Below are positions 1 to 64,000 of a DNA stretch of 64,000 bases, in pieces (position 1 is the stretch's first letter; every line of letters begins with the position of its first letter). The DNA lies in the NCBI GenBank assembly GCA_030248225.1, contig JASANE010030215.1, positions 20,132 to 84,131 on the forward strand. The letters run 5' to 3'. Source of the stretch: Trileptium ribeirensis (taxonomy: Eukaryota; Nematoda; Enoplea; Enoplida; Thoracostomopsidae). The notes below the pieces were generated by a model. It did not search any database. It saw only the letters and a program-made list of their open reading frames with translations, and was not told where the DNA came from. A program made the translations under genes and the position numbers.

Positions 1-1080
1 CATACCCTGAATGAAATGTAAGAGTCGAAAATATTATGGCTTATTTTTTTAACTTTTGTATTTTTTATTTTAAAATTTGAATCAGTCCTATTAGTGTGAA
101 TCATGACGTTGATTTCATTAATACATTCCTAATTTTCCACACGTATAACAGCGATCTTCGCATACATTTTTTACAAACAATTTGTAAAATGTAAGCCACA
201 ACTAAACCGGCTGAAACACGCCGTTCAAAATTTAAGTTAACTTGTAAAATTAAAGTTTTCTTAAACCAAATTTATACTTTGAAAATTTATTATTTTCTTG
301 TCTACAAAAACAATCCAACTACTACAGCAAATATCGTCGTAATGGCAATTACGAACGATAGCTATATGTGAGCTGAAAAAAGAATGAGCACAAATCAACC
401 CGGGCGCCATATGTTCAGGAAAATGGGCAAAAATGCTGCAATCGGTCGTATACAAACCAAGATTATTGAAGAAAAAGAAACAAACCGGAGTTGTAGAACA
501 GGCCTGACTGAGAGTCGTGAGCAAAGACAATATATAACAATAATAATAACAAGAATATTATCAATAGACCATTTTTATATTATTATTTACAGCATTGCCT
601 ACCTGCAAAGGATAAAACCTCAGAAGAAAATTTGATTAATAGTGCACCCCTGCGTTAGACACTGTATCAATATTATTGGAATTCCAAATTAACCCATATT
701 TCTTCTTTTTCAGATATCTTCATTGCTTCTCTAAAAATACAACCCTATAAACAACCGCCGATCTAAAACGGACGTTAACAAGAAGCAGAATAAATTTTGC
801 AAAGTCTTTTTCTGGCTAGTAAATTCTGTTCATTTCAACGTACAGCTTGAAGCTTTCACAAATTAGTAAGTTGAATTGAGTTGATCATAGCAAAATTACG
901 CACGCTAAATAATTAGGTTCCTTCCTGGAACTTATTTTATAAATGAACAGGTAGCAGTAAAACAGTATCCAAAATCTTCGACTCTTGACACAGTACACAA
1001 ATATTGCCCGAGTTCTCATTAATTATTAGATTAATTGCGCTTAGTAGGTCCGTGAGGTGTGTCTTTAATGTCTTAGATAG
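1..1080. other. AT-rich DNA, no gene seen
   Basis: No supported gene. The open frames here are under 90 codons, overlap on opposite strands near 260-635, lack recognisable motifs and are what chance gives in AT-rich DNA. No repeat structure stands out. Confidence 0.6.
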
Positions 1081-1082
1081 GG

Positions 1083-1193
1083 ACCACAGAGCAGGCACCC
1101 GAGACCAAGGGCATGGCAGCAGCTTCCCCGTAAAGAAATCAAGCAGGAAATAGGCAAACTCTTCGTTCTACCCCGGGTGCCTGCCACTGTGGC
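1083..1193. repeat. Imperfect hairpin, ~21-bp arms
   Basis: The left arm (1083-1103, containing GCAGGCACCCGAG) is the near reverse complement of 1172-1193 (CCCGGGTGCCTGCC). The arms enclose about 68 bases. It could be a small foldback relic or an RNA hairpin; nothing else supports an RNA gene. Confidence 0.45.
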
Positions 1194-1199
1194 TACCAA

Positions 1200-2318
1200 C
1201 TACTTATGCTCTAGCTTATTGTAATATTTCGGCCTGTCATGATTAAGTTGTAAGCCAGCATGAGTGTGTAAGTATGGGTGTTAAAGTAGCAGCCTATGTG
1301 GTACTTGGCTCGTTCAACTCTATAAACATTAGGGGAAACGTTTTTACTGGGTCACTTTAAACCAAAGTTATGATGTTATTTGTGGTAGTTCCATTTTCAA
1401 TGCATACCTGGAACATTAAAAATCCCAAAATCACAATTTTCAAAACTATCAGTCTTCTGAAAATCCATGAAAACCCATATTGATCTTTGAAAATTTCTCG
1501 GCATTATACTTCAAGCGGCGTCCAAGTAGGTTTTGAAATGCTTAGAAAGGGACTGTTAAGTCTTTTTTAAATGATCAAGTATGTTTAAATTTGACCAGCA
1601 TTTTAATAAATGACCAAAATTTTGGCAAATCCAATTTTTCGAAAAAACCTGTATTTAGTTTATCCGAACGAATCAAAAATTAAATACATTGTAACCGCAA
1701 AATTTGCACCGACACTTTCTCAATCTTGGATTTGTCATATTAGTCCATGGCAAAGTAAGTTGTGTCTACCATATATGCATACTATTTATACATATATATG
1801 CAACCAAACTAAAGACTTGAGAAGTATGGGAAAATTTCGGCCTTGTCGATGCAGCCAATCCCTATGTACATATGGTGGCAGCCAGATTTGGCCTTGAATC
1901 CATGATTGTGAAAGAATCTAACTGCACTGAAATCACTCAATTAAAAACGTACAAAACCATTACAGATTCTGTGAAAATTAGATCAATCGTTTTCTATCTA
2001 TCAACTTATGAATGGAATATGAACGGAACTTGACCTAAAAAGTAGATTGGTTATAAGAGTGTGAAATCAGTTCTAGTATGCATGGATGCTTTCACATATC
2101 AGATAAATAGAAAAGATGGTTGGTTCATTAATTGGTCCCAGTATTAACCGTGCTGCCACTAAATTTAGTTAACTTGCATTTATTATACATAAAAATGCAA
2201 ATGGGCAACGTAGTAGTTACATAATTATTTCTGTAAATTTTAGTTGCAAAATCGAAATATTTTTTATAATTTTGTACGATTTCAATTGGGCATAAATTTG
2301 TGTCTCACCTAAATTTGT
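1200..2318. other. Non-coding AT-rich DNA
   Basis: I see no gene. One 95-codon open frame at 1610-1897 has no recognisable motif and low-complexity composition, so I treat it as chance. Confidence 0.5.
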
Positions 2319-2320
2319 GC

Positions 2321-2830
2321 GTTTTGAAAGAATTTAAAAAGGTGCTTATTATTTGATCCCTAAAGTTTGGTACGGCAAAGCAAAAAAACGATTCTTAAGG
2401 CCTAAATTTATATCTGTTTTAAATGAAACTTTATGCAATTCATTATCAAAACAACAATAGAAGCTGCATGAAACCATAGGTAGTACGTTTTGAAAGAATT
2501 TAAAAAGGTGCTTATTATTTGATCCCTAAAGTTTGGTACTGCAAAGCAAAAAAAGATTCTTAAGTCCTAAATTTATATCTGTTTTAAATGAAACTTTATG
2601 CAAATCATTATCAAAACAACAATAGAAGCAGCAAGAAATCATATGTAGTACTGGTGTTACTACAGTAAGCTTAGATTCGACAAAAATAGAAGTCCTAAAT
2701 TTTATCTGTTTTGAATGAAACTATATGAAAATCATTATCAAAACAACAATAGAAGCAGCAGGAAATCACAGTTAGTACTGGTAGTACTACAGTAAGCTTA
2801 GGGTTGACAAAAATAAAAGTCTTAGAATAT
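2321..2830. repeat. Tandem duplication, ~166-bp unit, third copy partial
   Basis: A block starting GTTTTGAAAGAATTTAAAAA at 2321 recurs at 2487, a period of 166. Its second half (CTAAATTTATATCTGTTTTA, then AAAACAACAATAGAAGC) recurs a third time from about 2692 as a shorter unit. The copies are very similar but carry small indels. No coding potential was recognised. Confidence 0.85.
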
Positions 2831-3224
2831 CTTGATGTATAAATAGCTATTACCGAACATTCCAAAATCCTGTAAAAACGTTTTCATAAACATATCAAAT
2901 ATAATGCCTCTTGGGGTTACTTGAGCCTGACCTACATCTCTTTTATGCCTTCGGTATAAAATATATTTCTGTTATTTCCTTGTAATTGTTTTGGCTAGTG
3001 GAGCACCAAAATTTTTTATAAGAAACGCTCGGAGAGACTGTTTTCTACGAAGAAGCCGAAAAAAATAAAAAAAACTGAAAAGTACTATATAATAATTAAA
3101 AACTGAAATGTAAATTGGTAAACGCCGACATTTTTCAAGATATACAGATGAAGCTTTGTTAATTTTAACGCTTTTAACACTAGAGAGTACAAATTATTTT
3201 ACCAACAGAACCACAAAAGTTGAA

Positions 3225-3940
3225 GCTAAAAAAGGTGGTCCTACTATTTTGGAAAAGTTCATGGTAAGTAGTTTTATCTGTACTATAACCAACTCGCATT
3301 GCTAGCACGTCGATCTAAAATCCTGTGCTAAAAAAGGTGGTCCTACTATTTTGGAAAACTTCATGGTAAGTAGTTTTATCTGAACTATAACCAACTCGCA
3401 TTACTAGCACGTCGATCTAAAATCCTGTGCTAAAAAGGTGGTCCTACTATTTTGGAAAACTTCATGGTAAGTAGTTTTATCTGAACTATAACCAACTCGC
3501 ATTGCTAGCACGTCGATCTAAAATCCTGTGCTAAAAAAGGTGGTCCTACTATTTTGGAAAACTTCATGGTAAGTAGTTTTATCTGAACTATAACCAACTC
3601 CATTGCTAGCACGTCGATCAAAAATCCTGTGCTAAAAAAGGTGGTCCTACTATTTTGGAAAACTTCATGGTAAGTAGTTTTATCAGAACTATAACCAGCT
3701 CGCATTGCTAGCACGTCGATCTAAAATCATGTGCTAAGAAAGGTGGTCCTACTATTTTGGAAAAGTTCATAGTAAGTAGTTTTATCAGAACTATAACCAA
3801 CTCACATTGTTAGCACGTCGATCTAGAATCCTGTGCTAAGAAAGGTTTCTCCTACTATTTCGGAAAAGTTCATAGTAGTAGTTTTATCAGAACTATAACC
3901 AACTCGCATTGCTAGCACGTCGATCTAAAGTCCTGTGCTC
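3225..3940. repeat. Satellite: seven copies of a 102-bp unit
   Basis: Units begin GCTAAAAAAGGTGGTCCTAC at 3225, 3327, 3429, 3530, 3631, 3733 and 3835, so the period is 101-102 bp. Central copies differ at only a few bases, while the outer copies (first, sixth, seventh) carry more changes, the usual pattern when unequal exchange homogenises the middle. Most units contain ATGGTAAGTAG, a strong splice-donor-like string, by chance or otherwise. A minus-strand open frame over part of the array only reflects the repeat. Confidence 0.95.
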
Positions 3941-3944
3941 CCGT

Positions 3945-5413
3945 ATCAATATCAACATATATTTATACCGCAGAACTTAAGATTTTCAAGATCGACATCT
4001 TGATTCATAAATTTGCCACACAAAAATTTCGCTAAATCACTAGGATCGGTCGAATTCACGTTAAATACAAAATATTCATGTTTAAAAAATTTAAATATAG
4101 ATTCGTAGAAGTATTAATAACAATAATTAAGATTATTCTTTAAGAGTTGCACTTTGTTTGACTGACAACTATTATTATACTACAGCGCAAATGATCTGTC
4201 TTGAGAAGATGTCTTTGAATTATTTAAATATAAGCAAGTTTTTTTCCAGTTTGACAAAAACTGAAACCTATCATAGCGTCAAATTCAATTAGTTTAACAT
4301 CTACAAATTGTCACTTAACATAAAACATTGAAGGAAATGATTTGAGTGTCTAAATTCTGCGTTTTATTTGAAAAACAAAAACAAAGTATAAAACCTACAT
4401 AATTTTGCAAGCAAAATGCAAACTTCGTTTGCTGCTATAAATCCTAAAACATAGGTCACGAAATAAACTGCGGATGTGCAAATCTGATTGCAACACGCAA
4501 TTTAGCAGAATATGTTAATAGAATATACTAACCAACCTCGTATGACCCAAACTTGACGACAAAAACCTGTACTCCTGCAAAAATGATTTAACTGAAAAGG
4601 GGTGAGTCCCACTATATGTAAATGAAATGTACTATGGATATAGAAAGTAGATTAAAATCCTTTTACAGTATGTAAATCCTCAATTATGTGTCATAGTTCA
4701 ACAACGATACGTTTTGTTAGCCTCGTCTTCCTTGTACAGATGCAGTGGCATTGAAGGTCTGTCAGTGCGCTGTGCTTTAATTTTGATTAATATTAACGAA
4801 GTGGATAAAAACTTTACTGAAAGTGACTATGTTGCCTTAAATAAGTATCTAATTCGCGGATAGGAATGTGTCTGTTAACAAATGTGCTAACATAGACGAT
4901 ATGTTACCTGTATTTAAGCCTACCAACAATTGATATGCGACATCTGGTTAATTTTTTCGCTGTATTTTGTTATTGTCAGGACCGAAATTTTCCAAGGAAA
5001 CGAGATAATCACAACTTATTACATGAAGTTTTAAGAAAATGTCCAACCAACATTGAAAAAATGGAAAAGGCACCAGCTAACAACTGCTTGCTGGTGTTTC
5101 CACTTGGCTTGACGTTTATAACGTACAATCAAAGAATGTGAAGAACAAATACCAGATTCGTTCTATAGCTTTTTGTATAGCAAGTTGACGGTTAAAAACG
5201 AAATTCGATGTGCAACCGGCGACCTTCGTCAGTTATATTGAGTAATGAATATTTTCCATCGATTTCACGTTATCAAATATAAACAGTAAATAATTTTTAT
5301 GAACAGCGACCAGTCAGAAGTGTTAGAAAATTTTGAAAACGGTGATGGAAAAAATTTTAGGATTCAATATAAAAAAATGAGGGCAACAAATATTTTCAGT
5401 CTGGCGTATATTA
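3945..5413. other. Non-coding AT-rich DNA
   Basis: No gene or repeat recognised. A 68-codon open frame at 4935-5141 has no identifiable domain. Confidence 0.5.
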
Positions 5414-5736
5414 ATAATAGCAAGAGTGCATAAGACAAGAGTATGACACTTCCCTGCACTCACATTTATTATAAGAGTGCATTAGAGAGGAGTATTATAC
5501 TTCCCTGCACTCACATCATTGTCTTCCCTAAAAGTGGGGGACAGGTCGAAAACGCCCGCATCATCAGACGCTCTATTATCAAGAGTACATTAGAGAAGAG
5601 TATGACAATTTTCCTGCACTCACATAATTACCCCTGAAATGGGGGTCACGCCGAAAACGACCGCATCATCAAACATGGGTGTACATGTGAGTGCAGGGAA
5701 GTATCATACTCTTCTCTAACGCACTGTTGATAATAG
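5414..5736. mobile_element. Chain of hairpin-ended inverted-repeat elements (copy at 5.4 kb)
   Basis: The block starts CAAGAGTGCA at 5421 and ends GCACTGTTG at 5729, with inner repeats CCCTGCACTCACAT and ATGTGAGTGCAGGG near the two ends. It is flanked by ATAATAG at 5414-5420 and 5730-5736. Further AAGAGTGCATTAG-like starts occur at 5473 and 5580. They are preceded by TTATTAT and CTATTAT, close to or equal to the reverse complement of the flanking 7-mer. It is the same family as 27.2-27.7 kb. There is no coding capacity, so if it is a transposon it is non-autonomous. Confidence 0.7.
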
Positions 5737-8700
5737 TAATAGTAGTAAACAATTATATAGCGCCGATTTCGTTAAACGTTCCACAGGCGCGTTATATAAA
5801 TACGATCAATGTCTAAATAAATACGTTTCAGTCTGCTCGTGATTTGTAGTCTTGTTAGGTTTAGATTCCTTAGGTTGCAGCATATTTGTGTATAATTCAC
5901 AGCATTTTCTATTATATTCACTGCATTAAGATGTAAAATCGGTAGGGAAATTGCATTGAGTAAACGAATCGCTTGAAAAAAGAAACTTGCGAAATTGTAG
6001 AAAATATACAGGGACAATCTAGTTAAGAAAAATGAAAAATAAAATTTATTTTCAATTTATCGTCCAATAATCATTTTTGTGTTTTCAGTAAACTAGTGAA
6101 GTGGTGGAGTTAAAATAGCTTTGTTACCTTCATGCAAGGAAACAAGGCATTCGACAGATTTCGTTTTCGTGTCACTAAACGTGATTCCACTGTTATTGAA
6201 TTCGGAGATGGAGAAGCGCCAGGTTCGGAATCGAAGAATTCTCACTAGACCGCACTATGGTGAAAATTATGGGCGTCCGTTTATTTTTTCTCTGTAAACA
6301 GGAGTTCGTTATCTCAACGTAATCCGATGTGGACGTGTGAGGGCTCTTATGAAAGCTACAATACTCTAGATGTGCCTTTTGGAGGTTTTATTTCGATTCG
6401 ACCCATCTACGTTCCACCACAGGGCGTCAAAGGGGTGTACCCAAGGGTACATGGGTAAAATGAGCTATTTTTGGGTCATTTTTGCTTATAATTCGGCAAC
6501 CCTTGAGCCAATTTGAATCATTTTGATATCGAAATATGTGTGCTAGGAAGCTTTATTTATGAGTATATAAATTGTTTGGTCGGGTCCCTATAGGGACTAG
6601 CAAATTTCCAAAATTTTGTTCAAAATTTGTTCAGGTGTAGCTATGTAACCACTCAAGCGATTCAAACGAAGTATGGTGTGTGCATAGTCAACAGATTTGA
6701 TGCATAGCCTCTCGGTCAATTGTCATTTGAGGCCAAAGTTGGGCCCGACGCCATAAATGGTCATCCGTGAAATTACCACTTCTAACCGTATATTAATAGA
6801 TTTGTGGCTCAAAATAAGTTCATATGGGTTTTCGCAGGTGCAGATTTCAAATATTCTCTGTATTTAAACGTATCTCTTCGTGTAGAGGTAGTTATATCAA
6901 TGGTTGCAACAAGGCGACTGATGCGAAAGGGACGAGTGTCATGCGGTCTGTATCAAATTCTGTTTATTTTCTGTTACTGTGTTTTTGTAAGATTCTTATA
7001 TATACATAGATAGCACACATATGTTGTTCACGATTCGTAAGCAGTTCTGTGGTAGAGTTAACCTTCGTAGGGTACGTACTAGATATCTGACTATCAGTTT
7101 TGCTGCATGTATGCCTTATCGAACTTAGTAAATATTTTTTGGCGAATTACATCTTTGGTTCGTAACAGGAATATATTTTTAATGAGTTGTTCCACTGCAT
7201 GTTAACGTTACAGTTTCTCAATTCTTCGAATTCATCCACTTGGCATGTCGCCAAGGTCCTAGTATATTTCCTCCAAAATTTTGATGAATGAATAAAAGTT
7301 TTAGATATTGAATAATTTGATGACGTTTTGTTTTCGGACTGCTCATAAACTTTAGATACAGTTTCTAATATCTTGGCTTTATAATAACTAAGTGCAATCG
7401 CTATATAAAGTAATTAATATGAGTGGATAAACAGTTTTTATTTAAAGATAATCATTTTGTAAAAATAATTGGCAGTCGTCAAACTTGTTTGAGACATTTT
7501 CAGCTGTTTATCAGGGCATTCTTCATGGACCATTAACACTTCTAATCTATGTTATTATGTTGCACTTTTTGTTGACACAATATTGTACATCCGCTGGTTT
7601 ATACAAGAATATCTAACAGGAGCTAATAGCTTTGTCTTTTAATTATCTTTTAATTTCTTTATAGATTAAAATATTGTTATTTTAAACTTTAATTACTTAG
7701 TATTTTTATTGCTATATTTTTCCAATTAAAGTGGGACTTTCAACTAAATGGTCACAGCCTAGTTTCTAGTATATATACTTCAGCGATCAGCATGTGTCAC
7801 TCATTACTGTATCTTTGCGTTGAGCTAAATTCATAAATTAAATTTCCAGGACATATAACTGATTCAGCGACAACATCCATGAGACTTGTTTAAAATATTA
7901 CCATAATTTTTCAGTATTAAAATATCACATTTTAAATGATTTTTTCTTGTACTTCCCATAGAACAAATTTGAAATATTGTAATCAAGTTTGGAACTGAAG
8001 ACATAAAAGCTAATAAACGAATTTAATAAGGGTTCACTCAGAAAATAACTGACTGTAAACACCTTTAAATGGTTAAAAATCACATATTGATAAAAGCTCA
8101 TACATGAGATATGTTGTTGGAATTTAAATATTTAATGATTTGGTTGATTTAGTTCTAAAATTTTCAAATTTTTGAACAATAATCCAATACACCAAAGTTC
8201 CGTGAACTCTACACAGAGTGTAGCTGATTAAATGCTAGAGAATACTCACTTGCAAAATAAATCGAAAATTCCTTAAAATGGGCTATTTAAACACGTCTTA
8301 ATGTTTCTTACACTATCTGTTTCCTTTGCAGATTCTGATCTGTCACATTGTCTTATTACAGAGCATTTTCAAATCTAAATCGCACGTCTTTACCCAATCA
8401 TATTTTTTATTACAGCTAAAATGTTGCTATTTATATTTTGCCAACTATTCATGACCGGCTGGTAAAATAACAAATAGATGATAACGCGGTAAATGCGCCG
8501 CTTAATAATAATACTGAAATCGTAATTAAGTAAATTGGCAATGACACAGTCCTGCGGGCTAAATCCCTGCAAAAGAAATATTGTACTTTGATGCGAAAAC
8601 GTGAAGATTTGAATGCCCGCTGCTATACCGCGTTGTAATATAACGGATGCATGTTTTGTATAATATCTTTGCTGATGGGACTAGATTGAAAAGCGCTAAC

Positions 8701-9965
8701 AATAGATTCCGGTGAAGTCTCGATTATTTATTAGTAGATTAAACTCTATTTAGTTACAAAAGTTCTATGACGCGTAAAAATGCGACCAACCGATTGAAAT
8801 AGTTTTGCATCATTTTAATACTATAACTATTGCAACGCTATTAATACGATTATTTATTCCAAGTTGAAATAAAATAGTTCGTTATATATTGCATTTTCAG
8901 TTTAGTGCAGTGGATTGCGCTTTACTAATGCACATCACTGTCTCAAAAAATATAGGATTCTCCAAAAGTTCAATTAGTGAAACACATAAATATGCCTGTG
9001 CTCAATGTTCAATTTCAAAACAAGTCCTCAGGCTTTTACGCCTTTGGCAGACCCAACGGTGTATTAAAATTCATGAAATTAATAAGGCGTTGTTAAAATT
9101 CACATTTTGGAAGATCCTTCAAAAATTGTAAAAGGTCTGCAGAAGCACTTATCGAGTTCTTCTTTTAAATTTACCGATGTGAGTTATTTGCAGTAATCAT
9201 CATCAAGTTCTAGGCTTGTCTATACATCCGTTTGGTGCTATTTTAACCTTCGTGCTACGCCATGTTTGCATCAGAAAGGAACATGATATAGTTGCAACTG
9301 TATTGTAAGGGAAAATATGTATGAAAAGCAAGTGTTCAACTGCTTGTTGTTGATTGTTATTTGTGTGATGCTTTAAATATTTGAAAAGTTTGGCATTTTT
9401 ATCCATCAGCTACAACTGTTGTGCACTTTGCATCCTATGAATTTAATAACTTGTAACATCAATGACATATAGCTGTATAGTTCATTTTCAATGAGTTCTT
9501 TCTACAGATTAGAATAATTCGGTAAGTGCCGAAAGAGAACATCCATGAGAACAAATAGAGTTCAGGGCAAAGTATAAATCAACCTATGCTGACCATAACA
9601 TTGTTTATGGTAGACTCCACTCAGAAAAGGTAAGTGCCAGACACGAAAATGAAAAAGATAACTTTATATACAGTACAATTCTGTTCTGGGTTCTTGCGAC
9701 TTCAGAATTTTAGGTTAGGCTTTAAGCCATGTAGTCAACAAATGCATATGCTTAACCCAAAGCTCCAGGTGCAGTATTTAGCTTTCGTGGTTACGTGAAC
9801 AAATTCGAAAATTATGATCAATATTGCAAAATCATGATTATCACAACTAAATTTTCATTACAGCGCGTGAACGCATCAAACTTTGCTAAAACGTTTCGCA
9901 AGAAGTTTTGGCAACAGACGTCTTTGTGTTGAAATTAAAATATACTATTTTAAATTAAAGTATAT
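5737..9965. other. Non-coding DNA with possible decayed repeats
   Basis: No supported gene in about 4.2 kb. The part at 6225-6830 is somewhat richer in GC, with phrases such as GGGGTGTACCCAAGGGTAC, and may be an old dispersed repeat, but I could not match it elsewhere in the window. The longest open frames are 60-80 codons and have no motifs. Confidence 0.45.
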
Positions 9966-10466
9966 TATGCAATGTTAGCCTTACAATATCCCAACGGTTG
10001 TAACCTATGTAAACTCCACAGTGTCAGGGACACTGTCGACAACAGGGTGTCTTACACAACCTCATGTTTTTATAAAAATTTTCAAAGGTAGCTAGCTATA
10101 CGCCACTTCTCGACAGTGTCACGCACACCGTGTCTTCTGGCAGTTTTATTGACAGTGTGAGGCATTATTTCATCAACTTTCATATTGTCTAGATACAAAT
10201 GTCGAGAAAAAACTACACAAAACAGTTGACTAATAAAATTGCATTAGCTACAGCTGGTGTCCGTTACAGTTAATTCCCGCAAAATTGGGAGCTAAGGGTA
10301 TGTACGACACTGTGAAAAAATGTAGGAGCTAAGGGTGCGTCGTACATCCTCGAAAATTGGGTTAGAGTATGTGTGTCGCCTTGATTGTCTATACGGTAGG
10401 GTCACGACTACAGGTAGGCAAAAGTTCCAAACATCGGGGACATTATAACGTGAAAGCCGCGTTATA
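9966..10466. mobile_element. Non-autonomous inverted-repeat element, family A copy 1
   Basis: The right end carries GGGGACATTATAACGTGAAAG and the left end a decayed matching end (near CCCAACGG, 9990). Interior phrases such as ACACTGTCGACAACA and GAGCTAAGGGTG match, on the opposite strand, the copy at 34,695-35,204. About 500 bp with no open frame of note: a MITE-like DNA transposon relative. The left end is worn, so the boundary is approximate. Confidence 0.7.
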
Positions 10467-11865
10467 TTCGAAAAAGATCTTGCCACAGCGGAGGTGGCGC
10501 AGATCTTTATAAAAACGTTATGAAGAACACAACTTAAGATTAATTTGGTTAGTACTTAAACTGGGAAAAAAGTTAAAAAGTGGAAAGTAGCCCTATTTAC
10601 AAAGTGGGGGATTACACCCACCTGCTCGATATCATTTGCACGGTTACTGGTAAATCATTGGTGGTATTGAGGTCACATGACACTATATTAAATTATCATA
10701 TCGTATTTTTATTAAAAAAATATATAAAATGTCATAAGCAACTGTCACGACTATGTCGCACAAAAATTTCTTTTTTCACCAATTTCGGCTTAAACATTCT
10801 TTTATAACGGGCAGATGTTCAGGAAATTTGTAATGTGGGTGCTCTGCATGACTTTTTTCGACAGGTCAGACTTAGTGAAATTGTTTTGGCCTGCCTATCT
10901 TTATATAAATAGTTTTGGTCTTCCTCGGCGCATTTCAGTATAGGTCATATGTCTGTATACAGATGGGATGGTTGACCCTAAGCCCCAACCTACCACTCTG
11001 CTAAATACGTCAACGATAGCGGTATAACAGGCACGGCAACACAAGTACAGTTACAAATTTTATCAATAAGATTTTACCTTATCACAATATGATAACGTAG
11101 CAATCTTCCATTAATTTTCCTTGAAGCATCAACGTTATATAGACTTAATAATGATATATTCGGTAGTATATGGAAAGTGACATTTGTGCGGTAATCATTT
11201 ATCAAACAATATATAACAAATGTTGTACACCGGTTATGATAATTTTAACAAAAAATAGCGTATAGCTGCGAACAAACATTTAAATTTCGAATTTAAAAAT
11301 TTTTAATTTACAAACATCGTCTAACTGATGCAACGATTGAGCGGAGACCCTAAGCTGAGTATAGTTCAAAGGATATGTAAAGAAGAAAAGTAATTAGGGT
11401 ATCTATTATGTCATGAAGGAATCTGTAAATCTGTGCAACACAATTATTGCATCAATAACTAATATTTTACTCGTTCTTTGGACAGAATAAGGAGTAACGG
11501 AAACCTATTTAAGGCCATAGGAATCACCATTTTGAATTAACAATACATGGCTAATCTTGAGGGATACTTCCACCGCTTGAATTGATATGTTTCCGAATTA
11601 TAGGACTGTGAAATAAAAAAGTTCTTCAGCTCAAATTTTTCATTTTTATTCTCAGATTTCTTATTTTTTCAAGCACCATCAAATCATCGTCACTTACTGA
11701 ATGATTACTGGTTTCACAAGTAGATTACCGGACTGCTGTGTATCATTCCCTTTGGGCGGTCATCTACAGCCCATAGTATTATCTCATTAACAGTTCAGTA
11801 CATCTGGATGTTGTGAAGCCTGATTATATAGGAGCATGTCATTAGATAGACCATTAGGCTTTATT
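10467..11865. other. Non-coding DNA
   Basis: I see no gene or clear repeat. Short open frames (75 codons at 10,580) carry no recognisable feature. Confidence 0.5.
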
Positions 11866-12140
11866 CACATTGCGCCCGATCAGACGCGATGAGATCCCGT
11901 AAGATACGATCCGACTTTTACGTGTATTTTATATATTGTTCAGATGCATGCGATCCGAATCCGACACAGCATGCAAAATGTTGCTTGATGCGAATCGTAC
12001 ACGAATTGGATGAAGTAGTGTGAAGCAAAAATACATATACAAACACACGTATACGGTAGGAGAACAGTGTTTGCTCGTGTTGGTCCAGATGGGAAGCAAT
12101 GCGAACACAAATCATGCCGGATCAGACGAATGTGAACGCA
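11866..12140. mobile_element. Possible MITE with TTCACATT ends
   Basis: The left side has TTCACATTGCG followed by GATCAGACG. The right side has GATCAGACGAATGTGAAC, whose reverse complement again gives GTTCACATTCG. The interior holds repeated GATCCGA-like words. The ends match only partly and no target duplication was found, so this is tentative. Confidence 0.3.
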
Positions 12141-12149
12141 GAAACTGTG

Positions 12150-13380
12150 GAAAAAATTTAAACATTTTGAAATCCAATTAAAATGCAAAAGTAATAACTG
12201 CCTTCATTCTCGGTTACTTCTAGCCACAATAGTACCTTAGCAGAATAAAACTGTACAGTGAAGTTTGCAATCCAGAATCAAGCGGTCTAAGAAGCATTCA
12301 ATGTGTCTATGTTCTTACAATAAATTTGTAAAAAAACTCAGTGACTTCTTGTGTTAGGGCACCATGTCATAAATGTCTTATCCGTAAAACTAAAATTTAT
12401 GTTCTAGGCATCATTTTTGGCGGATCGCATTGTAAGCGGTATGTATATATAAATAGCTTATATGTGAAAATTCGCAATGAAGTTCAGTATGCGTGTTCAC
12501 ATGCTATAAGAGGATTTTACAACTTAACAGCTCCATCTTTCAACATAATAATACTTTTAGGGGGTCTTTTTTGTAAAGGTGATTCATTAAAAATTTTCAT
12601 AAATACGTCTGTGCAAACAAACGTACATACGATTTTGCGTGGTTTTAATAATGTTGTAGCTGTTATGTTATGGGAGTTATAATAAAAATATGCCTATATA
12701 TAATATATGCTTATAAATGTATACTTTAACCATTGTAGCTGAAAACAGAATGAAATAATAAAAGCTGCAAAGAAAGACTATAAAAATATCAATAATAGCA
12801 AGGAGCCACAAAACCCGATGAGGAAAAATGATGTCACTGTGATACTTTTAAAATAGTTTTGGGCTCTAAATAATATTTGAATGTGATTATATTGCACAAG
12901 GTTTTATGCTAATGACCACAATAAAGTAGAATATTACTGGAAGAATCATAAAAATTACAGACTTTTCTTGATGCTAAACGAATTTTAATGATTTTCTTGC
13001 TAAACAAATAGATAAGTATTTTGACTGGAAACAACATTTATAACATTTCTACGCGGCTTTGCAGCGATTGAGGATGCCATTTCAGTAAGTACAGTTTTCT
13101 AACGCTAAGAAAGGACGTCACCACGGCGGGTTTTAGGAGTTGTTCGCCTGCGCCCCACTCCACCAATGTTAGGCGATGCTAATAGTCTACATTTGCAAAG
13201 AATTTGTTTTAATACTGGCAGCAACCGTCAGATCGATGAGTTGATCGACATCCACAATGCGTGGGTGCCATCACTGTATAAAATTTTCTGGCTACCCCCA
13301 CCTTCCGCCGATAGCAGGGTATAACTGGAAAAAATCGGGGATGTGATATATGCTAGTAAAGTAACAACAAGATGTCAAGT
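12150..13380. other. Non-coding DNA, one unconvincing open frame
   Basis: A 113-codon open frame at 12,341-12,682 (+) starts close to an in-frame stop, is Ile/Phe/Cys-rich and matches nothing I know. In about 64 kb of AT-rich DNA read in six frames, one such frame is expected by chance. I found no other features. Confidence 0.4.
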
Positions 13381-13384
13381 TCAC

Positions 13385-13665
13385 TTGCATAAAACATAGG
13401 GTTCTTGGGTCAGGACCCCTCCCCTAAAAATGGTCGTTGGGATTCTTAGTGGTGGTGCACTACTCCCAATCAAAGCTTTTCTAAAGCGTTGCCCTATATC
13501 CCACACTTTGCTAATTTTCCCCGATTTTTGCTAATTTGCGCTAATTTTTTCCAAACTCTTCCCAAAATTTGCTAAAAATCGCAAAATTTTAGATATTTGT
13601 AGGGATAGTGGCTAGATATGGCAAGAACGGATGAGGGGTCCGACCCTCAAGAGGAGAAACCCACT
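13385..13665 (+). repeat. Dispersed repeat, copy 1 (AATTTGCTAA-rich)
   Basis: Pyrimidine-rich phrases (TTTGCTAATTTTCC, TTTGCGCTAATTTTTTCC) lead to GGATGAGGGGTCCGACCCTC. The minus strand of 29,205-29,465 has the same layout and ends GAGGGGTCCGTCCCTC. Two inverted copies of one old non-coding repeat are the simplest reading. Confidence 0.4.
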
Positions 13666-16600
13666 ATCCAATAAACATATATGCAACGCAGTGTGACAAA
13701 TGTCGATGCAGGACTCAAAAAATCTAAAGACCTACGCGTCTGGCCAACCTACGCAAAGTATTGATATTTTCGCACATCTTCTATTAAATTTGTACACAAA
13801 ACCGTGTTTTGAAACCCACTATATTTAATAAAGTACCAAACGATTTGATTTACGAAATTGTGCGTTAAGCGTAATTCAAAAACAATAGTTAGTACAGTAT
13901 TAAAACAGTTAGCGGTAGCTTAGGGATAAGCTTATCTGAATAATCCGTTATCAAATTACTTATCAGCCATCTGTGCAGATTATAAGCCAGGCTGTTCTAA
14001 AATTTAACTCACAGCGTAATACTTTTTTGCAATTTTGAACAAATACTTTGCGAGTTTCATCATTTTTATAAAAAATTATAAATACAACATAGATATCAAA
14101 TTATAGATACATGACTACTACATAGCCGTTTTCTGCATGAGATAAATTGTTTAGATACACTGTAATAGAATTACTTATATATATTGTAATGGATAGTTGC
14201 ACTTTACCTGAAGGCAAATCGGAGCCTTCATTGCAGAGATACTGATGACAGAAGAAACATTAGTCTAGTTTTGGCCCTGAAATTTTTTTACACATTATTG
14301 AAACCAAATCTGAAGTCGTTATGAAATCAACAGTATTCACCTGTCGCAGAAGTGACTGGCATACAATGATACCTTAAACTAAACAATGCCAAATATTCCA
14401 ATGCCATAAATGATAAAAGTAAAATATACACACGACTTTAAGGCAAAAATAATAGTTTTGTCGTATCTATTCCTAGATTCAACTGGAAAGATATTACTGA
14501 TGCATTAATCAGCCTATAGATACTTTACTGTTAAAAATTTAACAGAAATATATACCGCCCATCAGTGGCAAGTTTTATTAACATACCGATGCCCGGCCGC
14601 CTTTACCACAAAATTGATTGTTCTTGCTCTATTGCTAGTTTTAAAAAGGATTGCTGACTAAATATATATTATGCCTGCTGGCACTATATCCCATATAACC
14701 CGTACCGTGAAAAATGTTGTCACATTGCTTTAGCGGTATAGCGGTTAGTATGACATAGACAGGGTGTAATTGGCGCAATAGTATTTTCGGTAAGTTATCG
14801 TAGTAAAGGAAATGCAACAATCGATACCAAAATAGCATATATGAGCAGATTATACAACTAAATGCCAATGTAACCTTCAGGGGCGGAAATGAAATGCTTG
14901 CTATGCCGTTCTCGATATACTAAGCCTAAGCCTCAGTCTTAGCCTAAGCTAAGGTTTCTATATGAGCCATGTACTAAGCCTAAGTATAAGTCGGGTGGCT
15001 GCCGCCCCCGAACCCCGCGCTCTAAGCTGCTCTTTTTGCTAACGTTATAACGTCTGGCCCTTAAAGGTGACATGGGCCCAACTAAGCATTTCCGAATTAA
15101 CCGGGATATATTCCTCTTGCCTGACAGAGTTAACAACGGCTTATTTGTGAAACACTAGGTATTTATTGTTTGAAATTCAGGCAATTGTCGAGATGAACTT
15201 TTAGAATTCGAATGATGATGACGATACTATATTGTGTGCTAGGTTACAAATAGACATATTCGGACAAACCAGGTTGTTACTAAATAAGATAAGTTTAGTT
15301 TTCGACAAGTTAAGCTTTGACATTTTAGCCTTAAAACCAGTTAATCTGTTCATTCACTATATTAACTTATGCAACATAAACAATTATAGTATCTAGTTAT
15401 CAATCCATGATATAGGTTTAAATGTAAATGTCATCAGCGCAACAGCAGAATTAGAAACCGTTGTTTATTTAAAATGGCATTCATGGGTGTAGCATGTACG
15501 TTAGACAAATGCAGTCAAAAGACTCTTCTTTGTGGCACAGAGCAAAGTCAATCAATAACCTGAGCGTAGCCGTCAGGCAAAATATTTAAGATCGTACAAT
15601 TAAAACCGGTACCATGCGAGCTAGTTAGGCGAGACGGTGATTTGTTGTAATGTGGTCGGTAGTAGTTCATGACTGATAGTACCAAAAGATGCAGTAAGTT
15701 GTAGGGAAAGAAGTAGCCTGGGCTACCTCTTTGTAGCTGGTTTGAATATCGCTGCTCATTTTCAACAGCATTGGATCCATGACATAGTTATTAAATTGGG
15801 AAAAGAAGAGACACAATGCCATTCAACTGTATACCAGTCCAAAAGACAAATTAAATAAGCGTGACAAACTTCAGGATGGCAGTTCGAAATGAATCGTAGA
15901 ATAAGTTTACCAGCGGAAATATTTCAGCAAATCAGCGCCCACTTTGGATATATTCTCAAACAATATAAGTGTGACTGCGTACCAGTTCTTTCTATCATGC
16001 ATCAAAGCGTACAGATTTCGTTACGCAAACTGAAATTTTGTTGCTAAAATCTCATATAAAAAGCGTTGCGATTAAATGCCCACTAACAAGTCTCTGTGCT
16101 ATTGACTAAAGTTTAAAATTTATTATGAAAATTGTATTTCATATCAGTATCAGCAGTCACAATAATATCATTTCATTAATATACTGCCGAAAAGAATTGT
16201 CGATTTAGTTCGTAATATAGTGAAAATTCTCAAAATAATAATACAGAACAGAGTATAGCATTGAATTCTACTTACATCAAAAGCAAATTTTATATATATT
16301 TATTTAAAGCACTAACAAGAAAACACCGTTTGAAAGCAATCGTATAAATAAATATAGTGAAGGCTTTATACGCTTAACAGACCACGTTGTCCCTATATTG
16401 CTACAGCATTTTAGAGCATCATTTGCAACGTACAATAATGTTACACTTGCATAGTACGCTTCAATCAATTTCTTCTAAGACACAAGTCTTATAGCAACAT
16501 TTAAACGTGCAACCTAGTAACGACTGAGAAAATGATTGTTATTCCTGCGGCCAGGCTGTTTCTAGACCGCATTGTTAAATATCAGCAATTTGATATATTA

Positions 16601-17379
16601 ATTTTGTCTGAATCCATCATGATATACTCGATTTTGTCACACAGACGCACCTCGGTAGACGGATGACCAAATGCGCTGAAGCACGATTCATAAAATCGAC
16701 ACAAATTGAAAAGGCTTGCCCTGCCTAACTAAATCTTAACGGTGTATTTAAGAAATTTTTAAGAAACGAAAGAATTTTCAAAAAATGTAATTAAGCATAT
16801 TATTTTATTTATACAGGTCTCACAACTGTCTAAATATAAAATCATCTCGCTCAATATCAAGTTGGGAGTATCTACATTTGTGCTGAAAAAGGAAGATACA
16901 TAAAACAAATTAAAAGGCAGTAATTTTCAGTAAATTTGAGCATCAGCGTCGCACTTTAACTCCACACAGCAAAAAGTAGTAAATGGAAGAACGTGTTCCA
17001 CGGCATATTATTACAAGTCGTCATATTTTCTTAGATTGCAGAGTTTAATATAAAAATTTGCAATTTTCATTTATTGCACTATAGTATAGCAGTAGTTCTG
17101 TTTAGGAATAATTCGGTTTATACTTATAAGACATTTTTATGTCATGGCAAACTACTGTAGGCAGATTTAAGAGGCGAGGTTTCCCTAACCCCTTCTGCCA
17201 TAATTATTATTCATTTTCTTTCTTAAAATTTATCTAACCATAAAAATATATGGCAGCGCTCGGCGACCGCTAGTTCTGCGGACGACTTTTAATGATTATT
17301 CATTCTTGAGTGATATGAACGCTTTTCAGAAGCAGAACACTGCTGTAAATGTAGTCTCGAATGTACCACATCAACTGAA
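13666..17379. other. Non-coding AT-rich DNA
   Basis: No supported gene in about 3.7 kb. A small GC-richer patch at 14,920-15,130 contains TAAGCCTAAGCCT and a 65-codon minus-strand open frame without motifs. Confidence 0.5.
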
Positions 17380-17420
17380 TAAAATTTGTATTGTATTGTA
17401 TTGTATTTTATTGCTACGTA
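17160..17420 (+). mobile_element. Possible LINE 3' end with (TTGTA)n tail
   Basis: The sequence AATAAAATTTGTATTGTATT leads into repeated TTGTA units to about 17,415. A polyadenylation-like hexamer directly before a short microsatellite is the usual 3' end of several invertebrate LINE groups. No reverse transcriptase remains upstream, so this is tentative. Confidence 0.3.
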
Positions 17421-18224
17421 GTATGTAGGGTTAGAACCAAATGCTTTATTGATGCCTCGGCCGATGTCCCCTGACTTGTGAGTTTACTGAGCCGCTCCTC
17501 AGGGCTGTAATTAAAGACCACTATGTAATAACTATAGTTTTCAGCATGCTTTAATGACTGTTCTCAAGAACTAGTGAATTTCAGCTCATCCTAACTGATA
17601 TATAATTTACCAATAATTGGTATGCGAACAACACACTATAGGTCTGCAGAGGTCATAATTGAACACAAACTGTACGCCATGGCGTGAACTAGAAACTAAT
17701 TTGCTGATGAAGTATGATGAAGAACTGTTTTGATTAAATATTATTAATGATCATATACATTATAACATTATATTCGAGTTATCTAACCGAGCGAAGTGTG
17801 CTTAAACTTTCAATTTACCTTTTGTTCGTGTAAAGTATGTTAATGACGGCGTTATAAGCGAGATATAGCTTTGTTTAATTGTTCAGTTCGATAGATCACA
17901 AGATAGTTCATGTCGGCTGTACTGTTGTACCACTGTAAAGAGTTTTTTCGGTTCAGTTCATTCTTCTTTACCACAGTATTGGAGCGTACGTATCTATTCT
18001 ATACCCTAAATGGGCTTAATGTTTTCATCACATTTGGACCTAATGCCGCATGCACATATACATGTAGTTTACAAAATATACGCTGTATCAACTAGTTGTC
18101 GTATAAGTGCTTGTTGTGTCCCATCTGTGCAGAGTATTTATTGTGTGTTACGTTATACAGTTGTACAATGTTGTAAAAATATGTTAATGTATGTGCATCT
18201 ATCTATACGGCACGTATGATGCGT

Positions 18225-18585
18225 ATACATGTAATAGTTGTAGCATGATTTCTGTGTCTCAACCATTTGTACGCACAGTTGTGCGATAATCCAAGTGCGG
18301 AGGTTGAGCCGAGCCGTGCGAGACGAAACCGAGCACGAGGTTATCGCTATGCGATTGCGCATCGAGCAAAAGCGCAAGTGTGACACGAATGCAAACGAGT
18401 GCGTAGCACGAGTTTGAATGAGTGATCGCACGCGCGCTTGCAAGTATGGGAATCCATAGCGATAGCCTCGTGCTCGGTTTCGCCTCGCACGGCTCGGCTC
18501 AACCTCCGCACTTGGATTATCGCACAACTGTGCGTACAAATGGTTGAGACACAGAAATCCATGCTACAAATAACTTGTGACATGG
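18225..18585. repeat. Near-perfect foldback, ~113-bp arms
   Basis: The arm at 18,240-18,351 is the reverse complement of 18,455-18,567 with only about four differences. The arms contain GTGCGGAGGTTGAGCCGAG and its complement. About 100 bases lie between them, and weaker pairing extends to roughly 18,225 and 18,585. Open frames of 112 and 128 codons over it exist on one strand only because the arms are open when read both ways. The high arm identity means it is young or kept alike by gene conversion. It ends about 320 bp before the recombinase start codon. Confidence 0.95.
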
Positions 18586-18907
18586 TCCCATGTGTACCGC
18601 AATTATTAATGTTGTTGGTGTTGTTTCGGTACAACTGATCACTATATTGCAAAATGACGATGCTTTTATTAACAGTTATTGACAATATGTAAATAATCCA
18701 ATATAGCTAACTTTCATTAAGATAAAGTTTGAAACAACACAATCGTTATTCATGAAAATAAGTCTTGTTTAGTTGTTATCACTTGGTGCTGAGGCTATTT
18801 AATGTGCTTTAAGTTGTATAAACTTGTTTCATTTATTTCACTTAATGTTGAGTTATAACTTCGCTTTGCTTTGTTTATCGTGGCTTGCCTATGCAATACT
18901 TATACTC

Positions 18908-21900
18908 ATGGCTTCGCAAAATGAACTACACAATGAGCGTTTTAACGACATGACGGGCAACGAAATAACAGAATGTATCAACAGCGGCAAACCGCCTAAT
19001 ACGTTTAAAAACACAAACTGGACAATGAGTATATGGTGCGAGTTTTCTCAATTTTTCGAACGTAAACATAACGTGGCGGTACCAAATATACTTTTGATGG
19101 AAGTCGATGAATTGGATCTGTGGTTAACGCGCTTTATTTGCATTGTTAAGCAAAACACTGGTATGTTGGTTGTGATTTTTTGGTTTGGAACATTTCATTG
19201 AAAATATTAGCCAAATGATAAAAAGGGTAGAATAGTAAATTATTTATTTGATCGTATTGCCAGAGGTCTTTATATCAAAGTTAAAAGTTCCCTTAGTGTG
19301 CTAAGTATTCTTGGTTTGTATTTAATTTCGGCGCATAATTTCGTCAAGGCAATCCTTTAAATGTCCTTATATTCCCAATTTTTAGGCCGCGATTACACCC
19401 CCAGCAGCTTATACTACATAGCTTGCGGTATTTCTCGTTATTTGCAAGATAATAAGCGATCGTTTAATATTATGGACCCGAAAGAAACACGGTTCGAAAG
19501 GTTAGATTTAATTTGTCAGTATAATTTCGTATAGATTAATGTTATACAGCCATGTGATTGCTAAGTATAATTACAGATCATTTTCCATGAACTCAAACTG
19601 TGGTTACTATTTCTGGCGATATTTAAGCTGTTTAAGTAAATAGCTGTTTTGACGTTAAACAGATTTTCACAAATTTTATGTTCTTTTAGCGTAGTTCTGA
19701 ATCAGCTTATACTACATAGCTTGCGGTATTTCTCGTTATTTGCCAGATAATAAGCGACCGCTTAACATTATGGACTCGACAGAAACACGATTCCAAAGGT
19801 TAGATTTAATTTGTCAGTATAATTTGGTACAGTTCAATGTTACACAGCCATATAATTGCTAAGTATAATTACCAATTATTTTGGATGAACTCATACTGTG
19901 GTCATTATTTCTCGCCATATTTCAGCTGTTTAAGTAAATAGATGTTTTGACCTTAAAGAGACCAAAAATTTTAGGTTCTTTTAGCATAGTTCTGAATGAA
20001 TTAACACTGAGTTGGTTAAAAATGTATGCATTGTTTGGGTAACCACTGTGGCCACAAGCGATAACCAATGTTGCAATGGTTGCTGTTTCAGCTTAGGCAA
20101 GTCACGATATTCCGTGTCATAGTTCTGCAATGGAGACATGGTGAGTTATTATTGAGCGACCGATATTGTATTTAGATTTCGAGATGCTCTTGATGGCCGC
20201 ATGAAGCAGCTGACCGCGGCTGGAGGTCAAATATGTAAACGCATGGCCAAACCATTTTTGATCGAAGATGAACGAGCACTGTGGGATAAAATGGTCTTTG
20301 GCGACCATACGGCACAGTCGCTACTGTACACTATGTTTTTCTACAATTGTAAGCTGTTTGGATTGCGAGGTCGCGACGAACATCGTGATCTGTCAGTGCA
20401 ACAATTTACTCTACTTGAACAAACTACCGGTATTGACATTAAATTTGTAGAAACGCAATCTAAAACATATAAGGTACGCTTTGTATTTGGTCATGTTCAT
20501 TTTGTATCCAAATAACCGCTTGGGTTACGTCATTACTTCGCAATTACTGAAGACAGCTTTCGCGTTAATGTTAAACACATGCGCAAGTAGTTTTGCAATG
20601 TGGGCTGTATTGTGCTTTATTAAAAACATATATGGGGTTAAGTTTAAAGTAATTGTGTTTAGGTATTGCAAGTAGTCTGCACTTTTATGTTTTGCATTAT
20701 AAACTATGTCACAGAAAATTCCGGCTGTACATAACGTATTTTCTCTAAATATTCACTAATTTCAGGGCGGCTTAAAAGATCGACACAAGCAGCAGAAAGA
20801 AATACGACATTTTTCAAACACCAAAGTTACTCCTAACATTGGATATTACTACAAACTGTTCTTGGAATTAATTCCACGCGAAGGGCCCTTCTACAGGAAG
20901 CGGTTACCTAACATGGGAAATCTGTTACGCTTTGGAGTTCAGGTATTTATAGTTTGCTTCTCGCAAAATACGAGCTTAAGGTATAAATGACTAGTTTTTA
21001 TAGTGCCTGGCTATATACGTTTATTTCAATCTATTTCAACAGTTTAATTGTTTTCAGCAAACGTAGCAATTACAGCTATCGTTCGTGAAAATGCACATTT
21101 CATGCATTCCAATTTAACAAACGCAATGAAAGCCGTTAAATAATGTGTAACGAAAGTTGTAAAACATAACGTGTAAAAAAGCGCCTTGACAAGTAATGTC
21201 ACAAAGGTATACAGGTATCGTTATTTCAGCCCGTGGGCGTAAACAAGGTAGCCGGATACATGAAAGCTATAGCTGAACAAGGCGGTTTGGGCCCAGGTTT
21301 TACAAATCATTCTGGGAAAACAACATTAGCGACGCAACTTTATAACGCTAATGTGGATGAACAGCTGATAATGGAGCGGACAGGACATGTGCCGAATGCC
21401 GTGCGCAAGTACAAACGAACTTCACAGGAACAGCAGGTACATTGTTAATGTCACACCTGCCTTTTATTTGTAATTAACATATTCGTTGGGTCTTGCAGTG
21501 TAATTTGCACCAAACTTTGATAACTTGATACAGTAGGGGCGCAAAAATATGTTTTTGACCACAAAGCTTTTAATACGTGTTGAAAACTGTATCTTCCTGC
21601 AGGTCGGATGTGAGCGTCAATACGCAACGATTCAAAAGCTTGGCAACACCCATGCAACGTTTAGTAGTTATCGAAGTGCAAAAACTGTGCAATTTAGAAT
21701 ACATTTTGCACAGTAAGAGACACAATCTTACTTGATAACAACACCACTTAAGGTTTCATCTATAGGGGTTTAACAGATATACTGTCATAACTGCTCCACT
21801 GTTTTACGTTACTTGAAATTGGTTGGTATTTTTGTGTAATTCAAGCATATCTTATAGGATATGGTGTCGCAAATTTTGGAGCCTCCTGCCGTGTCAGTTT

Positions 21901-23095
21901 CGCAATTGGCTCCAGAATCGTTGAATGTTTCCCGCGTGAACTCGGGAGTGAACAGTGAACATAGATGTGACCTGGACAGCTGTCAAACTAACCAGTCTGA
22001 AAGTCTGTTTGAAAGCGAACAGCACATAGAAGTATGTTTTACTTTACACCTATCACATGGTATGCATTACTTTTGTAGTTTTTAATGTAATAATGTATAG
22101 TATTGTTTATGCCTCAAATGTATTCGATATAATTATTTTATGCGCCTAATTTGTAGTTTACTTATCACCTTGTGCTATATGCTCTAATGAAGTGTATTCC
22201 TTTTACAGGATATAATGTATGAATTGACGCAACCTCAGACGTCGCATCAACTTAAGCGGAAATTGCCAACTTGCAGTATGGTTTCTAACTTGTCGAATGC
22301 AACGCAAGACTGTAATGCACACAGCTGGCAGCACGATTATGAAGTAAATAACATGAAATATGTACAATATATTACGAATATTCTCAAATGACATTCCGCA
22401 ATCTTGATTTACTAAATATTACATGGTATAATATCCGTCCCACAACACCGCTCTTAGTTACTATAGATACATACTTAACATAAGTTGTAAAAATCATCCA
22501 TTCTTAAAGAGGTTTCAGCAATTCAAATCTTTTATTGTACTGTTTGACATAACACACCTAGAGATGAGCATTTGTATTGTTAAATTATATTTCTGTTTTT
22601 AAGTGTTTTGACACTGCATTAATATAATAAAAATTTTGCATTTGTACTGCTTGCTTTCTCACTTTCTTTTTATTAATTACAGACCTGCTCATCAACCACT
22701 TCCTGTGATACATTGTCTCCGCGTTCCGGTTATCAAAACACCGACATCTTTAACGCCACAAGAATGGACTCCCTTTCCACATGCACTACAAGTAACACAG
22801 TGGCATCGCAGCAACTACAGGTAACGTAGAACTTACAGAATGATGAAAAATTTAATATCATAAAATGCATAATACGCTTAATTAACAGGCTTTACGTTGC
22901 ACAGGTATTAAGATGAATATGTGTGACTCGCATATACTACGGCAAACAGACAATTCATGATAACATTATTGTTATTGTCGTTTAATTTATGAACGGTACT
23001 AAAAAGTTTTGGAAGAACGTGTCGCTTTGATATGATAATATAGGTATTTAACTATTTAATAATTTTAACTTCAGACGATCGCAAATCATTACTAA
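18908..23095 (+). CDS. Crypton-type tyrosine recombinase (DUF3504) gene, nine exons
   Basis: Exons with GT-AG borders and kept frame: 18,908-19,160; 19,386-19,500; 20,176-20,473; 20,766-20,942; 21,230-21,436; 21,858-22,031; 22,209-22,343; 22,683-22,820; 23,075-23,095 (TAA). They total 1,518 bases, about 505 residues. The start is the ATG of MASQNEL; an in-frame ATG lies upstream at 18,845. Exons 1-5 carry the family pattern: LWLTRF, SLYYIACGISRYL, LDGRMKQL, FGLRGRDEHRDL (first catalytic Arg), TNHSGKTTLATQL, IMERTGH and VRKYKR (Tyr). This resembles the recombinase domain of Cryptons and their domesticated relatives (ZMYM, KIAA1958, QRICH1). The usual NHSLR Arg is replaced (NHSGK), so strand transfer is doubtful. 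Exons 6-9 encode a Ser/Thr/Gln-rich tail without a known domain. TATAAAC at 18,815 could be a TATA box. The gene is intact; it is either a domesticated gene or a recent Crypton. Confidence 0.85.
19404..20000 (+). repeat. ~298-bp tandem duplication including exon 2 of the recombinase gene
   Basis: The stretch 19,404-19,701 (3' part of exon 2 plus intron) is repeated at 19,702 to about 20,000. The second exon copy, 19,706-19,798, stays open, keeps its donor (AAAG then GTTAGA) and differs at a handful of codons (for example QDNKRS becomes PDNKRP). It has an AG directly before it (GAATCAG). Splicing from exon 2 into it would give an in-frame 31-codon insertion. Using it in place of exon 2 would not keep frame. 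Confidence 0.9.
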
Positions 23096-24600
23096 GACGG
23101 ACCGAAATGTGTTTCACTGTCGCAGACGACGAAAGTTGACGTACAAACAGCAGTTACACGTAACAGTCCCATGGAAGAAGTTAATGGGAATGATTACAAG
23201 GGGAAAATACAAGCATATAATTAGCGGAGGCAATTTGACAAACTGTACTATCAATTTATATTTTTAGCTCAAGTTACAAATTAGACAATACCTTCGGTGG
23301 CCTGTACACATGGAACAATAATTTTTGTTGCTGTTTACAAATTGCCAATATTATTTCAATGAGTAACCTCGCATACAAATCATTGAGACGCACGGAAAAC
23401 CGTACAAGTTAGCTGTAACACGGTTTACAACAAAAATGCACGCTCCAGGATGCATTATTAATCTGTACAACAAAACTGCACGCTTTATCGTGCATTTTTG
23501 TTGTACGCGTTGGTTGTAGCACAGCTTAATATATAGAGACCATGTTACAAAATACTTTTATGAACTATTAATGTATCAAAACATAGTTCATGTGAGTAGC
23601 AGTATAGTATCAGTTACTGTGAGTTGTAGTTTGTGTGATGGAACTTTTGTACATGGTGCAGTATAATTTTTAAGATTAGATAATTTGAGAGTTTTTCAGG
23701 AGAAACAGAAATAAGAGGGTTTTATAAGAGTCCAGGTCATAACTTGGAAATATATCGGATTTCAATGTAAGTATTGGGTGTATTAAGGATTAGGACTAGA
23801 TTAGCGAATATGTGTATGTATATCTGGGGATTTTAAGCTGAAATCTTAAATTATGTTTACAGTTAGGGATTCACGGAAAATCCTAAAAACGGCGTTTATA
23901 TAACAACTAAAATCGCTTAGATTAAAGAGGGAATTTTAGAGGAGTGGAACTACAATAAAATCTGGAAAACTTTATACGTAATTTGAAACGCTTAGAAATA
24001 TCAACCACCAGATTGTTTGGAGTAAGACCTAGAACGAGTTTTTAAGCTGTTGCGCAGATAGAACAGATAACCTCAGTGGGCTTCAGAAGTTGCGCAGTTA
24101 GGTGAGTACGGTTCAGCCGTTTGTGCGTTTTATGTGTATCATTTGTATGTGATTATGTTGTATATTGGCAGAAATAAACTGCGGATTCATTATAAATGCT
24201 CACACAATAAGGTCCAAGGAAAAAGCTAATAAAGCACCGCTAGAATTTGTATTGGAGTATTTTGTTTGAAAATTGTCGTCGTTTAGTTGTTATCTATAGT
24301 GGCACTAACCAACAGTAGAACCACATAGGTTACACAACCATTGGACTATATAAAAATCTAGGCGACTTGACAAGTGTAAGATTATAACATACGTCTGAAA
24401 TGGTTAAGAAACTGTGGCTTCCTATGTTTACTGTGGTGAAGCACATTAGTTTGATGTCTAGCCACGTTAGTTAGATCCAAAGACGCCGCGCTGACTTGCA
24501 ATGAATCAATGGGCCGGTATATAAAACTTCTAATATGTTACAGCTATAAACACTATTTGGCATACATCAATACCGTATTTTCTCTTAGGCAATCTGTTGT
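23096..24600. other. Downstream of the recombinase gene; no further gene
   Basis: This probably includes the 3' untranslated region. AATAAA occurs only far downstream, near 24,172, so the polyadenylation site is unclear. Apart from the hairpin at 23.46 kb, nothing is recognised. Confidence 0.45.
23426..23505. repeat. Stem-loop with flanking direct copy
   Basis: TACAACAAAACTGCACG (23,464) pairs with CGTGCATTTTTGTTGTA across a six-base loop, with one mismatch in 17. A third copy of the arm (TACAACAAAAATGCACG) lies just upstream at about 23,427. It may be a small foldback relic. Confidence 0.7.
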
Positions 24601-24629
24601 GTTTCACAGCCAGATTTCTAATACCCAGA

Positions 24630-25260
24630 CTGATACTGTTTGATACTTAGGAACAGTACGCAATTCTGTTTTCTTACCTAAATTCGAAACTTGAAAGCCG
24701 ATTAATCTTCTCTGACCGATGTAGCTCTTGGCATTTTTAACAGCACGCTGTTCGTTTTTCTTACATAATTCCATACAAGATTAACCATACAGTGATTGCT
24801 ACAACTTTCGGTATTTTACAACAGTACGCGGCCCAGCTCTCTTGCTTTAATCCAAAACCAGAATAGCCCTACGCTGACCGTGGGCTATGGCACCTGTATG
24901 TGTTTAGGGATCTATCGTTATCAAATGAACAGCTTAGGGTTCGGGGCGGCGGACTATCCGCCTGACTTAGGTTTATGCTTAGTATATTTGAAACGGCATG
25001 GTATGCATTTCACTTCCACCCCTAAAAGATACTTTTGTCTTAATCACCATAGCTTTGTTTTTGGAACAGCAGACATTTCCGCTTTTACTTAGATCCACAC
25101 CAGATTAACCCTGCACTCATCGGTTTAGTTTTTGGTATATTAGGACAATACGCACTTTTACTTTGTTACATAAATGTAAAACCAGATTAATCCTGCCTTG
25201 ATAGTTATAGCCTTTGGTATTTTAGAAATGTATGCGATTGCATTTATTTAGTTAAATATC
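24630..25260. repeat. Degenerate tandem repeat, ~90-120-bp unit
   Basis: A pattern of CAGATTAAYCCTGC, then TTTGGTATTTTA, then ACAGTACGC, then TTACATAA recurs about five to six times with heavy drift. Examples are near 24,650, 24,740, 24,800, 25,060, 25,125 and 25,205. A 98-codon open frame at 24,796-25,092 lies within the array and is most likely incidental. Confidence 0.5.
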
Positions 25261-25264
25261 TGCA

Positions 25265-27217
25265 AATTTGAACATTGCTGCATATTCCTACAATAACACA
25301 CGCCCCTGTTTAAGGCGTCCACAATCGGTTTACTTGAACTAGTCCACATTTTAACACATTTAGTTCAAGATTTTACTTTATCGGTCAATCGTTCAATGGT
25401 TATGTCATAAGCAGTTGTTTGGGAGAAAAATAATATATTTAGTTGCGTTTGGGAATATATGCAACCAGAAAACATTATCTAACGATCATTTCTACCATGC
25501 TGTAGAGCATATTTTGCGCAATTCATACTTTGCCCAAACGCTGGTCACCCGCGCGTTTATAAATTGTAATAGTTGTATTGACTTATAGAGCGCAAACATA
25601 AACCGGGTTAACTGACAAAAACATGTATTAAAACAAATGTTAGAGCAGTAACAAGAACAAATGGAGAGTGATGCAGTATTACAAACAATACGTCATCTAT
25701 AAAATGCTAATACATTGGTTTAGAATGTCAGCCAGACGCTTAGTGAAACTCAAAGACGTGAAATTCCTGCGGGAGCCTTTTTTGAACGTGTCAGATTACC
25801 CAGTGTAAAGTTTTGTAACTTAGAATTCCGTTACTTCAATCCTATCACTTCAAAGCTTCAATTGATATTACAAAACATTGCCTAGTGGCCTAAAATCTGA
25901 TACGATTTGGTAATACAAAGAGATAAAGTATATACTAGATTAGATAAATAATTTTAAAGGCAGCAGCGCTACCATTGTGATATAGTTGAATGGAAACATG
26001 TCAGTCATTTTGCAGTCGCACAGACGACAGTGGAATTTAGCGGATTCAAGGACGGAGTACGCCGAGATCTTTGGTTTACGAGTATAGAAGGATATATACA
26101 AATTATTATTTCCTTCCTGTATATACAACTGAAATCAAAGAGTCGTATTAACGCATTCACAAAGAGCTACTAGATGGCGATGTAAAACTCGAAGACGTGA
26201 AATAACAGTTTCAAAATAACAGGTCTGCTGACGATCACATCACATATAGTTCGCGTATTACGTGTATCATCGTAGATGTGAAAATTTTGGCCCATTCTCC
26301 AGCCGATCGAATATTATATATATACGGATCGAGCAGGGCTAAGCTCATGAAAGTCACCAACCGAGCCAGACGGGAAAATATGACCGTGACCAGCTGAAAA
26401 ATTTCTCACAATTACAGTCGTGATGAACATAATGATATTCGTCTTTTTCCAGATTACCAGCATATAAGAAACATCGTAAAATCGTGTAGCAACCCACGTT
26501 TTTAAATACGTAAAGATTATATGCCGACGCAACGATTTTAATATCTACAAATAAGTGATATCCAATATATTAGCTTAACATTTGGTCAGCTTCCAGGTTT
26601 TCGCGACGTACATGTATAAATATAATATTAATATGTATATATGTTTACTGCCTATTATTCTTGGTAATAAACGCTAAATCTAATTTTAGATCCTGCCGAA
26701 AATTTTGGGTTTTCGACAATTCCTGCAGTTGTGAAAATCACATGCAGGCTAAGTTTATTGCTGTCCCCAGAGTACACAGCAGTGAACTCATACGACTTGA
26801 ACGCTTATACTCGGTAGTTTATGCTGAAGTTCGTGTTTTTACAAACACCAACCTTTAGAATTGCTCTAGATATATAAATTGATATAGCACCATTGAAAAA
26901 ATTTGCTGCTTTTTGTTCAAATCATAATTTATTATTTAGGCCTGACAATTTACTAGCACTTCTAGGAAACAATACCTCACGAAAGGGCTGTAGAATATTC
27001 CTGTAAATTCTGTTACGAAACATAGGTGCTCAGGGTAATTTGTCTATCGAAAAGAAGCTTTGGTTGAAATGCTCTATTCAATGACGCATGTTTAATCAAC
27101 AAACTAAACGGAGAGTAGGAAAGCTCAGAACCTTTCATTATAAAATAAAACAGTAATTATAAATAGCAATTAATAAATTCAAATACTAGTTAATAAATTG
27201 GAAATAGTAATTAATTG
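25265..27217. other. Non-coding AT-rich DNA
   Basis: No supported gene. Open frames of 62-72 codons occur but carry no domain or splice context I trust. Confidence 0.5.
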
Positions 27218-27683
27218 ATAATACCAAGAGTTTATGATTATTTCTACAGAAATCATCACAAACTCTTGATAATACCAAGAGTGCATTAGGGAAGAGTATG
27301 ACACTTCCCTGCACTCACATATAAACCCGTGTTTGATGATACGGGCGTTATGGCCTGATCCCCCAGTGTGTGGGGGGCGGTAGCTCGGACCCCTGTTTTA
27401 TTTTTTTTGGGGGGGGGTCGGTCGGACCCCTAATTTCTGGGGGAGGTCGGTTTATAAGCAGCTGCCTATAAACCCATCCCCCAGAAATTAGGGGGTCCCA
27501 ACGACCCCCAAAACATGGGCTAATATGTGAGTGCAGGGAAGTGTCATACAATTCCCTAATGCACTCTTGATAATACTAAGAGTGTATAAAGGAAGAGTCG
27601 TATGGATTCCCTGGACAAAGTTAAGCTAGGGGCGCAGGCTATAAGCAGGCTATGCTAAGTCTGTTATGCACTCCTGATAAATC
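27218..27683. mobile_element. Chain of three hairpin-ended elements joined by ATAATAC
   Basis: The layout is: ATAATAC (27,218-27,224); a 44-bp palindrome CAAGAGTTT...AAACTCTTG (27,225-27,268); ATAATAC; a 294-bp element CAAGAGTGCATTAG...CTAATGCACTCTTG (27,276-27,569); ATAATAC (27,570-27,576); a third unit TAAGAGTGTATAAAG...TGCACTCCTG (27,577-27,676); then ATAAATC. In the middle element the ~45-bp ends are inverted repeats that also fold on themselves (GAGTGCA...GGGAAG...CTTCCC...TGCACTC). Its centre holds a second palindrome (CCCCTAATTTCTGGGGGA). There is no coding capacity. The 7-mer could be a target-site duplication or a preferred target. Confidence 0.8.
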
Positions 27684-28318
27684 TAAGGCTAGCTACACAA
27701 TATGCTGTTATAAAAAGGCAACACAAGAAAATTGAAGCGTTTTCCTTTTTTCCAAGCTCCACCGTCGTCAAAACATAAATATACGTCTTCAGCGGTAAGC
27801 CAATTCTATCCTTTTTCTACGCAGAAAAATCATCTACTTTAAAGACCCTTCAGTTTTCTATGACTTTCTACGCTAAGTTGTCGCACATCTTTGTAGAATT
27901 TTAATGGCGGTTTTTGGGTTATATTAATGTATATAATAGAATCACAAGCTCTTCTCCTTCTTAACGCCATAATAATTCTGTTAGAGTTGTGCGGAACTAA
28001 CTCCACAAACAAATAATGTATACTAAATTTATAATTCCATTTGGCAGGAATGTGCAACCTTAACATTGAAACACGGAGTTTGAAAAATTCTTTTGGAAAT
28101 ATCATGAATTCGACCACATTATAAGTGCTAAATTTAGAATAAAACATTTTAGTAGGCGCCGAAAGGACAATAAAAACTGGCTGTCAATAATGCGGTCATT
28201 CCATACTTCAGGATTTATAGATTCACATGGCTCTAGGTCTAGGCCTAATCAACGTCTGACATACATGACTTAGTGCTTGTTTGTTTATAGTGGTCTGATG
28301 GCATAAATTATATAAATG
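27684..28318. other. Non-coding DNA
   Basis: No repeat or supported gene. A 102-codon minus-strand open frame at 27,839-28,147 shows no recognisable domain. Confidence 0.45.
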
Positions 28319-28322
28319 CAGG

Positions 28323-29135
28323 TGAGTTTTAGGATTTAGTCCTATTAACATTAAAGAAGAAGTAAACAAACGAACTAGCGTTTCTGTATTTGGTGTAGTC
28401 AAACATGGCCTATAGGCTGTAGACAAACATGTATTCATGTTGAGTTTTAGGATTTAGTCCTATTAACATTATGGAAGAAGTAAAAAAAACAAACTAACGT
28501 TTCTGTATTTGGTGTAGTCAAACATGGCCTATAGGCTGTAGACAAACATGTATTCATGTTGAGTTTTAGGATTTAGTCCTATTAACATTATGGAAGAAGT
28601 AAACAAACAAACTAACGTTTCTGTATTTGGTGTAGTCAAACATGGCCTATAGGCTGTAGACAAACATGTATTCATGTTGAGTTTTAGGATTTAGTCCTAT
28701 TAATATTATGGAAGAAGTAAACAAACAAACTAACGTTTCTGTATTTGGTGTAGTCAAACATGGCCTATAGGCTGTAGACAAACATGTATCCATTGAGTTT
28801 TAGGATTTAGTCCTATTAACATTATGGAAGAAGTAAACAAACAAACTAACGTTTCTGTATTTGGTGTAGTCAAACATGGCCTATAGGCTGTAGACAAACA
28901 TTTATTCATGTTGAGTTTTAGGATTTAGTCCTATTAACATTATGGAAGAAGTAAACAAACAAACTAACGTTTCTGTATTTGGTGTAGTCAAACATGGCCT
29001 ATAGGCTGTAGACAAACATGTATTCATGTTGAGTTTTAGGATTTAGTCCTATTAACATTATGGAAGAAGTAAACAAACAAACTAACGTTTCTGTATTTGC
29101 TGTAGTCGAACATGGCCTATAGCCTGTAGACAAAA
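28323..29135. repeat. Satellite: seven copies of a ~118-bp unit
   Basis: Units start TGAGTTTTAGGATTTAGTCC at 28,323, 28,441, 28,560, 28,678, 28,793, 28,912 and 29,030 (period 116-119). They include TTTCTGTATTTGGTGTAGTC and CATGGCCTATAGGCTGTAGA. Inner copies are almost identical; the last has several changes near its end. The CATGGCCTATAGGC core is partly palindromic. Confidence 0.95.
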
Positions 29136-29204
29136 AAGGTCTTCGAACTCGAAACACATTTGGAATTAACATCGCGAATTTTAGTTAGAACCGAGCCTTT
29201 ACAA

Positions 29205-29465
29205 ATCCATTTAAGTCGTGGGTGTCGACGACGAGGGACGGACCCCTCGCATCCTTCCCGCACGACGAATGAGCGCGGTAAACATTAGCGAAAATTGACT
29301 ACAATAGGGTGAAGATTGGAAAAAAATTGGAGTTAAATTGGTAAAAAATAGTGGAAATTAAGCAAAAATTTAATCCAAATTGGCAAAAATATGGGTAACA
29401 CCGCGCCCTCGTCGAGATCATCTACCACCCCCTCCTCCGTAATCGTCTACCTAGTCCCTAGCTGA
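29205..29465 (-). repeat. Dispersed repeat, copy 2
   Basis: Inverted relative of 13,385-13,665. It has the GAGGGACGGACCCCTCGC end followed by AT-rich phrases with AAAATTGG and AAAAATTTAATCC spacing. Old and diverged. Confidence 0.4.
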
Positions 29466-31258
29466 CGGACCTTGGACACATGATATTAAAAAGTTGTGAA
29501 TTGAAAAAAATTAATTTCGGCTTGGTTTAACAAAATTCGCGTGATCTGATCTGATAAAAATCTTATTCTACCACCCGCATTAAAGGTTTAAATTTTTTAA
29601 CGCTGTTTCTTTCACAACATAAATTTTCATACTAGGTCACGGCACCACACTACACTCCTACACTGCAATAGCATGTCACAGATTATAAAGTAATATACTA
29701 TAAAATTTCTTGTTGTAAGCCAAACTATGTTTTGTTTGTTTGTTTATTAATTTATTGCCCAAATATAAAGAAGCATATATAAAAATAATATATAAATCAT
29801 TTAACATCCGAAACTGTTTTTAATATCGTACACTGTTTGACAAACTCCTGCCGATCGAACCCCGATTGCAATGGTGGAAGCGGCATGCTCAAACTAGAAA
29901 GCTGTCTCTGAGATTCTACTCGAATCCTTAACCCTTTCGTTTGTATATTGACACATTTGTCGCAGCGAGCATTGCGTGCGTTTGTACGGGCGTTGATGGT
30001 CGTTCGCGTTGTGAGGCTTCTAAAGGAACCGAGCAATCACTGCTAAATAGCGTGTTGCATAGCGCACAAGTCTTGCACTCGAACGATCCGGGCTTAATCA
30101 GCGTTCAGAGCAAAAGTTTTTTAAGGTTGTGCAGGTTATTTAGTTTACGAAGGAAAAAGTTAATGGCGAACGAATAACAACGCGCGTGCAAACACATGTC
30201 CATGACAAACTGAAGTGGTACAACTTGTCGCAATATGCGCTCATTCCAATTAGAATACTTGGGCATGAAAATGTTAAGCTTTAGCGGCCGAATTAATTTG
30301 TTTATCGAAAAATGTTTGATAATCTCATACTGGCACCAGGAAGTGAACCTGAGCTGTCTAGGTTAAAACGGAATACAGAAATCGCTGAGCTGTCTAAAAG
30401 CTGTTGCTCGGTTCTTTAAGGAACTTCGTCAAACAAACTAATACTTTGCTTACGTAACTTCACTTTTTTCTTCTCTTTGTTTTTGTTATTAATGCGTAAT
30501 TTACGGTAAGATGCGTGGAGCTGGTTCAAATTATGTCACGCGTCCAACTGAACTTGTTCGGGTGAACTATAGCCTAGCTAAACAATTATGTTACAAATCG
30601 ATGACTTAGCTAGGCTTAGCGTGTCAAACTGGGAGTCTAGCTAAACTTGTATGTGATAAATGGGCAGCCCGACTGAACTATCAACATGAAAATTTTATTT
30701 AGTGTACTTATATTTTGATACAGATAACTTATAGGATTAAGCTTTTTTGTTTTTCTATTAGCTAGGTTTCACAATTGAATAGTCTGTGTTTACGCCTTTT
30801 TGTCTTCTCGAATTTTGAAGTACTTTCCCACTTATTACAGAGAGCAATATTTTAACCAAATATAACTATGTGGTCGGAGTAAGTAAAACGTGTTGTCTGG
30901 GTTAAAGTGTGAAACTTCGGCGTATGAACCCCGGAAGCCACGTGTGTGACGCAGTACCAGTATCGGTGGCGATTGCGCATGAGGTGTTCCCACAGAGGGA
31001 GATATTTCGGACTACCCCAGTCCCTACAGTTCTGCCCAACCTAAGTTTGGATGTTCAGCACATGTGTATTTTTCAGCGCGACTACAGCATGAGCCAATTT
31101 CTCCCCCAGGTACAAAAATACGTCATTTTTTTCGTAAGACCCTAAATTTTTACTTTCTACAAATGAATGAATTTGTCGTTTTAGTGACTTTCCTTTTGCT
31201 AATGCACATTTGTTATGAAATGTAACCATAAATCTGTTATAAATTACGTTTTTCGATC
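29466..31258. other. Non-coding DNA with a possible retroelement scrap
   Basis: No intact gene. On the minus strand near 30,101-29,929 a short reading contains FECKTCALCNTLF, reminiscent of the Cys-rich end of Penelope-type or related retroelements, but an in-frame stop lies just upstream and there is no other support. A 78-codon open frame at 30,909-31,145 is unassigned. Confidence 0.35.
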
Positions 31259-31638
31259 CCTCAGTCTAGCTAGGGGTCCCCAGCTGCACCTGGAGGAAAC
31301 CAAATTGCTCTTTCAACAAGTGCCCCCAGTTCGATTTGTGGCTATTCGGTTCGCTTGCCCAAGGTACTTTCGAAGTAGTTTGAAAGTATCAATATAATGG
31401 AAGAACTTAAACAGGGCCCCGCTGAGGAGAAACCAAATATAGCACTATCCCATAGTTCAGCTAGGGGTCCCCCAGTTACATCTGGAGAAAACCAAATTTC
31501 TCGTCTCCCTGGTGCCCAGTTCGATTCGGGGACCTTCATTTTTGCTTGCACACCAGATGTACTTTCGAGGCAGTTTGTAGCCACCAATATAATGGGAAAA
31601 CTTAAACACTGCGTCGCTGAGGAGCAACCAAATCTGGC
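31259..31638 (+). repeat. ~191-bp tandem duplication, possibly of an exon
   Basis: Unit 1 (31,259-31,449) and unit 2 (31,450-31,638) share GCTAGGGGTCCC at the start and AACTTAAACA...CGCTGAGGAG near the end. A + strand frame open from 31,397 to 31,768 reads MEELKQGPAEEKPNIAL at the end of unit 1 and MGKLKHCVAEEQPNLAL at the end of unit 2. Unit 1 also reads LARGPQLHLEETK where unit 2 reads SARGPPVTSGENQ, in a different frame register. The reading frame has drifted less than expected for junk, but I do not recognise a domain. Confidence 0.6.
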
Positions 31639-31639
31639 T

Positions 31640-33495
31640 CTGACCGTATCACGAAAAGACAGTCAACACATGGTCTCTGGGTATCAGCTGAATTTTTTAA
31701 TGGTATGCATGTTTTACGTTGTTACATTAGCCAGAGATTATTTAGAAAACTGTGGAAGCGATTGCTGAGGCGGCAGACTATCCATAATTTAATTTATTCC
31801 CATATTTTAACCTTAAACTGTAGCAAAATTATAAAATAATAACTATTGGCGTTGTTAAGCATTATGGACCATGGAATGCAAAAATTTGGTTGGTATAGGT
31901 CTACAGAAACAAATGTGTAAGTGCAAATTTAGGCAGTGAATTTAGTCCATTTTGATAGCTGTACCCTATTAATTTAAAATGTGGTGCAAATACGTATTGA
32001 ATAATAATTCACCATTAAGTGAAATATAATTACGTTCTTGCTTCGTTAATTTGGAGTAATATACTGTCAATAGCGTGTTTTTAAGCTGTTTTAATATTTG
32101 CATACATGTTCTGTCTTTTCTGTTGAATTATTGCAAAACATCTTCATATTTACGGCAAAAATTCGCCACAAATCCCATCGTTCAGCAAATAACCCTCTAT
32201 TATAGAAAAATACGCGTCCAGGCTACCTGCAGGAAAAAATGTTGGCAGTGCTTTTACATAAAGACGCGCCCTGATGCCGCGGCAGTGAATAAAAAGAACG
32301 CCGAGTCTTTCTGCAAAAGGGATAAACTATATATAAATACATATATGTTTATATCTAGCGTAGCATTACACTCATTTGCGAAACCCAACATTTGTTCGGC
32401 TACCACCCAAATACGGGCTCTAATCGTATGCTAAGCCGAATTTTCCTATTCTCTATTGGGTCTCTCACACCGTCAAATCGCAAAAAAGTGCACTTCACTT
32501 CTGTCCGTACAAGTTACATTGGTCAACTTCAAGTGCTAAAGCATGTGCGTCGTGACAGTGTCAGATGTTGCTGATGATATGTGTGTGACTTCCGTACTCT
32601 GTACAGTATGGCTTTCGCTATAGCTAAAAAAATTTCAAATCATAGATGAGCAAGCAAGTGTTCAGGGTGTGGGCTACCCTACTGAGGCTCCAGAAAACTC
32701 CTCTCATCCGGAGGTCCTGGTCTTCCCCTGAGGGTACCACCCTATCCCATTCGTTGTGGGCGGCGTTCCTCGTCCTTAAGGGGCGCAATTCCACCGCGGG
32801 AATTTGCTAGACGCTAGCAACGTTTTACGAGAGGCATTACTGAAATCCACTAGGTTGAGCACAAAATTTTTCCCTGTTGTTGAGGGAGCTGCATATGTTC
32901 CAAGTCCGTCCGAAAAATTGGCAAAATAGTCTGAAAATTTACTGTGGTAAAACTGGCTAATACGAAGAAGTTCCTCGGGGGAGTGTGGAGGTGGTAAACT
33001 TGTTTCTGCAGACTCTCCTGGCGGATTACCCCAAAGACGACCTACCCCTGTATACCCGGACTGCCGCGGAGACCTCAAAGCTTCCATATATCTATTCCAA
33101 ATGGTAATGAACAATTCTGGCGTTAATGCATTAAGCTATTTATTACACTGTAGTTTTAATTTTTAAAATAATTTCTTGCTAAGTAAAAATATCGTAAAGC
33201 TATCCAAAACCATTTGGTCGACAGCGGAGGTTGTCGCACAAATATAAATTGAAGATTTCGCGGAGCGCAACATACTTCGCCTACAGATTACGAAAGCTCA
33301 GTTGAATACTACGTGAATATTGCATAGTCCAGTTCGACCGAATATCGGTACAAATCTAGTTAGGTAGCTAAGCTATTCCAAACTTTGATAGTCAAACTGG
33401 ACAAGCTGCGTGACATAGTAGCTGTTTCAGTTGAACGCGTGACATAATTAGGACCACGCGCACGCATCTTATCGTAAATGATGCATATAACGCTG
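31640..33495. other. Non-coding DNA with a GC-richer insert
   Basis: The part at 32,640-33,120 is GC-richer and contains a 112-codon minus-strand open frame (32,776-33,114) with no recognised domain. It may be an old dispersed repeat. The 119-codon + frame at 32,075-32,434 is also unassigned. Confidence 0.4.
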
Positions 33496-33685
33496 TAACG
33501 CCCACTGTCCACCAACAAGGACAGCTTACATTATAAACTGTTGCGTTAACTGAGTTTGTCGTACAAACGTCTGCTTGCACACGCGTTAACAACCCACGTG
33601 CAAACAAGCATCTGTACGACAAATTCAGTTAACGCAGCAGTTTACAATGTGAGCTGTCGTCCTTGTTGCTGGACATTGGGTGTTA
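33496..33685. repeat. Foldback element, ~90-bp arms with tiny loop
   Basis: The left arm from TAACGCCCACTGTCCA (33,496) is the reverse complement of the right arm ending GGACATTGGGTGTTA (33,685) with scattered mismatches. The arms share GTTAACTGAGTTTGTCGTAC. The loop near 33,585-33,600 is short and itself palindromic. No coding capacity. Nearby, CGCGTGACATAATTA (33,434) also occurs inverted at 30,526. Confidence 0.85.
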
Positions 33686-33689
33686 GAGG

Positions 33690-34694
33690 GTTAATAAAAA
33701 GAAACAGAATAAAAAAAACATGAACTCACACAAAGAAAAATATGATAAGTTTTAGGCACTATATGGATTCGCCGATTGACCTGCTAACTGAAACCACACA
33801 GCTACAGAATCCAGATTATACAACATTGTAAAACGTCATAAAATGTCTTCTCCTAAGCTTAAATGTTAAAATGTCAACTTCAGACTGTGAAAACACAAAC
33901 CAGTACGGAAGAGTGTCTGACATTTAATACTTTGAAAAACAACTTTTAAAACTGTGAGCAAAACTAGTTTACACACATTTATATTATAAATCTGTTGTTA
34001 ATATTATTTATGTTGTAATAAATGATATATAAGCATGGAAATCGGTATGCCTCATAATTACTATTAATGTGCTTAAGTTTCTTTTCACTAATCTTCATAG
34101 TAGTGGGAAATGACTGCTGCTAAAATTCTTCGTTATTGATCCTCAGAGAACTCAGCAGTAAATAGATTTCTAACCGTTGGACCGATTATAAGATACCTAA
34201 CAACATGTTATGCTGTAAAAACGGAACATGTATGGCACTAATTTCCTGAACATGAAGAATGGTGGAAATACTTTTGTGTATGACACGGATGCTCTTAGGT
34301 TAGATAGCAGAGGAAGTTATTTAATAAATCGTAACTAATTACGACAATTAAACTATGATCATCGTTAATATTGGGCAACATTAAATCCACTAATGCCAAT
34401 GTCACCAGTGTGAAAACCCAGACCCTGAGTTAACAGAATTCATCGTTGAATACTCGATTGCACGTATGTTGTCATTCGCTAGCTTTGGGAGTTGCCTTAC
34501 GGTAGTTTCTGCGCCGCTTGCTATCAAACAATGGTGGTTGTTCAATTCGCGGCACTCACCGAAGCTTGTCTTCTCCACAATACGCAAATGATTCGGGCAT
34601 TAAAGGGTTAAATTGTCAATAAAAACAAACATAAACGTTCATTTATTATTATTTCATATTTAGGAAGAGTTTACCGTAGTTATCGCAGTAACAA
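33690..34694. other. Non-coding AT-rich DNA
   Basis: I see no gene or clear repeat here. Confidence 0.5.
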
Positions 34695-35204
34695 TTATGC
34701 GCCGTTCACGTTATAATGTCCTTGCTGTTTGGAACGTTTGTCCCCGTGTAGTCACAACCCTACCGTACAGATTTTCAGGGTGACTCGATACTGTAAATCA
34801 ATTTCCGAGGGTGTACGAAACAGACTTAGCTATTGCATTTTTTACAGTGTTGTACACACCCTTAGCTACCGATTTGGTGCGAATTAACTATAAAGGACAC
34901 CATCTGTAGATAATGCGGTTTATTAGTTATTTATGAGGTGTAGTTTTTTAATTCGTGATATTTGTATCTAGGCCGTATGAACGTTGCTGAAGTAATCCCA
35001 CACACTGTTAATAAAACTGCAAGAAGAAACGGTGTGCTTGATACTGTCGTGAAGTTGCAATACCCCTATCTAGCTACCTTTGCGAAATTTTTAAATACAT
35101 GGGGTGTCTAAGACACCTTGTTGTCGACAGTGTGCCGGACACTGTGTAGTGTTCATAGGTTCCAACCAAACGTTGGGGAAATTATAACGTGAACGCCGCA
35201 TTAT
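34695..35204. mobile_element. Non-autonomous inverted-repeat element, family A copy 2
   Basis: The ends are imperfect inverted repeats of about 45 bp: ATTATGCGCCGTTCACGTTA on the left and TAACGTGAACGCCGCATTAT on the right, each followed inward by a TTTGG...TCCCC-type block. The interior matches 9,966-10,466 on the other strand. About 510 bp without an open frame. It is the best-preserved copy of the family in this window. Confidence 0.8.
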
Positions 35205-35544
35205 TGTTCGCTGCACGCTGGATTTCTTTAAATTTGTTTATTGTTTTTAAACTAGCATTTTTCTAGTTAAATGGAGATAGTAAAAAGCTTAGTGTACAAT
35301 ATTAATGAAAGATGTTCATCATCTGAACCTAAATTTTCTGAGCAAGGCAACTAGTGCTTGAAACCCTTCGCGTTTCGTGGTGTAAGCAGCCACGTACTGT
35401 ATACACATAGCGTAGGATACGATTGTTCGTTAGAGTACATTTTAGTAACCTTATATTATTAGTAGATGTAGTGCTGTTAACAAAGATTTGATGATGAAAC
35501 AGATAAATATAAAACGGACTATTTACATATAAAATGGTTTATTA

Positions 35545-36310
35545 AGTGGAGCGAAGCGAAACATTTTTGTTTTCGTCAGAGGGGAAAATTCGGCACTGTC
35601 TGTCTGTCCGACCGTCCGTCCGTCCGTCCGTCTGTTCGTTCGTTCGTTGAACTCCTCAATAACTACTGGGCCGAATTAAAAATTTTTTTTGTTTGAAAGG
35701 CTTAAAATTGGATAGGGGCAAGACATATAGATTTTTTTTAAAATTTGCTTTAGTTAATTAGTAATTACCTAATTAGTTAGGCGTGTTAGCCTATTTTTAG
35801 CAATTTCAAAAAAGTTGCATATTTTTCAATAAATAATTAGTGTAAAGTTATTATTTTGGCGCATATACTACATCTCGCCGTGGTGATTTGAATCAGGTGC
35901 TTATTTACTATTCGGGGAAGTTAAAAATGCTAATTACTTAGTTAATTTGCTAATTACTAATTAATTGTTAATTAGCTAATTTTTTGAAAATTTTCAAAGT
36001 GCTCATAAATTAAAAATAAATTGCACCGGGGGTTTTCTGTGTCGCTGATCACGAATATGTCATTTCTGAAGCTCTAAAATATGGCTGTATATGCTAATTA
36101 GTTGATTAATTAATTAGCTATTTTTATGCAAATTTTCAAATCACTTCAAAATTACTAATTTGTTGCGCTCGGGGTTTTCGATGTCGCTGATTATGAATAT
36201 GTGGCTTTTAAAGCTCTATGATTTTATCATGAATGCTAATTAGATAATTAATTAGCTAATTAGTTGATGTCACTAATTAGCTAATTTCTTTTAGCTAGCG
36301 AAGTTTTTGT
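35545..36310. repeat. Repeat with (TCCG)n block and TAATTAG-rich tail
   Basis: Starts near GGAGCGAAGCGAAAC, then a tetranucleotide run (CTGTCTGTCC, CCGTCCGTCCG, TTCGTTCGTTC; 35,597-35,648), then a long stretch built of TAATTAG/CTAATTA words to about 36,290. GAGCGAAGCG also appears inverted near 41,240 beside a CAGACACACCGACA block, suggesting a dispersed family with this head. Confidence 0.5.
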
Positions 36311-36339
36311 ATGGTGGATTTGACTTTAATTGATTATCT

Positions 36340-36470
36340 AGGGGTGTGCCGGACACCCTCATATTTTGTTATATGGTGTGGGTGTCACAGTCACCGTCTT
36401 TACGGTATAGTCTAAACTACAGGGGGACAAATGTTCCAACTGTTGGGGACATTATAACGTGAATCCCACG
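36340..36470 (+). mobile_element. Family A inverted-repeat element, truncated copy 3
   Basis: Carries GTGCCGGACACCC and ends GGGGACATTATAACGTGAAT, the same right end as the 10-kb copy. Only about 130 bp remain, so most of the interior is lost. Confidence 0.6.
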
Positions 36471-36474
36471 TAAA

Positions 36475-38735
36475 ACGTGATTCTTATTATAAATTGATTA
36501 AATAGTTGAATCATATATAAACACAAATAAGATACCAAATACTTTGCCTGTTCGTCCGCTCACTATTGGTAATTTATTACGTTTACTAGTGTATCTATAT
36601 TCATGGTTATCTCTAATTTGTATATTCGGTCTAAAAATCATATTTTAATACTTTGTGACACTTTGCATATATATTCTCGAAACTCTTTGACTTTCAAATT
36701 TCATTGTCTCGCACTAATCCTGTGTATTAGATTCGATTTTTCACAACAGCTCAATTGCCAGCAAATCTCAAAATTTATCTACTCTCAAAAATCTTTACAG
36801 AGCGGTACAGTATATATTAACTATACTTAATATCGTGATATTAAGTCCGTAAAATTATGGCTTTCAGCGTATTATGTCTCTCAAATCGTAAAATAAAAGG
36901 AAAAATAAGATTCAGTTATAGTAGCATTATGATAATCTTAATACGCCAATTGTGTACTTGTAATGAACACTTGAACCGAACTAGTTTGCTTCAAAAATAC
37001 CACGATTATCAAGGTGGTGAACTGTGATTAAAATAGCATGAAGTAAAATCAGCAAATGTACTTTATGTCATTAAATAATCTGGACCTCATAATGTTTAGT
37101 ACATTTAAAGGTTAATTCACCGACTAAAAAGCCACCGAGATCAGAGCGTGATTTTTTGCGTTTGCTACAAATATGGAGCAGAAACCCCAAAAAGCTTTAA
37201 AACTAATCAGATTTTGCTGTAAATCCAATTATTTAAAATTTTTAATAAACTAAGGATATATTACGTTAAAAGCAGTTATAATTCCTGGCACTGTCAACCA
37301 CGAAATGGATAAACGTTTTTATATTCAACTCTAAGCATCACTAATGTAATTAGTTGGCAGAAATTACATCGTAATTCGATACATTGGACATCCAAAAGAA
37401 TGCATAGTTTTTCGGAAAAATTAATATTATTATTCATGATTCATTTTTAAATTAAAAATTCAATCGAAATACTTTAAAGAACTTTTAAATGGCCAGACAG
37501 TATATGGTTGATAATATATCGTGCAGCAAACACGGCGGAACAAAATATCTGATCAGTGTTAAACTTGTGTATTATTTCTTTAAGAACTATTCATCAGAGA
37601 ATAAGACAGGATGGAAGACGCCAGGACGCAGGCCGTTCCGGTCCCACCCTTCCAAATATACGTATTTTTACGAGGTATTACAGAAAATTGTGCTTTTCAT
37701 AATTTTATTTTAATTATTGGAGGACGCCGGTACTCGAGTACCTCCTCTCCCGGAATGCAAAAATATGGTGCCGGGCCTGGAAAAACGTGCGAAACGGAAA
37801 ACTCTTTTTTGTGTTGTCGTGGATTTGAATGGGAACACCTGTGTGTTGTATACATTAGAAAAGGTGGACTGACAACCACTGAAAGCATTAATCAAATGAA
37901 CAGTTTGTTTCTTTTACTATGCAAAACAGTTTGATTCTCAAACTTTCCTTGGCTGTCTTTCGTAATGAGGTAGTATTTATATCTAAACGAAGCATACATA
38001 ACATGGGAAAATTTGAATCAAAAAATTCATTCTGGTCTTATTTGTTATGCACAGCACCGCAGTTGGACTTGAAGAAAAAATACAAAATGTTTCAATATCG
38101 GTGCAGCGATAGTTACACGTAGGATTCCACTATCTTACTGCGCCAACAGTCGACGTGCTGTATCATCGCGACCAGTTGCATACTAATTCAGACAGCTGAA
38201 ACGCAGCGAGCGTAGGGAGCCCAAAGTCTACTGACGGCGCTAGGGGAAAATTTGTATTTTTGTATGATTCTGTCACGCATAACTTATTTTCGGTTGAATG
38301 AATTTTGAAAAATTTTTTGTTCGATCGAAAAAGTAATGGCGATGAGCGCTTTTGGTGAACGTGAACTGTTCCGATTTCATCTTCGGGTTCAAGATAAGAA
38401 AAACAGGTTTACAAGAATCCTTTGTCGAGGGGTACCGGTTTTTTCCAGTCAATAATATAGGATTTGCACCGAATCATGGAGTTCACCACTCATCTCATTG
38501 AGGTCTACAAACCTTGCTGACCAACGTTCTTTTGTGGGACCCTGGGCACAGTGGGACCGAATATACTTCGTTAACCATTTGCCAGAAATATATATTTTTC
38601 AAATTTCGGCATGTTATTGCGCGTTTTACTTTGCAACGAGTGTCTATTGGGTTATCCAGCACGCCGAATATGATGATTAAAATATACGACCTATATTAAA
38701 ATACAGCAATCAAATTTAGTCACCTTTTACTTGTT
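36475..38735. other. Non-coding DNA, unassigned open frames
   Basis: Open frames at 37,489-37,713 and 37,611-37,934 (+, 74 and 107 codons) overlap in different frames and match nothing I recognise. No splice-supported gene model could be built. Confidence 0.4.
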
Positions 38736-38739
38736 TACA

Positions 38740-39430
38740 AATCAGAAAATGTGTAACTGCATTTTACTCGCAAGCTTGCACAGAATGGGTATGTATGAAA
38801 TGTCATACCGTGAAAGGCTATTACATTTTAATTTAGAGCCCTTAGTGTTGCATCGGCTAAAACGTTATATCGTTATTTTGTTTAAATATGACAATGAAGA
38901 AATTCAGCTTTGCAATGACATGTATTATGTTTCACAACACGCACGCGTGGAGACAGTAGGAAAATGATTAAACTCGGATTTAGACCAAATGCGCTTAATA
39001 ATCATTTTTATTGAGAGTCAATGGCGTGTGGAACAAACTGTTTTGAGGGGTGGAAACACTGAACAGTCCGTTGACTCTAGAAAACTTAAAATTACATTAA
39101 ATAAGTTTGATCTAAAAGTTTTTTAATGTTGAGTAGAAATCTTTAATGAAATGTGATATTTACACCTGTCCTCACTTTCAACGTACAGACAAATATCCAG
39201 ATGTTTGTGGAGTTTTCCCTCTCTGGTCATATTTCAGCTATTAACGCATTTGGAAGCGTATTTATTAGTGATGTACAAATTATACGTTTATATGATTAAC
39301 ATGCCGGCATTCGGTAAGCCATTGCTTAAGTTTCGAGCTCGCTGTCATGACGTTATTACGCTGATTCTCCGACTACCAGTATGTAATTTGTTAATAAACT
39401 TTGTTGTTGTTGTTGTTGTTATTGCTGTTG
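38740..39430 (+). pseudogene. LINE (non-LTR retrotransposon) 3' fragment
   Basis: The reading at 38,731-38,967 contains YRERLLHFNLEPLVLHRLKR, which fits the pattern found just after the reverse transcriptase domain of CR1/RTE-like LINEs (Y-x-x-RL-x-x-L-x-L-x-x-L-x-x-RR). The frame closes soon after. About 430 bases later come AATAAA (39,392) and a run of TTG triplets (39,400-39,435), a typical LINE tail. The reverse transcriptase itself is missing, so this is a 5'-truncated dead insertion. Confidence 0.5.
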
Positions 39431-39435
39431 TTGTT

Positions 39436-40800
39436 TCTTTTCAGCATATTACTGAAGAATTGCTAATTTTTGGTGTTTTGCGTGAATTCACAATTTTTAT
39501 TTTTGGAATCACATAAAACCTCGCGGCGTCGAGCCAGGTCTGTTGTCTGGAGCACTTGCATGACCATAATTAATCGAACCATCTTGTAGCTTCAGAAAAA
39601 TTTGTCGCTTTTTACAGTCTTTTCATTGTCGCATGTCCGAATTTTGAACGCGCCGAGCTAGTTAGGTTTTTTACACTCGTTCTGAAGTACAATATAAACG
39701 ATTTTTGACGAGTAATAGCAGCAGCACGAGTATATTTACTGGCTGTCGGTGGACACGTAATTTTTTGTGGCCATCACGGTCTGTAGGTCCTTTTTTCGCA
39801 GCGCCATTATGGGTACCAATACATTTGTTATCATACAACTAGAAAAACAAATTTAAATTTTGCAAAAAGTTGAAACAATAGTTATGCAATAAAGTTTGCA
39901 AGTACTGCTAAGTAGTTTGTTTAATATATTTTTCATCAGTAAATTTAATTTTAGAAATACAATAATTTCATTCAATACAATGATTAATGCTAATAGATGA
40001 GCTGCTTTTATTTTTGGTAACCGCGATCTTTACTACTTGTTGTTATTGCAGATGCTGAATAAATAACTCTTGTAGTATATTTTATTTTAAAAAGTACGTG
40101 CTGTGAAGAGAAAAATGATTACAAGATTACAATGATTAAATGGTTAATTTTTCAAGATGTTTGACATTTAAGAATACGTAAATTTTTCTCTCGAACGCAA
40201 TCAATGCACTGAACCACTTTTGAAAACTGCACCAAAAGTATAATTGCCGCTCAATTTCTACATTATTTTGCTTCCAAACATTATGCCAAACCTTGAGGAT
40301 TTTCTTATTAATTCGTAAACAATTCACAAAATACTGCAGTATTTTCAATATAACGTTAAATGGGGAAGCTAATTTTACTAGTGAAGCTCGCTTACGAGCC
40401 AGAATTCGAGTGGTGAGAACAATCCCTCGAAGTCTGTTGTAGAAATCACACACAAACAAAGCCTACACACAGTACGCAGGCGCAGCATTATATAAACCGT
40501 GAGTGATGAGTCATATTTACGCCCACGTCTTTTGATAGCCAACGTATGCAGTAGACAAAACATCATACAACGAGTACAAAAACAATGAACTAACAATTTA
40601 ATAATTCAATAAAACCCTAACTTGACCGTGAAAAGAACGTTAAAGAATTCATACCGACACTTGAGAAAAATCTCATTTTTCATACCAAGTATGAAGCAGA
40701 AGTGTGAAAAATATTTGCCTCACAATATTTTTGACACTCGCAATGAGCTTGTTGGCCCAGAAAATTCTATATAAGACACTAAAAGCAACAAAAACACACA
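39436..40800. other. Non-coding AT-rich DNA
   Basis: No supported gene. The 107-codon minus-strand frame at 40,136-40,459 has no recognised motif. Confidence 0.5.
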
Positions 40801-41265
40801 TTTAGGTGCATTTCCCACGGCTTTTCACCAAATATGAAATTTGGCGCCAACTATAAGCTTATAGACTCCAGATTGGGAAGTAGTTGAAAAACTTGTTATA
40901 TATCATTGGAAAGCCCCGGTAAAGCTACATCGAAAAGGCCTATTAGTTTGCGGATACATCGTTTACTTATTGAAAAAGGTCGCAAAAACTGGAGGGTGTG
41001 CCCGAAAAATGGGCCAAAATGTCGTCATTTTGCCCCATAACTTTTCCCACGGGAAAAAATTCAAAAATCGGGCTCCGTCACTACACCTAAATCGACCACT
41101 GCGGTTCGAATGAGCTATCTTGCATCAAAATCCGCCTAACCGTTATCGAGATCCAGGTGCGACAGACACACCGACACACACAGACAGGGCCTCCTCAACC
41201 ACCCCTCCAGAGCCAAACTTGAAAATTCTCGTTCCACTTGCTCGCTTCGCTCTCTCATTCCACTC
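40801..41265. repeat. Dispersed non-coding repeat with CAGACA block
   Basis: GC-richer insert with GGGCCAAAATGTCGTCATTT, a CGACAGACACACCGACACAC block at about 41,159 and TCGCTTCGCTCTC near the end. The layout mirrors the head of the 35.5-kb repeat on the other strand. No coding capacity. Confidence 0.4.
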
Positions 41266-42198
41266 GAATTCAAATACATTTTTGGAAATCTTACAATCGT
41301 CGATGTTACAATAATTTGAATAATATATGTCTATATATGTTTATAAACCAAAAGTTTTACGGCCATGACATTGTTTTCGGGTTTTATCTAACTACGTATG
41401 ACACATCCTTATCCTTACAGGTACTAGACATTGCTATAGTAGGCCTACACAACTTAATGGGAGTTAATATGATTTATTAATGTATATAGTATTATTAACA
41501 AATAAGAATGTATCTAATTTTTGATCTCCGGCGTTGTCGTCGAATCGCCCTGCAACAGCGGCGATGAAACTGCGATATCAAAATAGTGGTAAACTGTATG
41601 GCGTCACTCGGCACTACGAAGTTGGCTGCCAAAACAGCTTTTGAATCTGTTCAACATTACCATCGTGTTTGTACGATATGCATGGTGACAAGAAAAATGT
41701 GAATTCGCATTTAAAGAAGCTAAATAGTTGGATGAGAAATCTTTGTCGAGTAAATGCAATGGATAGGGATCCTATGTGAAGTCAACTTTGCTTTACCTTC
41801 ATGATGCCTTTGTAATCTGCTTTCACCCAAGATTTGGGTGACAAACCCGCATTATATTTATATCGAAGCAGGCTACTGACAAGAAATTTGTTACTTATTT
41901 TGAAGCACAGCCAATGCATGTCTCGGTGTTGAATACACAAAAAGTTTGCATTGAACTTTATAAAGCACTAGGAATAACGAGTTATTAGTTGTATCAGTGG
42001 CTAGACGGCCACAGACATATGACTAAACGTAAATTTTACTGCGCCATTCGACGCGTGACATTTCTTGCCAAATAATGTCCTAAGAAAGAAAACCATGTAA
42101 AACACGAAATACAACAATTTGAAAATAAGGCAAACGTCAAGTGCAAATAGCGAACGATAAGCTAAGACAGTATATAAAATGTTTTAAAGCGTAAGAAA
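41266..42198. other. Non-coding DNA
   Basis: I see no supported gene or repeat here. Confidence 0.5.
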
Positions 42199-42275
42199 GG
42201 TAAGTAGCTCGACAGCTAAATGTTTGGAATTACGATTTGTAGGCACCTAATCTTTGGTTCGAGTCTGCTTATTCT
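42199..42275 (+). repeat. tRNA-derived sequence (Thr-like), decayed
   Basis: It has an A-box-like TAGCTCGACAGCTAAATG, an anticodon-loop-like TTTGTAG (would read TGT) and a B box GGTTCGAGTC. The weak acceptor stem pairs GTAAGTA with TGCTTAT. Stems are too damaged for a working tRNA; a SINE head or tRNA pseudogene fits better. Confidence 0.35.
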
Positions 42276-42587
42276 CTTCCAATTTTGTCACACATGTGCG
42301 ACATACGCGTAAACCATTTATTGATTCCAGTGTATATAAGCAATTATTGATCAGGATTTTGTCGGCGAGCTTTGTAGATATGCTTTTCATAACTAAAGCT
42401 ATGAACTGTTAACAGATGAAGCCGCTGTGACCCATTTCTTTTAAGAACAAACAAACAATCTGCCTAAAAATTTCACCGCAGTTTCAATTTTCCACAATAT
42501 AGTGTGCTAAATTTATTTAAAATTTTTATGGTATAAACAAATACTACTAGTAATTACATGTATCATACCAGTCCCGCGGGTATCCTA

Positions 42588-42725
42588 AGTGAGGCCACCT
42601 AAACCGTATCAGTGAGAACCCATTAAGCCGTGTCAGTTAGGCCCCCAGGCCGATGCTCTCAAACCGTGGCAATGAGACCGTCCCAAATTATGCTAGTGAG
42701 GCCCTCCAAATCATGTCAGTGAGGA
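42588..42725. repeat. Minisatellite, ~24-bp unit, 5-6 diverged copies
   Basis: Units follow AGTGAGGCCNCCNAAACCGTGTC, starting at 42,588, 42,611, 42,635, 42,671, 42,695 and 42,718; one unit is 36 bp. An open frame running out of the array (42,653-42,901) ends in a hydrophobic stretch, but I have no support for a gene. Confidence 0.75.
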
Positions 42726-42729
42726 CTTT

Positions 42730-44680
42730 AAGAACAGCAGTTTTACCCACACATGATTTGCAACGCTCAAATTCAACAATTACGGCGCAAATATTAAATC
42801 CACCAGTAAAGAAAGTTATTTTATGCTGGTTAAATTTTTGCATTGTGTCTATTCTCATACTACTTTGTCTAAAACTTTACAAATGCAAAAAAGTACCATA
42901 ATGAGTCGCTCATTTCGAGTAATTTGAACAACACCAATATCTGGTATAATACAATTTAACCATCACTGTTGCATTGACTGAGGTCCCCTTGAGTGGGTGA
43001 CCCTTCGCTTTTGGTATATGTGGTTCTAACCACGGAACAGTATCATACAGAAGTCCTACTTCGTATGGCGGCCGTGACTGCGTGGTTTAGCCCGCTGTAA
43101 TCAACCAGATTGTAGCAAATTCTGCGTCATGAAAGTTTTCTTCGGTTTTAGTATTTTTGCCACAAAATTATTGCATTGCCTCCTTTTTTCCTAGCGCGTA
43201 TAGCACGTTGTGCCGTAGATGCTGCAATTTTATTGCAAACAGTACCTTATCTTTCTTTTTGGCGTATCCATCGATGCTAATTTTAATTCCAAGAACATTG
43301 TTGTATCACTTTTAGTAGAAAATATCTGTCAGTCTAGCACAAAAATTCTGTGCGGTAACTTGTTTTTCGCCTGCGGAGCTTGGCTTACTATTTAGGTTTG
43401 TTTGATAGATTTAAACATGCTGTTGCTTCGATGTGTAACCAACGTTATAAGTTCACTCCATTTTCTGATTTTACGAGAAAACACAAGTTTAAACAAATTT
43501 ACAGTGTAAAAAAAGTTTTATATTTAAGCGGGTTAATATGGAATCCAATGGCCTTTCGACACCGAGTGCCTATCGATACTGTGTACTGAAAAGTCATCTA
43601 AACTATTATAGTACAGCGTCTGACCCATACAGTGTCAAGGTGAATAATTTTTTCTTTAACGAGATAATACTTTGGCATAGCACATAATGTTGAGCAACGG
43701 ATGTATTTGAAGTTTAACAAGATACTATGTTATCATACCAATCGAGTTGAAAGTAAATATTCGCTCCGCCGACGACGAAAGGCAAGTCGTCAGCTCAACA
43801 GCTGGCCAACCGCCAATGTACAGCTGATTGCCAAGATGCTTCTCCCACTACGATACGAATTTCATTTTGTACGATTCTTCATTATTGTAAATTTTGCTCG
43901 ACTAACTTGTGAAGGCTTTGTTAAAGTGCCGAATTCTATGCCTTTAAAGACTATTGCCGAATTTCGCTACATTTATTGTTGGGATGTATCATTGAATTTT
44001 GACTCATATTTAGTGAAATAATAAACATATTATATATGCTTAAAAATGATTATACCGTCAAAATCCTTGAATGTTGGTTATTGGTGGTTAAATTAAGAAC
44101 TTTCGGTAGTCTGGTTTAATTCATTTGGTCTCAAGCAGGAAATATAAAGGGCCGCAACGTTTTTGCTGAATGTTTGTTAGGCAAAAATTGTAACAGCCGG
44201 CTTACGGCCGTTAATAGCCAGGAATTGTTACGGGCGACTGTTGGCCGATGGACGGGATGAAATAGCCGGGCCGTTGTTTAAAACTACATGTCTACATGTC
44301 TGCAACATGTGCTGTAAGTAAATCCACCTTATTAGAAGCTAAGGATTTTTGTTTATGTTCTTTTTCATAAGGACAAAAGCTACTAGATTCTTCATACAAA
44401 TTGTTGGGTTACTACAGTTTTGGGATCATATGTTTAAGTTAAAGCCTGTAATTTTTTGATCTACGCTTTTATAGCTCTGCTCGCAATACCTGTGAAACTA
44501 TACAGTCTCGACATTAGCATTTAAATTCTTCGTTTATCAATACACATCAATGCAGTAAACGACATAGCAACGTCTTCACACACTGTTTCATAGCGCCATG
44601 TTAGTCCCATAATGATTATATGTGTTAGGAGCATCATTTATTGGCTTGGAACAAAAACGACTTCAGGCGTAAAAATTCAG
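42730..44680. other. Non-coding DNA
   Basis: No supported gene. The 106-codon + frame at 43,701-44,021 has a basic stretch (SLRRRRKASR) and no known domain. Confidence 0.45.
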
Positions 44681-44681
44681 G

Positions 44682-44756
44682 TGCAGGCGGGAGTTGAACA
44701 CACGCCGTCTGGACAAGTAGGACGCGACAATTCGCTAGATCATTCGGCCACATTTT
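44682..44756 (-). repeat. tRNA-derived sequence (class II-like), decayed
   Basis: Read on the minus strand it has an A box TGGCCGAATGATCTAGCG and a B box GTTCAACTCCC at suitable spacing, as in Leu/Ser-type tRNAs. The stems are imperfect and there is no long variable-arm pairing, so a tRNA-headed SINE or pseudogene is likelier than a working tRNA. Confidence 0.4.
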
Positions 44757-44759
44757 AAC

Positions 44760-45580
44760 AGACGTGTCCTGTATTACATTGCGGGTCTTTTTAACTGTGG
44801 TGCCAGTTTGTTATAGAGGTTTGAAAAGGTGCTGATATCCTAGTCTTAATAAGTTAGCGCTGATAAAATGTAATTAACAGCAAAAAACCAGACCAACATT
44901 GCAGAAATAAAATGCGGAATACTAGCACTCAAATTTCACGGTTACAGCCTGTAAAACCTTTACAAAATCACTACACATTTAGAAACATGATTTGAATCAT
45001 CGGGTTATATCTTAGCCAATGCGTCTTTCTAGCTTGCTCAACCACTGCAAAAATCAGTAAGATTGCTGCAGCAGTTGTTTAATTTACTCAAAGACGACGC
45101 AGCAGCAGAGAGACAATTGATGATTGCTATTAGCTGGGGACGGTAAATATTGTATTTTCATCGTTAGGATGTTTTACACCATTCGACAATGCGCTCGAAC
45201 TATTCAAAATAGGATCAAAGTTAATTTAAAAGATTCACTCAATAATCGGTACACTTATATTCACACTAATAAAATTCATATTTTAATGCCACTCCGTCAT
45301 ACAATGACAACTCTGCAGTAAAGAGTTTGCACCTAAAATTGTGTGCTGTTGGATTCATATTGCCCATGTTGGACTAGGTCTTTTTTAGTTACACGCTAAT
45401 CCGCTTTAATTGCGTACTACTGGCTTATTCTCTCGCTAAATCAGTTCGTGACCTAGAAACTGTAGCGTTGAGCGAAAATCACAATTCTAGCTTGTGTACT
45501 CGAAACGATTTGCTGTAATCAATACGTAGGTGGTGCACACAGTTATTAGCTTACGATCTAGTGTAATAACCGGTGACGCA
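44760..45580. other. Non-coding DNA up to the composition change
   Basis: No gene seen. Base composition shifts from AT-rich to near-even at about 45.58 kb. Confidence 0.45.
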
Positions 45581-47326
45581 GCTGCATGGCGCAACTTCCT
45601 AACACCATGCCCATACGACCCCGGCTATCGTAACCTCAAGGGTGGACCGTGAATACTAAATTTTGAACCTATTCTTGGTCAGACCCAAGAAGCTACGCAG
45701 CTTAGCAGGCCGCAGGCGCGCTTCACGGGGTGTGTTCGGACCCCGCCCGAAGGGTTGCGCACGTGTCTAGTATCGGGTATGATTTCGGAGGTCCCCCAGG
45801 GAGGCTAGCACCGACACCTGCTCGCAGGTCATGGAGCTTAGCCGCTATTCCCTATCTTAGACTCATCGGAAGTTGTTTAACTCTATTTTAGCGTAGTGAG
45901 TTTTGAAATAAAACGTGAAAGTGTCCCTAGAAATTTGAAGCTCAAGCTGATTTGCTTAGATAAAATCACGGTATGCTCCGTGTTAGAGCATTGACCTATG
46001 TGGCCCCCACAGGGTCCCGACGAGCCCTGAGTGTTTAATGTCGGATTATCAATGGCGTGGCCTGCGTTTTTTCAATGTATTTTATTTCGATGAAATTAGT
46101 CAGAATCCTGATTGAACTTTTCATGTTATTGTCAGGAACGAGTTAACTTTTTCAACGTTATTTCTCAGATTCTACTCATTGATTCCAGAGAAACACGAAA
46201 TAGAGTTGATAGAAGGCCATGCTCGTCAGGGCTTGCGACATTCTCGCACACAAGCCATGGCGAACAGGGTCTGCTCGTCCGAGCGGACAAACCATGTAGC
46301 AAGTAGAAAATTCCTAGCGCCTCGGATTGAGTTAAGTCTGAACACAGAGTTTAGAATACAAAGTTTATTTTAATAATCAAGACTTATCAAGGGACGAGTG
46401 TCTTCCGAACGTGTCGGGAAGCCTAACAACAGCTCAAGGGAGTCGCTTCAGTCCTGTACATTATGGGGCGTAAGACATTAAAACGGGCAAAAGGGACGGA
46501 GCATGCAGCTCCACGCGCGAGCGTGGACTAGGGGCGGTTATCCCTGCTTCACTCAATGTTAGCGAACTAATCAGCTATGCAGTGCACTAAGCAGGGGCCC
46601 TAGGGTGCTTCAGAAAACGCTCCTAAATGGAGATCGCTCTGGGCGACGAATGCTTGAGCGGGGCTAAGGAAAACGATATTCGGGACTGACTACGCGAGCT
46701 CTACAGCATGGTCAGAACACTGCTCAACCAATATTGCCTGCAACATCTAATAAGGAGCACCTAATCACTTATCCTGAGACAGTCCGGCACTGGCGCCTAT
46801 AAATTTTTCCATCCTATTGTGTTCGATGACAGTTTCTACCGAAACATACGACTGACCGAACGACGGAGATGGGGGGGCAAGAAAAGCGGAAAAACGGAAG
46901 GGTTCCCTTTTTGTTCACGCCGACTGGGCACGATCGGGGTTGCAGCGCGGCGTGAGGTATCCGTCTAAACAGTTTGCGGGACGATCGTCCAGCCAGTTGC
47001 AGTCCCGTTGACCTAAATGGTCAGTTGGGTTCTCTTTGATTTTGAGTTTGTGTTTTGGTAGAGGCGGCGAGTCCTTTTCTGGCGGACCGCACCTATCCAA
47101 AGGCTGAATGAGGCTTGTTTCCTACCTAGAGGGGTCTTTTGCGCCACTGGGGTCCTAGGCGATCGGTCCGGGACGCATTTGCGTCCTTTGGTTCGTTCTT
47201 AGGTTGTTTAACTTTTGACTCTCCCTAACGCCTATCTTTTTGGTTGCACTGCGAGGTCGCAGTGTTTAAACTGCACTGTAGTGCAGTTGAGTTATTACCA
47301 ACGTAATACTAAACGTTGGTGTGCAC

Positions 47327-47405
47327 CTATGGCTGAATGGTTAAGACTTAGAACTCTGCAGCGGACTTAAATTCTCCGTGCAGGTTCAACTCATGATACG
47401 GGAAA
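47327..47405 (+). repeat. tRNA-like sequence (Leu/Ser-type A and B boxes)
   Basis: A box TGGCTGAATGGTTAAG and B box GGTTCAACTC are clear and about 40 bases apart; a loop-like CTTAAAT lies between. The acceptor ends do not pair well, so it is probably a SINE head or a pseudogene. Confidence 0.35.
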
Positions 47406-49819
47406 TATAGCTCGCTGCTTACTGAACTTGTATAGAGGATGAAACCTGGCATACATAGTACATAGCCTAACGGGCACTCATGATAAATAGTGAAACCTGG
47501 CTAAACTCAGCGATCGACTCGCTCCAACAAGAAAAAAAGGGTTTTGCTCTCGCCCGGTTTGGGGCCAAAAAGGCCAGGGCGAGGAGGTAAGTTTTCTTTA
47601 GCTTTAGAAAGTCTTAAAATTTTGTTTAAGGCGGGGACACAATGTGTTTCTCCCGCAACAGCGGTTTTCTAGCGATGGCTCAGAAGGCGAGCCTTAATTT
47701 TGGTCCTTTTGGACAATGGTCTCGAGAGAAGACCATGGCGTAGTGCTATGGGGAACACTAGTGAATGTAATAGTTTTGATCACGTTCTTATTTGGGTCCA
47801 AAACTGGAGTATTACCACCAAACGATGCACCATCGTCACCGTTCGAGGTCGGCTAAATTTTGCTCAGCTGGAGGCGTGACCCTCCGGCTCATTTTGAAGA
47901 AGGCGGGGGGGTTCTGGAGGGATGTTCACAGTTAATCCGGTCAGTCGTCACGAAGAAACTCGTACTCCAATGAGATGCTTACAGAAGTGATTGAAATGCT
48001 CTAAAGTTAAAATCAAACGATGTAAATCGAGACGATCCCTAGACAGCAAACACCTTAAACTCAAGTGATAACACCTAGAATTTGATATGTCTTTTGTATT
48101 CCCAAATTTGCTTAACTCAAGAGTGAAGTGAAATTTTAAGGGTTTCCTAAAACCCGACGGAGGCTAGTCCTCCGTCCCTAATCTGCGTTTCTGTCCAAGC
48201 CCAAACACGGCATGAGCGTTGGACGATCCACTAAGCTACAATTTTGTAAACCAAAACAGTAAAGCCATTGAACAATTTCCTAATTTCGGTGGCATGCACG
48301 TTCCCAAAATTTTACCGTGGTCGGCTCAGGAAAATTCGTTGGTCCTAACTCGCAAGAAGCAATTCATGTAAAACGTGGACGAGAAGCGTCCATTTTATTG
48401 TGTCTTACCTAAGACCACGGGGAATCAGACTGACTTCGAACTGGTTGGTTAGTTTTCCTCGTGCTCGGTACCTACGCGTCCTAAGTCGCCTCGCGCTCTC
48501 ACCCTGGAGTTCGGTCCTGAGTGTTTATTCAAGTTGGGGCTGTGTGTAGCATTTCGTCGGGAAACCCCGGGTTAAGCTCGAAAAGTGTTGATTCTGTTTA
48601 TGCAAAGAGGACACGCTACATTCATGGGTTACCTATACGAACGGCCTGTTACAGTTCACTCAACAGGGAAACTAAACCCCTGTAAACGCCGATCCTTTTC
48701 ACACTTACAAATGTCGATCCTCGGGGCAGCACCAGCTGAACCCCCTTCGCGAGGTGTATACCTACGCGGAAATCCTTCACGACCGATCCAGCGAATGAAG
48801 CGAAAAACGGAAAAACAAAAGCCACCGAGCAGTTGGAAAGAACGAACAATCAATGTTAAAAGTCACGCGTCGGAGCCGGTCAGTAAAGTCGACCGAACTC
48901 CGCGCTGCCGAAGTCAAACTGATTCCAAGATTCTCGAGCGACATCCCTAACCTCAAAATTTTCTGCTGTAGTTTAGGATGGCGATTTTGTCGCTGTCCAA
49001 TCGTTGGCGACTTCTTGACGCCCACTTTTTTGGGTTTTCTGTTTAGTGTCCAATTGGGGACACTTCCGGAAAATGAAGTCTTGACGGCTACCGTAAACCG
49101 TCGACGTCCTTAGAGAGAGTCGGCTTCAATTAAGTTTGCCGACTTTAAGTTCTAATCTTCCGAGTACTCGGAAGTTGACCATCTGTGATTTTAACTCCGA
49201 TTTTCTCATGAAACTTGAGCTTGTAAGCTTGAGTAACCTGTAATTAGCGCCGGATGTTCTTTGAAATCCAATCCAACGCCCACGTCGTTAAGATGACATC
49301 CGGTCCCAAGATGGTTGAATCGTCACCCAATTCCCTGTAATGTCCTTAAAAGTTGCAATCTGTCCCTTATTTTGGACTGTTCAAATTTCCTGTCCTAATT
49401 GGGTCGGCAAACAACGACTTCCCCTTTATGATCGAGATATGCCGCTCGTCGAGTTAACTCAATTTCGTCATGGAAAGTGACCCGAGTCGCGAGGACACAG
49501 CAAAACGTCGAAAAACTCAAGCTTAATTTAAAATCTTCAGCGAATCCTCTCGTTTCGACGGCTTGCGGGGGGGGGGAACCGATGACGGGAAAGCGCCCGT
49601 CTCGAGGCCAGAGACGGGGTGGATCCTCTACACTCCTGTCTGGTCAGGCGCCCGACTCCCGGGCCCCTAGAGTCCGCGGGAGGGCTCTAAAGTCACCCCC
49701 CGTTCGTCCAGTCCGTCCATACTCTGTCCGTCCGTAAAACTCTGAAATTTTGTCAATTTTAGTGTGTCGTGTCCTTGTCTGTCCATCCTTATGTTGTGTC
49801 CTTATATTTGGTCACATGC

Positions 49820-49890
49820 ATATCTATATATATATATATATACATACATGTATACACATAAACACATGCACAAACACATACACACTACAC
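49820..49890. repeat. Microsatellite, (TA)n then ACACAT-rich
   Basis: About 20 bases of alternating TA starting near 49,825 lead into a run of CACATA/CACATG words. Simple sequence only. Confidence 0.85.
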
Positions 49891-50164
49891 ATGAGACATA
49901 TTGGCGTCCTGAGCGACAGAAAGGTCGCTCAGGATAAACACATACTCATAGCACACCAAAAACAACAACAACATCAACGACAACAGAGCGACAAAGAAAA
50001 CCGACCAGAAACGTCGGTTAGAGAGAGAAAACGAGGACAAAATCGAAAGGACAACGAGGACACGAGGAGGGCGTGGGAAGGGTAGCGGGACAAGAGTAAC
50101 CCGGGAGGATTTTCGAGGGGCTGGGGCCAAATTTGGTCCCAGGACGGAAAACGGGGTCGATTGA

Positions 50165-50690
50165 GACCAAACACGAGGGGGTTAGACGTAGAAGCGGGTC
50201 GGAACCCACTTATGGGTTCCTCTATGTATTAGTATGGGGAGCTTTCGCGGGCTCTCCTGCGTTAACGGATGGGCGGAGCGACGCCCGCCGGATATCGTTG
50301 GACTCACCGTCCAACGACGATTTGAACGAGGGGTGATATCGCCACCGGGGCGGTAGGAGTAAAAACGATACTAAAATTGGTACGGTTAGAGAGAGAGTCG
50401 TGGCTACAGTGGGGGCGCGTTTGTTGGTCGTACGGGTTAACGGGGCGGCGGAGCGAGACCCGCCGGGTATTTTTGGAGATGTCTCGTCGAGACGAATCTA
50501 ATGAGGGGCGATTTGCTCATTTCAGAGTGGAGGGAAAAATCTCGATTTGTCGGCGCCCATCAGCAGTTGGCGACGGCTTTCCAGGCACCTTTGCGTGGCT
50601 GTCGCGGGTCAGCGGGGATTCGGGCGGAGGCTCAAAGCATATGGTTGGATTCAACTAGTCGCGGTGAACAAAACGAGGGGTCGCATGAGC
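50165..50690 (+). repeat. Three diverged 172-bp tandem repeats with shared coding sense
   Basis: Each unit reads, on the + strand, a variant of a Gly-rich stretch, then GRSDARR / GRRSETRR / AEAQSIW, then a D/E-rich end closing NEG at about 50,336, 50,508 and 50,680. The period of 172 is not a multiple of three, so the similar peptide lies in three different frames. DNA identity between units is only moderate. It could be satellite drift; a single protein is unlikely. Confidence 0.6.
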
Positions 50691-51449
50691 CGGTTCTGAC
50701 GCGGGGTACGGCGATGGGAATGTCGGAAAGTAGGGTTTCGTATTAGTTGCATACTGCAATAGGTCACAGAAGCAAGGCGGGTTGGCCTAAAAAGTTGTCC
50801 ACAGCACACGCACACATGAATAGATACCTATACATATTCTATATATGACATGTCCTAGCTACATGGAAGGTGATGGTCCGGGTTGCACGGCGACAATCCT
50901 ACCTAGCGTAAGTAGCGATTGTCCCTACGTTTTACAAGCGAAGTTGCGGCGCTGTCAGGAGTGCCTTTGGATGTCCATTCGCAATTCCCGAAGCGTTCTG
51001 CCAGCCTACTCTGGTATTTCTCCATACCACGATATCGCAGACGGTGACGGACCTCCGAATGAGCCCGGCATCCGTCGTCCCTTACAGTTGCGAGTGCACC
51101 AAAGTGTGATTTCCGCTTATTCGGACTTGTTGTTTTCTGTAACCATTACCTAGTATGTTACTAAAACCAAGTAAATTTAATATTTTTGATTTCAGTCTTA
51201 ACATACGTGTTTTCCTGAACGTGCAGCCAGGGGCCTCCTATTCCCGGACGGTAGTAGCCGTCAACCCTATAACACATGATGCCTACCGGTTGAGTTGTCG
51301 ACTGCTTTCCAACTGTCGTCGACGTAAAACTCTATTTTCGGTCATACAGGTCGGTTGGGGGCGGCTCATTTCATCATTCTCTTCCTAATTGTAACACTCG
51401 TCCCTAATGAAGTCATGAATTACAACAAAGTACACGGCATGTTACGAGA

Positions 51450-51872
51450 CAGATAACTAGTGTAAGCGGCATGTTATACAAACGGTTAAGAGATGTAAGC
51501 AATATTTTACACAAACGATCAAGGAATGTAAGCAATACTTTACACAAACGGTTAAGGAATGTAAGCAATATTTCATACAAACGATTAAGGAATGTAGGCA
51601 ATATTTTATACAAACGGTTAAAAATGTAAGCAATATTTCATACAAACGGTTAAGGAATGTAAGCAATATTTCATACAAACGGTTAAAAATGTAAGCAATT
51701 TTATACAAACGATTAAGAAATGTAACCAGTATTTTATACAAACGATTAAGAAATGTAAGCAATATTTTATCCAAACGATTAAGGAATGTAAGCAATATTT
51801 TATACAAACGATTAAGGAATGTAAGCAATATTTTATCCAAACGATTAAGGAATGTAAGCAATATTTTATACG
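51450..51872. repeat. 33-bp tandem array, about 13 copies
   Basis: The unit is ACAAACGATTAAGGAATGTA followed by AGCAATATTTTAT, period 33. Because 33 is eleven codons, the minus strand gives a 184-codon open frame of an 11-residue repeat (around RLYKILLTFLN). This is a by-product of the array. Confidence 0.95.
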
Positions 51873-52486
51873 AAATGGTCAACCGACACAATGCGACCTT
51901 TGTATGTACAACCAGCCGTGTACCGAGGCATCCAGCTACAATTTTGAGTGCAAACGCCTTGAAGTGGTCGTGACAGGGCCAAAGCGGCCCTGTTACATTA
52001 GCATATCTCATTGGCCATTGTTGGTCTTAGCCAAACATCGTGGTCCTGGCCTGCTAATTTTGAAGTTAGTTGCTTTTGAGGAATTTCTCAAAATGTATTA
52101 TCCGGTGCAAATTTAGTCATATTTCCGACGAGTCCTCCTTAGATACTAGCAATTTCTACGTCCTGAAAAGTCCTCCTCTTATATTTTTAAGGGGGTGAAA
52201 AGGACTTTGCACTCTATTTTGAAAGAATTTTGCCTGGTCAAAAGTCTTGTGTAGTTATTCTTGCCCTGGTGCCATGGTATATATATAAACATACATACAA
52301 AATAATCATTACTGTTTCAAGATAGGTCATAAAACGATATAGGTACATAATAGGTACAGTATTGTGCAATCAAAACTTCCGTAGCATACCTTCCGTTTAG
52401 GTTTACCGCAGGTGTCCTTAGCGGTTTGTTGTGGCAAAATGCAAAAGAAAACACATAAAAATCTTAAATAGTCAGCGGTCGCCTTG
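51873..52486 (-). other. Region 3' of the retroelement coding unit
   Basis: No gene. On the minus strand TGTAACAGGGCCGC at about 51,993 and a purine-rich AAGAGGAGGAC at about 52,175 are each candidates for LTR edge and polypurine tract, but neither can be tested without the other LTR. Confidence 0.35.
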
Positions 52487-53087
52487 TCATATCGGCACTT
52501 CCTCCTTGTTGTCCCAATCCCCACTATTGGGTGCTAGCTTCCGTTGAACCCATTTACGAAGATATTCGATATAGGGCTCGGCAACGTGGGGCTCCACCCT
52601 TTCACTGCCGTCGGTGCTGGTCTCCCAAGCGCCCGATTCGGTTAACTCGGGTGGGTAGTCTGGCATCGACGATTTCCGCATTCTGTCGGGGAACTGCCAT
52701 TTTATGTCCTGAAATAGTTGGGTAAATTGGTCGTGCCATTCGACAGTATTGTCCTGTCCGATGTCCCAATGTGGAGGTGGCGGCGCAATAATTGCTCGGG
52801 CTCCATCACTGAGCAGGTAGTCGAATGAACAGATATAACGGCGCACTCAACGCATGACCTTGCTGGGCGTGTCCAGCAAACGACCTTCGTGCGGCTTCGA
52901 TCGTAGGGCCGCTTTATAGCCGCCAAGAATAATGATTGTCCTGGTTTGCGGCGTCGCGATGCAGGTCGCCAACCGGACTAAGAATTGCATGGTGGTTCCC
53001 GGCCAAGCGATGGCGAACCACCCCTTTGATGTGGCCATATTGACCAGGGGCGCTGCTAATGAGTCGCCCAAAATCAAGGCAGTTGGC
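52487..53087 (-). pseudogene. SGNH/GDSL-hydrolase-like domain, C-terminal end of the retroelement
   Basis: Follows the NADAR domain in the same frame after about 15 residues. It starts with ALILGDSLA, the GDS block of SGNH hydrolases. AWPGTTM then fits block II, TIIILGGYKAA the strand and turn of block III (usually G-x-N-D), and TDGSERVEPH the final D-x-x-H block. The Ser and Gly are present, but the Asn of block III and the final His are not in their usual places, so either the domain has diverged or this copy is damaged. Family members are esterases or lipases; some LINE families carry a similar esterase in ORF1. A TGA at 52,847 interrupts it, and the unit ends at TGA 52,487. The family call rests on motifs only. 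Confidence 0.5.
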
Positions 53088-53771
53088 CAGGAGGCGACGT
53101 TATGGCGGAGGAAGGATCGAACTTCCTCCTATAGGCGACCCATAACATTGTGGCAGTCTCGCGGTCGTTTGCCGAAAGTGAGGTCCTCTGGCCCTAGGCC
53201 AATCCCCCAAAATGAGTCGGACCTGTTTGCCTCGAGCAATTGGGCATATCCGGTGGCTAGTAGGGCGTCCCTGAACCGAGGAATTTTGAATTTTTCTAGT
53301 AGCACCGTCCGCATGAGATGAGGCAGTATTGGACGGAGGTGCTCGGGTGTTTCTGGGTCCAGGAATTTTTGTTTGTTCCGGCGGGAGATGGCTTTCACGT
53401 CTCGAGCTCTCATTTTCAGGTCTGAAATGTCCTGTTTCGCCTGGTCCTCGTCGAATAAATAGGTGACGAGGAGCTGGTATCCTTGCTCCGTCGAGGCGTA
53501 TTCGATGGGGTATTGCTTTATTGTTTTGGCCTAACGGAGCCATGTTTGAGAGTTCCGGCCAGTGTGTGCCTTTGGAGAGGAACGTTTCGATTGGAGCACC
53601 ATAGTTGATGGTGTAGTACGGCACACGAGGTTGTGGAATTTGTTCCATGTTGTTTGAATGGTTTGATCCGGCGATTCCTGCAATAGTATTCATCGCCATT
53701 AGTGGCGGTTCTTGAGGGAGATTAGTAGCGGGAGCTCGAGCTTTCTGGGAGTGTTTCTTGAGTAATTTAAA
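53088..53771 (-). pseudogene. NADAR (YbiA-like) domain in the retroelement polyprotein, frame-shifted
   Basis: NADAR domains are linked to ADP-ribose and NAD chemistry; characterised members are N-glycosidases, for example on riboflavin intermediates or ADP-ribosylated guanine. The N-terminal part (53,699-53,525) has PYYTINYGAPIETFLSK and WPELSNMAP. After a one-base shift near 53,523, the other frame gives YPIEYASTEQGYQ (the conserved E...Q helix), then FRDALLATGYAQLLEA and DSFWGIGLG, the family's signature. The closing pattern N-x-x-G-x-x-L-x-x-V-R is present as HNVMGR, L, stop, EEVR. The TAG at 53,129 sits exactly at the conserved Leu, one base from TTG. A second shift near 53,780 separates it from the linker. 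It lies 3' of integrase and before the SGNH-like domain. The fold call is firm; the role in the element is unknown. Confidence 0.85.
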
Positions 53772-53773
53772 CG

Positions 53774-54844
53774 TTACAACCGTCTCTCGCGAGGTGGTTG
53801 TCTAGGAGGTTGGACCACCTCCAGTCCGATATCTTCAGGTCGTAATTGCCTTTGTCTACTGTCCTCGTCAGGTTCCAAGTCCGGATGTGCGGATAACATG
53901 TCCTCGATCCGTTCGTCAAAGATGTCTCTGAAAGGTTCGAACATGTCGTGCCGTGCACGAGCACTACCAGATGGATACTCCATCGGCATGACAGGGTCAC
54001 GATGTCGAGTCGGTGGGGCGAGGGGTATGGTCCGTCGAGCTGGTGCCATAGTCTGGGGCTTCAAGCGACGGGTGTCGAGACGTGGTATTATGACTCGGGC
54101 TTCTTCCCCTAGTGGTATATATTCTTCATACCAACGACAACGGTCCCTAGCTTGTCTATGTGGCTGTCGGCGAGTAGGTTGAGAGGGTTCTTCCCTCTCT
54201 TGGACTAGGTGCGCAGAGGGTCCCATCTCAGGAGATCCCTCACTCTCCTCTGTTGGTGGGTCGAGTTCAAAGTGGGGCCTTCGGCGGGGTCCCGGTAAAA
54301 GTTGACTAAGACGAATCTCATCCTCCTCGTCTTCCCAACTAACTTGTCATTGGGCTCTAGCTGGGGTTTGTCTACGTGGTTTAGCGCGTGATAGTCGAGT
54401 TAGAACTCCCTTGATGGTGGAGGGAGCGCTGCGCGGCGGCGCTCTTCCCTTCCTCCCGGTAGAGGAGCCCTTGGTCAATTCGCCTATGGTTGATAATGTC
54501 TCATTGTCTTTGTCTACAATTCGTGGTCGTAATCGTTTCGGTCGACCGCCTTCCAAAGACTCGGAAGGTCGGCGTTGTTTGCTTGTGCTCTGCTTACTAG
54601 CTTCTCGTTGTCGAGCTAAACTTTCTATAAATTCTTCTACGATCCCGTCAGCTACTATTTGGTCTTCTGAGGGGATGTATTGTATGGGGGATCCTCTTAT
54701 GTATTCCATTAGTTCAGTTGCATCCTGTATTTCTCCTCGGGCACGGGCGGCTTCCTCTCGTTTTCTCCTTATTTCCTGCATTTCCCATTCCCACTGTGCT
54801 AGCTCATTTTGCCTCTGGATGGCCCATCGACCAAAGGATGGTAC
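53774..54844 (-). pseudogene. Linker region between integrase tail and NADAR
   Basis: Same frame as the integrase part, broken by TAG at 54,845 and TGA at 54,347. The first part is charged and probably helical (MQEIRRKREEAARARGE), followed by a basic Ser/Arg-rich stretch (RRPSESLEGGRPKRLRPR), then Pro/Arg/Glu-rich sequence to 53,774. No domain is recognised. A basic, disordered spacer, perhaps nucleic-acid binding, would fit, but that is inference. Confidence 0.6.
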
Positions 54845-56040
54845 CTATGGGCCCTTAGTTCCACGCTCCGCTAGGGGAGACAATAGAGGAGGGATGGTCC
54901 ACCGGTGGGGTGGTGTCGGGGAATCGGTTGTTTCAGGTGACGTGGTCTCCGAACCTACGGATGATACTGGTTCATTAGTCGGTGTAGGGTGTTGGAGTTG
55001 CTTTCGTTGTGGTTTAGGCTTAGGTTTTGGTGTTGGTGCATGTTCCAGTGGAGGTTGACTGGTTACTGGGACGTATTGAGCGGGTTGTGGTCTAGGAGGG
55101 GTGTAATACGGTGTGAGCCATTCATCTGGAACATAGTCCTCTAGTGTGGCTTCGAATCCCAGTGGCATTAGGGGAGTATGTGGGAGTGGTGTAGGTGGGG
55201 CGGAGTATGCTTGACGAGGTATGGGATATGGTTCTTCATAAGGTGTTATGGGTTCGCGAGAGATAGGGTATGGTGTCACTGGCTGGCCTGATTCGGTCAC
55301 TAAACGTTGTGTCTGGGGGCTGCGGGATGTTTGAGTAGCGATTGCGGCTCGACGTTGGGCAGGCGTAAGAGGCGAGTTTTGAACGGCATGTTCGACGGCT
55401 GACGTTGGGGATGTGGCTTGTTCTGGAGTGTGGGGCGAGTGTTCGTCCGGATCTTGTGAGGCGAATAATTCTACGAGGCCTAGGTCATTAACGTTGAATG
55501 GTCGTAGTGCTCGGCCGTCCTCTGAGCGTTTCACCGTTAGAGGTCTGGTAGGCTCCTCAGTTCGAACTGATCGTTCCTGTTCTCGTAGGGTTACTGGGGC
55601 AATATGTTGTCCATACTCGGGCGAGAAGGTACCAGGGGGTTTGTCAAGCGCGTAAGGTAACTTAGCGGGGTCTAGGGTAGCGAGTTCCTGTGATATAGCG
55701 GGCCATTCAGTGTCCGGAGTTCTGTCAGGGTCACAAAGGGGAAGTCTGTTTTGTTGTGGGGCTTCTGATGGTCCTTGAGCCTGAATGGTCAGCTGTTCTA
55801 CTGCGGCGCGGTGTATGTCTGCCTGAGCTTGCGTGTATTCTAAGTTAGGTTCTCCAATTTCTACACTAGCGACGTCGGATGCACCATCAATCTCCTGGCG
55901 CAACCTGTCGACTGCTTCTGGATCTGCAGCCTGTAATTCCCTGGCGAAATATCTGTCAGCTAGGATGGTTTCTCCGGGTTCCTGTAATGCAGCCTCAATA
56001 TAGGCGGGAGGGACTGCCTTGAGTAAATCGGCCATGTCGG
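54845..56040 (-). pseudogene. Long Pro/Thr/Gln-rich integrase C-terminal extension
   Basis: Continues the integrase frame for about 400 residues beyond the GPY region. Low-complexity stretches rich in P, T, E and Q (PTPKPKPKPQRKQ, PYPISREPITPYEE) with one more ordered patch (VKRSEDGRALRPFNVNDLGL). There is no chromodomain, which ends integrase in some Ty3/gypsy lineages. The function is not known. Confidence 0.6.
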
Positions 56041-57013
56041 GAAAGCTGCTTAGCGGGTGATAGCATGGTTTGGTGCGGTTTATGTGAACGACATGATCGG
56101 AAGCATTAGGTTGTCCGGGGAGTTTAACGCAAATGCAAGGGAGCATTATTTTAGTGATCTGGTAGGGTCCACACCACCTACGTTCTAATTTACGTGATAG
56201 TCCTGGTGTCTTGTAGTATCGATAGACCCATACATGGTCATTAACACGGTAGTCCGGGACCTTGACCTTACGATTGTAGTAGCGTTTTCTGTATTCCCAA
56301 GCAGATTGCATGGATCGATAGGCTTGATCCCTGATGGTGGCTAACCACCGTTGCACATTCGCGCGATACGCTTCTGCTCCGGGGTAGCGTCCCCAATCAG
56401 TTTGCGTTTCGATTCCACCCGATACTCGGGGTTGGAATCCGTGCATGAGCATGAATGGTGGATAGTGCGTGGAAGCGTGTACTGCTGAATTGTGGGACAT
56501 GATGCAATATGGTAAGACTTCATCCCAGGTGGTATGGTCTTTTTCCGGCAGTGCTACCCTTAGGAGAAATAATAGAGTACGGTTAAAGCGTTCGATCTCT
56601 CCATTTGCCTTCGGGTTGTAACTTAGGGGCTCGCGTTTGAATGTATGTAGTCTAGCGCACAAGGCCTCCATTACTTCCGAGACGAAACATCCGCCTCGGT
56701 CTGAGACTAGCTCTTCGGGTGCGCCATAACGGCACACCACGTCCTCGACGAAGACCTTGGCTACACTCTTAGCGGTTTGGTCTGGCAAAGCGGCGGCAAC
56801 TACTAATTTTGTGAACTGGTCGATGAAGGCAATTACGTACCTATTTCCGTTCCGGGATAGTACCCGAGTGTCCAATATGTCGACAAACATGCGATGCATG
56901 GGTGCACTAGCCAACGGGTTCTCTCCGAGCGCGGCTCGAACATTTTGTGGTAGATTCCTTGATCGTTGGCAGAGCACACACCGTTTAACATATTCGTCTA
57001 CGTCCTTACCCAT
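56041..57013 (-). pseudogene. Integrase catalytic core and GPY region
   Basis: DDE-type integrase. After the TAG at 57,020 the frame runs on: CVLCQRSR completes the HHCC zinc site, then the core has MFVDILD (Asp45 counting from the Met at 57,013), LVSDRGGCF (Asp105) and NPKANGEIERFN (Glu141), which gives D-x35-E. HASTHYPPFMLMHGFQPR is the usual Ty3/gypsy stretch, and RRWCGPYQITK the GPY motif. All catalytic residues are present. Integrase would insert the cDNA copy into host DNA. A normal Ty3/gypsy integrase would end soon after; here the frame continues with about 400 extra residues. Confidence 0.95.
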
Positions 57014-57019
57014 GGTTTC

Positions 57020-58033
57020 CTAGTAGTAGAATTGTTTAAGTTTGCTCAGTAGTCGATCCCGACCAGGGTGTCCACCAAACAGTGTGTCGTGTTCGTGCTT
57101 GAGTATTTGTCGTATAAGCAATCTGGGTACGCATAATTTTGGTCTATGGTCGTTTGGCATGATGGGATGTAAGTATAGAAAAGCGGTATCGGGGCAGAGA
57201 CTGTAATGGTGGGCTTTTAGTTTGAGGGGGGTCGCTGCCTTTTCGTCGGCTGGCGACTGTCGCGTATGCAAATACCACCAAATAGGACCAAACTGTTTAT
57301 CTCTGCGTTGAATGTACGGCAAGTAATTGAGGAGGTTCCTCCCTTCGTATTGTTGGAAGTGTGGTAAGTATATGTGTTCTCCAGTGTCATAGACCTGTTC
57401 AGGGCGTTGTAGTTGTATTCGCGGTCCGCATGCGTAAGCAACCCTAATTAAAGTGTCAAACTCCTCTACTTCGGGTAATCCTCCATATCTCTGTCTAGCA
57501 GTTGTCGGTAGCGTCCGTGGTCTAGCGGGTTCAGGTGTACCAGCCGTGGCGCGAGTCGAGCTTTCACTTGCCGCAATAGGAGCGGGCGGTGTGGGAGCGG
57601 TCGGGGGTTCCGGAGGTTGCGGGGGTCTGGCGGGGAGGTCGAGTGCAGGTGATGGTCCATGGGTCGGTTCACCAGTGGATTCTGGTGGTCGTGGGACAGT
57701 CGTTCGTCTCCCGGGGACCTCAACTCCTTCAGGCCATGGGTCGTCTATGTCTCCACAGAAGATGAAGCGTGTTGGATCGGGTAGGGGATCATAACCAGGT
57801 CCTCCAAACATACGATAGAAACGTTCCCGAACGTACTCGGGTGGTAGGGTGACAGGAGGGTCCGGGAGAAGTCCCATGAGTTGTCGAGTAAGTCGTTTCC
57901 AAACTTCTTCGGTGGGAAATCGACGGGGCGGTTTAGCTGGAGCTTTGCCTTTACCACGATCCTGTGCTTTGACAGCTACAGCAACCATTCGAGGATGGTC
58001 CTGTTCGTCTTCGTCTGAAGAGTGAGAAAATTC
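57020..58033 (-). pseudogene. Insert between RNase H and integrase, plus integrase zinc-finger start
   Basis: Opens just after the RNase H frame break (58,035) and ends at TAG 57,020. The beginning is acidic (SHSSDEDEQDHPR), then basic (KAQDRGKGKAPAKPPRR), then about 70 residues very rich in Pro (PPRPPQPPEPPTAPTPP-like), then a more ordered stretch (IRVAYACGPRIQLQRPEQVY, HFQQYEGRNLLNYLPYIQRR). The end has HEHDTLFGGHPGRDRLLSKL, the two His of the integrase HHCC finger. Most Ty3/gypsy elements have a short link here; over 200 extra residues are unusual. The TAG replaces what is often a Trp codon (TGG) in this motif. Confidence 0.8.
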
Positions 58034-58035
58034 TA

Positions 58036-58748
58036 CGTCGTGTCGGGATCGCGTGAAAGTCCGTCTGCGTTGGCATTAGCCTTACCTGGCCTATATTCGA
58101 TGTTGAAACCACCGAATTCCATCAGTAATTCGTTACGCCATTGGGCTAGTCGCGAATTTCGCGGTGGTCTCTCGAACAGTGCCTTAAGTGGCTTATGGTC
58201 GGTCTCAACGTGGAATTCGTGTCCAAGTAGGTAGTGTCTGAAGTGTAAGGCAGCCCATCGTATGGCCAGAGCTTCAGTCTCTATGGCAGGATATCGGCGT
58301 TGATAGTCCACAAGTGATTTACTCGCATAGGCGATAGGCAATGTCCCTTTATCAGTCTTTTGCGAAAGCACAGCCCCCATGGAATATCCAGAAGCGTCCG
58401 TTTGGAGTATAAAAGGTTTAGAAAAGTCTGGATATATGAGCAATGGTTCTTGTACCAACGCCTTACGCAGTTTTCCGAACGCTTCCTCGCATTGCGGTGT
58501 CCATTTAAATTCGCTGTCCTTTCACCGAAGTGCATTGAGTGGTTCGCAAATTTCAGAGTGGTGTGGTATAAATTTATGATAGTATCCGACAAGTCCCAAG
58601 AAACTTTGCAATTGTTTGAGGGTTTCCGGTCGTTTGTAATTGTCTATCGCGGCGGTTTTCTCGGGGTCGGGTTTAACTCCCACCGAACTGATAATATGTC
58701 CCAGGTATTTTAATTGTTTCTGCCCAATTTGGCATTTAGAAGGCTTTA
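58036..58748 (-). pseudogene. RT connection and RNase H domain
   Basis: Starts in a new frame after a one-base loss near 58,754 and is cut by TGA at 58,522. The connection part shows KYLGHIIS and a QSFLGLVGYY block. RNase H has ILQTDASGYSMGAVLSQ (first Asp), ETEALAI (Glu), VETDHKPLKALF (Asp) and ANADGLSR (last Asp), all in the normal order for Ty3/gypsy. It would degrade the RNA strand during reverse transcription. A second one-base shift at about 58,035 disconnects it from the integrase part. Confidence 0.92.
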
Positions 58749-59573
58749 ATTTAAGTTGGGTTTCCGGAACCTATCAAATAATGTTATTAAATCCGCTAGT
58801 TGTTGTTCGAATGTGGGTGAAAAGACCAATATGTCGTCTATGTAGATGAGGCATCGTTCCCATTCTAGGTCATTTAATATGATTGACATGCACTTTTGAA
58901 AGGCACCTGGTGAAGAATTCAGTCCGAATGGCAGAACGTTATATTCATACTGTCCGTGGACAGTGACGAAGGAGGTTTTATCCTTGGTCTCGGGGTCGAG
59001 TTCTAACTGCCAGAAACCTTTGTTAAGATCTAAACTGGACATGAATTTGGTGTTCCTGAGACATCCCAAGATGTCGTCTATGCGGGGTAGTGGGTACAAG
59101 TCTCGTTCTGCCACTACGTTGAGCTTACGGAAGTCGACACACAACCGTAAGGTACCGTCACTTTTGGTGACGTAAACTATGGGGGAACCCCAAGGTGAAT
59201 CTGATGGCGTTATTAAACCTGCTTCTACCATGTTGTTTAGTTCCTCCCGCAAGGGTTCCCGCAATGAGTGTGCTAGGCGGTACGGTACCTGTTTAATAGG
59301 TCTTGCGCCTCCGGTGACTATCCGGTGTTGGTGTACACCGCATCTTCCGAGATCGAACGGGTGTACAATAAATATGTCTGCGTTTTTAGAGATAGTTGTT
59401 TTCAATTGTTTGAGTTCGAAAGGGTTTAGGGTCGCTTGTCCGAAATGTATTGCAATGTATCGCTTGTATGGATCGCTCGGTGTCAATAGTCTTCTTTTGT
59501 TCGCTTATGATCTGTACAACATTGTCTCGTGTAACCCCGATATTGTTGCATTGCTTATTGCGTCTGGGAGGGT
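58749..59573 (-). pseudogene. Reverse transcriptase domain
   Basis: Clear Ty3/gypsy-type RT in the same frame as the protease. PYRLAHSLREPLREEL and GLITPSDSPWGSPIV lead in; DFRKLN, SSLDLNKGFWQLEL (first catalytic Asp), LPFGLNSSPGAFQ and YIDDILVF (the catalytic pair) follow. The fingers and palm are intact. TAG at 59,574 and TAA at 59,505 lie between protease and RT; the second may be a side effect of a nearby single-base shift, since the neighbouring frame is open there. The domain ends at a stop caused by a one-base loss near 58,754. Confidence 0.95.
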
Positions 59574-60290
59574 CTAGTTACTGTCATATAAGAATTCGAC
59601 CTCGTTATCGTCCAGCATCTCAATATGTCCGATCGTTTGTCCGGCATGTATAGCGACGGGAAAGTTCCCAAAGTTCATCAATGCTATTGGGATCATGCGT
59701 TGGCCAGTGAGTACCAGAGAGTGGGCGATGGCAACGTCCTTGATAAAAAGGTCAGGCACAAATAGGGCTTGACCTGTCGGTGGTTGGGTGATTTCCGGGA
59801 TGGCGTTGATGAACAACTCGGTGTTCGGTGGTACTTGAGTGTATTTCCTGGTTACGACGTTGATGACTGGTGGTCTGTAATCCCCTTGGTCGGCGAAAGG
59901 CGCCGAGCAGTTTTCGGTTCCATTAGATAGGTCCAAGCAGCGGTCTTTGAAGTTTATGGCGACATATGGTAGTAGGGCCATAAAGTCGGTACCTAAGATA
60001 CATTCGTACGGTGTGTCTGTTGTTACCTGGAAGTCGCACGGTGTACTTAACGATCCTATTGTGATCGGTGCTTTTACTACTCCGCTGATTGTCAACTCTT
60101 GTTGCGTAGCCGATACTATACGGGTAGTGTTCGTGTCGCGAGGAACCAGTCCTAAACGGGCAGCTAGGGCTTGGGACATAATTGAGACGTCGGCTCCAGT
60201 CTCTACAAGTGTCATAACTGGGGTGCCAAGCATGGTTGCATTAATAAGTAATGGCGTATTGCCGGCATTCATGGTGTTTAATTGTCTAGT
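59574..60290 (-). pseudogene. Aspartic protease domain with altered active site
   Basis: In frame with the envelope-like region upstream and RT downstream. TPLLINATMLGTPVMTLVE is followed by TGADVSIM, the active-site loop, and later by ECILGTDFMALLP, the second signature (ILGxD). The loop should read DTGA; here it is ETGA (codon GAG at 60,201-60,203), a catalytic Asp-to-Glu change expected to stop or strongly weaken cleavage. A region typical between protease and RT in Ty3/gypsy follows (GQALFVPDLF, PVAIHAGQTIGHIE). The domain would cut the polyprotein. Confidence 0.9.
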
Positions 60291-60599
60291 GAACATACCT
60301 TGACGAGGTACACGGCGGGAATCGCGGGTGGGCGCGACAAACAGTTCGTCGTCCTCGATGAAAACAAGTTCTTCCTCGGATGAGTTACGTGATGTTAATA
60401 GTCTGTTCGAGCGACGTGGGGCACGGCTGGAGGCGACGGACACGCGCGGCGTTCCCGAAGGCCTAACCGTGACCTCTGTCGGCGATGTCCTGTCTGTATG
60501 AGGGAAGTCGTCCTCTGCGGGTGGGGCACTCGGTAATCGATGCTTCGCTCTAATCCATCGTATCGCTTTCTTGGGCTTACTATCGGTCCTAATTAGTCG

Positions 60600-62423
60600 T
60601 TCGCGACATGGGAACCATCGGGGAATATAATATCCGTACTTAGGCGGGACCTTGCATTTAGTCATAAAATAAATTAGTCTGATCAGTCCTACAGCTACGG
60701 TGATGAGAAAGTAGGGCAAGAATCCCGTGTATTCCACAGCGGGAAGATTAACCACGCTACGGACTTGATCCTTAGCTATCTGCGCGACCCGCAGATTTAT
60801 AGCTTTAGCGTTATCGAGTGATTCCCACGTCAACGGTCTTAGTTTGATACCGGATAGCCGGTCAATAGTAATATTCGGTCCAAATTTTATTGTAATTTTC
60901 TCGGGTTTCAGCATACTGGTCAGTACGATCGACCCTATTACTAACTGTGTGTAGTTCCCGTGTGGGAACCATAACACTCCATTTGGCGGTACCTTTATCG
61001 GCTTACCCAACGTGACGTGAGCTAGTTGTCTCCGATTTGTCAATATAACCTCGGGTTCACTAGTCCGAATTAATACGCCTTGTATAGTCGTGTGTACGGA
61101 TGTGTCGTTGGCAAGTGGGCCTATCAATGAGCGGTTGCTGCATGTGTGTTTCATGGTCTCGGACACATGTTTGCCTGCAATAATCCATTCTAAACAATTT
61201 GTACTATGATCGGTTATCAGCGCGTGCGGTTCGCAGAAAGCGATTCCTGGTCTTTGCTTGCATGCTCCCAGATTTAGTGATTCGAAGCGAATGTGCCCTA
61301 AGCGGGCAGCATATTGAGGCAGCGGCAGTCTCAGCTGCGTTAGCGTGGCAGGTGTGTTCCAGCCAGTATTATAGAATCGAAAATACGGTCGAACATCATT
61401 GCGCATTGGCAATGGTAATTGCAAAATGAATCCAAAGCGAAATGCAGTTAAATCCACGCTCACAGGCATGACGCGGCCAAACTGATAGGCGAGGCTAGGC
61501 TCGCGCATGAGGATAGTCTTGGAAATGCGTGGGTCCATGGAAAACAACCGCCGTAACATGACGACATCGATAACGGCGGGAGATAATTCGCCGTTAAGCA
61601 TGGATTCCATTATAGCTTGTACCGACGAGCGCATGTTGGCTCGAAGGATGTGATCTATTAACTAATGGTGCACATGCGCGATCTCTTTCTGATCGGCGCA
61701 CCTAACCTGTTCTATCATAGAGGCGACCTCTTGCATGCTATGGTGCAGAAAAGCGTAGATGTCCTCGTTTGCTCGTGTCAGTTGCCTTATGGCTTTAGTG
61801 TTTCGAAAGGAGACATCGTTGGTCTCACGCATGAATTTCTCGAGGACAGTTACCTGTTGGCGAACATTGTTGATGTGTACTCCATTAGAAAAAGCCGTTC
61901 CCAGGCCTAAGAAACCTGAGACGGCACCTGCGGCGGCGGCAATTACGCTGGCAAAGCGCTTTTCTGTTTTATTCGTAAGGTCACATAGTTATTTGTTTGC
62001 GACGCAAAAAGAGTGCACAAGTAGCGAGTAACAGTTAGTGTCCAGTACGCCATGATAGGCGTCATCTAGCTCACGTTCCAAAGCGCTCAAGGTCTCATGC
62101 AACTGTGGATATTCGGTGCAGTTAACCTTTCGGCAACAGTCAGCGCGACATGATCCATTCGCTTCATAGGGTGGACAGAACTTACTCACATAAGGATCGG
62201 ACTTACGTTCCCAGTCTCGAAGTGATAACTGCAATACCACTGGCAAGTGCGTTGTCTGATCAGAGGTGACCACCAAGCCCTGTGGCTCAATGACCACTCC
62301 TACTTGTCGATTGAGAAAAGCACCTAAGCGCGAGATTGAGTCGCTGAATGGCGAAAGCGTTGCACGTGTTGAGCTAAGCGCTGCGAGCCAAAGTAATAAG
62401 AGAATTGTACAGACCCTCCACAT
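60600..62423 (-). pseudogene. Envelope-like class I fusion glycoprotein, upstream of protease
   Basis: Starts at the Met at 62,423 with a signal-peptide-like MWRVCTILLLLWLAALSSTRA, then an ectodomain with clustered Cys (CPPYEANGSCRADCCRKVNC). After TAA 61,989 the frame continues: a KR pair, then AAAAGAVSGFLGLGTAF (about 61,955-61,890), a Gly/Ala-rich hydrophobic fusion-peptide-like stretch, then about 60 residues that look helical with heptad spacing. After TAG 61,662 come further Cys pairs and N-glycosylation motifs (NRS, NDT, NYT), and a membrane span FLPYFLITVAVGLIRLIYFM (about 60,722-60,663) followed by a basic tail. This architecture matches F-type glycoproteins of errantiviruses and baculoviruses. 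Unlike those elements, it lies before protease and in the same frame. Three stops or more make it non-functional. Confidence 0.75.
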
Positions 62424-64000
62424 ACCTGAAGGATGGCCGAGACCATTACTAAGGCTCGGTGAAGAGGGTCGTACCCCATTTCGACTGGGTTCCCTCATGG
62501 TCTCGTTGCTCGTAACTTTTCCCGTGGTGTCGCTTTTAGTTTCCTCGTCACTCGTGTCCGTGTCACTCGGCTCAGTTATACTTTCTTGCTGGGCGGAGTC
62601 GCTATTGGAGCTATCCCCCGACTCCTCGTCAGATGAGTCGAGGTAAGCGGCCAATGCTGTGGTTAATTGTTCGTCCAAATTCGGGACGGAACAGTTGGTG
62701 GCATCGTCCGGAAACAAGCATAGTTTCGAGATTAGGCGATCCCTGCCCAACTGTAATCCAACTGACGTGTCTCCTTCCGTCTCAAGCAGTCCAGCAATGT
62801 CGGGGCGACGTAAAAGTCTCAAGCGTGCGCTCAGCAGTACTAGTCGAGCAAGTCGGTGGGTTTCGTCGTCGAATTCCATATTATTCATTGCTTGGTCAAC
62901 AAAGGAGTTGATTGGAACACCTCGTGTATCTTGGTTTTGGTAAATGAATTCGATCAAGTAAGGCGCCCCGCACAAGAGGTCATGTAACTCGAGGTTCGCC
63001 TCACGAAAACTTTTCTGCATTTTGGCTGACTGAATTCCGACATAGAAAGGCCAATGAGGTGCTATGTATCCATCCGGAAGGATGGACGCGCACGCGGTGG
63101 TCAGCGTACGGTCGTAAGTTCACCTTCCTCGTTGAACGAAAAAGTAGCAGCGTGAGCCTATATCCCGTGAATCTCGTATATGGCGTTCTTGGCACTGGCG
63201 GCATACCGGATCCCTACTCAACTCCTCCTCGAATTCTCTCTCGATGACCTGTTGGAGCGTGTGGCCATTCACGCATTGGCCCACCAGATCGATGAAAGAT
63301 TCCAACGAAGCAAGAGTTACGGGACCAAGATACATCCCGGTCATACAGTGCCCGATTGGAGAAGCCATACCTAATATGCTGCTTAGCATGGCGGCGTCTC
63401 GCTGTAAGGTGGGGCGTGTACTAGCTTCGAAACGAAGCTCAAATAGTCGGCTCAAATTGTTTAGTTGTTCCATTACAATTATTACTCTCCGATAAAAGAG
63501 AGCCTGCCGTTGCAATGCCAAGGGTTGTCCGTGGGCGGCATTGATTTCACTAGTCCTAAAATTAATTGGTATAAGTCCCTCAGCTGACTTTTTGCGCGCA
63601 TCCTCAGTCAATTCGATGCGAGGGAATTGATAAGCTACGGTCTCGGCATGGTCCGTAGACATAGTGAACAATGTGTCAGTCCCGAGGATTCGGGTACGTT
63701 CCTCGTCCGTCATTGCTCTAACTCGTCCAAGTTCGATCGGCATATTATTGGGAAGGCAAAGTCCAGACATGTCCAGTAAATGTTCGTCAAGTCGATGTAC
63801 ACGTTCGTCGTTAGCTTCTCGTATAAAATTAAGCAGATTCTCTTGTCCCATACACACGTCCGAGTCCTCACTAATCACACTCACTGATTCTTCCGAATTA
63901 CCCGGGGACATACATGGTCTCCCTTCGACGGATTCCTCAGTGGTCCTATCTACTTCGTTTGGGTTGCCCGAGTTACCCGAGGGCATACTAGGCACCTCTT
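62424..64000 (-). pseudogene. N-terminal region of the polyprotein, gag position, unrecognised; cut by window edge
   Basis: The frame is open to the window end, so the start is not visible; TGA at 63,120 interrupts it. It starts Ser/Glu-rich (SPGNSEESVSVISEDSD), followed by a probably helical region (LQRQALFYRRVIIVMEQLNNL, LASLESFIDLVGQCV), a CRQCQERH pair that could bind metal, then after the stop another helical part (ETHRLARLVLLSARLRLLRR) and a strongly acidic Ser/Asp/Glu/Thr stretch before the envelope signal peptide. It sits where gag should be, but I see no CCHC knuckle and no capsid motif (major homology region) I can name. It may be a divergent gag or an extra envelope leader. Confidence 0.55.

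What the first reader, a model, noticed from the sequence alone, without database searches (positions are those of the whole stretch)
59574..62423. Envelope-like glycoprotein placed before protease and fused in frame to pol
In retroviruses and errantiviruses env follows integrase and is made from a spliced RNA. Here a signal peptide, Cys-rich ectodomain, fusion-peptide-like stretch, heptad region and membrane anchor lie upstream of protease in the same frame (positions 62,423, 61,988, 61,634 and the protease at 60,281 all share it). I know of no described Ty3/gypsy lineage with this order. A membrane-anchored pol precursor, cut later by its own protease, would be a new assembly plan.
Basis: partly seen in the sequence, partly recalled or inferred. 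Interest (0 to 1): 0.93.

Follow-up and report, generated by a model that had tools for sequence, protein, structure and literature searches.

The report
Retroelement with envelope before protease
A decayed retrovirus-like element carries an envelope-like membrane protein in front of, and in one reading frame with, its protease and reverse transcriptase, instead of at the far end as usual; only one copy could be examined, so this may be a new layout or a chance fusion.

Summary
On the minus strand one frame runs from the window edge (63998) to 58749: 1,750 codons with 5 stops, against about 80 in shuffles and 120 and 96 in the other two frames. In order it holds an unassigned gag-position region, signal peptide, Cys-rich part, fusion-peptide-like stretch with heptad repeat, membrane anchor, aspartic protease (Pfam 1.5e-11) and RT (4.9e-22). 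Anchor and protease share one stop-free 695-codon stretch. The copy is dead: two stops lie inside the ectodomain. 'Envelope' rests on architecture only: no family or PDB sequence match, and AlphaFold failed. Other copies, the decisive test, could not be fetched: all 11 whole-genome requests did not complete. A chimera of two elements is therefore not excluded. Best reading: a Ty3/gypsy-type element of order gag?-env-PR-RT-RH-IN-NADAR, perhaps one membrane-threaded polyprotein. The seven paper searches aimed at this showed no element of this order in their listings. If ancestral, a new variant of a known kind.

The parts
63123..63998 (-). Gag-position region, first piece (292 codons, runs off the window edge); no recognised domain
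   Evidence: Open in the shared frame; no Pfam match above a cut-off (DUF1284 at 0.035, below cut-off); no NCBIfam match; AlphaFold without alignment mostly helical but mean pLDDT 36.6
62427..63119 (-). Gag-position region, second piece, ending in an acidic Ser-rich linker; same stop-free stretch as the signal peptide
   Evidence: Stretch 63119-61992 is open for 376 codons; no CCHC zinc knuckle
61992..62426 (-). Signal peptide (62426-62370) and Cys-rich surface-subunit-like part (7 Cys and 2 N-glycosylation sequons after the signal peptide)
   Evidence: Hydropathy, Cys and sequon scan
61665..61988 (-). Dibasic site, fusion-peptide-like stretch and first heptad repeat
   Evidence: Hydropathy 1.78; 3.5-residue periodicity, 0 of 2000 shuffles as high; PDB search only E 0.27 and 0.56 to unrelated helical proteins
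60552..61661 (-). Rest of ectodomain (4 Cys), membrane anchor (60722-60666), start of cytoplasmic tail
   Evidence: Hydropathy 1.97; no stop between anchor and protease; no PDB sequence match
59577..60551 (-). Tail/linker and aspartic protease (domain about 60242-59979)
   Evidence: Pfam gag-asp_proteas 1.5e-11; PDB DDI1 homologue 2, 9.8e-7
58749..59504 (-). Reverse transcriptase, same frame as env and protease
   Evidence: Pfam RVT_1 4.9e-22; 609 of 997 candidate proteins matched, best 4.0e-64
58036..58521 (-). RNase H, in another frame (the copy is frame-shifted here)
   Evidence: Pfam RT_RNaseH 8.2e-36 on the piece 58036-58458
54848..57988 (-). Integrase (zinc-binding and core domains) with a long Pro-rich C-terminal extension; one stop at 57022
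   Evidence: Pfam Integrase_H2C2 4.4e-7 and rve 1e-11; stop map
53132..53530 (-). NADAR domain downstream of integrase
   Evidence: Pfam PF08719 2e-13, 51.3 bits against cut-off 35.1; PDB 8bau 1.7e-6; NCBIfam TIGR02464 1e-9, below its cut-off
52490..53128 (-). Possible SGNH/GDSL-like hydrolase, by eye only; one stop at 52849
   Evidence: Motif ILGDSL seen; no Pfam match; only PDB match for the first piece is Esterase TesA at E 0.79, not significant

Best explanation
This is a dead copy of a large Ty3/gypsy-type LTR retroelement whose coding order is gag-position region, envelope, protease, RT, RNase H, integrase, NADAR, with the envelope in one frame with its neighbours on both sides. Most likely mechanism (inferred): ribosomes making the polyprotein are drawn to the ER by the internal signal peptide; the ectodomain enters the lumen and the anchor stops transfer, so the gag-position part and the enzymes both stay in the cytosol; signal peptidase and a host protease cut on the luminal side and the element's own protease cuts on the cytosolic side. 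The enzymes would thus reach the budding site attached to the envelope. Shown: order, shared frame, two stop-free junctions. Inferred: topology, cleavage, and that the order is ancestral.
For: One frame over 1,750 codons with 5 stops. No stop in the stretch that joins anchor to protease (695 codons) or in the one that joins the gag-position part to the signal peptide (376 codons). In the five pieces of this frame only three places reach the hydropathy threshold: signal peptide, fusion-peptide-like stretch and anchor, in that order. Codon-position GC is alike across gag-position, env, protease and RT pieces (GC3 0.48-0.54). About 4.1% of single-base changes in these codons give a stop, and 4.3 stops are expected at 2% neutral change, so decay looks slight and the layout seen should be close to the live one.
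Against: A single copy. No homologue of the env part by any search made. Folding of the env piece and of the gag-position piece failed. No zinc knuckle and no recognised capsid, so 'gag' is only a position. Two stops 23 codons apart between protease and RT may be real terminators. The dibasic site TEKR is not a full furin consensus (recalled), and no second heptad repeat was found. The codon score favours the shared frame in only 11 of 15 windows of the env part.
Confidence: 0.52

Rival explanations
1. Chimera: the env-bearing 3' end of one element (its upstream pieces being that element's pol tail) was joined to the protease-RT part of another by deletion or recombination, by luck in frame. 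The layout would belong to this copy alone.
For: An element with env after integrase in the same frame exists: L008 has pol followed in one open frame by an env with a weak, below-cut-off match to Fusion_gly. The upstream pieces have no gag signature. In-frame joining has a one in three chance. The window ends before the 5' LTR.
Against: The upstream pieces match nothing else in the window's six frames at E 0.01 or better, the element's own pol tail included, apart from one 29-residue match to the integrase zinc-binding region (E 0.003), so two copies of one family are unlikely to have been joined. Composition is even across the junction. About 140 codons between anchor and protease stay open in the shared frame.
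Confidence: 0.23
2. The order is real but it is not one polyprotein: env (or gag-env-protease) is one translation unit ending near 59576, and RT-integrase is made separately by reinitiation, readthrough or from a spliced RNA.
For: Two stops (59576, 59507) 23 codons apart between protease and RT, the closest pair of the five. A Met stands directly before the signal peptide core, so env could have its own start.
Against: By my own estimate (not a call) five randomly placed stops would give such a close pair about one time in four. The gag-position part is open into the signal peptide with no stop.
Confidence: 0.15
3. The membrane part is not a viral envelope but another membrane-anchored domain (receptor-like or matrix-like) used to tether the precursor to membranes.
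For: No match above a cut-off to any Pfam family and no significant PDB sequence match; no second heptad repeat detected.
Against: The run signal peptide, Cys-rich part, dibasic site, hydrophobic Ala/Gly-rich stretch, strong heptad repeat, Cys cluster, anchor is the usual order of class I fusion proteins (recalled); by eye the L008 env, which Pfam links weakly to Fusion_gly (0.0031, below cut-off), shows the same run.
Confidence: 0.1

Closest known systems
Env-bearing Ty3/gypsy elements such as errantiviruses and bdelloid TelKA (TelKA: PMC5408684, passages read)
   Same: Enzymes in the order PR-RT-RH-IN plus a class-I-like envelope; the TelKA env has cleavage site, fusion peptide, coiled coil and anchor
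   Different: There env is ORF3 after pol; here it stands before protease and in frame with it
L008, contig JASGCW010000145.1, filed under a Limnohabitans MAG (probably eukaryotic contamination, my inference)
   Same: Env in one open frame with pol (1,834-codon ORF); same domain run by eye
   Different: Env follows integrase; no significant similarity to the window's env pieces
NADAR-bearing Gypsy elements of Ectocarpus (PMC12477816, passages read)
   Same: A YbiA/NADAR domain carried by a Gypsy element
   Different: [quoted passage not shown] here it is downstream of integrase, and an env-like part stands upstream
Cer1 of C. elegans (PMC10309623, passages read)
   Same: Gypsy/Ty3 element with an extra protein besides Gag and Pol
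   Different: [quoted passage not shown]

Membership tests
Ty3/gypsy (Metaviridae) LTR retroelement | Protease, RT, RNase H, integrase in that order | tested here: met
   Pfam matches in this order on one strand
Ty3/gypsy (Metaviridae) LTR retroelement | Long terminal repeats | not testable with these tools
   The frame runs off the window at 63998, so the 5' end is outside; the only direct repeat family reported in 50000-64000 is a 33-base tandem array
Ty3/gypsy (Metaviridae) LTR retroelement | Gag with capsid and, usually, a zinc knuckle | tested here: inconclusive
   No Pfam capsid; the CCHC-like pattern search on the minus strand gave two places, 22057 and 52854, neither in the gag-position frame; model unusable; part of gag may lie outside the window
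Errantivirus | env as third gene after integrase | tested here: not met
   The env-like part lies upstream of protease; after integrase come a Pro-rich tail and NADAR
Errantivirus | RT groups with errantivirus RTs | not tested
   The RT tree held no named errantivirus; the query sits in a 9-row clade (support 100/99) with 8 unnamed relatives
Class I viral fusion glycoprotein | Signal peptide, cleavage site followed by fusion peptide, heptad repeat and anchor in this order | tested here: met
   the site is dibasic (KR), not a full furin consensus; the second heptad repeat is not supported; two stops interrupt it in this copy
Class I viral fusion glycoprotein | Sequence or fold homology to a known member | tested here: inconclusive
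   No Pfam match above a cut-off and no significant PDB sequence match; AlphaFold mean pLDDT 36.6, so no fold search was made
NADAR (PF08719) | Profile match above the curated cut-off | tested here: met
   51.3 bits against 35.1
NADAR (PF08719) | Catalytic Glu and Lys largely conserved in the superfamily (E88, K95 of E. coli C7 NADAR; PMC11543638, passages read) | tested here: inconclusive
   In the alignment the Glu of the STEQ motif is present; the position seven residues on, where I expect the Lys, reads Val in this decayed copy; numbering transferred by eye

The most novel reading that the evidence does not exclude
A lineage of Ty3/gypsy elements that makes Gag, envelope, enzymes and a NADAR domain as one membrane-threaded polyprotein, in the manner of a flavivirus (capsid, then glycoprotein, then cytosolic enzymes), so that enzyme packaging is tied to the envelope instead of to a Gag-Pol fusion.
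Probability: 0.35. Interest if true: 0.87.

Novelty: new variant of a known kind. Interest (0 to 1): 0.6.

Why it matters
Simple retroviruses, and the env-bearing LTR elements in the passages I read, place env after pol; retroviruses make it from a spliced RNA (recalled). An element that puts env between gag and protease in one frame would show a second workable way to couple envelope, enzymes and particle assembly. It makes a prediction that can be tested on natural copies: one RNA, one long polyprotein, enzymes cut from the cytosolic tail of the envelope. The NADAR domain beyond integrase adds a possible ADP-ribose-removing function whose role in retroelements is described as unclear in the one paper I read that reports it (PMC12477816, passages).

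Tried and rejected
Protein relatives of the env-protease stretch: two searches gave none (7996 candidates scored at E 0.001, residues 440-695 only, 1815 candidates at E 0.01). Candidates are limited to 1.75 times the query length, so an intact polyprotein could not have been found this way. Viral contigs: four scans gave one relative, L001, whose stretch before RT (1,106 residues) has no membrane-like segment. Phage records: RT by tblastn, no match. GTDB contigs: one scan gave 14 loci. Layout check of all 15 loci by hydropathy: single hydrophobic stretches occur before RT in 6 of 15 (L003, L007, L011, L013, L014, L015), but by eye none shows the run signal peptide, fusion peptide, anchor before protease; at least L005, L008 and L010 are cut close to the protease, so their upstream part is not seen. 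None of the 10 loci put into the RT tree falls in the query's clade; the other 5 were not placed. The 8 unnamed clade members are short proteins; none of those I read in full (P0001, P0003, P0004, P0005, P0007) reaches back to a protease, so they say nothing on env. Rfam and tRNA scans were empty. The promoter/terminator scan models bacteria and was not used. Four other ORFs of the window gave no Pfam match above a cut-off, so the host was not identified; that it is a eukaryote is my inference from the element. Two rows (linker-protease and C-terminal extension) were taken in a wrong frame; one search stopped on this error; one search gives the corrected values that I cite. Tree: 64 of 120 listed proteins, 10 of 15 loci and the query; L007, L010, L011, L012 and L014 were left out.

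Full report
What is there. On the minus strand, one frame runs from the window edge at 63998 to 58749. It is open over 1,750 codons except for five stops at 63122, 61991, 61664, 59576 and 59507. The other two frames of the same interval hold 120 and 96 stops; first-order shuffles hold 79.9 on average and never fewer than 47 in 500. The open pieces are 63998-63123, 63119-61992, 61988-61665, 61661-59577 and 59504-58749.

The envelope-like part. A hydropathy scan of the five pieces gives only three strong places, in this order: GMWRVCTILLLLWLAALSS (62426-62370), the Ala/Gly-rich stretch that follows KR at 61955, and FLPYFLITVAVGLIRLIYF (60722-60666). Between the first two lie seven Cys and two sequons in a short surface-like part. 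After the hydrophobic stretch a region has strong 3.5-residue periodicity (0 of 2000 shuffles as high); a second such repeat before the anchor is not supported (0.61 of shuffles as high). This is the architecture of a class I fusion protein (recalled). No Pfam match above a cut-off, no significant PDB sequence match and no protein relative support it, and AlphaFold on the single piece failed (mean pLDDT 36.6). The name envelope therefore rests on architecture.

The junctions. The anchor and the protease (Pfam 1.5e-11; PDB DDI1 family 9.8e-7) lie in one stop-free stretch of 695 codons, about 140 codons apart. The gag-position region, which ends in an acidic Ser-rich linker, and the signal peptide lie in one stop-free stretch of 376 codons. 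GC at third positions is alike across gag-position, env, protease and RT pieces (0.48-0.54). Two stops fall within the ectodomain and two, 23 codons apart, between protease and RT. By about 4.3 stops are expected at 2% neutral change, so the five stops can all be decay; the pair between protease and RT might also be real. Against a simple picture, a codon score trained on pol favours the shared frame in 11 of 15 windows of the env part and another frame in 4.

The rest of the element. RNase H (8.2e-36) and integrase (H2C2 4.4e-7, rve 1e-11) follow in other frames, so the copy is also frame-shifted. Beyond integrase comes a long Pro-rich extension and then a NADAR domain (2e-13, 51.3 bits against a cut-off of 35.1; PDB 8bau 1.7e-6). 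The piece after it resembles an SGNH hydrolase by eye only. [quoted passage not shown]

Relatives. The RT search matched 609 of 997 candidates; the best 120 were listed. In a tree of 64 of these, 10 of 15 loci and the query, the query falls with 8 unnamed proteins in a clade with support 100/99. I could not see what lies upstream of RT in these relatives. Fifteen loci were fetched; by hydropathy and eye none shows an envelope-like run before protease, but some are cut close to it. One, L008, has pol followed in one 1,834-codon open frame by an env with a weak, below-cut-off match to Fusion_gly (0.0031). So a pol-env fusion in canonical order exists, with no significant similarity to the window's env.

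Alternatives. The chimera of two elements is the main rival. Against it: the upstream pieces match nothing else in the window apart from one 29-residue stretch, composition is even, and the junction is open. For it: one copy only, no gag signature, no 5' end in view. The decisive test, other copies in the same genome, could not be run: 11 identical requests to the genome search did not complete.

Mechanism. If ancestral, the topology is consistent: gag-position part in the cytosol, ectodomain in the lumen between signal peptide and anchor, enzymes in the cytosol. Host signal peptidase and a dibasic-site protease would cut on one side, the element's protease on the other. All of this is inferred.

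Known or new. Nine paper searches were answered, seven of them on env-bearing elements and gene order; I saw their listings (at most 25 papers each) and read passages, not whole texts, of six papers (PMC10309623, PMC5408684, PMC12477816, PMC9503650, PMC11125620, PMC11543638). In TelKA and Cer1 the env or env-position ORF lies after pol. No element with env before protease appeared. I rate it a new variant of a known kind, with confidence 0.52 in the ancestral, in-frame reading.

Noticed in passing
window 53132-53530 (-): NADAR domain downstream of integrase (Pfam 2e-13), its N-terminal part probably in another frame just upstream (53801-53540, by eye); the expected catalytic Lys position reads Val by my alignment
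   Followed up: partly
window 52490-53128 (-): Two open pieces that resemble an SGNH/GDSL hydrolase by eye (ILGDSL), without Pfam match
   Followed up: partly
L008 184-5685 (+): Pol followed in one 1,834-codon open frame by an env with a weak Fusion_gly match, in a contig filed under a Limnohabitans MAG
   Followed up: partly
L015 7274-9454 (+): An ORF with a RING-type zinc finger (3e-4) and a Tudor domain (3e-11) downstream of a gypsy-like pol in the same MAG
   Followed up: no
window 62712-62798 (-) against 57029-57115 (-): A 29-residue stretch of the gag-position part is 52% identical to the integrase zinc-binding region (E 0.003 within the window); by eye without its His residues; perhaps chance
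   Followed up: no
window 45500-52490: G+C steps up from about 0.38 to 0.49 at 45.5 kb and stays mostly higher to the window end, so the element or its 3' end may begin there; a 33-base tandem array lies at 51421-51940
   Followed up: no
window 18247-18559, 28246-29252, 3123-3944: An inverted repeat with 105-base arms (98% complementary, 103 bases between) and two tandem arrays of about 118 and 102 bases per unit
   Followed up: no
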